64,000 bases of DNA from Argopecten irradians (taxonomy: Eukaryota > Mollusca > Bivalvia > Pectinida > Pectinidae). Below the pieces are notes generated by a model. It worked only from the letters and a program-made list of their open reading frames with translations, did not search any database and had not been told where the DNA came from. Location of the stretch: the NCBI RefSeq assembly GCF_041381155.1, contig NC_091134.1:37593338-37657337 (forward strand), written 5' to 3'. The first letter of the stretch is position 1, and each line of letters starts with the position of its first letter. Both the position numbers and the translations under genes were made by a program. Shown here in pieces: positions 1-64,000 of the stretch.

Positions 1-541
1 CATAGTTACATCGGAACTATTCTAAAACATAATGAAAACAGGAGATTAATGGTGCCAACCTTAAAATTGAGAAAAAGTTCAAAAATCATCAGTGCATTTT
101 TAAGATGGCAGTCGTGGCGACCATCTTGGATTTCAGATCAACCCAGAAATAGCATCACTTGGTTGGAACCATGTCAGGATCATTAAGCAAGTATTGCATA
201 ATCGTTAAAGGCGACTTAAGTTTAGGATCTTACCTTTTTCTCGTTTTCTCCATTTTCTTCTTCTGATACCGCATCAATTTTGGCCTTCGGTTGAGGCAGG
301 CTATGGTTTCTGTCACCTGGCCGGTTCATTCCAGTCTAGCCAACCTTCTAAGTGAACACCATTCCAGTCTAGCCAACTTTCCTGTTTTCACACCTTGGTT
401 AGGCTTGGTCACACCTGAGTGACCACCAGGTAAGTTCCAGGTAAAAAGTGGTCACTTACCTGTATATATGGTAAGTTTTGAATCTGCAGTTCACATTTCT
501 ACTATGGCCAATGCACAGATACAGATTGATTTTCTTGTTAA

Positions 542-787
542 CGGAAGACTCAAAGAGGGGGCCATTATCTTCTCAATGCTGGATACAAATTTTCCATAAA
601 AAAGGCAAATCGAGTGTATTGGAGGTGTGTGAGGAGAGATTTAAACTGTACAGCAACGTTGACATTTTTCAGTAATGTTTCTGTTGGAAATTATGGCCAA
701 ATTCATAACCATCAGCCTGACACTATTGGCCTTGCTGTTGATGCATTTGTGGTTAACTTGAAAAAAAAAGATGCAGAGATGAAATAA
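542..787 (+). pseudogene. FLYWCH-type zinc finger fragment of MULE protein
   Basis: The frame is open between stops at 539 and 785. It encodes an RGGHYLLNAGYKF segment, then a YWRC box, a second Cys in LNC, and an HNHQPD motif. The spacing Cys...Cys...His-x-His and the Tyr/Trp-rich lead-in match the FLYWCH zinc finger, a DNA-binding module often fused to MULE transposases in invertebrates. The fragment has no credible start codon and ends in TAA right after a Lys-rich stretch, so it is a remnant and not a gene. Recognition of the family rests on motif spacing only. Confidence 0.6.
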
Positions 788-1082
788 CACCAGTGCCATC
801 GCTGTATGATGAGGAATTTGATCTATTTGGGAAAAAGAGAATTTGACGGAGACATCAAGACTTTGATCGAGAAATTACAGTTTTCGACAGCGTTAAATCA
901 AGTTTTTACAATAACAGAATGAAATCCATTCCAAAACTACCAGCTTCGCAAAGGAAATAGATCAACGAGGAGAATGGAAAGAAACATGTGCTGGAGAGAG
1001 ATTTCTTGTAACTGACGAAGTTATAGCAAATGGATAAAGACTCCTCATTTTCACCATACAGACACAAGTTTGGAGCACGTTA

Positions 1083-1476
1083 GTGATACTTCCATCATCA
1101 CGGAGATGGAACATTTTATTCATGTCCTGGTCTGTTCTATCAGCTATATATACAATACATGGGCAGGTACAGGATACTGTTTTTCCGTTCATATACGGTC
1201 TACTACCCAACAAGACTGAGCAGACTTACAACAGTTTCTTTCGTAGCAATAGCCAATTTTTAACAGACAGAAACCTACATTTAATAGCACACACTTTGAA
1301 GTTGCTGCAAAGAATGCCTTTAAGATTTATTCTAGACTGCAGGTTCTGAAGGACAGGTTCAGGAATGGGAAACGGGATGTGTATGCCTATGCTGATGGAG
1401 ATTCAAATATCGTGCTCATTAACTGTGCTGCTAATAAGGAAACTTTGCTTTATATTTTAATATGTATGTTTTGATA
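1083..1476 (+). pseudogene. MULE transposase fragment, frameshifted
   Basis: One frame (1083-1349) reads YTIHGQ followed by VFPFIYGLLPNKTEQTY, which resembles the conserved MULE-domain stretch around the catalytic region (pattern P-x-x-Y-x-LLP-x-K-x-E-x-TY). From about 1295 another frame continues with FEVAAKNAFK, which resembles the next conserved block (DFE-x-AA-x-NA). The switch of frame between adjacent blocks shows decay. It belongs to the same dead element as the FLYWCH fragment upstream. Confidence 0.55.
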
Positions 1477-1499
1477 TGAATATGGTACTATGCTAATAT

Positions 1500-1800
1500 T
1501 TTAAAATGTAAAACATAATTTCATTTCTGTGATCATATTCGATTTGAGAATTTTATGGTTTAAAATAATGTTTGTCTTAATTACTATAGTAAATTGCTTA
1601 AAAGCATATACATGTGCTATCATAATGTAAACCTAATGTCATTTCTGTGATCAACTTTTGTTCGAATTTTATAGTTTTAGATGAGAATAATATTTGTCTT
1701 ATCAACTATAAATTAATACATTCTTACATAAATTGCATTTAATATCATTTCGGTGATCATTTTTTTTTATTTAGAATTTTATGTGGCATTAACATATTCT
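1500..1800. repeat. Degenerate AT-rich tandem repeat, about three units of 105-117 bp
   Basis: The phrase TTTCATTTCTGTGATCA recurs near 1519, 1636 and 1743. Each time it is followed by a GAATTTTATGGTTT-like and a TTTGTCTTA-like segment. The array lies in the 3' half of the decayed MULE element and may be part of its subterminal region. Confidence 0.55.
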
Positions 1801-2060
1801 TAATTAAACTGTGATTATTACAACATATTTGTGAATATTTTTGATAATGTAATATGTTATAAATAATGATAAATAAATATTTTATTAACTATGATGTTAT
1901 AATTTTTTTGCTGATGTCTACCTGTAAATTACCTGAATTTGTGTTGTTTTAGTAAAACACACCTATTCCAACCTGGCCAGCCTTTTACCCTTCCTTTTTA
2001 ACACCTAAAATCCCAAAAGTTGGCTAGGCTGGAAGACACCACCTGGCCGAGGCACACTAT

Positions 2061-4190
2061 AGTCTATATATTGTGCCACCCAAAAGGGTGGTACCAGCAA
2101 GTACCTCCTGTCCCAACAACCCATGGAGTCCCAAGCACCCCTTGCCTAACACCGCCATTGTGGTAGTATCAGGTACTCTCTGTCCCCATCAACCTCTTGC
2201 CCAAACCTCAACCATATCAAAAGTTAAGAATTACAAAATGACAAAACACATTCAAATATGCTAATCGACTCATCTGCATTTCAAATCCAGAATAATCGTT
2301 TGATTAAAATAATACACTTGTAATAACATTTGTAATAAGTAAAATATCTAGTAGCCCTATTCCCTGATACATATTTATATACTTTTTACATCTTCTTTAC
2401 ATATTTGAAATGCATCCCCTCTATTGTTCTCGGTATATGTTGCTTTTTACATGAAACGTAAAGCTTGAACGAAAAAATTAACAAACGATAAAAATGACGT
2501 CATTACATATAATGGAGATTATGCATCGTTCTCTTTTTCATCTGTGCCTTCGTCGTCGTAATGTTCTTCCTTCGAATATTTGTCGATTCATCATCTACAA
2601 ATGTAGGTACTCATCCAATTCCGGGCCGCACCTTCGATGCGACATCATCAGAAGACGTCTTTTCATAAAAACAACACGATGGCCATGCTTCATGGCTTGT
2701 TGCATATCCATGAGAAGAAGTCAATTGCATGGCTATATTCATTTCTATTGACACATAGTATATTCTTTCTACATTAACAAGTAAGTTGACATATGTCGAT
2801 ATATCGATTATGATCTTCAACTCTAGTATTTTTCGTTTTTTTTCCTGGATCAATCTGATGCCATGCGTATTCTAAACAACTTTTTTCCAAGCTTTATGAG
2901 AATATTACCATTCAGTCTCCATTTTTGTTTTGCGAAGAAAGATTTCCATCTTCAAAAAATATTTTCTAGAGTATTCGTCTAAACAATAGCCCTATAAGTA
3001 AATACTGACAATGTCGCCTTCGGGTTGAATCTTTGTTGAGCAAAATTGATAGATTGCAATGACTGATAAGTTTCTATAAGTTTCTTTTGTGAACCAATTG
3101 TTGATAAACTGTATTAAGCTCATTTGCATTTTGTGCCTACAAATGCATGTTTGAAGTCATATAGTTCTGCTTAAGAAGTACTTTTATTTTGAAAAGTAAA
3201 ATCTGCGCTACGAGGATACATCTTGTATAATAAGTCAATGCATGTTCTAAAAGCCACCCTGGTGCGATCACATTTATATATTATTACCCTGTCATCCGGG
3301 GACGTACAGTCGCATAGGATATTTTTAGACAATCACATTAACGTTTACCGAAGGAAACACCTGTTCTATGAATTTTTTTTATAGATTTAAATAAAGCAAA
3401 GCAAAGATAAATTCATGAGGATATTGATATTTAGTTTGTAGGACGTTCGTTTATGCTTTCAAAACAGAATGGGGCTAAAGTAATACTGTAAGTTTTCCAC
3501 CATTTTCCCGTTATACAGCGTCGTGGTTAATCTCACCTAAAGTCTTAGACGTCTCAAATGGTCTATACATGAACAATATGATATGTCCAAAAAACCATTA
3601 AGTCCTTATGAACTTTTGGTGAAGTTGGAAAATAATGATGAACCACAGCCTAGCAAGACATCTTGTCGAATAGTTATATACGATTAGTATTTAGAAAATA
3701 AATTTAGGTTTCGCAAACTATGGGCATAATTGTAAATTCAATCGGACAGTGGAAGTCAAGGCTTTTCAATATTCTATGTACTTTTATATATACCGTGATG
3801 GTCATTTCTCCCGGTGAATTACACGTCACTGTTTAATTATTCTAACTATAGATATCGTGATAATGCCCAGAGCCAACTGTCCGACACCTATGGTACAGTT
3901 GTACATGTACAGTACAACTAACATTAATACATGTTAGACAGTCTGATCTCAGGAGCAGATAGACCTGCATGCGTCACAAACCGGGGACACTTCATAGTAA
4001 ACAGTCCACGTCATTCCTCACGAGACAGCAACATGATTTTATAGCTTTACAAACTTTTATCTACTTTACATTAGGAATATTCAATATTCATTGATTTGGA
4101 AACATCAGCTTAACTTCAAAATCAATATAACATCGTTTGTTTGTGACCGTCCTTACAAAACCGGAGACGCAAGCCAACGAGGAAAGCGCA
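2061..4190. other. Intergenic stretch, nothing recognised
   Basis: AT-rich sequence with only short chance open frames. I see no domain signature, coherent exon chain or strong repeat. It may contain the promoter of the mucin gene downstream, but no element could be assigned. Confidence 0.5.
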
Positions 4191-4194
4191 CAAG

Positions 4195-4375
4195 CTGTTG
4201 CACTTAGAAGTTTGATTTATAGGCAGACGACACATGACGGATTGCGCGAGGAATGCACACGAGCTTCACACACGTTCTAAATATGAATGATTAAGGAACT
4301 AAAGATGATTGAAAATGCCTCCACACAAAATTTGAAATATTCGAGAAGTACCACAAACGTACAGAAGACATAAAG
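4195..4375 (+). other. Possible non-coding first exon of the MANSC-mucin gene
   Basis: The sequence before 4376 ends AAAG and is followed by GTACGTAAG, a near-perfect donor site. No long frame crosses it. The first coding exon of the mucin gene starts behind an acceptor (TTTTCAG, ending 7671) that lies 22 bases before its ATG, so an upstream untranslated exon is needed. This donor is the best candidate I see, with an intron of about 3.3 kb. The 5' boundary is arbitrary. Transcript evidence would decide. Confidence 0.3.
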
Positions 4376-5011
4376 GTACGTAAGATATGTATTTATCGAT
4401 TGTTAAAACGTGGCTTGTGATCTCCACACATCATCGAAATGTCGGTTGATTAGAACATTAAATTGAACAGATTGACGTGTCATGTGTCATATAATTACTA
4501 TATACAATGCATACTGATATGCTATTGTCTCATAAATTATTAGTTACGAATTCAAAGTTCACATGTCAGGTCGAAAATTTTGATCATAGACTTGAACATT
4601 GTTTATTCCCTCTCTTTGATTAATGTTTCTTTGGGAGTCTATAGTTATACTCACGTGTCCCTTGCTAATCCCTAAACCCGTCTTCTCTCCATCCCCTTTT
4701 CCCTTTTATTCACTCTCTTATCGTTTAAACATTAACACCCCTTTCCAGGACCCGCATACACACGCTAAGCACACATATATCCTACAGTCTCCGTAATGTA
4801 ACGTCTTGATATAAACCATTACAATCCATATGAATGAGACGCAATGAACTTAATATATAAACACATATATATATATCAGTATACATTAATAGTTGTATGC
4901 AGTGACACATGCTATAGTGGCGTACACATTTACATGTACCTATATTCATGTAACTTTCTAAGGATAGAACCATGCAAAACATTGTCATTCCAACAGTCTT
5001 TGTTGAGCATA

Positions 5012-5213
5012 TACCGTAAAGCTGGCTTTATTCGGGGGTCAAAAAATTCGCGATTCGATCTGAAACCTTTACAAAATTTTTGCTAGTTTAGATATAAGTT
5101 TTCGATGTGTCTTTAAAGGTATACGTGTTTCGACCACTTCTTAATATTTCGCGGATCAAAATTTTGCGATCGCAAAATTTATCATCCCCGCAAAATAACC
5201 GAATAATACGGTA
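5012..5213. mobile_element. MITE-like foldback element with TACCGTA termini
   Basis: The left end TACCGTAAAG...TTATTCGGGG is matched in inverted orientation by the right end CCGAATAATACGGTA. The interior is also partly palindromic, with AATTCGCGATTCG-like and TTCGCGGATC/GCGATCGC segments. At 202 bp with no coding capacity it fits a non-autonomous DNA element. Confidence 0.5.
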
Positions 5214-5659
5214 TAATATTAACTTAATAAATATCAAGCACAAAAGGAAAAAAAAACATTGTTCGAACCGAGAACCTTCTGAACTGTAACGGGGTTCTAC
5301 TAATTATATTATATATAATGCCACATATATTACAGATAATATCCATTATAAACCCAGTCCCACTCCAATCACACCACCAGTGTATGACCCAATCTACTAT
5401 TTTCTTTCCACCAAGGACACAATAATCTTTTTAAAAAGGCTAAGCTCATTTTAAACCCTCCTCCAACAATTGTAGATACTCAGTGATATATTTTAACAAG
5501 TTTTGAAATAACTGCGTTCGACGGCATGCAGTAGAGCAGTAGAAGATTCGAACACGGGAACTTTCGAACTCTAGATGTTAGTCTCCCCCCCCCCCCCCCT
5601 CTCCAGCGCACCATATACCTTAGCATAACTTACCCGCCAACATTGTAGTATGAGGTTCA
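5214..5659. other. Non-coding stretch with a poly-C run
   Basis: No gene is visible. A homopolymer run of C lies near 5586-5599. The segments around 5560-5580 and 5835-5870 share a GGGAAC...CGGAACTCTAGA-like phrase and bracket the SINE-like sequence, perhaps an older repeat that the SINE inserted into. Confidence 0.35.
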
Positions 5660-5830
5660 AACACAGTTGTCCCGCCATGGTTGCAAGTCCATGTGGGGCA
5701 AATACCAGGTACTGACCGTAAGTCGGTGGCTATTCTCCCGTAATCCAGCTTTTTTCCACCAACCAACCTGGCACGTCCTTACATAACCCTGTCTGTTAAT
5801 GGGACGTTAAACTAATAAAACCAAATCAAA
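5660..5830 (+). mobile_element. SINE-like repeat, 3' portion
   Basis: The block contains CAGGTACTGACCGTAAGTCGG, then CTGGCACGTCC, and ends GGGACGTTAAACTAATAAAACC with an A-rich tail. From memory this matches a short interspersed element widespread in molluscs, whose 3' end reads like CTGTTAATAGGACGTTAAAC. The tRNA-like 5' head is not clear here. The resemblance supports a molluscan source but was not checked against a repeat library. Confidence 0.5.
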
Positions 5831-7451
5831 GGCTCAAACATGGGAACCTCGGAACTCTAGAGACTAGATGGGGGTTACCAACCATCAACCATGACATTCA
5901 CAAAAGCTAAACCCAAAGGAAAGGACATGTCGTGAAAAAATACAAATTTGAATATTAGATACATTGAAAATGTAATTTGAGGACACACAACTTTTATGAC
6001 ACGGAGTGTATATGAAGAAAACCACCGTCAGCACCTAACAACTGCACTCACTTGGGTCCGACAATGGGGAACCCTTTTATTTTCGTCATATTTCATCGTA
6101 TCATCGACTTTTACCCCATTCTTTCGGCAAAATTGAATCAGTGGCCATTTCCCCGTACATAATACTCCTTTTCTTATATGAATAACAATTACATTCAGAA
6201 ATTAAGAATAAAAGGTTTTATGCGTAAAACAAAAAATGATCAATCTTATATTAAACGTTCTGTGTTAATTTGATCACTTGAAATGATATCTAAGGCAATT
6301 TATGAACTTATTTAGAACTTCGTTAATGAAATTTTCCCAATCCTAATGTGCCTTGAGCACAACTACATTCACGAAGACATAATCGGTAATGGACGATACC
6401 TAGTTACATACCAACGTGCCGATGTGAAATGCAAATTGAAATCAATTTATAATGTCAGAAATAACATTGGCGGTTTAAATGTCAGAAGGAGCGCGACAAA
6501 AGCGCCCGCGGTGGTTTTTATTTTATCCAAGATAAGATTCATAAAGACAAATTTTCATTGAATCATATCAACTCTACATACATCAAATATGCCCCGACTT
6601 TTGATGGAAAATTGATAAGATCGTGCAGTACAGCGGAGTTCTTGTCAATGATATCTCTCCGACAGCTTTGTCAAATTACATTTGAAAACCATGACTAGCT
6701 CAATGACAATAGTAATATATTAAAACACGAAACCGCATTTACTTCAAGTCGGCGGAAACACGGTTAACACTTCAAGAAATTCGAGTAAAATTTATTTTAA
6801 TATGTAGTTGACAAGTGTAACCTAAGTTACTTCAATTTTGATAATGAGTTTTAAAACAAAACAAAACTTAAAATCATTTGCTTTGTTGTATTTTTTTTTT
6901 TTTCAGTTTTAAATCCTTGACATGATCACTTCCAGTTTTATTGACATGTTCAATGCTTATCCAAATGATCACGCAAGGCCTATAGCCTACTCAAAACTTT
7001 ACTCCTCAATAAAATGTACTTGGCTTCTGTAGTTTGGAGTTGTTGATGTCTCATCTGTCAACAGTCAATAGTCTCAATTGTCCAAGGCCGTAAGCCGAAC
7101 TTACTGTCAACATAATTGGTATCAACAACATGGAGTCAAAACTAATACATTCTCTCATGATTTATTGTGTAATATCAAGCAAAGTCCCAATATCCATGCA
7201 TAACTATTTTTTTATCAATAAGGAACAGTTTATATTTACTTCTAAATTCGCTTATTCCTCGCATTAGAATGTCAATCCAGCCCAACAGGGAAGATCTCAT
7301 TTCGAACTACATGTGACGGGTTCACATGGATGCTTGTAACACTAACTGCTACGCCTCAAGCGACGTAGCAATAACTTGTGCACGATAAATCGCATGACCA
7401 AGTAAAAAGTTCGATGGAAGAAAAATGTTTTACAAAATTATTTTGAGAAAT
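5831..7451. other. Non-coding stretch upstream of the mucin gene
   Basis: AT-rich. A short open frame at 6346-6561 has no recognisable motif and is treated as chance. If the exon ending at 4375 is real, this is intron 1 of the mucin gene. Confidence 0.4.
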
Positions 7452-7587
7452 AGCCAGTTTCACGAACTGGCTAAATTTAAGGAATCCCTTTACTTAGAAT
7501 TGTTTCCTTAACTTTTGCAGTGCTTTTCTATGGGGGCATTTAAGTTAAGGAATTCGTTAAAGTTAAGAAATGTTTGTGAAGTTGGGT
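7452..7587. mobile_element. Short MITE-like element
   Basis: The left end CCAGTTTCACGAA is matched by an inverted right end TTTGTGAAGTTGG. The interior has repeated TTTAAGGAAT / TTAAGTTAAGGAATT phrases in both orientations. It is about 136 bp with no coding capacity, just upstream of the first coding exon of the mucin gene. Confidence 0.45.
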
Positions 7588-7693
7588 CCAGAAAAATTTA
7601 GTTAATATGTATATACATTATGTAGTCAGATAACACAATCTTATGTACACTTTTTCTGTTTGCATTTTCAGACGATCTTACGAGACTAACAGA

Positions 7694-7886
7694 ATGGAAA
7701 TTTTTACGTTATTTGGAATGATGTGTCTGATCACAATGACAGCTGCTGATCATTGTGTCATAAATAAATCACTAAAAAACAAAATGGTGGACATAGACAG
7801 TGTCGGAGACGGTGTCGTGGTGGCGTTATTGGGAAGTCAAATAATGATGACGTCATCAGATTGTGTGAACTCGTGTTGCCATACAG
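7694..7886 (+). CDS. Mucin gene exon 1: signal peptide and first half of MANSC domain
   Basis: The ATG at 7694 follows an acceptor ending at 7671. It begins MEIFTLFGMMCLITMTAADH, a hydrophobic signal peptide probably cleaved after the Ala pair. An upstream in-frame ATG at 7643 lies before the acceptor and would not be in the mRNA. The exon goes on to DCVNSCCHT, the adjacent-Cys motif of MANSC domains (compare the CVRACC motif in HAI-1/SPINT1). The donor is ACAG|GTAAAT at 7887, phase 1. Confidence 0.72.
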
Positions 7887-10800
7887 GTAAATGATAGATT
7901 ATACAGCATCAACATTTATCACTGATTAGCGGTAAAGGTATGAAATCTTTATCCGAAAGTTAATACCTGCTTGCTTATTTTCACTTCAGTGAGTTTTATT
8001 TCCGAAAAGGATAAACTTTGACTAACGAATTTTTTCGAAATAATCAAGGTCTTTAAGTACTTATAAAATAATCAAAGAATACAATGGCTTTGTACATGAT
8101 AGCAATATAGAAAACGGTAACGAAACCGACTTTGCGGTCAGTATTACGGCTATGTAAATAAATGTAAACTTTTTTATTGGAGTGAAAATGTTGCAGTAGT
8201 GCAATTTTGTTTATGTACAACGAATACATATTTTTGACCATAACATAATCTCTAAATCTACGGCACATTTATACTTAAGTCCTTTACTTTTTGAAACATA
8301 TAGTTAAAAATGATTATGTATGTCTTTATTGTTTCAGTTGACTGTAATGTAGCTGTGTTCGACAGCGGAAACGACAGTAATACCAACTGCCATATGTATA
8401 AATGTGAGGAATGCAAGCTAAAGAAACAAAGTAATTTTACAACATATTACATCAGCGATGAGCCTAAAACTACATCTCATAGTACAAGTGATACAACACA
8501 AAAATCATCAACATTATCATCGTCATCATTATCATCAACATCCACATCTGCTTCACCAGAGTTTGAAACAATTGTGTTAAATAGCCCTAACGATACAATA
8601 ACAACGCAAGATGGTGTTCCTGAAATGGATAATTCTGTAAAAGGAAATATACAGGAATCGGAAATAGATATTCCGTTAGTGATTCCAGATTTTGAATCTA
8701 AATTAGACGATTCTGAAATGATAAAGCCCGGATCGGCTGACAAGCCTACACCGACAGGTCCATCTAATGCTAATACCGACATATCACCCATAGTGCCCGG
8801 ATCTAAAACAAGTGCTGGACCGTCAGAGATACCAGGTACAAAACCTAGTGATAGCAATTCAAACCCGTCAACTCAAACTGCTAGTGATTCTTCCTCTGTT
8901 CAAACAAACGCGGACACGAGTTCAAGTTCAGAGAACACTCAGTCTGATAAACCATCAACGGCACAAGGGGACAGTTCTATTGACTCTAACACTGACAATA
9001 GTTCATCTGACACAGCCCCTCCTTCATCACAGACAGATTCGTCTAGTAGAAACCCATCAACTGTATCAAACAGGGATTCATCTGTAACAGAGACTGACTC
9101 AAGTACAGACACAGTAGGTACATCGGGAACAGGAGCAACAGATGCATCCCAGGGAAATACTGACTCAAAATCAGATACTACAGAACCGAATAATGAATCA
9201 TCGGTTCCTTCAGGTGGTGTACAGGTGGATTCAACGCAAACCAACTCAGCAACAGATGCAGCTGCTGGCTCAACAGCGGCGGACACTGCTCCGAATTCAG
9301 ACACAAAGCAACCTACTGATTCAACACAAATAGACACCCCATCAGGTAGTCAAACTGACGAGTCAACATCTAAAGCAACATCCGACACTAGTGGACACCC
9401 ACCAAAACCTTCGCCAGAAAGCGTGTCTGATGATTCGGGTGCATCTGTTGTAACAGGTAACTCAGACAAACCACCAAGTGGCTCTGTGGCCCCAGACAGT
9501 TCAAATACAGCACAAGGAGGCGCTGTAGCCCCAGGTAACTCAGACAAACCACCAAGTGGCTCTGTGGCCCCAGACAGTTCAAATACAGCACAAGGAGGCG
9601 CTGTAGCCCCAGAAGCCCCAGATAGTTCAAATACACCACCAGGTGGCGCTGTGACATCTGATAATGACGCGGGAAACGTTAAACCACCAGTATCACCGAC
9701 AGATAAATCCCCGAAAGTGACGTCGAATCCTGTAACGTCTCCAGACCAGTCACCTGTTGCGGATGTACCCGATGGCAATCCTTCTACTAGTGTAACGGAA
9801 AGTTCAACGGACCTTTCTGACAGTCAGTCCCTGACAGGTGATAGTAGCTCAGAAGAAACAGATACACAACAAGGTGAGTTCTCAATTCACAATGACTTGT
9901 TCAAGGTTTAAGGCTTATTTATTCACTCTGACACACAAAAGTGTGTTACAAGAGGTCACATATTTATAATACATACATGATATATGGCGTACAGTAATCA
10001 AAATATCAGAATTCTTTAAGCAATGCATAAATGTACAATTGCAAAATTAACAAGAGCATTAAATGGGTAACGAATAAGGTCGATTTGTTTGGTAACATTT
10101 GTTAGAAACAAGAACATCTCTCAGAGAAGGTTTTTATAGGCTTGACATGTTACCTGATTTCTTTCGTCATCAGCACTACACAATGAAATACTTTTAAATC
10201 AGAGATTTAGATATAATACTGCTTATCCATATACTATCTATATCTCTGCTTTAATGAACTTCTCAGAATGTGTGCATTTTGAAATTAGCAAATTCAGGAA
10301 TTGGCGTAACGATATTTTAATCTTTGAAGATTGATAAGCGAACATAAACTCCCCTAAGCAGGTTCGTCATTGAAATCTGAGGAGCACTCGCTTCTGAAAA
10401 TCGTCATAATATCAATTTTTATATAATTTCCCATTTACAATTGGAAATTTTTCAAATTTCTAGATGATTGAGTTTACGTTGTGTATAGTAACATCGGTAA
10501 TACTATAATATACATATTATAGTTATATACTAAATCTAACATGTATTGCATATGCGATATACCATTTTATGAACAATTTGCTAAATTCAAATTATAAATA
10601 TTTATATAAGGAAAGACTTAACGATTCCATTGCTTACACCATTTGCTAAGCACTATCCATTTGACTCCGGTAACAAGTAGAACCTAAATGAAACATTTTT
10701 CTCTATCATGCCAAGTCTCTATCAAGTCGAGGTGAAGTTTTAATGTTTGAGCATTAAAAACACTTTACAAAACACATTGAGCACATTTATCACTCACAAC

Positions 10801-13800
10801 ACTACTTTTCATTTTATATAAACATAGGCATTAAAACAACACCAAAAACAGCATCGAGACGACCTGACACACCAAAAGCAATCACAAAGAAACAAACAAC
10901 CCCAAAACAAACAACTGCAAAAACAACAACACCTAAACCAACAACGCCTAAACCAACAACACCAAAACCCACAACTCCAAAACCAACAACATCAAAACCA
11001 ACAAGTCCTAAACCAACACCAAAACCAACAACACCTTTGGCAACAAAACCAAAATCAACATCTCCTAAGCCAACAACACCAAAATTAACAACTCCTAAGC
11101 AGACAACTCCAAATCCAACAAAACAAAAACCAACAACCCCAAAACCGACAACACCAAACCCGACAACTCCTAAACCAACAACTCCCAAACCAACAACACC
11201 AAAACCAACAACTCCTAAAGCAACAACACCAAAACCAACTTCTCCTAAGCCAACAACACCAAAACCAACATCTCCTAAGCCAACAACACCAAAACCAACA
11301 ACTCCTAAGCCAACAACACCAAAACCCACAACTCCCAAACCAACAACACCAAAACCAACAACTCCTAAAGCAACAACACCAAAACCAACAACTCCTAAAG
11401 CAACAACACCAAAACCAACATCTCCTAAGCCAACAACACCGAAATTAACAACTCCTAAGCAGACAACTCCTAAACCAACAACACAAAAACAAACAACCAC
11501 AAAACCGACAACGCCAAAACCAACAACTCCAAAACCAACAACACAAAAACCAACAACTCCTAAACCAACAACTCCCAAACCAACAACAACAAAACCAACA
11601 ACTCCCAATGCAACAACACCTAAACCAATTACTTCTAAACCAACAACTCCAAAGCCTACAACTTCTAAACCGACAACGCCAAAACCAACAACACCAAAGC
11701 AAACAACACCTAAACCAATTACTTCTAAACCAACAACTCCAAAGCCTACAACTTCTAAACCGACAACGCCAAAACCAACAGCTCCTAAGCCAACAATCCC
11801 AAAGCCTACAACTCCTAAACCAACAACACCAAAACCAACAACACTAAAACCAACAACACCAAAGCCAACAACTTCTAAACCATCAACTTCTAAACCAACA
11901 ACACCAAAGCCTACAACACCAAAGCCAACAACACCAAAACCAACAACTCTTAAACCAACAACTTCTAAACCAACAACACCAAAGCCTACAACACCTAAAC
12001 CATTAACGCCAAAACTAACCACAGCAAAGCCTTCAACTACAAAACTAACACAATCAAATCCACGCACAACAAAACCAACACGAGCTATTGAATTGACAAC
12101 TACTTGGGGATCTAATCCTAAACAACCAAAGACACCAAAACCAACGCCTTCACAAGAGACTACAGCAAAACATGCAACTCCATCAGCATCAACAACAAAG
12201 CCAGATGTTCCAAAGTCATCAACGCCAACACGTAAAACCCCACAGCCAACCACGCCAATAGTTACGCAACCATCAAAAGTACATACACTTTTCCCCGAAA
12301 CAACACCAAAACTACCAAACAAACCAACAACAAAAACGCACACTCTTTTTCCCGAATCAACACCTAAAATCACAAACGAACCAATTATGAAAGTGGATAC
12401 TGAAGCACCTACGGCAGTACATACACTTTTCCCCGAAACAACACCAAAACGACCAAACAAACCAACAACAAAGACGCATACTCTTTTTCCCGAATCATCA
12501 CCTAAAATCACAAACGAACCAATCACGAAAGTGGATACTGAAGCACCCACGGCAGTACATACACTTTTCCCCCAAACATCCCATGCTTCTACTATCAAAC
12601 CCACAACAGAATTACATGTCCACTTCTCAGAAACAGCAGGTACCACAAATATCGAATCAAGCACAGTCCCACAGATCGACCTAGAAAAAGGTAATGTGAT
12701 ATATCTCTCCTCACGTAACTGTTAATCGTATACACGTAATTTTGTATTCTAAATGAATCATTTTTGAATGCAATATGTGTCCATTTATTGGGTATCATGT
12801 AAAAGTGGAAAGGGATACAAAGATATTTCTTTTAGAATCACATTGAACGAAATTCATAATAGCATAACTATTCTTGCTATCACAGACGTCAAGTGCTGAG
12901 TATTCAAAACAATATTGCATTATATATGACTCAAAATTGAATACAAGAATAGAAGAAATTACGTACTCACCATATAACATATTGCCACTCACATACTAAC
13001 TGTTCTGAATTTGCATATAACATTGTTATCTGCCCTTGTATTTGTTGATTATGACGTCATGAGTTTTCAAACGTAACTTCATATTTTTCAGAGAAAATGA
13101 TGTAAATTTCTATCATAAAATGATAACGTTACATTGGCTAATAACAATGCTATGTGTGGGATCCAACTCATCATTGATTTGTGACCGCTCAGTGATCTCA
13201 GTTCAAAGAAAAGCTCTATCCCTCTTTTTGATGATTTGTACAGTGTATTTTATCATCGAAAAATCGTTATGCTTAAGAATTCACATCTTGAGGTATTACT
13301 CTCGTTGAAAAGTATACGGGAATTTTTTTAGAGAAATGATCTATTTGGTGGCCATTTAAAAATATTTTTCTTCACTTTGAGTAGAGCCGAATATTCAGTT
13401 CAAATAAATATCTTTTAGTAGCAATATATCAAAAACAATCATACATATATATGTTTTTCCTCTGTTGTCTTCTATGGTATGAGCCCCTATTTCCAAAATT
13501 CTATATCATAACAAAATTTTAATAAGGAAAATTTTGATATCTCAGGAATGTACATACCTAAGACTTTTTCTGCATGGTTGGTTTAATTTTGAATTATGAT
13601 ACTAGAAAACCTTAAATCACAAATAGAAGTAATATAGTCTCATATATAGGCCTATATAATGTTTCTTGAGATTTATCAAATGCTGTGATGTTGCATGATG
13701 AGATGATTTTAACTGATGTTTATTTTTTTCTGATAACACTGTGCAACACACAATTATTTTAACTAGCCCATACATGATATCACTTATTACCATCATTAAT

Positions 13801-16800
13801 TGTATTTGTCATTAATATTTACAAATGAAAGCATAATGTATTTTGAGATATTTTATGAAAAATTCATAAATAATCTCTTGAATTTTCTTTGAAAACACAA
13901 ACAGATCCAAAACTATAAATCTAAAAAAAACAGAGGACAAATAAAATCACAGTGACACCTTTTCAGCATGGATAATATATAAACAGTATAAAGAATTTGA
14001 GATGTGAGGCAACATATCCCTAAATCTCAAAATACATTATACAAATCCGAAGGTGAAGAGAATGGGGTATATGACAAGGCTGTTTAAATATTCCAGAAAT
14101 ACAAACAATGGCTACAAGTGAATCTTCCAACGAACTCCCAACACAAATACCAACAGTACGAAACCAAACAATACGTAAAACATCAACAAGAAAACCTGCT
14201 ATGTTCACATCTGAACGGCATGACCTCACAACTAAACTCAAGATGCCTAATACATCGAAACCAACAAAAATCAAGCCTTCTACCTCCAAGTCAACAGTTA
14301 TAACCTCTCTGCCTAAACCTACAACTATCAAACCACGTTCGTCAAAACCTACCACAGCTAAATTATCTTCGCCTAAACCTACAACAATAAAGCCTACTTC
14401 ACCTAAACCTACAACACAACCCACTTCGCCTAAACTTACAACTATAAAACCGACAACTTTTAAACCCACAACAAAAAAACCAACTCCACCTAAACCTACA
14501 GCAACAAAGCCCACTTCACCTAAACCTACAACACAACCCACTTCACCTAAACCTGCAACAACAAAACCCACTTCACAAAAACCTATAAAAAAGCCCACTT
14601 CACCTAAACCAATAACAACCAAGTCCTCTTTACCTAAACCTACAACAACAAAGCCCACTTCAACTAAACCTACAACAAAGCCCACTTCACCTATACCTAC
14701 AACTTTAAAACCGACAACACCTCAACCTACAACAACAAAGCCCACTTCACCTAAACCTACAACTATAAAACCTTCTTCACGTAAACCTACAACTATAAAA
14801 CCTACTTCACCTAAACCTACAACTATAAAACCTACTTCACCTAAACCTACAACTATAAAACCTACTTCACCTAAACCTACAACTTTAAAACCGACAACAT
14901 CTAAACCTACAACTAACAAACCCACTTCACCTAAACTTACAACAATGAAACCCACTTCACCTACACCAACAACTATTAAATCGATAACAACTAAACCTAC
15001 AACAATAAAACCCACTTTACCTAAAGCTACAATAATAAAATCCACTTCACCTGAAACTATAACAGCAAAGCACACTATAGGTAAACCTATAACAGCAAAA
15101 CCCACTTCACCTAAACCTACAACAATAAAACCAACTTCACCTAAAGCTACAACAATAAAACCAACTACACCTAAAGCTACAACAATAGAATTTACTTCGC
15201 CTAAACCTGCAACAATAAAATCCACTTCACCTAAACCTATAACGGCAAAACCCACTTCAGGTAAACCTAAACAACAAAGCCTACTTCACCTAAAACATAC
15301 AGCAATAAAATCCACTTCACCTGAACCTACAACAGCAAAACCCACTTCACTTAAACCTGCAACTATAAAACCCACTTCTCCTAAACCTACAACGACACAA
15401 AAATCGAAAAACGTACATACAACAAATCAAAAACTCACTACAGTACCAACACAAATACCTACATCAGACAAAATTGCAACTCCAAAACCCACCACAGTAC
15501 CTACACCAACACAAAAACCTACATCAGACAAACCTACAACTCCAAAAATCACTACAGTACCTACATCAACACAAAAACATAACTCAGATAAACCTATAAC
15601 TCCAAAAGTCAACACAGTACCTACGCCAACACAAAAATCTAAATTAGACAATAGTGCAACTCCAAAAGTCAATACAGTGCCCACACCAACACCAAAACCT
15701 ACACCAAACAAAACTGCAACTAAAAAGATCACTACAGTACCCATTCGAACACCAAAACCTACATCAGACAATACTACAACTCCAAAAGTCACTACAGTAC
15801 CTACACCGAAATCTAAATTCAGCAATTCCACAACTCCAAAAGTCACTACAACACCTACCCCAACACAAAAATCTAAATCAGGCAATACAACAACATCAAA
15901 AGTCACTACAGTACCCGCACCAACACCAAAACCTACACCAAACAAAACAACAACTCAAAATGTCACTACAATACCCACATCAACACAAAAATCTAAATTA
16001 GACAAAACTACAACTGCAAAACTTACTACAGTATCCACACCAACAATAAAAGCTAACTCGGACAATATTACAATTCCAAAAATCACTTCAGTACCCACGC
16101 CAACACAAAAATCTAAATCACACAATACTACCAATCTAAACCTCACTACTGTACCCACACCAAGACCACAACCTAAATCAGACAATACTACAACTCCAAA
16201 AGCCACTACGGTACCCACACCAACACAAAACTCTAAATCAGACTTTACTACAACATCAAAAGTCACTACAGTACCCGTACTAACACCAAAACCTACACCA
16301 GACAATGCTACAACTTCAAAAGTCACGACGGTACCCACACCAACACAGAAATCTGAAGCAGACAATACTTTAACTCATAAAATCACTACAGAACCAACAC
16401 CAACACAAAGATCTAACTCAGACAATATTACAACTCCAAAAGTCACTACGGTACCAACACCGACGCAGAAATCTAAACCAGACAATACTACAACTCCAAA
16501 AGTCACTACGGTACCCACACCAACACAGAAATCTAAATCAGGCAATACTTTTACTCATAAAATCACTACAGAACCAACACCAACACAAAGACCTAACTCA
16601 GACAATACTACAACTCCAAAAGTCACTACGGTACCAACACCGACACAGAAATCTAAACCAGGCAATACTTTTACTCATAAAATCACTACAGAACCAACAT
16701 CAACACAAAGACCTAACTCAGACAATACTACAACTCCAAAAGTCACTACGGTACCAACACCGACACAGAAATCTAAACCAGACAATACTACAACTCCAAA

Positions 16801-19800
16801 AGTCACTACGGTACCAACACCGACACAGAAATCTAAACCAGACAATACTACAACTCCAAAAGTCACTGCAGTACCAACACCAACACAAAGATCTAACTCA
16901 GACAATACTACAACTCCAAAAGTCACTACGGTACCAATACCGACACAGAAATCTAAACCAGACAATACTACATCTCCAAAAGTCACTACGGTACCAACAC
17001 CGACACAGAAATCTAAACCGGACAATACTACAACTCCAAAAGTCACTACGGTACCAACACCGACACAGAAATCTAAATCAGGCAATACTACAACTCCAAA
17101 AGTCACGACGGTACCAACACCAACACAAAGATCTAACTCAGACAATATTACAACTCCAAAAGTCACTACGGTACCATCACCGACACAGAAATCTAAATCA
17201 GGCAATACTTTTACTCATAAAGTCACTACAGAACCAACACCAACACAAAGACCTAAGTCAGACAATACTACATCTCCAAAAGTCACGACGATACCAACAC
17301 CGACACAGAAATCTAAATCAGGCAATACTTTTACTCATAAAGTCACTACCGTACCCACACCAACACAAAAATCTAAACCAGACAATACTACAACTCCAAA
17401 AGCCACTACGGTACCCACAACAACACAAAAATCTAAATCAGACATTACTACAACATCAAAAATCACTACAGTACACGTACTAACACCAAAATCTACACCA
17501 GACAATGCTACAACTCCAAAAGTCACTACGGTACAAACACCGACACAGAAATCTAAATCAGGCAATACTTTTACTCATAAAGTGACTACAGAACCAACAC
17601 CAACACAAAAATCTAAACCAGACAATACTACAACTCCAAAAGTCACTACCGTACCCATATCAACACAAAAATCTAAACCAGACAATACTACATCTCCAAA
17701 AGTCACTAGTGAACCAACACCAACTCAAAAATCTCAATCAGACAATGCTACAGTTTTTGAGATGTCACCGGGCGCAGAAGGATCGACAACGGCTCAGTTT
17801 ATATTGGAAACAGAAAAAACGGAATCTCCTTTGACGAAAAACCCGATTTCTGAAACACTGGCTTCATCGAAAGAGCCTACAACAGTACAGTTCACTCTAC
17901 AGACAGATCAAACAACGACAGCTACAACTAAAGAACGTTCATCAAAAACTTGGCTTGCATCAGAAAAGAAATCCACCGAACAGTTTACTTTTGAAACTGA
18001 TCGAACAAGAGCGCAATCAACACACGCTCCCACATCTAAGACAGCGCCACCGGCTGATCATTCCACAACAGTGCAATTCATATTAGAAACCGACCAAGCG
18101 GCTGCACCACAAACCAAGAAAATATCTACAATAGCACCACCTGCCACAAAAACACCACCAACAGTAGAATTTACTTTTGAAACTGAAAGAACATCGCATC
18201 AACCAGAGAAGGCATCGACGGCTCATTTTACACTAGAAACAGATCGAACAGAAATTCCGTCACCGAAAGCAAACAAACCCCCAACGGTACCATTTACTCT
18301 TGAATCAGATCGCACAGAAATTCCTTCACAGAAAACAAACAAACCCACCACGGTTCAATTTACTCTTGAAACAGATCGCACAGAAATCCCGACCACGAAA
18401 GCAAATAAACCCACAACGGTTCAATTTACTCTTAAAACAGATCACACAGAAATTCCGTCAATGAAAGCAGACAAACCCACAACGGTTCAATTTACTCTTG
18501 AAACAGATCGCACAGAAATTCCGTCAATGAAAGCAAACAAACCCACGACGGCTCAATTTACTCTTGAAACAGATCGAACAGAAATTTCATCGCCGAAAGC
18601 AAAGAAACCCACGACGGTTCAATTTACCCTTGAAACAGATCGGACTGACAAACCGTCGGAAAAGTCTGCGACATCAACTCCGCAGACGACAACAGAAGAG
18701 TTTACACTGAAAACAGAAAATACAGACCATCCTGTAACTCAACATCCAGATGGTCTTACCTCGGCACCACATGGGCAAATGACAACTGCACATTTCACTC
18801 TTCGTGCAGGTACAGGGCTAACAGATCCCCAGACTAAAAAAGAATCGTCGACAATGCTTCCACAATCTGAAACAAGTGAGAATGAATTAACAACGCAAGC
18901 GTTTACCGTTAAAACTGGTCAAACAGCCAATACAGACACACCTAAGGATCAGACAGGTGTTCAAACGTTTCCACCTTTTCAGCTGACATCAGCGCCAGCA
19001 ATCGTTTCCCCTGCACAAACAACAAAGCAGGATACCACAACTCCACCTCATACAACGGAACACAACCATACAACACTTCCACCTCAACACACAACACCAG
19101 CAGGATACCACAACTCCACCTCATACAACGGAACACCACCATACAACACTTCCACCTCAACACACAACACCACCAAAAATACATTCAACACCTTCACATA
19201 GACACACGAAACCTCGACAGAAACAAACTTCACCACACCAAGAGGTTACATCAACCCCATCAATCGGTTCCCCTGTAAAAACAACAATGTCGGGTACCAA
19301 AACTCCACCTCATACAACGGAGCACCAACATACAACACTTCCACACGAACATACAACTCAACACCACCAGCACACAACTCCTTCACACCAACATTCAACA
19401 GCGTCCCAAGAACACACAACAACTGTACACCATCACACAACGAACCAGAAAACTACAACAACTAGCACTAAAGACAGAAAAATCCAACCACAATCTGCCC
19501 CATCTACCTCCCTCTTACACGACCACACAACACAAAAATCAGGAGAAACATTAGCACAAGCCATACCTTCTACTACTATTCCTTATGAGGAAATCGATCT
19601 AAAAGAAGGTAATATTTATTTGGCTATTTATATAGCAAATTATCCAAAATACTTATGCTTTCATTTGACATTAATTTACCATGTTTCGTAAAAACATGGT
19701 TGTCTTTTTATCGTTGATTATACATAGGAACAGGAATTTATTCAGTTTTCTTTGATTATTACATGGGACATAATATCTAAAATTTTTACAATGTGTGTCG

Positions 19801-21111
19801 TTCTGACTGCTGGAGATTCTATTGAAAATTATTGCGATTTTGCCTTAATAATTAATAACACCAATTAAGCATTAATATCACTTTTTATTTCATCGGAAAT
19901 TGTGTTTGCGAGCTGTCTAATGGATTCTCACATAAGTTTGCAAACACCAGACTACTTGATAGGATCAAATACGTTTAAATGTACGAATTGTTGATTTTCC
20001 AAATCAATACACAACGTCGATGTCTCTATCGTGACGTCACGATAACATCGGCTTTTGCGCCAATTTAGTTTTTTATTCATAGAGGTTCGGATTGCTGTAA
20101 TCATTATAACAAAACAATGCAACGTCTTTTATTACATTTATATATACACTGCGTATTATAACGGCGTACTGCTCCTCTTGTTTATTTTTTCATTTAAATT
20201 TATTGATTTTTGTTTTAATTGTCACTGCACAATGTTGGTCGGGTTTTCAGTTTCATGTTTCAAAATGCGTACAAGAGAAGAAAATGCAACAAACCATACA
20301 GGAATTTTGATGTTGCATTTTGATTTGGTAAACACGGATCCTAAGTTATCTTACATGAAGTGAAATCGTACGTTAAGACGTAATATTTATCATAAAATTC
20401 ATTTTTACCTTGATGTTTTTAAAAATGTTATAAAAATGTTACTTTTAAGAATCTGCTTCCTTGGTTCATACGGTGTTCAAACATTTTCCGGTGAAACAAA
20501 AGTCATAAAGCGGTTTTAGACGGTTTTTTTGACATTAGGAACCCAATCCAGATAATTTGCTTTAACAGATGTCAAACATTCACAATTTTCCTGAATGTTT
20601 ATTTTACACCCATGGAACAACTCTCATATAACCCTAAAACTACCGAGACATTGTTTGGATCTGCCACTGAACTCATATTCATTTCGTTATGACCAAAAAC
20701 AGTCCTGCGGCGTCAGTATATAGTAAATACAGTACATGTATAATTATGTTGTCATAGCAACATATTTACAACGCACTTTCATATTATTTTTATTCTCTTC
20801 ATTAAACATAGATAGCTTTTCACATTGTTGATTTGCTAACCAAAATACCTTTTGTAGAAAGTATAGACCAATAATATGTAATTATTAAAAAAAACACACT
20901 ACTTTTTGTTATTTCAGACCTGCCCGAAAACTACAACGCTCCATTTGTCAACCATCCTACAATGGTAGCCACGGCCTTGATTGCAGCTTTGTCGTTCGGA
21001 GTCATCTTCTTTTTTGCTGTTACAGCAATAGTGGGGAAGAGGTGTTACGATGGCTGGCAGAGACGCCATTATTCTCGAGTTGATTATCTAATCAATGGAA
21101 TATATAATTAG
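7694..21111 (+). CDS. Giant MANSC-domain transmembrane mucin (five coding exons; frame broken in exon 4)
   Basis: Coding exons: 7694-7886, 8338-9873, 10828-12690, 14097-19608 and 20918-21111, all GT-AG with every intron in phase 1. The predicted product is a type I membrane protein: signal peptide (about residues 1-18), MANSC domain (about 21-103, Cys-rich), roughly 2,900 residues of Ser/Thr/Pro-rich tandem repeats, one transmembrane helix and a tail of about 20 residues. This order (MANSC, mucin stalk, one helix, short tail) is that of vertebrate MANSC1, but the stalk is many times longer. The exons sum to 9298 nt, one more than a multiple of three. The excess comes from a 73-bp tandem duplication (19031-19176) that shifts the frame to a TAG at 19199. 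Without that extra unit the chain would be in frame (about 3,074 residues). Dense O-glycosylation and a surface or mucus role are inference. A second, inverted copy starts at the right end of the window. Confidence 0.72.
8338..9873 (+). CDS. Mucin gene exon 2: second half of MANSC domain and Ser/Asp-rich region
   Basis: Acceptor GTTTCAG ends at 8337. The spliced codon is Val, followed by DCNVAVFD and NCHMYKCEEC. This completes the MANSC cysteine pattern (Cys 57, 61, 62, 67, 82, 87 and 90 of the precursor) with the typical CN-x-A-x-F/L core. From about residue 105 the sequence is Ser/Thr/Asp/Pro/Gly-rich with no Cys. Near its 3' end are two adjacent 78-bp units (9456-9533, 9534-9611) that look identical. 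The donor AACAAG|GTGAG is at 9874, phase 1. The exon is 1536 nt, a multiple of three. Confidence 0.72.
9456..9611 (+). repeat. Two 78-bp (26-residue) tandem units in exon 2
   Basis: Both units start GGTAACTCAGACAAACC and encode NSDKPPSGSVAPDSS plus NTAQGGAVAPG. I found no difference between them. A third partial copy follows (DSSNTPPGGAV) up to about 9655. The identity points to very recent duplication or homogenisation. Confidence 0.75.
9874..10827 (+). other. Mucin gene intron between exons 2 and 3
   Basis: AT-rich, with no coding signal or clear repeat. It is bounded by GTGAGT and an AACATAG acceptor. Confidence 0.6.
10828..12690 (+). CDS. Mucin gene exon 3: KPTTP array and HTLFPE repeats
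   Basis: The acceptor AACATAG ends at 10827 and the frame entering at phase 1 stays open to the donor at 12691 (AAAAAG|GTAATG). About 250 copies' worth of sequence is built from a Lys-Pro-Thr-Thr-Pro pentad with Ser, Leu, Gln or Ala variants (10890-12030). A less regular Thr/Pro/Lys segment follows, then 46-residue units containing VHTLFPETTPK and THTLFPESTPK. The exon ends IDLEKG, close to the IDLKEG ending of exon 4. It is 1863 nt, divisible by three. The coding strand is almost devoid of G over the array. A Thr-Pro-Lys stalk of this sort is a classic O-glycosylated, extended mucin-like structure. Confidence 0.72.
10890..12030 (+). repeat. KPTTP pentapeptide coding minisatellite
   Basis: Units are 15 nt (CCAACAACACCAAAA and AACTCCTAAA variants), with longer patterns of 30-60 bp caused by alternation of the ACACCAAAA and ACTCCTAAA variants. 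One longer duplicated block is visible at about 11626-11686 and 11709-11769. Most substitutions keep Thr, Pro or Lys. Confidence 0.8.
12278..12600 (+). repeat. 138-bp (46-residue) HTLFPE repeats
   Basis: ACATACACTTTTCCCC occurs at 12281, 12419 and 12557, a period of exactly 138 bp. Each full unit holds two HTLFPE boxes, PNKPTT and KVDTEAPTAV. Two units are complete and the third is partial. The hydrophobic LFP core is unusual inside an otherwise hydrophilic stalk. Confidence 0.75.
12691..14096 (+). other. Mucin gene intron between exons 3 and 4
   Basis: AT-rich. A short open frame at 13120-13308 has a hydrophobic start but no splice context that keeps phase with the gene, so it was not used. 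It ends with acceptor TTCCAG at 14096. Confidence 0.55.
14097..19608 (+). CDS. Mucin gene exon 4: 5.5-kb repeat exon, frameshifted near its 3' end
   Basis: The phase-1 frame enters at 14097 and runs to TAG at 19199-19201. It passes through four zones: TSPKPTTIKP repeats (about 14240-15400), about 39 units of 20 residues around TTVPTPTQKSK (15421-17760), QFTLETDRTE repeats (17780-18960), then His/Thr-rich HTTEHQHTTLPHEHTT sequence. A 73-bp near-perfect tandem duplication (19031-19103 and 19104-19176) shifts the frame by one. The original frame is open again from before 19205 to the donor AAAGAAG|GTAATA at 19609. Both sides of the lesion keep the same repeat chemistry, so the break is recent or is a sequence error. 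The exon is 5512 nt, that is 5439 (divisible by three) plus 73. Confidence 0.7.
14240..15400 (+). repeat. TSPKPTTIKP coding repeat zone
   Basis: Imperfect units of about 27-30 nt encode Lys-Pro-Thr-Thr-Ile/Thr-Lys-Pro-Thr-Ser-Pro. The region around 14820-14880 has consecutive identical 30-bp units. It is distinct from, but chemically like, the KPTTP array of exon 3. Confidence 0.75.
15421..17760 (+). repeat. 60-bp (20-residue) coding repeat array, about 39 units
   Basis: The period is exactly 60 nt for most of 2.3 kb, with one 54-nt unit near 15781. The consensus residues are TTTPKVTTVPTPTQ, then KSKSDN. Variants THKITTEPTPTQR and KSKSGN recur in a pattern, giving higher-order units of 120-180 bp between about 16320 and 17640. 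The 5' units (15421-16300) are more diverged than the central ones. Confidence 0.85.
17780..18960 (+). repeat. QFTLETDRTE coding repeats
   Basis: About 14 copies of a TT-V/A-QFTLETDRTE motif. The copies are widely spaced at first (near 17797, 17890, 17980, 18070 and 18170). From about 18220 to 18650 they form a tight array of 66-bp units (22 residues), ending EIPS, x-KANKPTT. Later copies are diverged (EEFTLKTENT, AHFTLRAGTG, QAFTVKTGQT). The alternating hydrophobic pattern suggests a short beta strand. Confidence 0.75.
19031..19176 (+). repeat. 73-bp tandem duplication causing a frameshift
   Basis: GATACCACAACTCCACC starts at 19031 and again at 19104, and the two 73-bp units differ at about one position. 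Because 73 is not a multiple of three, the second unit is read in another frame (AGYHNSTSYNG instead of DTTTPPHTTEH). TAG follows at 19199. The inverted copy in the right arm lacks this duplication. Confidence 0.85.
19609..20917 (+). other. Mucin gene intron between exons 4 and 5
   Basis: Non-coding and repeated almost completely, inverted, at 61108-62425. A short open frame at 20055-20363 is disrupted differently in the other arm and is treated as chance. It ends with acceptor ATTTCAG at 20917. Confidence 0.6.
20918..21111 (+). CDS. Mucin gene exon 5: transmembrane helix and cytoplasmic tail
   Basis: Entering at phase 1, the exon encodes DLPENYNAPFVNHP, a hydrophobic stretch of about 23 residues (MVATALIAALSFGVIFFFAV and onward), then basic GKRCYDGWQRRHYSRVDY and an end at TAG 21109-21111. 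A juxtamembrane Cys and the Arg/Lys stop-transfer residues place the tail in the cytosol. The exon is present in both arms of the inverted repeat with the same splice sites. Confidence 0.75.
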
Positions 21112-21410
21112 GATATCCTGACAAATATCATTATTTGATTATCGTCCTGGTTAATTATCTGTTGTCTAACTTATGGTCTCTATAATTAGGATGTACTAGT
21201 AAATTATTATTTATTTAACTAACGATATTCATAACAGGAAAAACCTTTTAATTATCAGTTGTCTAATTTATGGTTTATACAATAAGGATGTACTGGTAAA
21301 TTAATATTTATTTAATTAACGATATTCATAACAGGAAAAACCTGTTTATTTATTGTCAGTTATCTCACTAATGGTCTCTTTAATTACGATGTACTCTGAT
21401 GTATATCATT
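21098..21410 (+). repeat. About 100-bp tandem repeats starting at the mucin stop codon
   Basis: The phrase ATAATTAGGATGTACTAGTAAAT recurs with variations near 21102, 21181, 21281 and 21383, each set about 80-100 bp from the next. GATATTCATAACAGGAAAAACC lies between the later ones. The first, most diverged copy covers the last codons and the TAG of exon 5. The mirror copy is at about 60610-60925. Confidence 0.65.
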
Positions 21411-23360
21411 TATTCTGATAATGGTATTTAAGCACTAAACTATTTTCCTACAGCATCTATGGTCTATATACATATGTAGATGCCAGAGCTTTGCAGACAA
21501 TTTTCATAATACGCTAGTGCGCATTATGAGATGATTGTCTGCAAAGCTCTGGCATCTATATAGACCATCAATACCATATGGAGAATCAGATAGTTTAAGC
21601 TTATACTTAGATTATCAGCACACTTCACTTTAAGATCTCTGCATTTATATTGTTTAAGCTAGACCAGGAAAACCGTTTATCAACGACGATTTAATCTACA
21701 AGATGGAACAGCCATTTTGACGGCGATCAGTTGAAGTCATCACGTCATCATTAGTGACATCATAATGGTCACGATTTTGGTGTCAGTGTTATACCGTCAT
21801 ATAATTCACTTTGCCTTGGTTAGTTTATATAGTAGAAGTGACAAGCAAATGTAAATATAAACAAATGGAAATCCTAATGTAGCAAAAATGTTTATCTTAA
21901 CATATCCGAATAATTGTCTGTATCGATGTATGTATATCCAGTAACACTTTTGTCATGTTATAACATGTGACGATAGTTATGGCAAAGTATAGTCAGTTTC
22001 AGTCTTATGTTTTGGAATTCGATTGAATTTTCAGTTCAACAACACCTGAAAAAGAACCAGACAATACTTTATTTATTGTTTTATTTACTTTTTTAAAAGT
22101 GGGTACTGGTGCGTTGTACGATTACTTACACATGTTGTACTTTGAAAAATCGTATCTTATCGTAAATTGGGATACATTTTTGTGCTGGCATATTTGGCGC
22201 TTTTTATCATCAAAAAGGGGAAGTTTTCCAAATTAAAGCGCTTTAATTATCAAAATAGCGTCAAAGGATTTGCACTGCATCTAAACAACGAATCAGAAAG
22301 CTACCCACTACTGGATCTTTTACTGAGAATGTAATAGGCATTATAGTGGTTTTTTTTTAAAGTTCATTCCAATCAGTTAACTAAAGCAAAAACCATATCC
22401 GAAATTATACGGATTTAAGATACCGTTTAATATATTTAATGTATTTATCGATAGTGATCAGTTTGTGCATTTAACATCCATGTAAATATGAAACTATTTA
22501 TTTTTATGCCCATAATTTGTTTTATTGATCTTAATCCATCTATGAAACAATTTGTCAAGATAGATTAAAATCTAATTTGTCAGAATCACTTTTTCACACA
22601 CAACGATTGATGTTGATTGTTGAAATCATCGCTTTAATGCCGTAGGTATAAATGGGGAAAATCAAACATGTTAGACATGTTTTGAATTTCGTTTTTAATG
22701 TTCCTGCTTCATTCGTGCTTTTTCCGCCCATTTGCGTCACATGTTGTACTAGGAAGAAAAAGCTGACCTCTTTGTTTATTGAAGTATTTTGTGTACCATA
22801 ATGTTAGTTTGGATCATGATCTTAGTTATTACTTAACTTTATGTAATTTACTGTAAACAACTCAATTCTAAGTGTTGCAATAAATTGTTTTCTTATTCGG
22901 TAGTCACTTAGAAATCGCGAAGACATGTCAAGTATTTTTAGCAGTAGAATCACAAGACGCAGAAACGCGAAATTGATTTTCCTCGAAAAAATATTTTAGC
23001 ATGAAACCGAGAAAATAGGTTTGTTTACAGTACTTTTGCGTGCGCTTAATTTCCGCGAATTTCACGATCGAATATTTTTTCCGCGAATTGATATCTTCAA
23101 CGATTCTTTTACAATTAAATTTGAAGGATCTTCCATTCCATTTTAAATCTGCGCAACTTAATCTCCGAGAAAATGTTTTGAAACGGAAATCGTGAAATTT
23201 AGTAACCGCGAAGAAAAGTTGGTAACCAGTATCACTACTTTATTCTGAATATCATCTCTATGTTATATAGATGTATATATGTAATAATCTAATGCACGGA
23301 ACCCTATAATTATAGATCTACAGTTGGTATTAATATTGTCCATAATAAAGTTTTAAAAAG
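21112..23360 (+). other. Probable 3' untranslated region and flank of the mucin gene
   Basis: No coding signal. AATAAA hexamers occur near 22879 and 23344 and could serve for polyadenylation, though neither is proven. A CGCGAA-rich imperfect foldback lies at about 22915-23220 and resembles other non-autonomous elements in the window. All of this is mirrored in the right arm. Confidence 0.4.
21459..21568. repeat. 110-bp near-perfect hairpin in the mucin 3' flank (left arm)
   Basis: ATGGTCTATATA...TAGATGCCAGAGCTTTGC is followed, after a short middle that is itself partly palindromic (CATAATACGC / GCGCATTATG), by the exact inverted sequence ending TATAGACCAT. The stem includes at least 25 consecutive pairs. 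It is either a foldback MITE or a structured 3' UTR element. Confidence 0.75.
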
Positions 23361-26300
23361 AGTTGAATTCGGTTAGATCCTATTGTAAGTGTAAGTCAGT
23401 GTAAATATATAATGGTTGTTCACATATTTTAGTTCTGGTTCATGATCACTTACTAATTATGTTTATTTCATGCCCAATTATGAAATTTAATTTTAAAGTC
23501 ATCATTTCAAGTATGATTTATATTAATGTATCCTTACCTGTCCCTATCTAATAATTTTTCATATTATATGATTTGACAATGCGCAATTTGTTCCTGTGAA
23601 TTAGTTTCAATGAGAAAGTACTGCTGAATAGAATTGAGATACATATTATATTATTGATTTAATTGACAATTAGAAATATTATGTCAGGTGATTTTTAATT
23701 GTAATATTGACAATCGAAATCACTATCTGCAGATTATTTTCATGTATAAACAGGAACATTAAATGGTTTATGTAAGATTACGCTGTATCGTTATTTTTTT
23801 ATTTCTTATTCAGGTATGACCTACTGATAGTCGTTTGGGCATTATACAGATAGCAAATGGAACGGCAGTTCACTGATAATCTTATTCGTTATATTTTTTG
23901 TTTATTTATCATTAAATATTTTATAAGCACATTATTAAATAATAAATCGTTCACGTATCATCATCTCATTAATACATTGTCATTCCGTTGTTATCTTAAA
24001 ATGCAATACATACGATGAAATGTAAAATAAATTTCATAGCATTTCAAAGATGTGTATTATGTGCAATAAAAATTAAAAACATACCTATTATCACCATATC
24101 CAAACTATTAAGATGCGATTGATAAATTACTGTACATAAACTTATTTTCCTGTGCAATTATTTCAAGTATTTCGTGAACGATAAAAACCAACGAAATCAC
24201 AGTTAGAGTTAGAATCATTTAAATTAAGATAGTAAGTGAGACAACTCATGATGTTTTCATCCAGACGGTTGATTTATAACCGATGCATATATCATAAGAC
24301 ATTGTGTTTAAGATTTATCTATTGGGGAGTTTTACGTTTAGACCAATATTTGTTTGTATACAAAATATGTAAAAATGACTTACTTGATTGTCAACAAAGG
24401 AAACTTTGACAGGCGATGCATAACAATATTATTGATAAAACAAATACAAAGAATATTGAACGAGAGGAAACTTTTGGGTATGTGAGACTGCCGCCTTAAA
24501 CTGCCATTTAGTTTCAGCGAAAATAGATTGGGTTACACTACGGTATGTGAATGTGAAGAGAGAAAAAAACAATATCGGTTGGATAAATCAAGGAAATTTT
24601 AATTCGTAAATATTTATTTTGTTTGGCACATGTAGAACAATGCTTGGATTTGATTTAGTCGTAAATATGTAAATTACACGTAGAAATGATCTGTTTATGA
24701 AAAGGACAAGGATTGCCTTAAGTCATTGTCGCTCAATGACATAAGTATTTTTAAACCCAACATCAAAATACCATGCAACAAACTATAAACAAAAGTTAAT
24801 GATACGTATCAAGCAACACTGTTAAAAAACACTTAATGATAGAAGATATATATATAGGGCAAAAAATATAAACAATACTAATTGGTTCATTTCAAGAAAA
24901 CTGTTCTGATACAATGTATATCATAGATGCACTGAGGAGTGAAGCGAATAGAAGTAAGCGATATTCAGAATGGAGGTATCCTTTATAACCCTTAATGTAA
25001 ATAAATGGAAAAATAAAACAGTGCTTATAGTGAATGCAGAATATTTTTAAACAATGGTTAATGGTAATTATAGAACACACATATATAAAATAGAATAGCT
25101 ACAAACCAAGCAATCAATACGTACTGAGGCCAATCCGATTGTCGACTTGTGTATTATCGTAATAACTACAAAATGTAGTTTGAATACTATTCTACAGCCA
25201 ACAAAACGACATATATATTCTGGTCATAAACACAACTCCATTCCCAGTTTGTGTTAAATCATGAATATTAATTTCATGAAAAAGCCAATCTTACAAATTA
25301 ATGAAAAATATTGATGTATCATATTTACTCCGTTTAAAAAGTTGTACGCATGACAGAAAAAATACGATTTTTATATGCATCTTATGACCGAACTTATTAA
25401 GGGGCGTTCAAATGAGATTTTTAATCTCATCAAATAGTAGATATACAAAAAAAAGTCGTATGCATAAAAAAAATCACTTTCAACGAGTGGGCAGCTGACT
25501 TAATGTTATAACCTCTATTTAAAGCTAAATATATCCACACGGCCAGATTCGATTAGGTACATATATAGCTTGAATATTTTTTCTTTGTATAATACAGATT
25601 TATCTCCCCTTTTCGAGTTGGTATCAATTGTGTCATCGTTACTTTGTGAGCAAAAATGAAGTCGTTTGCTCTGAAAAATATGACGTTAGACCTAAATGAA
25701 CATGACGTAATAATCAATCAATATTTATCCGCAAGGACAGACAACTCGGTAATATGCAAATATTATAATTGCCGCGCGGGGACAAAATTGGAAAGATAAA
25801 ATACGTTCAATACAATGAAAAGCATACTAACAAATTATCCAATCCCATCGTAAACGCATTTGCGAATTTCACCTCACGAAATGTGTCTCTCGTTAACTCT
25901 TTTAGTTACCTATTAAATCTATTTGGCCGAAAACAAATATGAACACTTGGAACAAATATAAGATAGGCAGCTGTGATCATTGATAAAATATATCAATACA
26001 AATATAACATTACTACATGATTTTACGAATCAATTAAGCAAGGTAGGAAAATAGTTGTGTTTTTAAGCATACCATTGATGATGAGATTCCGCCTTTTCTT
26101 TAAGGAATAAAGTATTAGAACAAAAACTAGCTAAATTAATTTTGCTATATAGTCTGGTAGCCAGATATGTAACCCCGGCCCCTCTGCCTCTACACACACA
26201 TTTTGACTTTCGACTGGCTTTTTTTCTGAACCTATTTGACCCATAAATTCAGGAAACATTGGTTTGGGGTTTGTACGCACGTCCTACCTTGGAACACTTT

Positions 26301-26407
26301 GAAAAACACACCTTATCACTAAAATGGTCTGATAACATTTAGACAAATAAAGAGTATGTATTGTATATACAAATGAAATAAACACAGGTACACTGTTATT
26401 TGTTCCA
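23361..26407. other. Non-coding part of the left arm
   Basis: AT-rich intergenic sequence. I see no gene. It is duplicated inverted at 55814-58700. The stretch 24620-24940 aligns poorly with the other arm, an indel-rich patch. Confidence 0.5.
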
Positions 26408-27479
26408 CATTTAATTGTGACAGGTTGGCTGCATATAAGTTTTCTGAGAATTGAATTACCAGGAAATCTTAGTTGTGTCAAATTTATCGGGTAATGAATC
26501 CAAATAATGTTAACCGAAACCGAAGCTAAGGGATATTACCGAAAATTCGTACAGATCAGTGCAACGCAATTCTGGTTTCAAATGGAGACAGACCAAATTC
26601 TTTGCCAAAACTGGAATTTAATTATATTAATGCGATGTATATGCCTTAGATACGTGGCATTATGGCATCACAAGAGGATAAAAAGACACTGCAATGTTAC
26701 CAAAAATAGAATGTTCTGTCAATATCTGCATGTATCTACCTTAGCCATGCAATGTCTATTTCAACTGCAATGCTTTATTTAAAAGTATTTTTATCGTCTC
26801 AATAACTAATACCAATATTAAATGCAGTACATCGATTTCAATCCATCACACAGAAAGAAAGTCTTACATCTTGAAACCATATGTTATCTAAATAAAACAG
26901 CGGTCATACTTGCCGTGTTTATCAATAAGTCCACACAGCCAATTGGCCAATTGTTCAGACGTTGAAGTCCTATTTCTTCTCCTTCATGTGTTATCTACAT
27001 TGTTTGGAGTATTTATTTTATGACACAAGTTGGGTCGGCATACCTGTACCACAAGGATTTTTACCTGCGGTTCCCCAGCCTTTATCTCTCCTTGTCTGTA
27101 AGGCTAATGGATAACATGCCGATAAGCCTTACACTGTATACGTATTGATATTACTATCAACGAAGGAACGACATTACGGTACTAGGGACTTCCTTCTCTC
27201 TCTCCCTAGGGATTCTATTGATTCTGGTTAAGGTCCAGCCAGAAGGTCACCCCGGAATAAGGGACACTGGTGTACTCGTTATCCTTACCACTGCGCGTGC
27301 GAGTAGTGCCACAGGAATCCGGTCTCTCAGAAAGCACAAACAACTACAAGCGTCACTTTAATCAAATGTTAATGGTGTAGACACCTCCGGGGTTTACCAA
27401 TGGAGACTTGATAATTCAACACAGTAGAGGATGTGGGAGATTTGAACCGGACGTTTAAAACTTGATTCTATTGGATATC
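26408..27479. other. Unique sequence between the left arm and the cadherin gene
   Basis: A short open frame at 26507-26782 has no recognisable motif. The region just before 27480 is the likely promoter of the cadherin gene, but no TATA box or other element could be assigned with confidence. Confidence 0.35.
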
Positions 27480-27506
27480 ATATTGGACTTAATACACTAA
27501 GGACAG
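27400..27506 (+). other. Possible untranslated first exon of the cadherin gene
   Basis: The sequence ends AGGACAG and is followed by GTAAGAGTT at 27507, a strong donor. The ATG exon of the cadherin gene begins behind an acceptor ending at 36257, so an upstream untranslated exon is required. This would leave an 8.75-kb first intron. The 5' limit is arbitrary. Confidence 0.35.
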
Positions 27507-30500
27507 GTAAGAGTTCTTCCATTACCATATTATCCGTTTTGATTGTTAATAGCATGTATTGTCATATTGCATAAAAGTGGTAAAAAAGGTATTATTGCTG
27601 TATGAAAAATATTGTTAACATCAACTTGTAAAGCTAAAATATCAAGTTAAATGCTATAAGACAGTGTATGGTTTAGGCCCTTGTTGGATACAAATCCATC
27701 ATATTTTCAACTAAGTGTTACAAACTTAAGCTTTTGTATTTGAAATATTTAATGAATTCCTTTTATATGGTGGTAGTTTTGCTATTATTACAGCTTGGAT
27801 TACAGTCATCTAAATTTAAATCTAACGGTTCTATACGTCTTCATAATTGAATATAAATTATTACTTTACAATGTTTGGCATCATCTTTGAATGTTATGAA
27901 GATGTTATTCTGACATATTGTTCTTGGATGTAGCATTATGATGATCAAAAGCACTTGGATGTATTTGGGAAAACATCAATATCTGTGGGGTAAATGGCAT
28001 AATCACAGACAGTACCTGTCATGACAGTATCTGTACAAGAACACGGTCTTAACGTTAATTATTTATGTAATATCACATATCCGCCTTTCCATTAATACAA
28101 CTGAGCTGTTGTTCAAATGTACAATGTTTACGATGCAGTGCTTACTGTTGATGAATAAATAATAACAATACAAATCAAATCGATATCACTTAAAATTAAT
28201 TTGTGACAGAACGCCTATCTTCAACGTGTCTTATCGTGTGAAATAGATTATGGAAATCAATATCGCACGGCTGTGTTGTTATTTCATGTTGTTTTATCAG
28301 TTATTGAACATTATGGGGTTGATATGAGGTATTGCAGTATAGGCATGAACAGGGGAGCATTCATACCAGTTAGGGGTACTTATTCATTTTTCACGCAACC
28401 ATATTACGGATATAAAAGTACATAAACTGAGAACAAAGATAAAAATTACATCACATATGTGAAAGACGGAAACTTATTCCTGTTAACAATCTGGTTCTAT
28501 TTTCTTTATGTTCATCAGGAATCTTCGATAATTAATTGTGATTCTTTCTTAATCCACGATTGAGTTAAAATCAATGTTGAAGTGACACCATTCCGGAAAT
28601 ACCTTTAAAACTATTTTATTTACCTCTATCATTTGATAACTTTACGCAATGCTTCTAATATAGGAAGTACTAGGCCATTTTTTGGTCTTGAAGTTGAATT
28701 CCTCAAGGAGGTGTTCTTGGTCCATGTAGCTTGCAATCAATATGCATATCAAATAATGTGAATGTTATCGAACTTGAAAACAAATTACATGTCTAGTACA
28801 AAGATTGAAGACCTTTGATTAGGGTAATATAGTGTTTATGTCAACCTCGATAATTAAAACAATTAATGACCTCTCTCTCAGTATGTGTATCATTCTACTA
28901 GGTCAATATTATAAGACTCTTTCATATGTGGATATGAAGGATAGGGATATTCTACCCGAGGGTCACAAAATGTAGTAAAACCCGAGGCTTGCCATAAATT
29001 CGAAGAAATCCACGACCGGAAGTCAATTTTTCATACATGAAAAAATTACGTGATATTTTCAACACAAATTCCGTTTTCTGCATCTGTTATAGTAAAACCA
29101 GTCATATTTGTGAAAAAAATAAAATATTACCGAGGAAATGGAGATTTTGTTGACGCCGTGACGTCACGAGGCTTTATTGCATAGGTACCCATACAATACA
29201 GCCTCAGGCGACATGAGTGTATTGCCCTAGACCAGCTAGTATTACACTCGTAGGTATGAAAGAATACAATACCATATATACCTCAAAAAGGGATCGTCTG
29301 TAATTGATGGAGAGTTTCAGCTGTTAAATTAACATCCGACAACTACTACATACAACATAATTTGGGGAAATATTGTGTTATCATCTTAACTATCTTAAAT
29401 ACTTGGACATGTAAATGGTCTTTGATTGAGTTTGTTGTTTACACGACAAATGATGTGTTTGGTTACATGCAAGATAAGGGTTCAAGTGTTAAAATTGTTT
29501 TTGCATTTGTCCTTTATCTGAACACCTGCACATGATGATCCTGACAAAACATCAGTTTCATAAATCAAAACCGGGTAAGTTATTGTTGCCAATTTACAAT
29601 ATCCGAATCTCTTTTTTTAAATGGACTGTTCACTGCATTTAACCATCCATCTGTTACTTTAACATCTAAAACAGTAAACTTAGGATACTTAACCGCATAA
29701 AATATAAACGTCAAGCAAATTTAGATGAAGATATAGCTGTTGAATTCAAATTAGGAGTAAACTATTTATGTATATTTTTGTCTGGTCATAATACAGCAAT
29801 TTACCAATAATAATTCACGCGCTTGTAAAACAACAGGAAATCAATTTGTATGTAGCTACATGAATCACATTACCTGCGTTTTCTCCGTGCCTTGAGATAA
29901 GATAATGTTTTTCACATTTGATATGAGCAGGCATATCTTAAGACTTCCTTGTTAACGCATGTTTAGACATAGGTCATGCTATTCAATTCCACAAAATTAA
30001 TGGAGTTTTGACACTAACTTAATTTACTATGGAATAATTTTACATCTAGATACATACAATGAAGTATAGTATCGACTGAGAACAAAAGATCAAGTAACGT
30101 TTTGTTGTAGTGTCTGATTTAAAACAATCGTGTAGTTTATATGAAACTGCAACGAATTCAATAACAAACTAAAAGAAATAAACCGGTTTAAAGACTGTGG
30201 TTTCATAACTTTGATAAGCAAAGTTGGGAAGGTAGGGAGGGCGGCATATTGTTTGACAATCCATAAATCGATTCCACGGAAGCAAAATCGAGATAACACA
30301 CGAATCTGGTTACTTGCTATGTCAAAACTTGAACGTTTTGCATTCGCTTAGAATATTTGTTTTTTTGTGTTCCGGAATGTCAAGACGGCGTTTTATTTTT
30401 TTATACATTTATTACACGATAAGATATCCTTATCTGTACCTTTCCATGTCGCCACCACAAACACAAGCATGTAAGTTATATCCTGCATACTTCAATTGTA

Positions 30501-32120
30501 TTCTGCAATCCCATGTTAATGGTACCTCAATATTTTCCCTTAACATGACGTTTTGGAGTTATTCTTAAATCAAATAATACTACGTATAGATGATACTGTA
30601 AAAGAACAAAATAAGAATTAAGATTCATATTCGGAATTGTACGTTTCTGCAGTTTTTCATGATGATGGTTTAGTCTATCTGAATTAATGAATATTAAGAT
30701 AAATATTTGATCCTAAACTCAAACTTAATCTTACCAACATAAAGTGTATCAGCATTCTTCTACATAATTTAGGGCCAAAAGATATGTCTGGTTATGACCA
30801 TTTAAAAAACGTACAGATAAAACTCATACTAGGAAATTTCAATATTTCAAGTTTTTTATGATCTCACTATTGATTTAGTAAGTTTAGCTTTCCAATCGAT
30901 TTCAAATAAAAATATGGTCGATGATCATGCGCTTTCTCAAGTATTCAAAAAGTGGTTATTAAGATATATGGTGCGTGCCGTTGTTCAAGCAGGTCATGCG
31001 AGGTTGTTAGGAGTTGATCGGGTTTATATCTAAACATAATGTCACCGTTTATCCTCGTTGTGTCCAATTCGCTCTTTTCACAGCTATGTAACATTGAGTT
31101 ATATCTACATAATTAACTCAAGCATGGAATATTTGCTTTATAAGAGCAAAAGTGTCAAATTGCACTTTGAATTCTCATTCATATATAATTCATACTTAGG
31201 ATGAATCCGATCCGTTGGGTTACTGTCAGTAGTAGCTACATACCAACATAGCCATGCGAGAAAAAAGTAATTGTTTTATTAAACTTTACAAAACAAATCT
31301 CATTCACTGAGCTTCCGCTCTTTATTAGAGTACGCATGTCTACTCTGGAGATAACAGTTTACACATAATTGTAATTCTTTCAAAATCAAAGATAGATTTC
31401 ATGGCAAGGACTTGATATCGTAGCCTTATCGCTAAATTAATTCATATTGTATAATTATTATCGCCTAAATCATGACCTAATCAAATAAAGCGAGGTGTGC
31501 CATGGGCGAGGTTATCCAATTCAATGCCATACCATCACTGCTCACGGTACATTATACATCTCCAGAAATTTGTTGTGTGAGAACAACTTGTGTACGAACC
31601 AAGCCCATTTGTTTGAAATATTTGGTAACCTTTCTAATACAAATACGTGTTATCGTGACTTTAGCCGATATAGAATGGGTGTCATTGTGTTTTAAATTCC
31701 GGGGTAGCCGTGAGATACAGCTGTAACTACTTGTCTGACGTCGTAATGTATCCCACATATTTACGACTGGTCAGAGTAACAGCAAAACCTTAAGTCTAAC
31801 TTGTGAAACTGATATCTATTGCAGTAATTCAATGATCATTATTTAAAATAATGTACCAATATTTTATTAACACTACATGGTTATATTAGGTAAGTGTTAA
31901 CGGTAAAAACATTCATTATAAAAACGCGTCAGAAAAGCAACGTCAAAACGACGTCATTATGTTTTACGCAATATGTCGGCAACATCGCACGTTATGTCTT
32001 AAGTCACCAGAGATGTAAATGCCTGAAAGTGTCTTTAAGATTGAATTCTTTTTATTATATACACTTGTGTGCCTTTTTTGACGTCATTTGACCATTTTTG
32101 TTGATATTTTTTTTCTTCTT

Positions 32121-32252
32121 AATTTGCGTTGTAATTATCTTTATTTGGCGATGTTATTTCTTCTCATTTGGCGTTGTTATTTCTCAATATTGGACGTTGT
32201 AATTTCTCAATATATGACGTTGTGATATCTCCCCATTTGGCATTGTGATACA
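32121..32252. repeat. Minisatellite, about six units of 22-24 bp
   Basis: Units run like ATTTGGCGTTGTTATTTCTC, with variants ATTGGACGTTGTAATTTCTC and ATATGACGTTGTGATATCTC. It is non-coding and lies in the presumed first cadherin intron. Confidence 0.65.
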
Positions 32253-33571
32253 CGTGTGATTGATGTGACAGAGCCATCGTGGTTTTCTATTCATAATTAT
32301 ATTCATAAATAGACGTCGTTTTATCCCCCTTTGGATATGATGAGTCTACATACCCTAATTAATTCCTTTTTTACTTTGCTGTACACCTGCTATCGGTAGA
32401 ATAAAGCTACTGCCATTTTTAGCTGGGCAGTATAGTGTTTTATCTCAGTGTATTGACCATGTGTTAAATGTAATGGGTGTTTTAGTGTTAATACTGGGTA
32501 ATGTTTGCTCTTCATGCTATCGATGTGACAGCTCACCACATTGTTTTTACATTTTCCAATAACAATGATGTCATCTGTATTGTCGAATAATCTTCTTTCT
32601 GGTTTGAACCAGATAACGCTGTTTTTTCTTCAATATTTGATAACGTTACATGTCTCCTGGGGGCGTTAGTGTGTTATTCTTTAAGTAGCCACAATATCTG
32701 TACATACGATTCATGGCTGCTAATCCTTTTCGTTACTATTCCTGGTATTGGTAGTAATTGGTAGTGTTAAGTCCAGTAACATGTCTTTACTTCTTCACTC
32801 ATCTTGAAACTATGGATATTTCATTATATTCAATGAAATTACTTTTGAAAAGTGATTTAATTTTAGTCTCAAATTTATATCTAAAAATAGAAAACAGCAT
32901 AAGGTTAACAACATAACCAAAACTGATATCGATCCTTGAATTCCGAAGATATATCTTGTACTGGTCACAGGGTATAATGTACAAACCGTGTTAGGTATCG
33001 AAACGTACCGGTAAAGTAGTTACCATATTCGTCACAAAAAGCGAGCATGGCGCTTGGAAATTAAAAAAAAAAACATGAAGTAGCGCTTACATTTCATAAA
33101 AATAAAATAAGAGTAAGCCATTAATCAATTTGCAAATGAAACTTTTTACAGTTTTCATGATTTCAGTCTTGGCATTGGATTTAAGATAGGTGAAATTCAG
33201 GCCTCAAAAAGGGAGAGGGGCGCCTATAGGGACAGAAATACTTATCGGGTCGAATACGGTATTGGTTGGGTGAGGACTGTGCATTTTTTTTATTTATTGC
33301 GGCTGTGCATGCGTTTGGTAACATATTATTACAGGTATGGGAATGTAGTAATAATTTTTGTTTTGTCTTTTAAAAAATCAGACGGTTAGTATAGGGTTCA
33401 TGTCCAGTGCATTACTTCATATATAGACCATTTTCGGGGGAAGGAAACATTATATGTCTTATATTGCTGAGAGTCTAAATGTTGGGATATATAACGCTAG
33501 AACGAATATACTTACCCGACGTACTATACTTCCAAAACGTCTGTCAAAAAGTCTTTTGAGCTACAGTATTG

Positions 33572-33694
33572 GGTAAAGTACAATTTTCCGTCGATTAGTC
33601 CACCTTCTGGTGATTATGACGTTACGAAACTCACGTCAAATGATGACGTCATAATCACCGGATGGTGGCTAATCGACGGGAAATTGTACTTTCC
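33572..33694. mobile_element. Foldback MITE, 123 bp
   Basis: GGTAAAGTACAATTTTCCG through TGGTGATTATGACG is matched by the reverse complement of CGTCATAATCACCGG through GGAAATTGTACTTTCC, with few mismatches. A nearly complete hairpin with a short centre rich in ACGTCA. Confidence 0.7.
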
Positions 33695-36268
33695 ATGTCG
33701 TTTTGGGATCTCGAAACTTCCGTATTAAATAAAGCATGAAAGAAATATTACAAGCAAAGACCTATTGTTTGTATGTTATCCTATCTACCCATGGAAAAGC
33801 TTACTTTCATCTGACCAGTATGATACTTGGTAAGGGTTCATTACCGACAATGGTATCTGTACTTATTGGACAGTAACATGTGAGGCCACAATGTCATTTG
33901 GTTCTAACCGGAGACAATCCATCCTTTACCACTTTACTCACTATCATGGCTATGGAAGGACTAATGCCTGCTAAACATTTCGCTTAAAATACTCTTTATT
34001 GTTGATAAAAACAGCTTGATTTTATGTATGTGCACAGACAGTATATCTTCGTGTGAAATTCACTTTTTTTGCCCCGATTCTCGTGAAATTCGCGTGAATT
34101 CACGTGAAATTCCACATGAAGAAATATTGCCTGTGTATGTCATAGCAATGTCTCGAAGAATCCTGTATTACATATTATTTTTACTGGCTTTTTGCGAAAA
34201 CAAGCTTTTAAACCTTATATTTGAAATGGGAGAGCTGTGAAAAGTATGAAAATGAAAATAAGTGGCTGCAAAAACACTATTGGTGTGCAGTTTTTGCTAA
34301 TGAATGCACAGTAAAAAATATATTTATCATGATTTGTATGTAAGAAATAAAGATTAGGACAATTTCACGTGACAGAGCCATGATTTATTGCTGCAGTTAC
34401 CACCATTCTTACATTCCTATGTAGTATAGTACAACACACCGATAAATCCTTAAAGTAAATCTAGCAGAGAATTGTAACATACCCCACAGTCATGTACAAA
34501 TAAAATAGCAGGTATGGAAGTGTGATAAGAGGTGCCGTAAATAACACGACGTCAGGGTATCAAAATAAAAAAGATATTCATGTAACATAGATAAGGGATA
34601 CTAAAACGACTTGGTAAAATACAACCAAACTGTTTAAATCGTAAATCGTCTTGACCAGTAGTTATTGCTTGTGCAATATGGTGTTGGGCGTTAACACATA
34701 TTTTATATAATATTTTTCTTGATATTTTAAAATACAGACCAACGTATATAAGGAAAATAATCACATAAATTATTTGCCTTATATAACGATTTATGAATAA
34801 TTTCTTATATTTTGATCTCCACAATAAAATCTGATAGAGGATTTTTCATCATTAATTTTGATAGCTTTGTGTTTAATCTTAAATATCATTTGGATTATTT
34901 TAGCGGTTGTTGATGAGATTACAAATTATTTATTTCCCAGAAATTTTGGCTTCCAGACAAAGCTTTGAGCATAAAACAGTCGTTTGCTTAGGTTGTGGCT
35001 AAATCAGCAATCACCTTGTCGTAAAGTAAGAACATTGTTACTTCTACACGACCATTTTGTACTATGATCATTATGTTATTCTGGTCATGTTCCTACTGGT
35101 ATCTTTATTCCATTCATAAACAATGTTTGTGTAAGTTACATATTTTTGACTTATTAAGACATACGCAATGATAAGAAAGACTTTTGTTGAAATCATTTTA
35201 ATTTCATTCATACACTGTTAGGCTTTCTGCTGCAAATTAAAATACGTAATTGAAATTTCAATTGATTTGATATTGATCGGTGGCTTTATATGGTACGTCG
35301 ACACAGAGTCAAGTATATGAGGAAATGATATATATTTTGATAAAGTTGCTTAAAATTAAGCATGCAAGTAATGCGATAACTGTAAGAAAGATATCAACAA
35401 GTTTGGTGACAGCGTGAAGCACTCAACGAAGCGTTAAATTCCCTAGTAGTATGAAAATTGTGATGAATGTTAGTATTTACACACTTTACATGCCCTCGGA
35501 CAACTCATCGATTTATATCTTATTGTCAAGTTGTTATAGCTAAAGGCGGTACAGATACTAACACCAATTAATGCTTATCGGAACTGATAGCTCAAGGGTT
35601 CGATTCCAATAAGTTATCTGTTATTGACGGAATGTTTGTTCAGCCCCGCTCAGATGTAGTCGTCTGTGAGTCGTACTCAACACAAATGGCATATATTTTA
35701 TCTATCTTACATACCTTGGTTAGTTAATTGGTTAAAGATGTGTCCTTGAATATTGAGATTTTGTTCTTTCAAATCAATAATTTGCATGTCCAAACAATAA
35801 GAATTTTTTTCCACTTATTTGTACCAGAAAATTGTTTATGCATTATTGTTTAAGACTATCTCTTTAATTTCAATTTTCTGGATTTGATCTACTGTTTTAA
35901 ACATCTCACGTCAATTATTAGTCATTATGATGCCATTAAAGATAATTTTTGCCTGGTTTGCAATTAAAAGTGCATAATTTCCGTTATTATTTTGATATAA
36001 TATCGTTCGTTTGTGCGTTTTAATATTTTGTTCTTCATATCAGTCTGGCTTGCTAGTACACGTGGTGGATGATTGATAAGGTATAGATGTCATTGTCTGC
36101 TTATCTCAAAAGGATAACATGCATTGTTAACCATATCAATTGTGTTCTATATTTAGACACGTATTTATGAATATATACCAAACATTATATGACATAATAA
36201 AATCACCCAGTATTATTTTAATGTGTTTGGAATAATCAGTTAAACGTTCTTTTGTAGAAGGACAAATA

Positions 36269-39200
36269 ATGATGATACCAACGTTTCTTTCCGGTCTTTT
36301 TGGATTCCTATTTTTATTACAACACTGTACTGGCCAAGGTAATATATAACAGTTGTTTTGGTATATTTCATTTTATGTATTTGATAAAAACTATTATAAA
36401 ATCATATTCAGTATTCTTTGAAATTATGATTTTAAAATACAATTTGTTTTGATCTACTGTATTCATAGATACAATTGATTATCAATACAAGAAGGAATGA
36501 TAATTAATATCTTTTTTGAGATGGTTCTTTTAATGGCTTAGTAGTTGATGGATGAATGAGTTACTTTCCTTAGAGATAACTCGTCTTAGAAGCATTTCCT
36601 ATCCAATTTTATTGTGATCATATCTAGATACATATGAACCCAACAATATCTCTGTAAAGAGCTTATGAGCTAATAGTTCTTAAATCTGACAATACAAGTT
36701 GAAACATTTTTATCGGTCATCGTTTCTAAGGCTGTTGACGGCCATTTTTGCTATAGGCCCACAAGTGCTCACATGTGTGGGTGTAAAAGCAGTATCTGTC
36801 AAACCAGTTTCATTTCAGTACTGAACGTGCAGATACGCATAATAAAATACCCCGTTAGCTCAACTTAAACCGAACTGTGCACTCATCTGACATTCTTAGG
36901 ACTATTCAGCTGTATTCCCTAAATATATCTGAGGTGGAAAATAGAAACAAAACACTACAGTATTCTTTCAGAAATGTGCACATGAATGTAATGTATAAAT
37001 CCACGTATTGTCGATGTTGATTTCAATTAGAAAGAAGTGTTCTGAATGATCCATATATCCACATTTTTGCCACACAAATAAATCACAATTCTTTGTACTC
37101 AGTTATGCACCATTAAAAGGGTTGTGTCGATTTACCCAATGCTATTTAAATATACGTACTACATACACACATTTACCTGCTACAACCAATAGAAACACAA
37201 TACAAATTACTAAATACAACTCAATGCAAATTACGAAGGTTGAATTAAACAGTTAAAGTATTATGCATTGCTATTCTTGAAACATGAGAACTGGAGATTA
37301 TCAGACCTTGGGTTTAGAAGTACCATATATACGTACTGTGCAGTGGCAATGTGAATATAAATATATGTGTTTAGTGGTATTGGTAAAATCGACTAATCAA
37401 TTCTATTCGGAACATTTCCTAATTATTTCTTATAGACATCAGCCTTGACCACTTATTTCAACACTGGTAATTTAGTGGTCCATAAAAATGACCGTAATCC
37501 TCCTTTTTAGCAATGACCAATACACTGAAGGCATCTGCAACCTATTTATCTCTTTTAACACGAATGTATAAATCTATGTCAGGTTGGATAACATGATGAT
37601 TTTTGTCGTTGTTTCAATTCCAGATGTAATTCCGAATATAGAAATATCAGATCGTGATATAAAGAAAGGTAAGAAATGAAAATATGCGTGAAAGTGTCAA
37701 AATTTTGACAAAAACAAAGACACACAGATGTTAAATATAAGATACATGTAGCTTCTTATAAGATACCACAGAACCGAAAGGTTTTCATAGACGATAATGT
37801 TACCGTTCGCCACTGCCCATGTTAAACCGATCTGATCCTTTTAATTTGATACTGAAATCGAAAAAGGCATTCTCATACACCTGTGAATTGAAAATTTTAA
37901 TGATGTACCATCTTACTTAACTTTCAGATGGGGCTGTCATCTTGTGTTGATTCCGCAACAAAAAAGACCGATTTTTTTTTTTTTTTTTTTTAAATCTGCA
38001 GTTTTGATTATCACCCTGTCGGAAACAGACTTGAAATATTTTTTAATCTCTTTACTCGTTTTACATTCAAAGGTTTTGCCTTACACTTACATTAAACCTG
38101 TGAAACTAATGCACCCTAAATACCCAACCAGCGGGCTTCGAAACAATCATCTTTCTATGAAATCGCAAAAGGTTTTTTCAAGAAATCTATTTTAGTTTGG
38201 TTCTGCTGTCCCGATTATAGAAATATATTAGCTCAAAATAAGATATTAGTCAATTGATTTAGTTTTTTTTGTGCATTTGTTACAATACAAAAAATGTAGT
38301 GAGGGTAACCTTACTAACTGACGATTTTATAATGAATTACATAAGATATTTTCTCTCTAGAACGAGAAAAAAAGTGATTTACCGAACCCCAACAAAAATA
38401 GACTGATTTTATGATCTCATTTTAAGTTATCTGCTGTTTGTTGTTACAGACAGTGTCTTCTACACTGTGAACTGTACTCTTGTGGGTATTCCCTCCGAAT
38501 GTGCTTACTTCATGTACCTAAACTACACTGACTTGAACAAAACAGATCTTCATATGAAAATAGACCTGCTTTCGAATTGTGTAAGTAAAAATTAATTGAA
38601 ATTGAATATCTGTGTTTTAGCTAACTACATGTGTAATTAATCAATATCGGGTTATGCATGAACGATCATAATGATTCAATTTTGCTTTATCTAACCAAAC
38701 ATTTTTTTTCTATAACAGTTTGTGCATATTTTTACATTTCATTATTTCCTTATTTTTTATCTTTTACTATTTCATTGCAGGACTTCATAGGAAGACCTTG
38801 CAGTTTTCAGTGCGATGTAAGAAATATTCATTTTCTCTGGAGTAAATCATTTTCACTTCATTTTCTTAAAAGCTCGTTACTATGTTATATAATTTTGTTA
38901 ATTCTTAGTTAATTTGTTACATTCTTAGTTTATTTGTTATACTCTTACCCTAGTCATTGATTGGCGGTTACAAATAACATTAGCTCCCCATGAAGATTAT
39001 TGGAAAGTTTAATGTCATCATAACGTAGCTTTGAGATCAGATTTATAAATAACAACAAGATTTGATAATAGATTGCATAATAAACAATAGCAATTGAACA
39101 AATATCGTATTATAATCAGAAATAGAACTATTTCCAAGAAATGTTCTTAATAAATGTATTGCTTTACACAGGGGCCTGGTACGAATTTCTAACCAACAGT

Positions 39201-41249
39201 TTATATTTTATAGCATACTTTTTGGTTGGTTAGAGATTCGCGCCAGGTCTCTCTGTTGCTACAATACAATGCAATACAATAAATTTTATTTAAAGTCGCA
39301 TATTTCTTACAAATAACATTAGCTCTTGTGAGCTATTATCACGACAAACAAAAGTATATATGTATGGTTAACAACACAAAGATTATATTAAAATGTGGAA
39401 AATCAAAAGATATAGGTTTGCATTTATATCACAGAAATTAAAGGGTTTAAAACAAAGACGTTAGTTAAACATGAACACTCGAATTTGTACAAACACTGTG
39501 TTACTAAAGGTAGTGATTAAAACACTATCAGATAAGTGTAATGTACATATATGCTAACATAGCGAAAAGTAAAAATTGACAGCTTATACACTAATATAGT
39601 GTGAGTTAAAATGAAGCATTTTAATTTGAGATCGTAAAAAGTAATAGTAAGACCATATTATATGAAGACAACGTGTCATAAACATAGACTAATGATAAAT
39701 AAACGATAAACGAGGTGTGGATCAGTCTTTTAAACTCCGAAAAGTTTTCAACTCTTCGGAATTGCTATATCAATACATCACTCAGAATATTTGATATCAT
39801 ATATAGGATCTTACATGAGTGTTCATGTCATATGAGGTTTTATGAAACGAGTCTAAGAAGTTTTTATTTTTGCGTGCCATGACGAGCAAAAATTCGAGAC
39901 GAGTTTCATAAAATCTCACATGAAATGAACACAAATTTAAGATACTTTTTATCACATAACTACAAAAACCTACTTTACAAAGAATTTCACGTCAAAATTA
40001 ATTCCGAAAATCCAGCAGAGACCGCCATTTTGTCCCGTCGTCATCGTAATCCTGACGTCACGTTTTTTTTTCTGACGTCGTTTTATTGTTTCTGTCTGAC
40101 ATCACAATGAATTTACGGCCAATGAAAATCGCTCTAGGTCATATAACACAAGTGACATACGCAAAAATATTACACGGGCGAAATCACTAGATATCAGGCG
40201 GATCATGCGATAAATAATATTATGATTTGCAGATGATAAAATAATATAATATTTACACTTTATTTGTTATATTGCTGTATTACTAAAACTTGTGTTGTTT
40301 TCAGTCAGGAAGAACATTTACCTTGAAATTTAGTAGAAAAGGAGAAAATATTCATCCTATAAATTCAATGTATACCTCGTATACAATCAACGTTCCCGAG
40401 GTAGGTACCGTTTGTGTATGAGTATGTCTCCGTTCTCTGTTCATACGTGTTTGTTCAATTCAAATAAGATATTCGAAATGTTAAATATATGTACAATAAT
40501 AACTGCAACGTAAAATGGTGAACACACATGCCACATGTCCATTTACTTATTATGGATCACATCATATTGATTTATTTTCTGAAAGCTATTAATAACTGTT
40601 GTAGTCAATGAATTAGCGTATGACGAAATATCATTCAATTCTATTTTACGGATATTACATTATGAAATAAGGACTACATGTGTGTTACTTAGTCCAGGAA
40701 GAACATTTACCTATGAAAATTTTAGTAGAAAAAGGAGAAAATATTTCATCCTCATTAAAAATACCCATGATTCCTCGTATACAATCAACGTTTCCGAGGT
40801 AGGTACCGTTTGTGTATGAGAGATGTCTCCGTTCTCAGTCATTCTGTTTGTTCAATTCAAATAAGATATTCGAAATGTTAAATATATGTACAATAATAAC
40901 TGCAACGTAAAATGGTGAACACACATGTCCATTTACTTTAAATATGATCACATCATATTGAATTATTTTCTGAAAGCTATTTATAACTGTTGTAGTCAAT
41001 GAATTAGCGTATGACGAAATATCATTCAATTTCTATTTTACGGATATTACATTATGAAATAAGACTACTGTGTGTTATTACTTTCATTGGAAGTATTAGA
41101 TCTATATTACCAAAATCAATAAATTATCGATATTCATATTTCTACAATAGTCAACAGGAACTGATGTCGTCTTGTTCGAATTCAGTCAGGACATGATCCA
41201 GAGGAGTGACTGCTATTCCAGTGACTTTCTTGTATTTTTTCTGCTTCAG
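36269..41249 (+). CDS. Cadherin exons 1-6: signal peptide and atypical Cys-rich N-terminal region
   Basis: The ATG at 36269 (a second ATG follows directly) starts MMIPTFLSGLFGFLFLLQHC, a signal peptide ending near CTGQG. Exons 2 to 6 (45, 131, 36, 96 and 99 nt) encode residues 24-159. These carry paired cysteines (NCTLVG...SEC, LLSNCDFIGRPCSFQC) and several N-glycosylation sequons, but no canonical cadherin calcium motif. The segment is probably a diverged first repeat whose disulphides replace some calcium ligands. The very small exon 4 (36 nt, DFIGRPCSFQCD) keeps phase 0 on both sides. Exon 5 is duplicated downstream in damaged form. Confidence 0.68.
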
Positions 41250-44200
41250 GTAATATTTTTCATATCAGTAATTCGAGATAACCTAAGGGTTACTCTGTTT
41301 ATGATATAGCCTACGCGAGATTGCGGGATTTACACTGTTTATGATATGTTCGAGATTCCGGGGTTACTCTGTTTATTCGAGATAACGGGTTTACAAGGTT
41401 TAAGATATATTCGAGATTGCGGGGTTACGTTATTTGCGATATGTTCGAAATGTTTAGGTTAAACATATGTTCGTCATTCCAGATTTACATCGTATTCTAT
41501 ATACTCTGGATTCTGGGTGTAACACTTTTCATAATGCTTTCAGAATTCCATAGGTTACATCGTTAATGATATGTTTCTGATTTCAGAGTTACACTGTGGT
41601 GTTGCATTGTTTATGATATGTTATATGGAAGTTTCCCAACGAGTAACTGTTGCTTATCATGTTTACCAAACTCGAATTTTTAAATTTTGAATAGACACGA
41701 GCTTTACCGAGTGTCTTTTTAAATTTGAAAATTAACTAACGAGAGTTAAGATAAACATGATAAGTAATAATCTCTCGTTAGGGAACTTGTTTATCCTATA
41801 ACTTTAACTATACATTTATACCGTGGTGATCATTTAAATTTTATTGCTCGTTTACATTCAATGAAACTTATCTCCTTACAATGCGCCATAATTTCTTTCC
41901 GCCTTGAAATATAGTGTCTAACTAGAGAGTAAAATGTTTTGTTTGAATTAGCAACTACCTCTTATACAGTAAATACAATGCTATTTAAAAGAAAATACGC
42001 TATGAAAAGTAGTCAGAAGTTAAAAGAAAATTGGAATCAAGAGATATTTGAGTTGACAAATCAGAGGCGCCGAAGGTGTTTACATTTTTTCCATTGTGAA
42101 AAATGGATAGTTATGGGATAAACATTGAATAGCATCAAATAAACACACTGCTATTTCATGTTAATGTTACTCAACGCTCAACATTTAAATCACATTCCAG
42201 ACATATAAAGACGTGTTTGAGATTAGAGGCACACCACCATTATTATATCTGAAATCGAGGCTCGACTACGAGAAATCCCAAGAATATAACATCACTGTAA
42301 TGGCGATAGTATGTATGAACAATGCAACGAGTAAATAAAGAAGCAATGTAATATTACAAACATTAATTTTTGGTAAAAATGTATTTCAGATAATATGCTC
42401 ATTTAAAAGCTTCATTATATTAATTTAAAATATTACACACACATACGTATACACGTTTATGCTGCTTTCACTTTCTCATAAAAATACGCCTATTTTGCAA
42501 TTCTTCTATTTCAATAGTATTTTACAATGTGATAATTATCATGACGTGATCTAAGTCTCATCATATATGTTGGTTAGGGGAAATAAATTTGTTTAAACAC
42601 CAAAAGACTGAATCCATCTATTTTTATTTTGACTCAATTATTATTCCAGTTGTATGATCAAAATGCCACCACGGAGTTTATCATAAATGTTGAAGACGTC
42701 GATGACATGGATCCGGAATTCATCAATGCACCTTATAGCTTGAACGTCACCGAAAACGTAATTATTTATTAGATCCTTGATTTATCATGTATATCAGTAT
42801 ATTTGCATTATTTTGTTCATTTTTCATCCATTCACGGATTATATTTGATCTATTTAGCACTGATCGTATAAAAAATCTAAGATTTAACCTTTTGCTTAGC
42901 CAATCGCAATCAGTCATTGATTGTCTTTTCGACTTAAGATTGCTTTGTGGTCTCCGGACAAGAGGTTTATCAATATAAAACTATACATATTTAAAGATTA
43001 ACATTAATTTCCAATATTTGTTTAAGCAATCTTCAGATATTGCCTTCAAACAAAATGGTTAGAAATATATTGATAATTATATTTATTTTTCCTGAATAAA
43101 AATTAGACAATCTAGTTTTTGAACGTATCGATTGAGGGGAAGATAGCACTAGTATCAAGGGAGATAACTCTATACATATATGAATAAGTATAATCTTGAC
43201 TTCAATTTACTTCCAGGACACAAGTAGTGTGAGTAAATGCCATCAGACTACCCCACCTGTCTTAGCAGAAGATAGAGACAAAGGTCAAGGACAACAGAAT
43301 CTAACCTACTCTATAGCATCAGGATCGACAGGTAATTTGTTTATCTCAGCGAAATACATGTCATTTTTTTAATTAATTAAATAACGTGTCTATTTTATCC
43401 ATTCCAAAGATAAGAGTTTTATACATAATTTTATCATTTAATATTAAATGTGTATTGTCAAAGCGGAAATAATTTTTAGATAAACATATCGATTTTGAGA
43501 CTATGACGTAAATAAATATTGTCTATTACGTCATAATATGAGTACGCATTTTGATGACGTGATTTACAATGTGTAAAACAACATAATGTTGAAAAATAAA
43601 ACTATCTGATGGTAAAAAAATCCTACAATGGAAGATAAACTGATGAAATCCTGTCGAAAAAAATTTTTTTATTATTTATTAAAATAAATGTGTTCAAACA
43701 CAAAAAGAAGATATTTTAAAGAATTGTTTCTGTATCTAGTTCGTATTACTTATTTTATATCAGCACATTTTACTTCAAAAATAAGACTTTTGTGATATTC
43801 CATAGCTAAAGAAACATTTTTTCCCATACAGATATATTTGACATCGACAACAAAACTGGATGTATTCTGCTCAAGAGTGTGTTGATGTGGAAGAAATCGC
43901 ATCCCAATATGTATCATCTCACTATCAAGGTATCAAAATAGTAAATTATCTTACTTTAATTAAAGGCTCACTGCCATTCCGAAATAAAAAAAAAATCAAC
44001 ATTTCTTAAAACAATCATAACATATGTGAGTTTTATATTGATGGTCTAGGATAAGGTTACACCACCAAATATATGCAAGTTTCCTTACCTAATCTATGTT
44101 AACAGTTGGCTGTTTACCGTTGCGGTAATTAGGATGAAGGCGGGAAACTTAACATGAAACGCGTTAGGAAAATTTACACATTTAATCTATTTAAAATAAA

Positions 44201-47200
44201 ATTGTTCAGAAGGTGATGATAAGCGCTGTATTCATAGTAATCTAATAACTTTTAACGTTTCAACACAATCAATCTCCTTTTACCAACCTGTTCTAAAAAA
44301 ATATCAAAAGCCATTTCGGAAAGTTTAGTGGAATCCATGAAAGCAATATATGTAATGATCAAAATTTATCATAAGCTATACTTTTATTTATGATATGATT
44401 AACAGTCAAACCTTCCATAGCGACCACCTCTGTATAAAGACCATAATCTTAATAAGACCATTTACTCATGCTACCTAAAGTCACTTTTAACATAATATGT
44501 CTTGTGTATAAAATCCACTAAGCTATCAAGCTTTATAAACCGGTTTGGCTGTACTTGTAGCCATTGAAAATTTACGTTGTTACGTCATGAAATAAAATGT
44601 TTGACATGGCGAAAATGATGGCAACAAATGGTTGTTTCTGGAACTAAAAGGCAAGGTTTGATGGTATTTACTAAGATAAAATCCTAAATTGTCTTATATC
44701 TACTATGATTAAGTACAAGACAACAAATCTATGAAGTACATTTTGTTTGCAAACTTAAACCAAATTTCTTTCATACCTCGATGAAGTTAAAAAATAGTGA
44801 CATCAATGCTTAAATAAGCATACATTGTATATGTAGTTTGTAATACACATATTATCTTGATGGTGAATGAAAATGACTACGTTGTAATCATAAATTATTT
44901 TTAAACGTGTTCGTTATAAACGTATTGTACTGAATAGTGTTTTCTGTTAGATTTTTAAGGTATCTGAAAAAAATCTTATCTTCATCCTATATTTACTCCA
45001 TTTTTATGTTACTTAAAATGTTCAGGCAACACAAGACAACGACATAGACAGGTACGCGACCTCAAGCGTTAATGTATATGTCATTGATACCAACAACCAC
45101 AGACCAAAATTCAGCCAATCATATCAGGCCGTCATTGATGAACACGCACGTGCTGGGTCATACGTCATCCAGGTTCAGGCTCAGGATGGTGACGAGGTTT
45201 GTTGTAAAATAATGATGTTTCATTTCAAATGACATAGTGAAACAGTTTACACAACTAGTGAAACAAATATTTTCATTTTTTTTAAAAATATTATACTATC
45301 AATATTCTGCTTGGTGTTGTTAGGTTTAGTCTTTGGGGGAGTATTGTTAAAAAAACAGAAATGTTAGCCTTTTTGGTTCCCAAGTACATCATACTCCTCT
45401 TTTAGCATAAACAAGCTAAATGTATGTGTAATGATAACAGTGATAAAGCAAAAAACCTCAATTGATTTGTATTTTTATATATGCTATTTGTTTTACAGGG
45501 TGTATTTGGTGAAATAAGTTATGCGGTAACCAACTCTGATGGACTTTTTACGATTGACAATAAAACTGGGGTTATCACGGTAGAGAACTCTACAGGATTA
45601 GACAGGGAGACATTCCCTAATATTACTTTAGAGGTAAGTATTTACGATATAAAGAGAACGTCCTCAAAAGGAATACGAGGTAAAACTCAATGTAATGTGA
45701 AAATTCAAACAACAACAACAAAAAAAAAAAGAAAAAAAAAAGGATTTCTTTTATCGGAATTTGACTTAGAATAAGATTTTATAGGTCATATATTACAGAA
45801 ATATATTACAATTTTGTATGGAAATTTGCTCCAGAGATTGTTTTTTTCTAATCACTTTTACCCATCAGACAACTCAGATTGAATTAGATATGTCGATAAT
45901 AAGTTATATCCCTGATGCTCTTATTGCACTTTTGTCCATATATTTGTAGATACTAGACAATTTTTATTCATTTTAATTTTTTATTGGGTTTATTTGTCCC
46001 AATGCATGTATTAGTTCATTAAAATTCCGAGCCTTGTCTCTGATTTTTTGTCGTAGGTACAAGCCATAGACGTTGAAGCCAATGAGGTCGGTGACACCAC
46101 TACTGTTGTAATTGACCTGAATGACGTGAATGATCACACGCCTATGTTTATGAAAAATTATACCTTCCACATCAGTAGTACGGATACTGCACAGGTAGGT
46201 GGTGGCTTAAATCTGGAACTACATTCATAGCTTTTACGTATTTTTTTTAAATCCAGAAAATATTTTAAAAATGTCACTGGGACATTTTTACATTGAAGTC
46301 TGATAAGATTGGGACCTTGGGGTGAGTCTTTTAGAATATGAACAACTGCCCCCACACAAGGGATTGGATTTGTATCAATCGTACATTTTATAAATCATAT
46401 ATCTGAACCATTATTTTTTCATCCTTTTTTGTCATCTTAAATTACAAAAGAGTCCAAGATTGAATAATATATAATATTCAACCGGAAATCTGTTATTTCC
46501 ATAAAACATATTACGCTTTTCATTGTTTCGTGACAACCACAGCATGACCTATACATTGGCATTGTGTGTGCTTTAAATTAATTTAATAATTTTATGCTGA
46601 CATAAATACATGTACATCTATTAGGGATAAATCTATTTATCTATATTTTTACATTTTTTATTTTCAAGAGATATTATCAACGATTGAACTTGTCAACAAT
46701 CGCTTGTGACTGATTGAAGATAATCCGGGTTTCATCGCATTTAGCGTTCTTTATTAATCGTTATCTCATGTGGTCGACATGCAATACAATTAATATTACT
46801 CTGGTTTTAATTCTTGAAAATAATACAATGCTTATTACACGGGTATTGTTTATCCTTTACATAGGTAAGTGCGGAAGACGAGGATATTGGTGGAAATGGT
46901 CGCGTTTCATATGAATTATCACTGGTGCCACCATCTAGTGATGTTAAGATCAACCACAACAATGGGACCATTTATTTCACTGACATTCACATTGACGAAT
47001 TGACTTTTTTTGTTACCGCTTGTGATAACCCCGAAATCTTAAATAGTCGGTAAGTATAGAATACGTTCTACGTTACCTCTTGCTAAACTTGATACGGGGA
47101 ATAGCCAGTAAGTGTCGTATGCTTTGCTTGACGACATCGTGCTGTAAGATGAGGTATATTATATTCCCGAAGGTATTGGATACGGAGTTTTAAACACTGT

Positions 47201-50200
47201 TTCAATCACATGGATATTCAGAAAAGCAATGACAAAAGCAGATTTTGGCGTGAAAGCTGTGTTTAATATTTGATCCGACAATAAAAAATTTATTTATTTT
47301 TATGAACAAAACAAGGAAAACAATATAAAGTATAAAAGAAACGGATCAGAAGTATGTTTAAGAGAGAACAATACATCTAAAACTATCGTATCTAAAACTA
47401 TCGAATATTCACTGTCTCTGCTAAGCATACTGTTTATTTGTTATTCTGTTTTTCGTCCATCCATAGGCGATGTTCTTTCACTCGTGTCCAAGCTTTTCTC
47501 AATGGAACTATCGCAGGGTCAATGGTTAAGAATATGTCGGTGGCAGAGAACTCCCCCCCAGATACGGTAGTCGGTAGTATTGATGTAAGTATATCTCAAA
47601 TATAATATCGGGAATTTCCGTAGTGTTTGGAAAATGAATCGTTTCATCATTGTTATTCATCTTGAAACATTATAGTAAGTCATTTTAGCTTTTCATTGCT
47701 ATATATCAATGTCTTTGGTCATAAGTATTTGTGTAGAGCCTTGAAGGGACGGACGCAACAGCTGTATTTTATGTCAAAGTCTCCGGCTTTATTTCTGAAG
47801 TAAATTATAATACAGTAAAGCCTGTCTTAACAACTACATCTGTATAACGACCACTTGCCTGATACGACCACTTTTCTGGGGCCCCAAATGACCAAGTTTA
47901 ACGCAATGCAACCTGTGTATAAAGGCCAATTAGCTATACAATAATTTTCTATTGTCCTTTGAGTTGTCTTTATAGACAGGTTTAATCGTATACGTGGTAT
48001 ACATATCCGGTATATCTTCCACATTCCATTCTGATAATTCCCCTTTATCCGAATACTTTCATGGACAAACTTCTTTTTCAAAAATGTTAAAAAATTGTTA
48101 GAGAATAATAACCCTTTAACTAATGAGATTTAACAGTCAATCGTCTGTACACAACAGAAGACCTTTCTATATGTTAAAAGACTGTGTTCCTATAAAACAT
48201 AGACTTCCTCGTTTAAATTCCAGATCAATGGTGCTACGTTCAGCATTTTAGAACAAGACGTGCCATTCGGAATAGGAAAGTAAGTTAGACAGTGGTCAAG
48301 GTTTTCTACAAATCTGTGAGGAATATATTATAAAAAATGTTTAATTGTAACAAATGGAATGATTGAAGGTGAGTTAAATTTACTTAGAGACGGAAAGGTT
48401 GTGAATCAATCCTTTTAAACAAGTAAAATGTAAAAACAAAATCTCCGAACCTGGTATAAAATATTTGGGCGCTTTAAAAGAGTAAGCATCATTTACTCAA
48501 GGCAAATTGATACTAAATTAATAAATATATGCAAATATATGCAGTCGGAGGCATGCGGTCAAGGAAGAAAAATGTTTTCAGAGTGAAATTAAGATGGTAA
48601 TATTTCATCATGTTCAACCATCTGGGTCGAGTTTTACAGAATTTTCAAATGTCATTTTTGCATTCACATATAAAAGATGTTATATTCTAGTGGTATTAAT
48701 TTCAGAGACAAGTTCGTTAGAACGACTACCAGCACGTTAGATAGGGAGAAGACATCCCACTACACATTTACAGTCACCGTCACAGGGAAGGTAAATATTA
48801 CACTGAGTTTATAAGGATGACGTCAGGGTGTCATTCACCTACCACATGATACCATTTAAGGTTTGTGCGGGATTATTTCATTAGTTATTCCAGCGGGAAG
48901 ATTGCAAAACGTAACGTTCCATCACCAATGGAGATAACAGTATCGCACAAACGTTATTGGGTATCACATGGTACATGGATTAGTACCATATTATTGTTAC
49001 AAAAAGTTTGTCTATCCTAAACCAGGTTACCATCCCAAGAAATGACCTCCTAGTTTTTTGTTTCTGTTTTTAACATTATGCCAATGTTTCTGGTTTCCAA
49101 ATATATGCAAACATTCAAGCCCATTTGTTTAAAAAAAGTCGATTAGATATAAAGTTTGGCATTTCACATATATATATATATTTAACGTTTAGATGTTTCA
49201 GTGAAAATAGAAAGTAAAACTTGCGTTATTATTCTGTCTCCGAGCATCATTTACATAACACTAATGATCCACGGTTTTGTCTGCAGGTTCTAATTAATAT
49301 CACCGTGAATGTAGAAGTACTGGACGTAAACGACAATCCGCCATTATTTGATGATCCAGAGTACAAGTTTGGCATCCCTTCGGACAACTCTCCACTAGGA
49401 ATTGTACACGTAAGGTTTCTTCATTTTATTTTGTCGATATTGGATTACACAAAGAAGTTTTCGACATTTTCAATTTTCAGAATGAAAAGAAAAATGTCAA
49501 GATTTTTTAAAAATATTGCAATTAATGGAATTATTATCAAAATTTATGTAATAACCACTGTATATAATATATCATGTAATTACAATGTTATGGATATATA
49601 TCAGTTAGAATGTAATATGAAATACTTATAGAGTAAGAATAAATAATTTTCCTTGTAAATCTTCCCTTCAGTATCCATTATTACATGTTAAGATTTCCAT
49701 CATTCCCAATTGATATGATCCGATACACGTGACCAGTTCCGCCTCGGTCAAGATCTCTTTTTCCAGTTTGTATCAAATGATATCCACCAGCACAAAAGTC
49801 CATAATTGTATATCAATTGCTTCTAATAAATTAAAGGAACATTTTTTTTATTTTATAGGCAACAGATGCGGACTTGGGTGAAAATTCCAATATTTCCTAC
49901 AGCTTCCAACCGTTATTGTAAGAAAACTTTCATATATACAAAAAAATCAACATTAAACAATTGGCGTATTATTTACAAAGTCGTTTTAATTAAGTAAACG
50001 CATTATTTAATCGTATAGCGCCTTTATCTTCTATATTCATATATACAGAATAGCTTGGCTCACGTCATGTATAAGACTTTTGCTAGATAAAGAGAATGTT
50101 GGTAAGATGTCAATGTGTATTCAATATCAAAATAATATCAATGTCGACAAAAATATCAATATCAAAGTTATTATCAATGTCTATATTGTATATCAATGAC

Positions 50201-53200
50201 ATTAGCATTATTTATATTACAGTGTCGCCAATAAATACTTCACCATAGACTCTAGATCAGGGGAAATAACTCTTTCTGGCACCACGATACCGGCATACCA
50301 GGCATCGTTCCAGCTTGCAGTGTTGGCTTTCGACAACGGATTCCCTCAGATGCAGTCGCTCTGTTCTGTTTACGTAAGAGATTTACTTTTTAAAAATGGT
50401 CAACTTAGGTTTACTGAAATAGCTTGAAAATTCGGATAATAGGCCAATTAAATAACCCTAAAAATGAAAAAGAAAGAAAGCCGTTTCGTTATCCTATTAA
50501 CTCCTTACATCACTTTATTGCATATTATCATGATATCATAATGTATTTCTTGCTATCCGTAGTCAATGAAAATCGCTCCAGGTAAATTTTTAGTACAGGC
50601 ACATACGAAAATACTGCATGGAAATGTCACTGGATTATTGGCCCTATGACAATACTAATTATATACTACAAACATCAATATCGTTATACAGTATTGACTG
50701 TTCTTATTTGACAGATTTCACGGATTACCACGACCGGAAACTACACTGTTTCTATCGGTACAACATTGTCGGAAAATGAATTAAAGAGCAGGGTAAAAGA
50801 TTTGGAAAGGTAAATTGACACGGTTAATTAAGTCTTAAATAAGAAAGCATATGTGCAAGCCTATATTTTGATAAACATGATGCCGAAGGTTAATGAAGAA
50901 TAGCTTTTATCAATTATTAGAACTGTCACGACTAACAATAGGTATTGTGTATATGTTATGTTTCTTAAGACTTTGATTTAAATTGAACTACGAAAAAAAC
51001 CTGTAGTTTTTGCGGATGACGAATAATTTGTTACGTTACGAGCATGTTTTGGAAATTATGCGAAAAAAAAGAACGTTTAATAAAACAATTCACAGCTGAT
51101 GTTGATGGCATGTTTGTATCAAATAGCTTTATAATATCTTATCTCTTTGGCTTGTGGTGCCACCATTTTATTGCCGTATTTGACTTTATAGAGAGGTATT
51201 TTATTCAAAATACAAACGTAACATTTGAATTTTATTAATTCCTTAACATAATCAGAAGGATGCTATTAAAATAAGAATACAAAAGAAAGAAAAACTGTTA
51301 CAAAAAAAAAATGAAAACGAAATAGCGAAACAATGCAATGAAACTACTAACTAAGGCTGTTGAATTATTTCGCACCTACTATAGCATCCTTATAATTATC
51401 ATAGTTCTTTGTGCAGTACTTTGTCTCTAATTATAATTATTTTAATGATTGTAATGATAAGCATAAGCCATGTATTATTTTATCGCTTGAATTACAGAAC
51501 TCATAATAGCCTTGATTTTTATCCTTTTATCCTCCAGAGACATTGGTAACATTCTTAATCTAACAATAAAAGCAAATGTGCCGACATCAGTCAGTCAAAG
51601 AACCGCAGTTACATTAGAACCAAGGTAGGTTTTATATATAAACTTCAAGGATTTTGTTGTTGTTTTAAGTATAAGAAGAAATGTATAACTTTGATGTTGA
51701 CATCTTTATGCAATGAAACGTAACTCAATAGAAACTCCTACTAGAAACGGGCGATTTTCATTTTTTTCAGCTCTTGTATAGTGTTTCATTTACTCACTTC
51801 CTAAGTAGGAATGGTGTAGATGGTCTTTAATGTCGGAGGCCTATTACATGTATAAATATACACGCATATAATGTCCTTGTGTTTTAAGATCCTGAAAAGT
51901 GAGATTAATGCAAAGAATCTTGTTACACAACGCACAAATACTTTGAGAAATTATACTGTATACATTATTTCACATTCATTGAAGAACTTGACTAAGCAGC
52001 ATCTGTAAAGAGTGGTGTTAAATATGTTTATGTTCAAAACTAAAAGATCAATGGTGGTGATTTTGATTGATCTATAAAATTGTGATTGATCAAAGTATAA
52101 ACATATCGGTATATTAAACACGAGTATTGGCCCCTCATCTCGATTTATTGCTACGGTTTACGGGGAAAGCTACGTGACACGTTCAGATTACCGTGCTATC
52201 GTAAATGACATGTTTGTATGATATGAATAACTTTAGACTTGTAATATTTTTTCGTTAATCTTGATATTATGTATACAAGTATTGATCTCGTTTTTCTCTC
52301 TATTCGTATAGAGCTGTGTTAGAAATATCAGCTACGTATAAGAATGGAACAAGGGTGCCAGGCAAAGAACTTCAGAGGTAAGCGGTTCAATCAATTTTAA
52401 TTGTGTTTTATAATAATGAAAGGCAATCGTTACAATAGAGGTAGCTTTATTTTAACTTTTCTGGTTGATTTGTTTTTTACTTTTCGTTTTTGCTCTTCTC
52501 ATTGCAATTGAAAATTGTACAGTAATACATTAGAGACACCTGAAATTGAGTGTGTTTTAGATTTATTCTTTACTTTTCTGGCACTACTTTTATTATTTAT
52601 ATTTATCTTGCGAGACTTAACTATTATTGTTTTATCATTACCATCACTGCTTTACTACATATATTTTCTAGTTGCGGATTCCATGTATTCTATTGTTTTT
52701 CGTGTAGATAATGTATCAGGATTAACATATAATTGTCTATTGCACAATTAACCTTTGTATTAACATATTGCATAAAATATTCTGAAATGAAATGAATATT
52801 CCTATTTCTGATTTTTTTGGACAGAGTTGTGCTGATTCATTTGTCCGAGATAGAAGCACTTTGGGCAAAGAACAATGACCCGATACCAACCAGTTCTGAT
52901 AACACCAACGTGAGCGAGATAGCCCTAATCGTCGTGGCGGGAGTGATGCTGCTTGGTGCTCTTATAGCCGTCATTGTGCTTTTCGTCAAATGGAGACAGT
53001 ACGTCCATTCTTTCTCACATCGCATTACAGCCATCTCATAATCACGCATCCAACCACAATGTGAATGTCTACAGTATTCCCATTGAATACCATAACCAAG
53101 CATACAGTCTCCATCAACACTCATTTTCAACATCCAACGGATATAGTATATTTATCGAATTCTATAATCAAGCATTCAATCAACACTCTCATTTTCAACA

Positions 53201-55496
53201 CCCAATGGATATAGTATATTCATCGAATTCTATAATCAAGCATTCAACCACACTGTGAATATCTACAGTATTCCCATTGAATCCCATAACCACGTTTACA
53301 ATCTCCATCCACACTGTCATTTTCAACATCCAACGGATATACCATATGCATTGAATCTCATAATTAAAGTTATATGTGCCGTATTTTTCATACTCACGAA
53401 TCAAGATGAGCTTTTGATATGTTATTCATCACCAAAAATTACCAAATTTTAGAAAATTACAGTGCTTTCAATGCATAGGTTTTAATTTTACATGTACAAA
53501 TACGAGCTGAAAATGATTTTTGGCAGTGCTGCCAAAAATAATTTATTTACATCAATAGTGAAGTGAAATGAGTACATACGATGAAACCATGAAGCCAAAT
53601 TAAGGTCTACAATTTCATTACACATTTTTACAATGTTTTTAGTAATTATAAAGTGACTTCTGCTGGTATGTTTTTATTTAAACAGATTTAAGGCATAAAA
53701 ATAACAATTTTTCAGTACAAAATTTCTGTGTTATAACTAACGTTTATAAGTCATCTGAAGCCATTTGAATGGTTTTTACAGCTTTATTCATCAAACCTTA
53801 TGGTTTTTAATAAATTAATGATGAAAAAATAGCATGTCAAAATTATCGCCCAGTTACGGCACATATAACTTTAACCACGCACCCAACCACAATGCTGTTA
53901 TTAAGATTAACCGGAGAAGATAGTAGTACGTGTGATTCTTTCTTACAGTACATCAGTATGTGACATATCAGAAAACAAACCCGGACTGTAAATATCAACA
54001 TCAATGGCGACAGTATGTCTATTTTTCTTCTCATAACATCTCATGAACACACAAACAACAACACAGCAAATACCATAATCAAATAGAGACAGAGCGTCTT
54101 TTTACGTCCATCACATCACACATCATGCAATGATTTTGTTTAGACATTTTCGCCGACACCTCGATGTTTATACGACACCAATTACACTAGGTTCCATTAA
54201 CCTGACATTTCATTACACCTTGAACAGAAAGACGTTTTATATAATTGCTACTTTTATATGTTTATATTATCAAAGTGTTGCTTTTACAAGTAGATGTCTT
54301 ATAGCTTTCATTTATATGTATCATCATAGAAAGTAACAGTCAAATATATCATGATGTTTTATTTAATACTCTATGTGACAATTACTTTGATGGGATAATA
54401 AAACTTTAAACGACCATAGAGAGTACAATAATTTCTTGTTTCGATGTGCATCACTATCTATATCATACCTCACTGAAAGGCATCTGTTTGCAGATACAAG
54501 GCTCAAGAAAAGCTTCTTAGACTGAACGAAAGTTTGACCCGCCGTAGCTCTTTGTATGAATCGCAAGAAATCAAAGTGAGGATGGACGATGAGACTTCAG
54601 ACTATAACGACTCGTTAAACACACAGGACCTAGAGACTTATGACAATGGACAGCGGCCTGTGGGAGATTTACATGCTTTTGAAAATCCCGTTTACAAGGG
54701 GGGCGACACCGACGAGACGAAAGTAAAGGCGCAAGCAATTAATGAAGCTCTCTTGAGTCTTAATGATTTGTCAGATCGGCTTGAGGAAGAAGAACCAAAA
54801 GAGGACTATGACGTGAGTGGATCACAAAACGTATCGAATTTAGATCAAAATGGGACAGGTAATGATTCCGGAAGGCATACAGATGATTTGAATACATATG
54901 ATACCGTGGAACCGGTGAAACATACAAACAGCAATCCATATGAAAATATTGCATTTGAAGATGAATTTCCAAATACAAGCGGTTTCGCAGGGCTGAAGAT
55001 TGACGGTAAAATGATAAAGAGTTCAGGTGAAGGACATGAAGAGGATGTCGTCATAGAGGATACTGACTTCGCAGTGGATGACGTCATTCTTTCGGGGGCT
55101 GACGACATTCCCGAAGATGAACCGGATGTTGACTACCACTTGAAACAGGTACGATTTGCCAACAGGGTTGTAAATGCTGACACTAATATAGCAGAGGAAC
55201 TAAAACCAGATCAATCTGAAATAGAGAAAGGCGTAAATAAAAAGGAACATCCAGTGAATGGTGATCTTGACAATGATGATACTGACGACGACAAGGCGTT
55301 TCTGATCAAAGCAGGCGACAATGATGAATACGAAAACGACACTGACTTTCGAGTTGATAGAGCCGACACGTCGATCCGAATGGATGAGGAGATCAATTCA
55401 CCAATAGATTTTCTCAAAAGTGACGATAATGTTGTAGATGCAGGAGAGGACAGTGGGACATTTGTGTTTGGAGAGGAAGAAACCACAGCCCTGTGA
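36269..55496 (+). CDS. CDH23/PCDH15/Cad99C-like transmembrane cadherin (25 coding exons, 1183 residues)
   Basis: Coding exons: 36269-36338, 37624-37668, 38450-38580, 38781-38816, 40305-40400, 41151-41249, 42201-42308, 42650-42757, 43217-43331, 43832-43929, 45026-45196, 45499-45633, 46057-46194, 46865-47049, 47467-47584, 48224-48279, 48706-48790, 49287-49409, 49859-49917, 50223-50373, 50715-50809, 51538-51624, 52312-52377, 52825-52998, 54494-55496. All are GT-AG, phases agree at every junction and the total of 3552 nt is divisible by three. The protein has a signal peptide, about six cadherin repeats with Ca-binding motifs (LDRE, DxD, DVNDN), a membrane-adjacent segment, one helix (about 824-846) and an acidic tail of about 335 residues with FENPVY (FxNPxY) and C-terminal TTAL (class I PDZ ligand). 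Few repeats, a non-cadherin juxtamembrane part and a PDZ ligand recall CDH23 (ITEL) and PCDH15 (STSL), but orthology is inference. Likely role: calcium-dependent adhesion. Confidence 0.8.
39808..39943. mobile_element. Foldback MITE in cadherin intron 4
   Basis: ATCTTACATGAGTGTTCATG through GGTTTTATGAAACGAGTC pairs with the inverted GACGAGTTTCATAAAATC through ATGAACACAAATTTAAGAT. The element is about 136 bp with a loop around 39870. It is followed by a second repeat-like region with ATCGCTCTAGG and ACGTCA phrases (to about 40190), a relative of which occurs near 50570-50640. Confidence 0.65.
40303..41078 (+). repeat. 388-bp tandem duplication covering cadherin exon 5
   Basis: Copy 1 (40303-40690) holds the intact exon 5. 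Copy 2 (40691-41078) repeats the exon and following intron but carries many one-base insertions, mainly at homopolymers (for example CTATGAAAATTTTAG against CTTGAAATTTAG). Its exon is out of frame and meets TGA at once. The intronic parts of the two copies are closer to each other than the exonic parts. Confidence 0.8.
41268..41620. repeat. Degenerate minisatellite in cadherin intron 6
   Basis: Phrases GTTTATGATATGTTCGAGAT and CGGGGTTACTCT recur about every 40-48 bp, increasingly diverged toward the 3' end. The array starts 19 bp after the exon 6 donor. Confidence 0.6.
41631..41786. mobile_element. Foldback MITE in cadherin intron 6
   Basis: GTTTCCCAACGAG...TTGCTTATCATGTTTA pairs with the inverted TAAACATGATAAGTAATAA...CTCGTTAGGGAAC. 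A second inner palindrome is AATTTTTAAATTTTGAA... against TTTTTAAATTTGAAAATT. Confidence 0.65.
42201..50373 (+). CDS. Cadherin exons 7-20: cadherin repeats
   Basis: Inter-repeat linkers mark the domain ends: VEDVDDMDPEF (about residue 216), VIDTNNHRPKF (331), LNDVNDHTPMF (435) and LDVNDNPPLF (619). Each repeat shows parts of the usual set. Examples are LDYE and YNITV in the first, AEDRDKG and FDIDNKTG in the second, LFTIDNKTG and LDRET in the third, SAEDEDIGGNG in the fourth, SVAENSP and LDREK in the fifth, and ATDADLGEN and FTIDSRSGEI in the last. The fourth repeat lacks a clear linker before ENSPPD and has unusual Cys residues (TACDNPE, RRCSF), so it may be degenerate. Exons are short (56-185 nt) and do not match domain borders, as in many invertebrate cadherins. 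Confidence 0.82.
44402..44552. mobile_element. Non-autonomous DNA element with ACAGTCAAACC ends, intron 10
   Basis: The left end ACAGTCAAACC is matched by the inverted right end CCGGTTTGGCTGT. The interior has GCGACCACCTCTGTATAAAGACC, shared with the element at 47811-47985 (ACGACCACTTGCCTGATACGACC). A related pair of small elements. Confidence 0.55.
47811..47985. mobile_element. Non-autonomous DNA element with AAGCCTGTCT ends, intron 15
   Basis: The start ACAGTAAAGCCTGTCTTAACA and the inverted end TTTATAGACAGGTTT form terminal repeats. The interior GACCACTT...GACCACTT resembles the element in intron 10. Confidence 0.5.
48840..48973. mobile_element. Foldback MITE in cadherin intron 17
   Basis: TACCACATGATACCATTTAAG followed by GTTTGTGCGGGA pairs with the inverted TATCGCACAAACGTTATT and GGGTATCACATGGTA. 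It is about 134 bp and non-coding. Confidence 0.65.
50715..52998 (+). CDS. Cadherin exons 21-24: membrane-adjacent segment and transmembrane helix
   Basis: After the last cadherin repeat, residues about 710-822 (GNYTVSIGTTLSENELKS, then a Leu-rich helix, NLTIKANVPTSVS, VLEISATYKNGT and RVVLIHLSEIEALW) alternate strand and helix propensities. They show no cadherin motif, which fits a membrane-adjacent domain of the CDH23/PCDH15 type. The helix SEIALIVVAGVMLLGALIAV continues to VLFVKWR, giving type I topology. The donor of exon 24 is ACA|GTACGT at 52999. Reading through it would add YVHSFSHRITAIS and a stop at 53039, a possible short-tailed isoform. Introns 21-24 are all phase 2. Confidence 0.72.
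53047..53345. repeat. Tandem repeats in cadherin intron 24
   Basis: TCATTTTCAACATCCAACGGATATA recurs near 53121, 53188 and 53318. GAATTCTATAATCAAGCATTCAA recurs at about 53156 and 53225. GTGAATGTCTACAGTATTCCCATTGAAT recurs at 53060 and 53254. So units of about 70 bp sit inside a larger repeat of about 195 bp. Confidence 0.65.
53346..54493 (+). other. Remaining part of cadherin intron 24
   Basis: Non-coding. It contains diverged echoes of the exon 24 end at about 54003-54048 (GGCGACAGTATGTCTAT) and 54077-54125 (GAGACAGAGCGTCTTT), and of the first intron bases near 53872-53893 (CACGCACCCAACCACAATG). Confidence 0.5.
54494..55496 (+). CDS. Cadherin exon 25: whole cytoplasmic tail
   Basis: The acceptor TTTGCAG ends at 54493 and joins CA to A for Gln, then YKAQEKLLRLNESLTRRSS. 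One 1003-nt exon encodes about 334 cytoplasmic residues, strongly acidic and rich in Asp/Glu. It carries FENPVYKGG (FxNPxY, binding PTB or clathrin-adaptor domains in other proteins), a second NPYENIAFED motif, and ends EEETTAL, TGA at 55494. The final T-A-L fits the class I PDZ consensus S/T-x-hydrophobic. There is no catenin-binding signature of classical cadherins. Confidence 0.78.
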
Positions 55497-55813
55497 ATCA
55501 CTCGCTTAAAATGAAAATAATCTACTGCTATGGGTGAAGAGTTTTCATGTCCACTGAGTAGTTTGAGTTATTAAAGTGTGGATGACATTCAGTCAAATTT
55601 TTAAACAAGTAAAATATTCGCAATATGCGGAGCAAGTGGAAACTTGACGTCTGATATATGTTTCAAATATGATAATCGAGATATGTGCACATCAATAGCA
55701 AACGTATATGTGTGCTTAAATATGAGTCTATGCATTGTAGTTCTGTAAAGGTAATCATGTACACTGTACATATTTCCGACGATTGCTGTTCATTATCTAT
55801 GCAAAAAACGAAA
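55497..55813 (+). other. 3' untranslated region of the cadherin gene up to the right arm
   Basis: About 317 bp between the stop and the inverted-repeat boundary. An ATTAAA hexamer at 55570 could direct polyadenylation. The terminator is not otherwise visible, and the transcript could extend into the repeat arm. Confidence 0.4.
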
Positions 55814-58800
55814 TGGAACAAATAACAGTGTACCTGTGTTTATTTCATTTGTATATACAATACATACTCTTTATTTGTCTAAATGTTATCAGACCATTTT
55901 AGTGATAAGGTGTGTTTTTCAAAGTGTTCCAAGGTAGGACGTGCGTACAAACCCCAAACCAATGTTTCCTGAATTTATGGGTCAAATAGGTTCAGAAAAA
56001 AAGCCAGTCGAAAGTCAAAATGTGTGTGTAGAGGCAGAGGGGCCGGGGTTACATATCTGGCTACCAGACTATATAGCAAAATTAATTTAGCTAGTTTTTG
56101 TTCTAATACTTTATTCCTTAAAGAAAAGGCGGAATCTCATCATCAATGGTATGCTTAAAAACACAACTATTTTCCTACCTTGCTTAATTGATTCGTAAAA
56201 TCATGTAGTAATGTTATATTTGTATTGATATATTTTATCAATGATCACAGCTGCCTATCTTATATTTGTTCCAAGTGTTCATATTTGTTTTCGGCCAAAT
56301 AGATTTAATAGGTAACTAAAAGAGTTAACGAGAGACACATTTCGTGAGGTGAAATTCGCAAATGCGTTTACGATGGGATTGGATAATTTGTTAGTATGCT
56401 TTTCATTGTATTGAACGTATTTTATCTTTCCAATTTTGTCCCCGCGCGGCAATTATAATATTTGCATATTACCGAGTTGTCTGTCCTTGCGGATAAATAT
56501 TGATTGATTATTACGTCATGTTCCTTTAGGTCTAACGTCATATTTTTCAGAGCAAACGACTTCATTTTTGCTCACAAAGTAACGATGACACAATTGATAC
56601 CAATTCGAAAAGGGGAGATAAATCTGTATTATACAAAGAAAAAATATTCAAGCTATATATGTACCTAATCGAATCTGGCCGTGTGGATATATTTAGCTTT
56701 AAATAGAGGTTATAACATTAAGTCAGCTGCCCACTCGTTGAAAGTGATTTTTTTTATGCATACGACTTTTTTTTGTATATCTACTATTTGATGAGATTAA
56801 AAATCTCATTTGAACGCCCCTTAATAAGTTCGGTCATAAGATGCATATAAAAATCGTATTTTTTCTGTCATGCGTACAACTTTTTAAACGGAGTAAATAT
56901 GATACGTCAATTTTTTTCATTAATTTGTAAGATTGGCTTTTTCATGAAATTAATATTCATGATTTACTGGGAATGGAGTTATGTTTATGACCAGATATAT
57001 ATGTCGTTTTGTTGGCTGTAGAATAGTATTCAAACTACATTTTGTAGTTATTACGATAATACACAAGTCGACAATCGGATTGGCCTCAGTACGTATTGAT
57101 TGCTTGGTTTGTAGTTATTCTATTTTATATATGTGTGTTCTATAATTACCATTAACCATTGTTTAACAATATTCTGCATTCATTATAAGCACTGTTTTAT
57201 TTTTCCATTTATTTACATTAAGGGTTATAAAGGATACCTCCATTCTGAATATCGCTTACTTCTATTATTTTTGCCGCTAATATCACTCCTAGTTTTTTAA
57301 CAGTGTTACGTGTAATTAACTTTTACATATTTACGATGTTGGTTAAAAATCATGAAATCCAAGCATTACATATTTACACTAATCAATGCATTGCACATGT
57401 GCCAAACAAAATAAATATTTACGAATTAAAATTTCCTTGATTTATCCAACCGATATTGTTTTTTTCTCTCTTCACATTCACATACCGTAGTGTAACCCAA
57501 TCTATTTTCGCTGAAACTAAATGGCAGTTTAAGGCGGCAGTCTCACATACCCAAAAGTTTCCTCTCGTTCAATATTCTTTGTATTTGTTTTATCAAGTCG
57601 CAATAGTGTTATGCATCTCCTGTCAAAGTTTCCTTTGTTGACAATCAAGTAAGTCATTTTTACATATTTTGTATACAAACAAATATTGGTCTAAACGTAA
57701 AACTCCCCAATAGATAAATCTTAAACACAATATCTTATGATATAAACATCGGTTATAAATCAACCGTCCGTCTGGATGAAAACATCATGAGTTGTCTCCC
57801 TTACTATCTTAATTTAAATGATTCTAACTCTAACTGTGATTTCGTTGGTTTTTTATCGTTCACGAAATACTTGAAATAACTGCACAGGAAAATAAGTTTA
57901 TGTACAGTAATTTATCAATCGCATCTTAATAGTTTGGATATGGTGATAATAGGTATGTTTTTAATTTTTATTGCACATAATACACATCTTTGAAATGCTA
58001 TGAAATTTATTTTACATTTCATCGTATGTATTGCATTTTAAGATAACAACGGAATGACAATGTATTAATGAGATGATGATACGTGAACGATTTATTATTT
58101 AATAATGTACTTATAAAATATTTAATGATAGATAAACAAAAAACATAACGAATAAGATTATCAGTGAACTGCCGTTCCATTTGCTATCTGTATAATGCCC
58201 AAACGACTATCAGTAGGTCATACCTGAATAAGAAATAAAAAAATAACGATACAGCGTAATCTTACATAAACCATTTAATGTTCCTGTTTATACATGAAAA
58301 TAATCTGCAGATAGTGATTTCGATTGTCAATATTACAATTAAAAATCACCTGACATAATATTTCTAATTGTCAATTAAATCAATAGTATAATATGTATCT
58401 CAATTCTATTCAGCAGTACTTTCTCATTGAAACTAATTCACAGGAACAAATTGCGCATTGTCAAATCATATAATATGAAAAGGTATTAGATAGGGACAGG
58501 TAAGGATACATTAATATAAATCAGACTTGAAATGATGACTTTAAAATTAAATTTCATGATTGGGCATGAAATAAACATAATTAGTATGTGATCATGAACC
58601 AGAACTAAAATATGTGAACAACCATTATATATTTACACTGACTTACACTTACAATAGGATCTAACCGAATTCATCTCTTTTTAAAACTTCATTATGGACA
58701 ACATTAATACCAACTGTAGATCTATAATTATAGGGTTCCATGCAATAGATTATTACATATATACATCTATATAACATAGACATGATATTCAGAATAAAGT

Positions 58801-60456
58801 AGTGATACTGGTTACCAACTTTTCTTCGCGGTTACTAAATTTCACGATTTCCGTTTCAAAACATTTTCGCGGAGATTAAGTTGCGCAGATTTAAAATGGA
58901 ATGGAAGATCCTTCAAATTTAATTGTGCAAGAATCGTTGAAGATATCAACTCGCGGAGAAAATATTCGATCGTGAAATTCGCGGAAATTAAGCGCACGCA
59001 AAAGTACTGTAAACAAACCTATTTTCTCGGTTTCATGCTGAAATATTTTTTCGAGGAAAATCAATTTCGCGTTTCTGCGTCTTGTGATTCTACTGCTAAA
59101 AATACTTGACATGTTTTCGCGATTTCTAAGTGACTACCGAATAAGAAAACAATTCATTGCAACACTCAGAATTGAGTTGTTTACAGTAAATTACATAAAG
59201 TTCATTAAAAACTAAGATCATGATCCAAACTAACATTATGGTACACAAAATACTTCAATAAACAAAGAGGTCAGCTTTTTCTTCCTAGTACAACATGTGA
59301 CGCAAATGGGCGGAAAAAGCACGAATGAGCCAGGAACATTAAAAACGAAATTCAAAACATGTCTAACATGTTTGATTTCCCCCATTTTTACCTACGGCAT
59401 TAAAGCGATGATTTCAACAATCAACATCAATCGTTGTGTGTGAAAAAGTGATTCTGACAAATTAGATTTTAATCTATCTTGACAAATTGTTTCATAGATG
59501 GATTAAGATCAATAAAACAAATTATGGGCATAAAAAATAAATAGTTTCATATTTACATGGATGTTAAATGCACAAACTGATCACTATCGATAAATACATT
59601 AAATATATTAAACAGTATCTTAAATCCGTATAATTTCGGATATGGTTTTTGCTTTAGTTAACTGATTGGAATGAACTTTTAAAAAAAAACCACTATAATG
59701 CCTATTACATTCTCAGTAAAAGATCCAGTAGTGGGTAGCTTTCTGATTCGTTGTTTAGATGCAGTGCAAATCCTTTGACGCTATTTTGATAATTAAAGCG
59801 CTTTAATTTGGAAAACTTCCCCTTTTTGATGATAAAAAGCGCCAAATATGCCAGCACAAAAATGTATCCCAATTTACGATAAGATACGATTTTTCAAAGT
59901 ACAACATGTGTAAGTAATCGTACAACGCACCAGTACCCACTTTTAAAAAAGTAAATAAAACAATAAATAAAGTATTGTCTGGTTCTTTTTCAGGTGTTGT
60001 TGAACTGAAAATTCAATCGAATTCCAAAACATAAGACTGAAACTGACTATACTTTGCCATAACTATCGTCACATGTTATAACATGACAAAAGTGTTACTG
60101 GATATACATACATCGATACAGACAATTATTCAGATATGTTAAGATAAACATTTTTTGCTACATTAGGATTTCCCTTTGTTTATATTTACATTTGCTTGTC
60201 ACTTCTACTATATAAACTAACCAAGGCAAAGTGAATTATATGACGGTATAACACTGACACCAAAATCGTGACCATTATGATGTCACTAATGATGGCGTGA
60301 TGACTTCAACTGATCGCCGTCAAAATGGCTGTTCCATCTTGTAGATTAAATCGTCGTTGATAAACGATAAAACAATATCAATGCAGAGATCCTAAAGTGA
60401 AGTGTGCTGATAATCTAAGTATAAGCTTAAACTATCTGATTCTCCATATGGCATTG
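55814..60456. other. Non-coding part of the right arm
   Basis: Mirror of 21569-26407. Intergenic, no gene seen. It includes the CGCGAA-rich foldback at about 58800-59115. Confidence 0.5.
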
Positions 60457-60566
60457 ATGGTCTATATAGATGCCAGAGCTTTGCAGACAATCATCTCATA
60501 ATGCGCACTAGCGTATTATGAAAATTGTCTGCAAAGCTCTGGCATCTACATATGTATATAGACCAT
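60457..60566. repeat. 110-bp hairpin in the mucin 3' flank (right arm)
   Basis: Inverted copy of the hairpin at 21459-21568, of the same length and with the same long TAGATGCCAGAGCTTTGC stem. Its presence in both arms shows it predates the duplication. Confidence 0.75.
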
Positions 60567-60913
60567 AGATGCTGTAGGAAAATAGTTTAGTGCTTAAATA
60601 CCATTATCAGAATAAATGATATACATCAGAGTACATCGTAATTAAAGAGGCCATTAGTGAGATAACTGACAATAAATAAACAGGTTTTTCCTGTTATGAA
60701 TATCGTTAATTAAATAAACATTAATTTACTAGTACATCCTTATTGTATAAACCATAAATTAGACAACTGATAATTAAAAGGTTTTTCCTGTTATGAATAT
60801 CGTTAGTTAAATAAATAATAATTTACTAGTACATCCTAATTATAGAGACCATAAGTTAGACAACAGATAATTAACCAGGACGATAATCAAATAATGATAT
60901 TTGTCAGGATATC

Positions 60914-61107
60914 CTAATTATATATTCCATTGATTAGATAATCAACTCGAGAATAATGGCGTCTCTGCCAGCCATCGTAACACCTCTTCCCCACTATTGC
61001 TGTAACAGCAAAAAAGAAGATGACTCCGAACGACAAAGCTGCAATCAAGGCCGTGGCTACCATTGTAGGATGGTTGACAAATGGAGCGTTGTAGTTTTCG
61101 GGCAGGT
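60914..61107 (-). CDS. Second mucin copy, exon 5 (transmembrane and tail)
   Basis: 194 bp, the same length and splice phase as 20918-21111. It encodes the same DLPENYNAP lead, hydrophobic helix and VDYLINGIYN end. A conserved frame here, against the broken upstream exon, is expected if the break is recent or technical. Confidence 0.78.
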
Positions 61108-64000
61108 CTGAAATAACAAAAAGTAGTGTGTGTTTTTTTTTAATAATTACATATTATTGGTCTATACTTTCTACAAAAGGTATTTTGGTTAGCAAATCAA
61201 CAATGTGAAAAGCTATCTATGTTTAATGAAGAGAATAAAAATAATATGAAAGTGCGTTGTAAGTATGTTGTTATGACAACATAATTATACATGTACTGTA
61301 TTTACTATATACTGACGCCGCAGGACTGTTTTTGGTCATAACGAAATGAATATGAGTTCAGTGGCAGATCCAAACAATGTCTCGGTAGTTTTAGGGTTAT
61401 ATGAGAGTTGTTCCATGGGTGTAAAAATAAACATTCAGGGAAAATTGTGAATGTTTAACATCTGTTAAAGCAAATTATCTGGATTGGGTTCCTAATGTCA
61501 AAAAAAAACCCTCTAAAACCGCTTTATGACTTTTGTTTCACCGGAAAATGTTTGAACACCGTATGAACAAAGGAAGTAGATTCTTAAAAGTAACATTTTT
61601 TATAACATTTTTAAAAATATCAAGGTAAAAATGAACTTTGTAATAAATATTACGTCTTAACGTACGATTTCACTTCATGTGAGATAACTTAGGATCCGTG
61701 TTTACCAAATCAAAATGCAACATCAAAATTCCTGTATGGTTTGTTGCATTTTCTTCTCTTGTACGCATTTTGAAATAGAAACTGAAAACCCGACCAACAT
61801 TGTGCAGTGACAATTAAAACAAAAATCAATAAATTTAAATGAAAAAATAAACAAGAGGAGCAGTACGCCGTTATAATACGCACTGTATATATAAATGTAA
61901 TAAAATACGCTGCATTGTTTTGTTATAATGATTACAGCAATCCGAACCTCTATGAATAAAAAACTAAATTGGCGCAAGAGCCGATGTTATCGTGACGTCA
62001 CGATAGAGACATCGACGTTGTGTATTCATTTGGAAAATCAACAAATTCGTACATTTAAACGTATTTGATCCTATCAAGTAGTCTGGTGTTTGCAAACTTA
62101 TGTGAGAATCCATTAGACAGCTCGCAAACACAATTTCCGATGAAATAAAAAGTGATATTAATGCTTAATTGGTGTTATTAATTATTAAGGCAAAATCGCA
62201 ACAATTTTCAATAGAATCTCCAGCAGTCAGAACGACACACATTGTAAAAATTTTAGATATTATGTCCCATGTAATAATCAAAGAAAACTGAATAAATTCC
62301 TGTTCCTATGTATAATCAACGATAAAAAGACAACCATGTTTTTACGAAACATGGTAAATTAATGTCAAATGAAAGCATAAGTATTTTGGATAATTATGCT
62401 ATATAAATAGCCAAATAAATATTACCTTCTTTTAGATCGATTTCCTCATAAGGAATAGTAGTAGAAGGTATGGCTTGTGCTAATGTTTCTCCTGATTTTT
62501 GTGTTGTGTGGTCGTGTAAGAGGGAGGTAGATGGGACAGATTGTGGTTGGGTTTTTCTGTCTTTAATGCTAGTTGTTGTAGTTTTCTGGTTCGTTGTGTG
62601 ATGGTGTACAGTTGTTGTGTGTTCTTGGGACGCTGTTGAATGTTGGTGTGAAGGAGTTGTGTGCTGGTGGTGTTGAGTTGTATGTTCGTGTGGAAGTGTT
62701 GTATGTTGGTGCTCCGTTGTATGAGGTGGAGTTTTGGTACCCGACATTGTTGTTTTTACAGGGGAACCGATTGATGGGGTTGATGTAACCTCTTGGTGTG
62801 GTGAAGTTTGTTTCTGTCGAGGTTTCGTGTGTCTATGTGAAGGTGTTGAATGTATTTTTGGTGGTGTTGTGTGTTGAGGTGGAAGTGTTGTATGGTGGTG
62901 TTCCGTTGTATGAGGTGGAGTTTTGGTACCCGACATTGTTGTTTTTACAGGGGAACCGATTGATGGGGTTGATGTAACCTCTTGGTGTGGTGAAGTTTGT
63001 TTCTGTCGAGGTTTCGTGTGTCTATGTGAAGGTGTTGAATGTATTTCTTGGTGGTGTTGTATGTTCGTGTGGAAGTGTTGTATGTTGGTGCTCCGTTGTA
63101 TGAGGTGGAGTTTTGGTACCCGACATTGTTGTTTTTACAGGGGAACCGATTGATGGGGTTGATGTAACCTCTTGGTGTGGTGAAGTTTGTTTCTGTCGAG
63201 GTTTCGTGTGTCTATGTGAAGGTGTTGAATGTATTTTTGGTGGTGTTGTGTGTTGAGGTGGAAGTGTTGTATGGTTGTGTTCCGTTGTATGAGGTGGAGT
63301 TGTGGTATCCTGCTTTGTTGTTTGTGCAGGGGAAACGATTGCTGGCGCTGATGTCAGCTGAAAAGGTGGAAACGTTTGAACACCTGTCTGATCCTTAGGT
63401 GTGTCTGTTTTGGCTGTTTGACCAGTTTTAACGGTAAACGCTTGCGTTGTTAATTCATTCTCACTTGTTTCAGATTGTGGAAGCATTGTCGACGATTCTT
63501 TTTTAGTCTGGGGATCTGTTAGCCCTGTACCTGCACGAAGAGTGAAATGTGCAGTTGTCATTTGCCCATGTGGTGCCGAGGTAAGACCATCTGGATGTTG
63601 AGTTACAGGATGGTCTGTATTTTCTGTTTTTAGTGTAAACTCTTCTGTTGTCGTCTGCGGAGTTGATGTCGCAGACTTTTCCGACGGTTTGTCAGTCCGA
63701 TCTGTTTCAAGGGTAAATTGAACCGTCGTGGGTTTCTTTGCTTTCGGCGATGAAATTTCTGTTCGATCTGTTTCAAGAGTAAATTGAGCCGTCGTGGGTT
63801 TGTTTGCTTTCATTGACGGAATTTCTGTGCGATCTGTTTCAAGAGTAAATTGAACCGTTGTGGGTTTGTCTGCTTTCATTGACGGAATTTCTGTGTGATC
63901 TGTTTTAAGAGTAAATTGAACCGTTGTGGGTTTATTTGCTTTCGTGGTCGGGATTTCTGTGCGATCTGTTTCAAGAGTAAATTGAACCGTGGTGGGTTTG
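60914..64000 (-). CDS. Second copy of the MANSC-mucin gene, 3' end only (partial, frameshifted)
   Basis: Minus-strand exons: 64000 (window edge) to 62426, then 61107-60914. They match exon 4 (from 18340) and exon 5 of the left gene, with the same donor (complement at 62424-62425) and acceptor (61108-61110). The last exon ends in TAG at 60916-60914. The repeat exon encodes QFTLETDRTE units and then three His/Thr-rich 63-residue units where the left gene has one. A single extra base near 63045, in a CCACCAAGAAATAC context, shifts the frame and brings TAG at 63024-63022. The frame that reaches the donor is open again from 62936. The 73-bp duplication of the left copy is absent. The 5' part, including the MANSC domain, would lie beyond the window. 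Confidence 0.75.
61108..62425 (-). other. Intron of the second mucin copy
   Basis: Mirror of 19609-20917 with scattered substitutions and small indels. Non-coding. Confidence 0.6.
62426..64000 (-). CDS. Second mucin copy, repeat exon (5' end outside the window)
   Basis: It contains the tight QFTLETDRTE units (64000 to about 63690), the diverged units, then HTTEHNHTTLPPQHTTPPK and three copies of a 63-residue block with MSGTKTPPHTTEH, HRHTKPRQKQTSPHQEV and TPSIGSPVKTT. Block anchors at 62741, 62930 and 63120 give periods of 189 and 190 bp; the 190-bp unit carries the frameshift. It ends EEIDLKE before the donor. Confidence 0.75.
62741..63310 (-). repeat. 189-bp (63-residue) His/Thr-rich tandem units
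   Basis: The complement of CCGACATTGT recurs at 62741, 62930 and 63120. The left arm has a single equivalent (around 19287). The units are nearly identical apart from the 1-bp insertion and an HTTLPPQHTT / HTTLPHEHTT swap. Confidence 0.8.

Follow-up and report, generated by a model that had tools for sequence, protein, structure and literature searches.

Vertebrate MANSC1 consists of a signal peptide, an N-terminal MANSC domain, a serine/threonine-rich stalk, a helix and a short tail, and the human protein has about 430 residues. HAI-1 (SPINT1), whose MANSC domain is structurally known, also carries Kunitz inhibitor domains. The hallmark of the MANSC domain is a seven-cysteine motif close to the N-terminus, as described in two papers (PMC3258366; PMC11206317). 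In one open-licence library, no title on the MANSC domain with mucin concerned a mollusc. In the same library, nothing was found for C11orf24 with MANSC, and the only match by title for scallop with MANSC was a mite revision.

We analyzed a 64,000-nucleotide stretch of the genome of the bay scallop Argopecten irradians (NC_091134.1, positions 37,593,338 to 37,657,337 of the forward strand), hereafter the window. The locus under study is the bay-scallop gene for a MANSC1-like type I membrane protein, whose short form is already in databases (Table 1). Two large repeat-rich candidate exons, exons 3 and 4, lie inside the 11-kb intron that separates exons 2 and 5 of the public protein.

Table 1. 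Features of the MANSC1-like locus and of its second copy in the window
Feature	Position	Strand	Content and basis
Exon 1	7694-7886	+	Signal-peptide-like start (judged by eye) and first half of MANSC; donor CAG/GTAAAT, phase 1
Exon 2	8338-9873	+	Second half of MANSC and stalk of ~480 residues rich in S/T/D/P; donor AAG/GTGAGT, phase 1
78-bp (26-aa) repeat	9454-9612	+	TRF, 100% match; two identical copies here, one in mucin-21-like
Exon 3 (candidate cassette)	10828-12690	+	621 T/P/K-rich codons; 15/30-bp PKPTT array and 138-bp repeats
Exon 4 (candidate cassette)	14097-19608	+	5,512 bp; 15/30-, 60- and 66-bp arrays, His-rich end
Extra ~73-bp unit, +1 shift and stop	19015-19201	+	TRF period 73 (19015-19172), arm alignment, frame check
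Exon 5	20918-21111	+	Transmembrane helix and 24-residue tail; stop codon 21109-21111
Inverted second copy of 18340-26407	55814-64000	-	blastn and alignment; runs off the right edge of the window
189-bp His-rich array	62690-63354	-	TRF, 3.5 copies; sits in the second copy

A short form encoded by exons 1, 2 and 5

GT/AG sites allow all five exons to be spliced together, and the four introns are all in phase 1. Exons 1, 2 and 5 alone form one open frame of 640 aa, whose product shows a signal peptide (by eye), a MANSC domain, a stalk, a single helix and a short tail, with a single hydropathy peak above 1.6, within residues 589-619. This order matches that of the A. irradians NCBI protein mucin-21-like (P0001), a product of 614 aa equal to exons 1, 2 and 5 minus one 26-residue unit. 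This protein begins identically to exon 1 and follows the exon 1-2 join for its first 463 residues; its C-terminal end is identical to the exon 5 product (hydropathy peak 2.64). A search with the N-terminal 110 residues (exons 1 and 2) scored 37 candidates, of which two passed; over these residues the A. irradians protein was 100% identical. The difference in copy number of the 78-bp repeat is probably a length polymorphism or an assembly difference.

We further compared the locus with a 603-aa protein of Mizuhopecten yessoensis that NCBI names MANSC domain-containing protein 1 (P0002) and that has the same domain order as the bay-scallop short form. Its first 110 residues are 62% identical to the Argopecten product. 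The two proteins diverge in the stalk but share every residue from FFFAVTAIVG, within the helix, to their C-termini. The residues at the join of exons 2 and 5 are the same (EETDTQQ/DLP), and the record does not contain the giant exons. A sequence-only reading of this DNA had proposed a protein several times larger than MANSC1 and of a composition that it knew from no described protein. Neither proposal is supported for the public form: NCBI lists this form as a protein of 614 aa from exons 1, 2 and 5, together with a 603-aa scallop orthologue that bears the name of the family. The single helix and short tail that it had placed at the end of the gene are indeed encoded by exon 5.

The assignment to the MANSC family was also upheld. 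The spliced N-terminus scored 39.9 bits against Pfam MANEC (PF07502; gathering cut-off 25.5), and the scores were 36.4 bits for mucin-21-like and 33.7 bits for the Mizuhopecten orthologue. A two-sequence profile matched the HAI-1 MANSC structure 2MSX with an E value of 9.6e-05. In this alignment Cys 57, 61, 62, 67, 82, 87 and 90 stand opposite HAI-1 cysteines and are kept in the Mizuhopecten orthologue; an eighth, Cys 21, falls outside the aligned stretch. The family call is right because the Pfam score and the 2MSX match with its seven facing cysteines agree, and together these matches rule out a chance resemblance. The structure model predicted from the two-sequence alignment reached a mean pLDDT of 35.7, with values of 34 or less in every ten-residue block of residues 1-100. 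Altogether, the exon structure of the short form is shown by comparison with the NCBI protein, and the domain, the helix and, as described below, the stop-free frames and the frameshift are likewise observed.

Repeat arrays and frame of exons 3 and 4

Exon 3 is an open frame bounded by AG/GT sites, in phase 1 at both ends. Exon 4 also has phase-1 ends, and about 1,700 of its codons are open before a stop (14097-19201). Both exons are missing from the mucin-21-like and Mizuhopecten records. The two long frames are rich in T, S, P and K. Serine, threonine and proline make up 62.6% of exon 3, 52.4% of exon 4 and 52.4% of the 2,898-residue joined model. The repeat types listed by the sequence-only reading were recovered by TRF as arrays of 78, 15/30, 138, 60 and 66 bp, its 15-bp repeat appearing as 15/30.

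We then measured whether stops were rarer in these arrays than drift would leave them. The consensus of each array was mutated at the observed rate in 1,000 runs, with the units treated as independent; real repeat units are not independent, so the drift figures that follow are optimistic. The 30-bp array of exon 3 has no stop in 37 units in the reading frame, against a drift mean of 5.0 and zero stops in 6 of 1,000 runs; taken as 75 units of 15 bp, it would have accumulated 7.6 stops on average, and no run of 1,000 was free of them. No stop interrupts the 38 units of the 60-bp array of exon 4 (drift mean 9.7; zero in 1 of 1,000 runs), and the six stop-free units of the 66-bp array are uninformative (drift mean 0.9; zero in 389 of 1,000). 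In the shifted frames, stops as few as those observed occurred in 149 and 980 of 1,000 drift runs for the 30-bp array and in 22 and 830 for the 60-bp array. The 30-bp array is likewise free of stops in one frame of the minus strand.

When columns were shuffled among units, as few stops in the reading frame were obtained in 18 (30 bp), 10 (15-bp version), 6 (60 bp) and 1,000 (66 bp) of 1,000 shuffles. The shuffle does not single out the reading frame, presumably because the repeat units are related: for the 60-bp array, both shifted frames gave 0 of 1,000. In the 30-bp array (36 units), dN/dS was 0.55 in the reading frame and 1.1 and 1.45 in the shifted ones; in the 66-bp array (5 units), the reading frame again had the lowest ratio (0.44 vs 0.71 and 0.88). 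For the 60-bp array (37 units) the ratio was near neutral at 0.90 and higher than the 0.81 and 0.79 of the shifted frames, and therefore dN/dS does not support coding there. On these sequence statistics, the 30- and 60-bp arrays look coding, in that they bear the signature of being read in this frame; the 66-bp array says nothing. Exons 3 and 4 thus look as if they are translated, now or formerly, and no annotated protein searched contains them. In the 15/30-bp array of exon 4 (14311-15393), a short KPKQQSLLHLKHT stretch reads as the adjacent frame of that array would, which suggests a pair of compensating indels.

The splice sites were ranked as percentiles among GT or AG sites, using approximate weights. 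On this approximate scale donors ranked at the 98.7th (exon 1), 99.9th (exon 2), 97.6th (exon 3) and 95.9th (exon 4) percentiles, and acceptors at the 97.0th (exon 2), 98.7th (exon 5), 91.3rd (exon 3) and 82.8th (exon 4). Within each site type, the sites of exons 3 and 4 score below those of exons 1, 2 and 5. This fits exons that are optional or disused, and it counts for either reading. Across the donor, 18 of 21 bases agree between exon 3 and exon 4 (85.7%, E 0.003), a hint of exon duplication, but the match is too short to rely on.

Towards its end exon 4 loses its frame near 19103 and runs into a stop codon at 19199-19201, because of an extra repeat unit of 73-bp period. 3' of this unit, the His-rich sequence has no stop in the frame continuing into exon 5. 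When exons 1 to 5 are joined, the stop falls in exon 4 after residue 2,898 and before the helix, so a five-exon join open to the helix was rejected. Joining exons 1, 2, 4 and 5 meets the same stop at 19199-19201, after 2,277 residues; joining exons 1, 2, 3 and 5 gives a frame open to the helix, of 1,261 residues. The MANSC1-like outline of the sequence-only reading therefore stands for exons 1, 2 and 5 and fails for the five-exon frame. Likewise, of its roughly 2,900 Thr/Ser/Pro-rich residues the long frames and their composition are real, but exon 4, on which the giant stalk depends together with exon 3, does not share the frame of the helix.

Because of the shift in exon 4 as sequenced, translation of any transcript that includes this exon would terminate short of the helix. 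In vertebrates, a stop far upstream of the last junction exposes a transcript to decay. By this rule, a transcript with exon 4 may be liable to decay.

An inverted second copy of the 3' part of the gene

The second copy covers the end of exon 4, the intron, exon 5 and downstream DNA. blastn aligned it in pieces of 763, 5,589 and 1,461 bp at 99.6, 97.9 and 98.9% identity, and small indels occur all along the alignment of the two inverted arms. At 19102 the arms differ by one block: the second copy is without the extra 73-bp unit, and its frame is broken at another point than that of the first. Its 189-bp array has a +1 shift of its own, a one-base difference near 63046, and the frame is open only to 63025. 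The 189-bp His-rich units of the sequence-only reading do exist, and part of the array is present in the first copy. A full array in the first copy was rejected, since the 189-bp array reported by TRF lies in the inverted second copy, outside 7694-21111.

The chances are about even that the inverted copy, and perhaps the frameshifts too, is an assembly artefact in which the other haplotype was joined in reverse; this question is separate from that of splicing. The identity of 97.9-99.6% is alike through exons, introns and flanks, with small indels throughout, and such identity is plausible between alleles of an outbred bivalve. However, the arms enclose about 29 kb of other sequence (26408-55813), including cadherin-type exons, and a real inverted duplication would look the same. 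The difference between the arms also exceeds the 0.60% heterozygosity given for another scallop, Amusium pleuronectes (PMC10225492). The accessible part of the draft bay-scallop genomes paper (PMC7090048) holds no heterozygosity figure for A. irradians.

Several other elements lie in the window. The cadherin-type exons lie on the + strand. One of them, at 45466-45771, scores 28.9 bits against Pfam Cadherin (cut-off 28.8). Also counted with them are 49218-49628, which contains a DVNDNPP motif, and 54477-55496, an acidic frame of 339 codons that may be a cytoplasmic tail; neither of these two has a Pfam match. At 542-1349, a FLYWCH zinc finger (27.9 bits, cut-off 23.6) is followed by a MULE transposase match below its cut-off (17.3 bits, cut-off 27.6), and this stretch is possibly the remains of a mobile element. 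An inverted repeat with 29-nt arms, 97% complementary and 32 nt apart, lies just beyond the gene end at 21473-21562 and recurs in the second copy at about 60463-60552 (by eye); it is possibly a small foldback element. A 97-bp tandem repeat sits shortly 3' of the stop codon in both copies (21146-21395 and 60672-60879). No RNA family matched in the window.

Optional exons and known membrane mucins

We propose, with moderate confidence, that exons 3 and 4 serve as optional cassettes by which a MANSC1-like gene can extend its mucin stalk. Our confidence was reduced a little, and that in the two rival accounts of splicing slightly raised, by the lack of frame specificity of the shuffle and by the dN/dS of the 60-bp array. 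All their ends are in phase 1, and inclusion or skipping therefore leaves the frame at the splice junctions unchanged. Exons 1, 2 and 5 would give a core product of ~614-640 residues, with a signal peptide, a MANSC domain, an S/T/D/P-rich stalk, a helix and a short Tyr-containing tail. Exons 3 and 4 would add a putatively O-glycosylated stalk: including exon 3 would bring the product to 1,261 residues, and including both to ~3,070, provided that exon 4 were in frame. Inclusion of exon 4 as sequenced would instead yield a secreted or degraded product. The stalk may act as both spacer and barrier, raising the MANSC domain above the epithelial surface. The cassette use, the glycosylation and the surface role are what we infer. 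More tentatively, the stalk may be switchable: the two phase-1 cassettes, with repeat numbers that differ among alleles, would set it at about 0.6, 1.3 or 3 thousand residues. Whether the longest form is tethered or released would then depend on frame changes in the last His-rich array. A giant tethered mucin is possible in other alleles.

A different account would have all five exons used constitutively, encoding a membrane-tethered MANSC mucin of giant size (~3,000 residues). The frameshift would then be an assembly error or an allele-specific one, and the NCBI model would have missed the two repetitive exons. The agreement of the five exons in phase 1 at their junctions speaks for it, as do the coding appearance of the arrays and the His-rich end of exon 4, which is open into the exon 5 frame as if the whole exon had once been open. 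Repetitive exons can escape gene predictors, and automatic gene models lose them easily. We nevertheless consider it unlikely, given that the join of exons 2 and 5 is common to the protein records of two species, that the His-rich array breaks the frame in both copies of the window, though not at the same point, and that no long form was found among annotated proteins in the length range searched. For the latter, a 1,999-residue query with its first 110 residues as region gave 26 candidates (~1,100-3,498 aa), none of which passed 0.001, and for an exon 4 query with its last 490 residues as region, the 7,990 candidates that shared the most words (~935-2,975 aa) were scored and none passed. These searches cover predicted proteins within those lengths and cannot show that a transcript is absent.

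Exons 3 and 4 could also stand outside this transcript altogether, as the remains of former exons or as a nested intronic mucin gene no longer spliced to the MANSC exons. Their weaker acceptors and donors, the frameshift at the end of exon 4 in both copies and the near-neutral dN/dS of the 60-bp array speak for this. Yet phase 1 is kept at all four sites, 621 and about 1,700 codons are free of stops, and inspection of the translated frames by eye showed no other first exon bearing a signal peptide, which makes this explanation doubtful.

Should splicing include exons 3 and 4, as in the cassette model that we prefer, the choice of exons would set the distance of the MANSC domain from the cell, and the public record would miss most of the coding sequence of the gene. 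Otherwise, the locus illustrates how readily a string of open repeat frames can be mistaken for a single giant protein.

The scallop short form and vertebrate MANSC1 are alike in outline. The MANSC domain of HAI-1 (2MSX and 5H7V) matches the scallop N-terminus by profile, and Pfam found no Kunitz domain in mucin-21-like or in the Mizuhopecten protein. MUC1 is not known to carry a MANSC domain. In its arrangement, however, the scallop gene can be likened to the pair formed by MUC1 and its MUC1/Y isoform, the optional use of repeat exons being presumed in the scallop: MUC1 is described as a membrane mucin and MUC1/Y as an isoform without the entire tandem-repeat region (PMC8400696).
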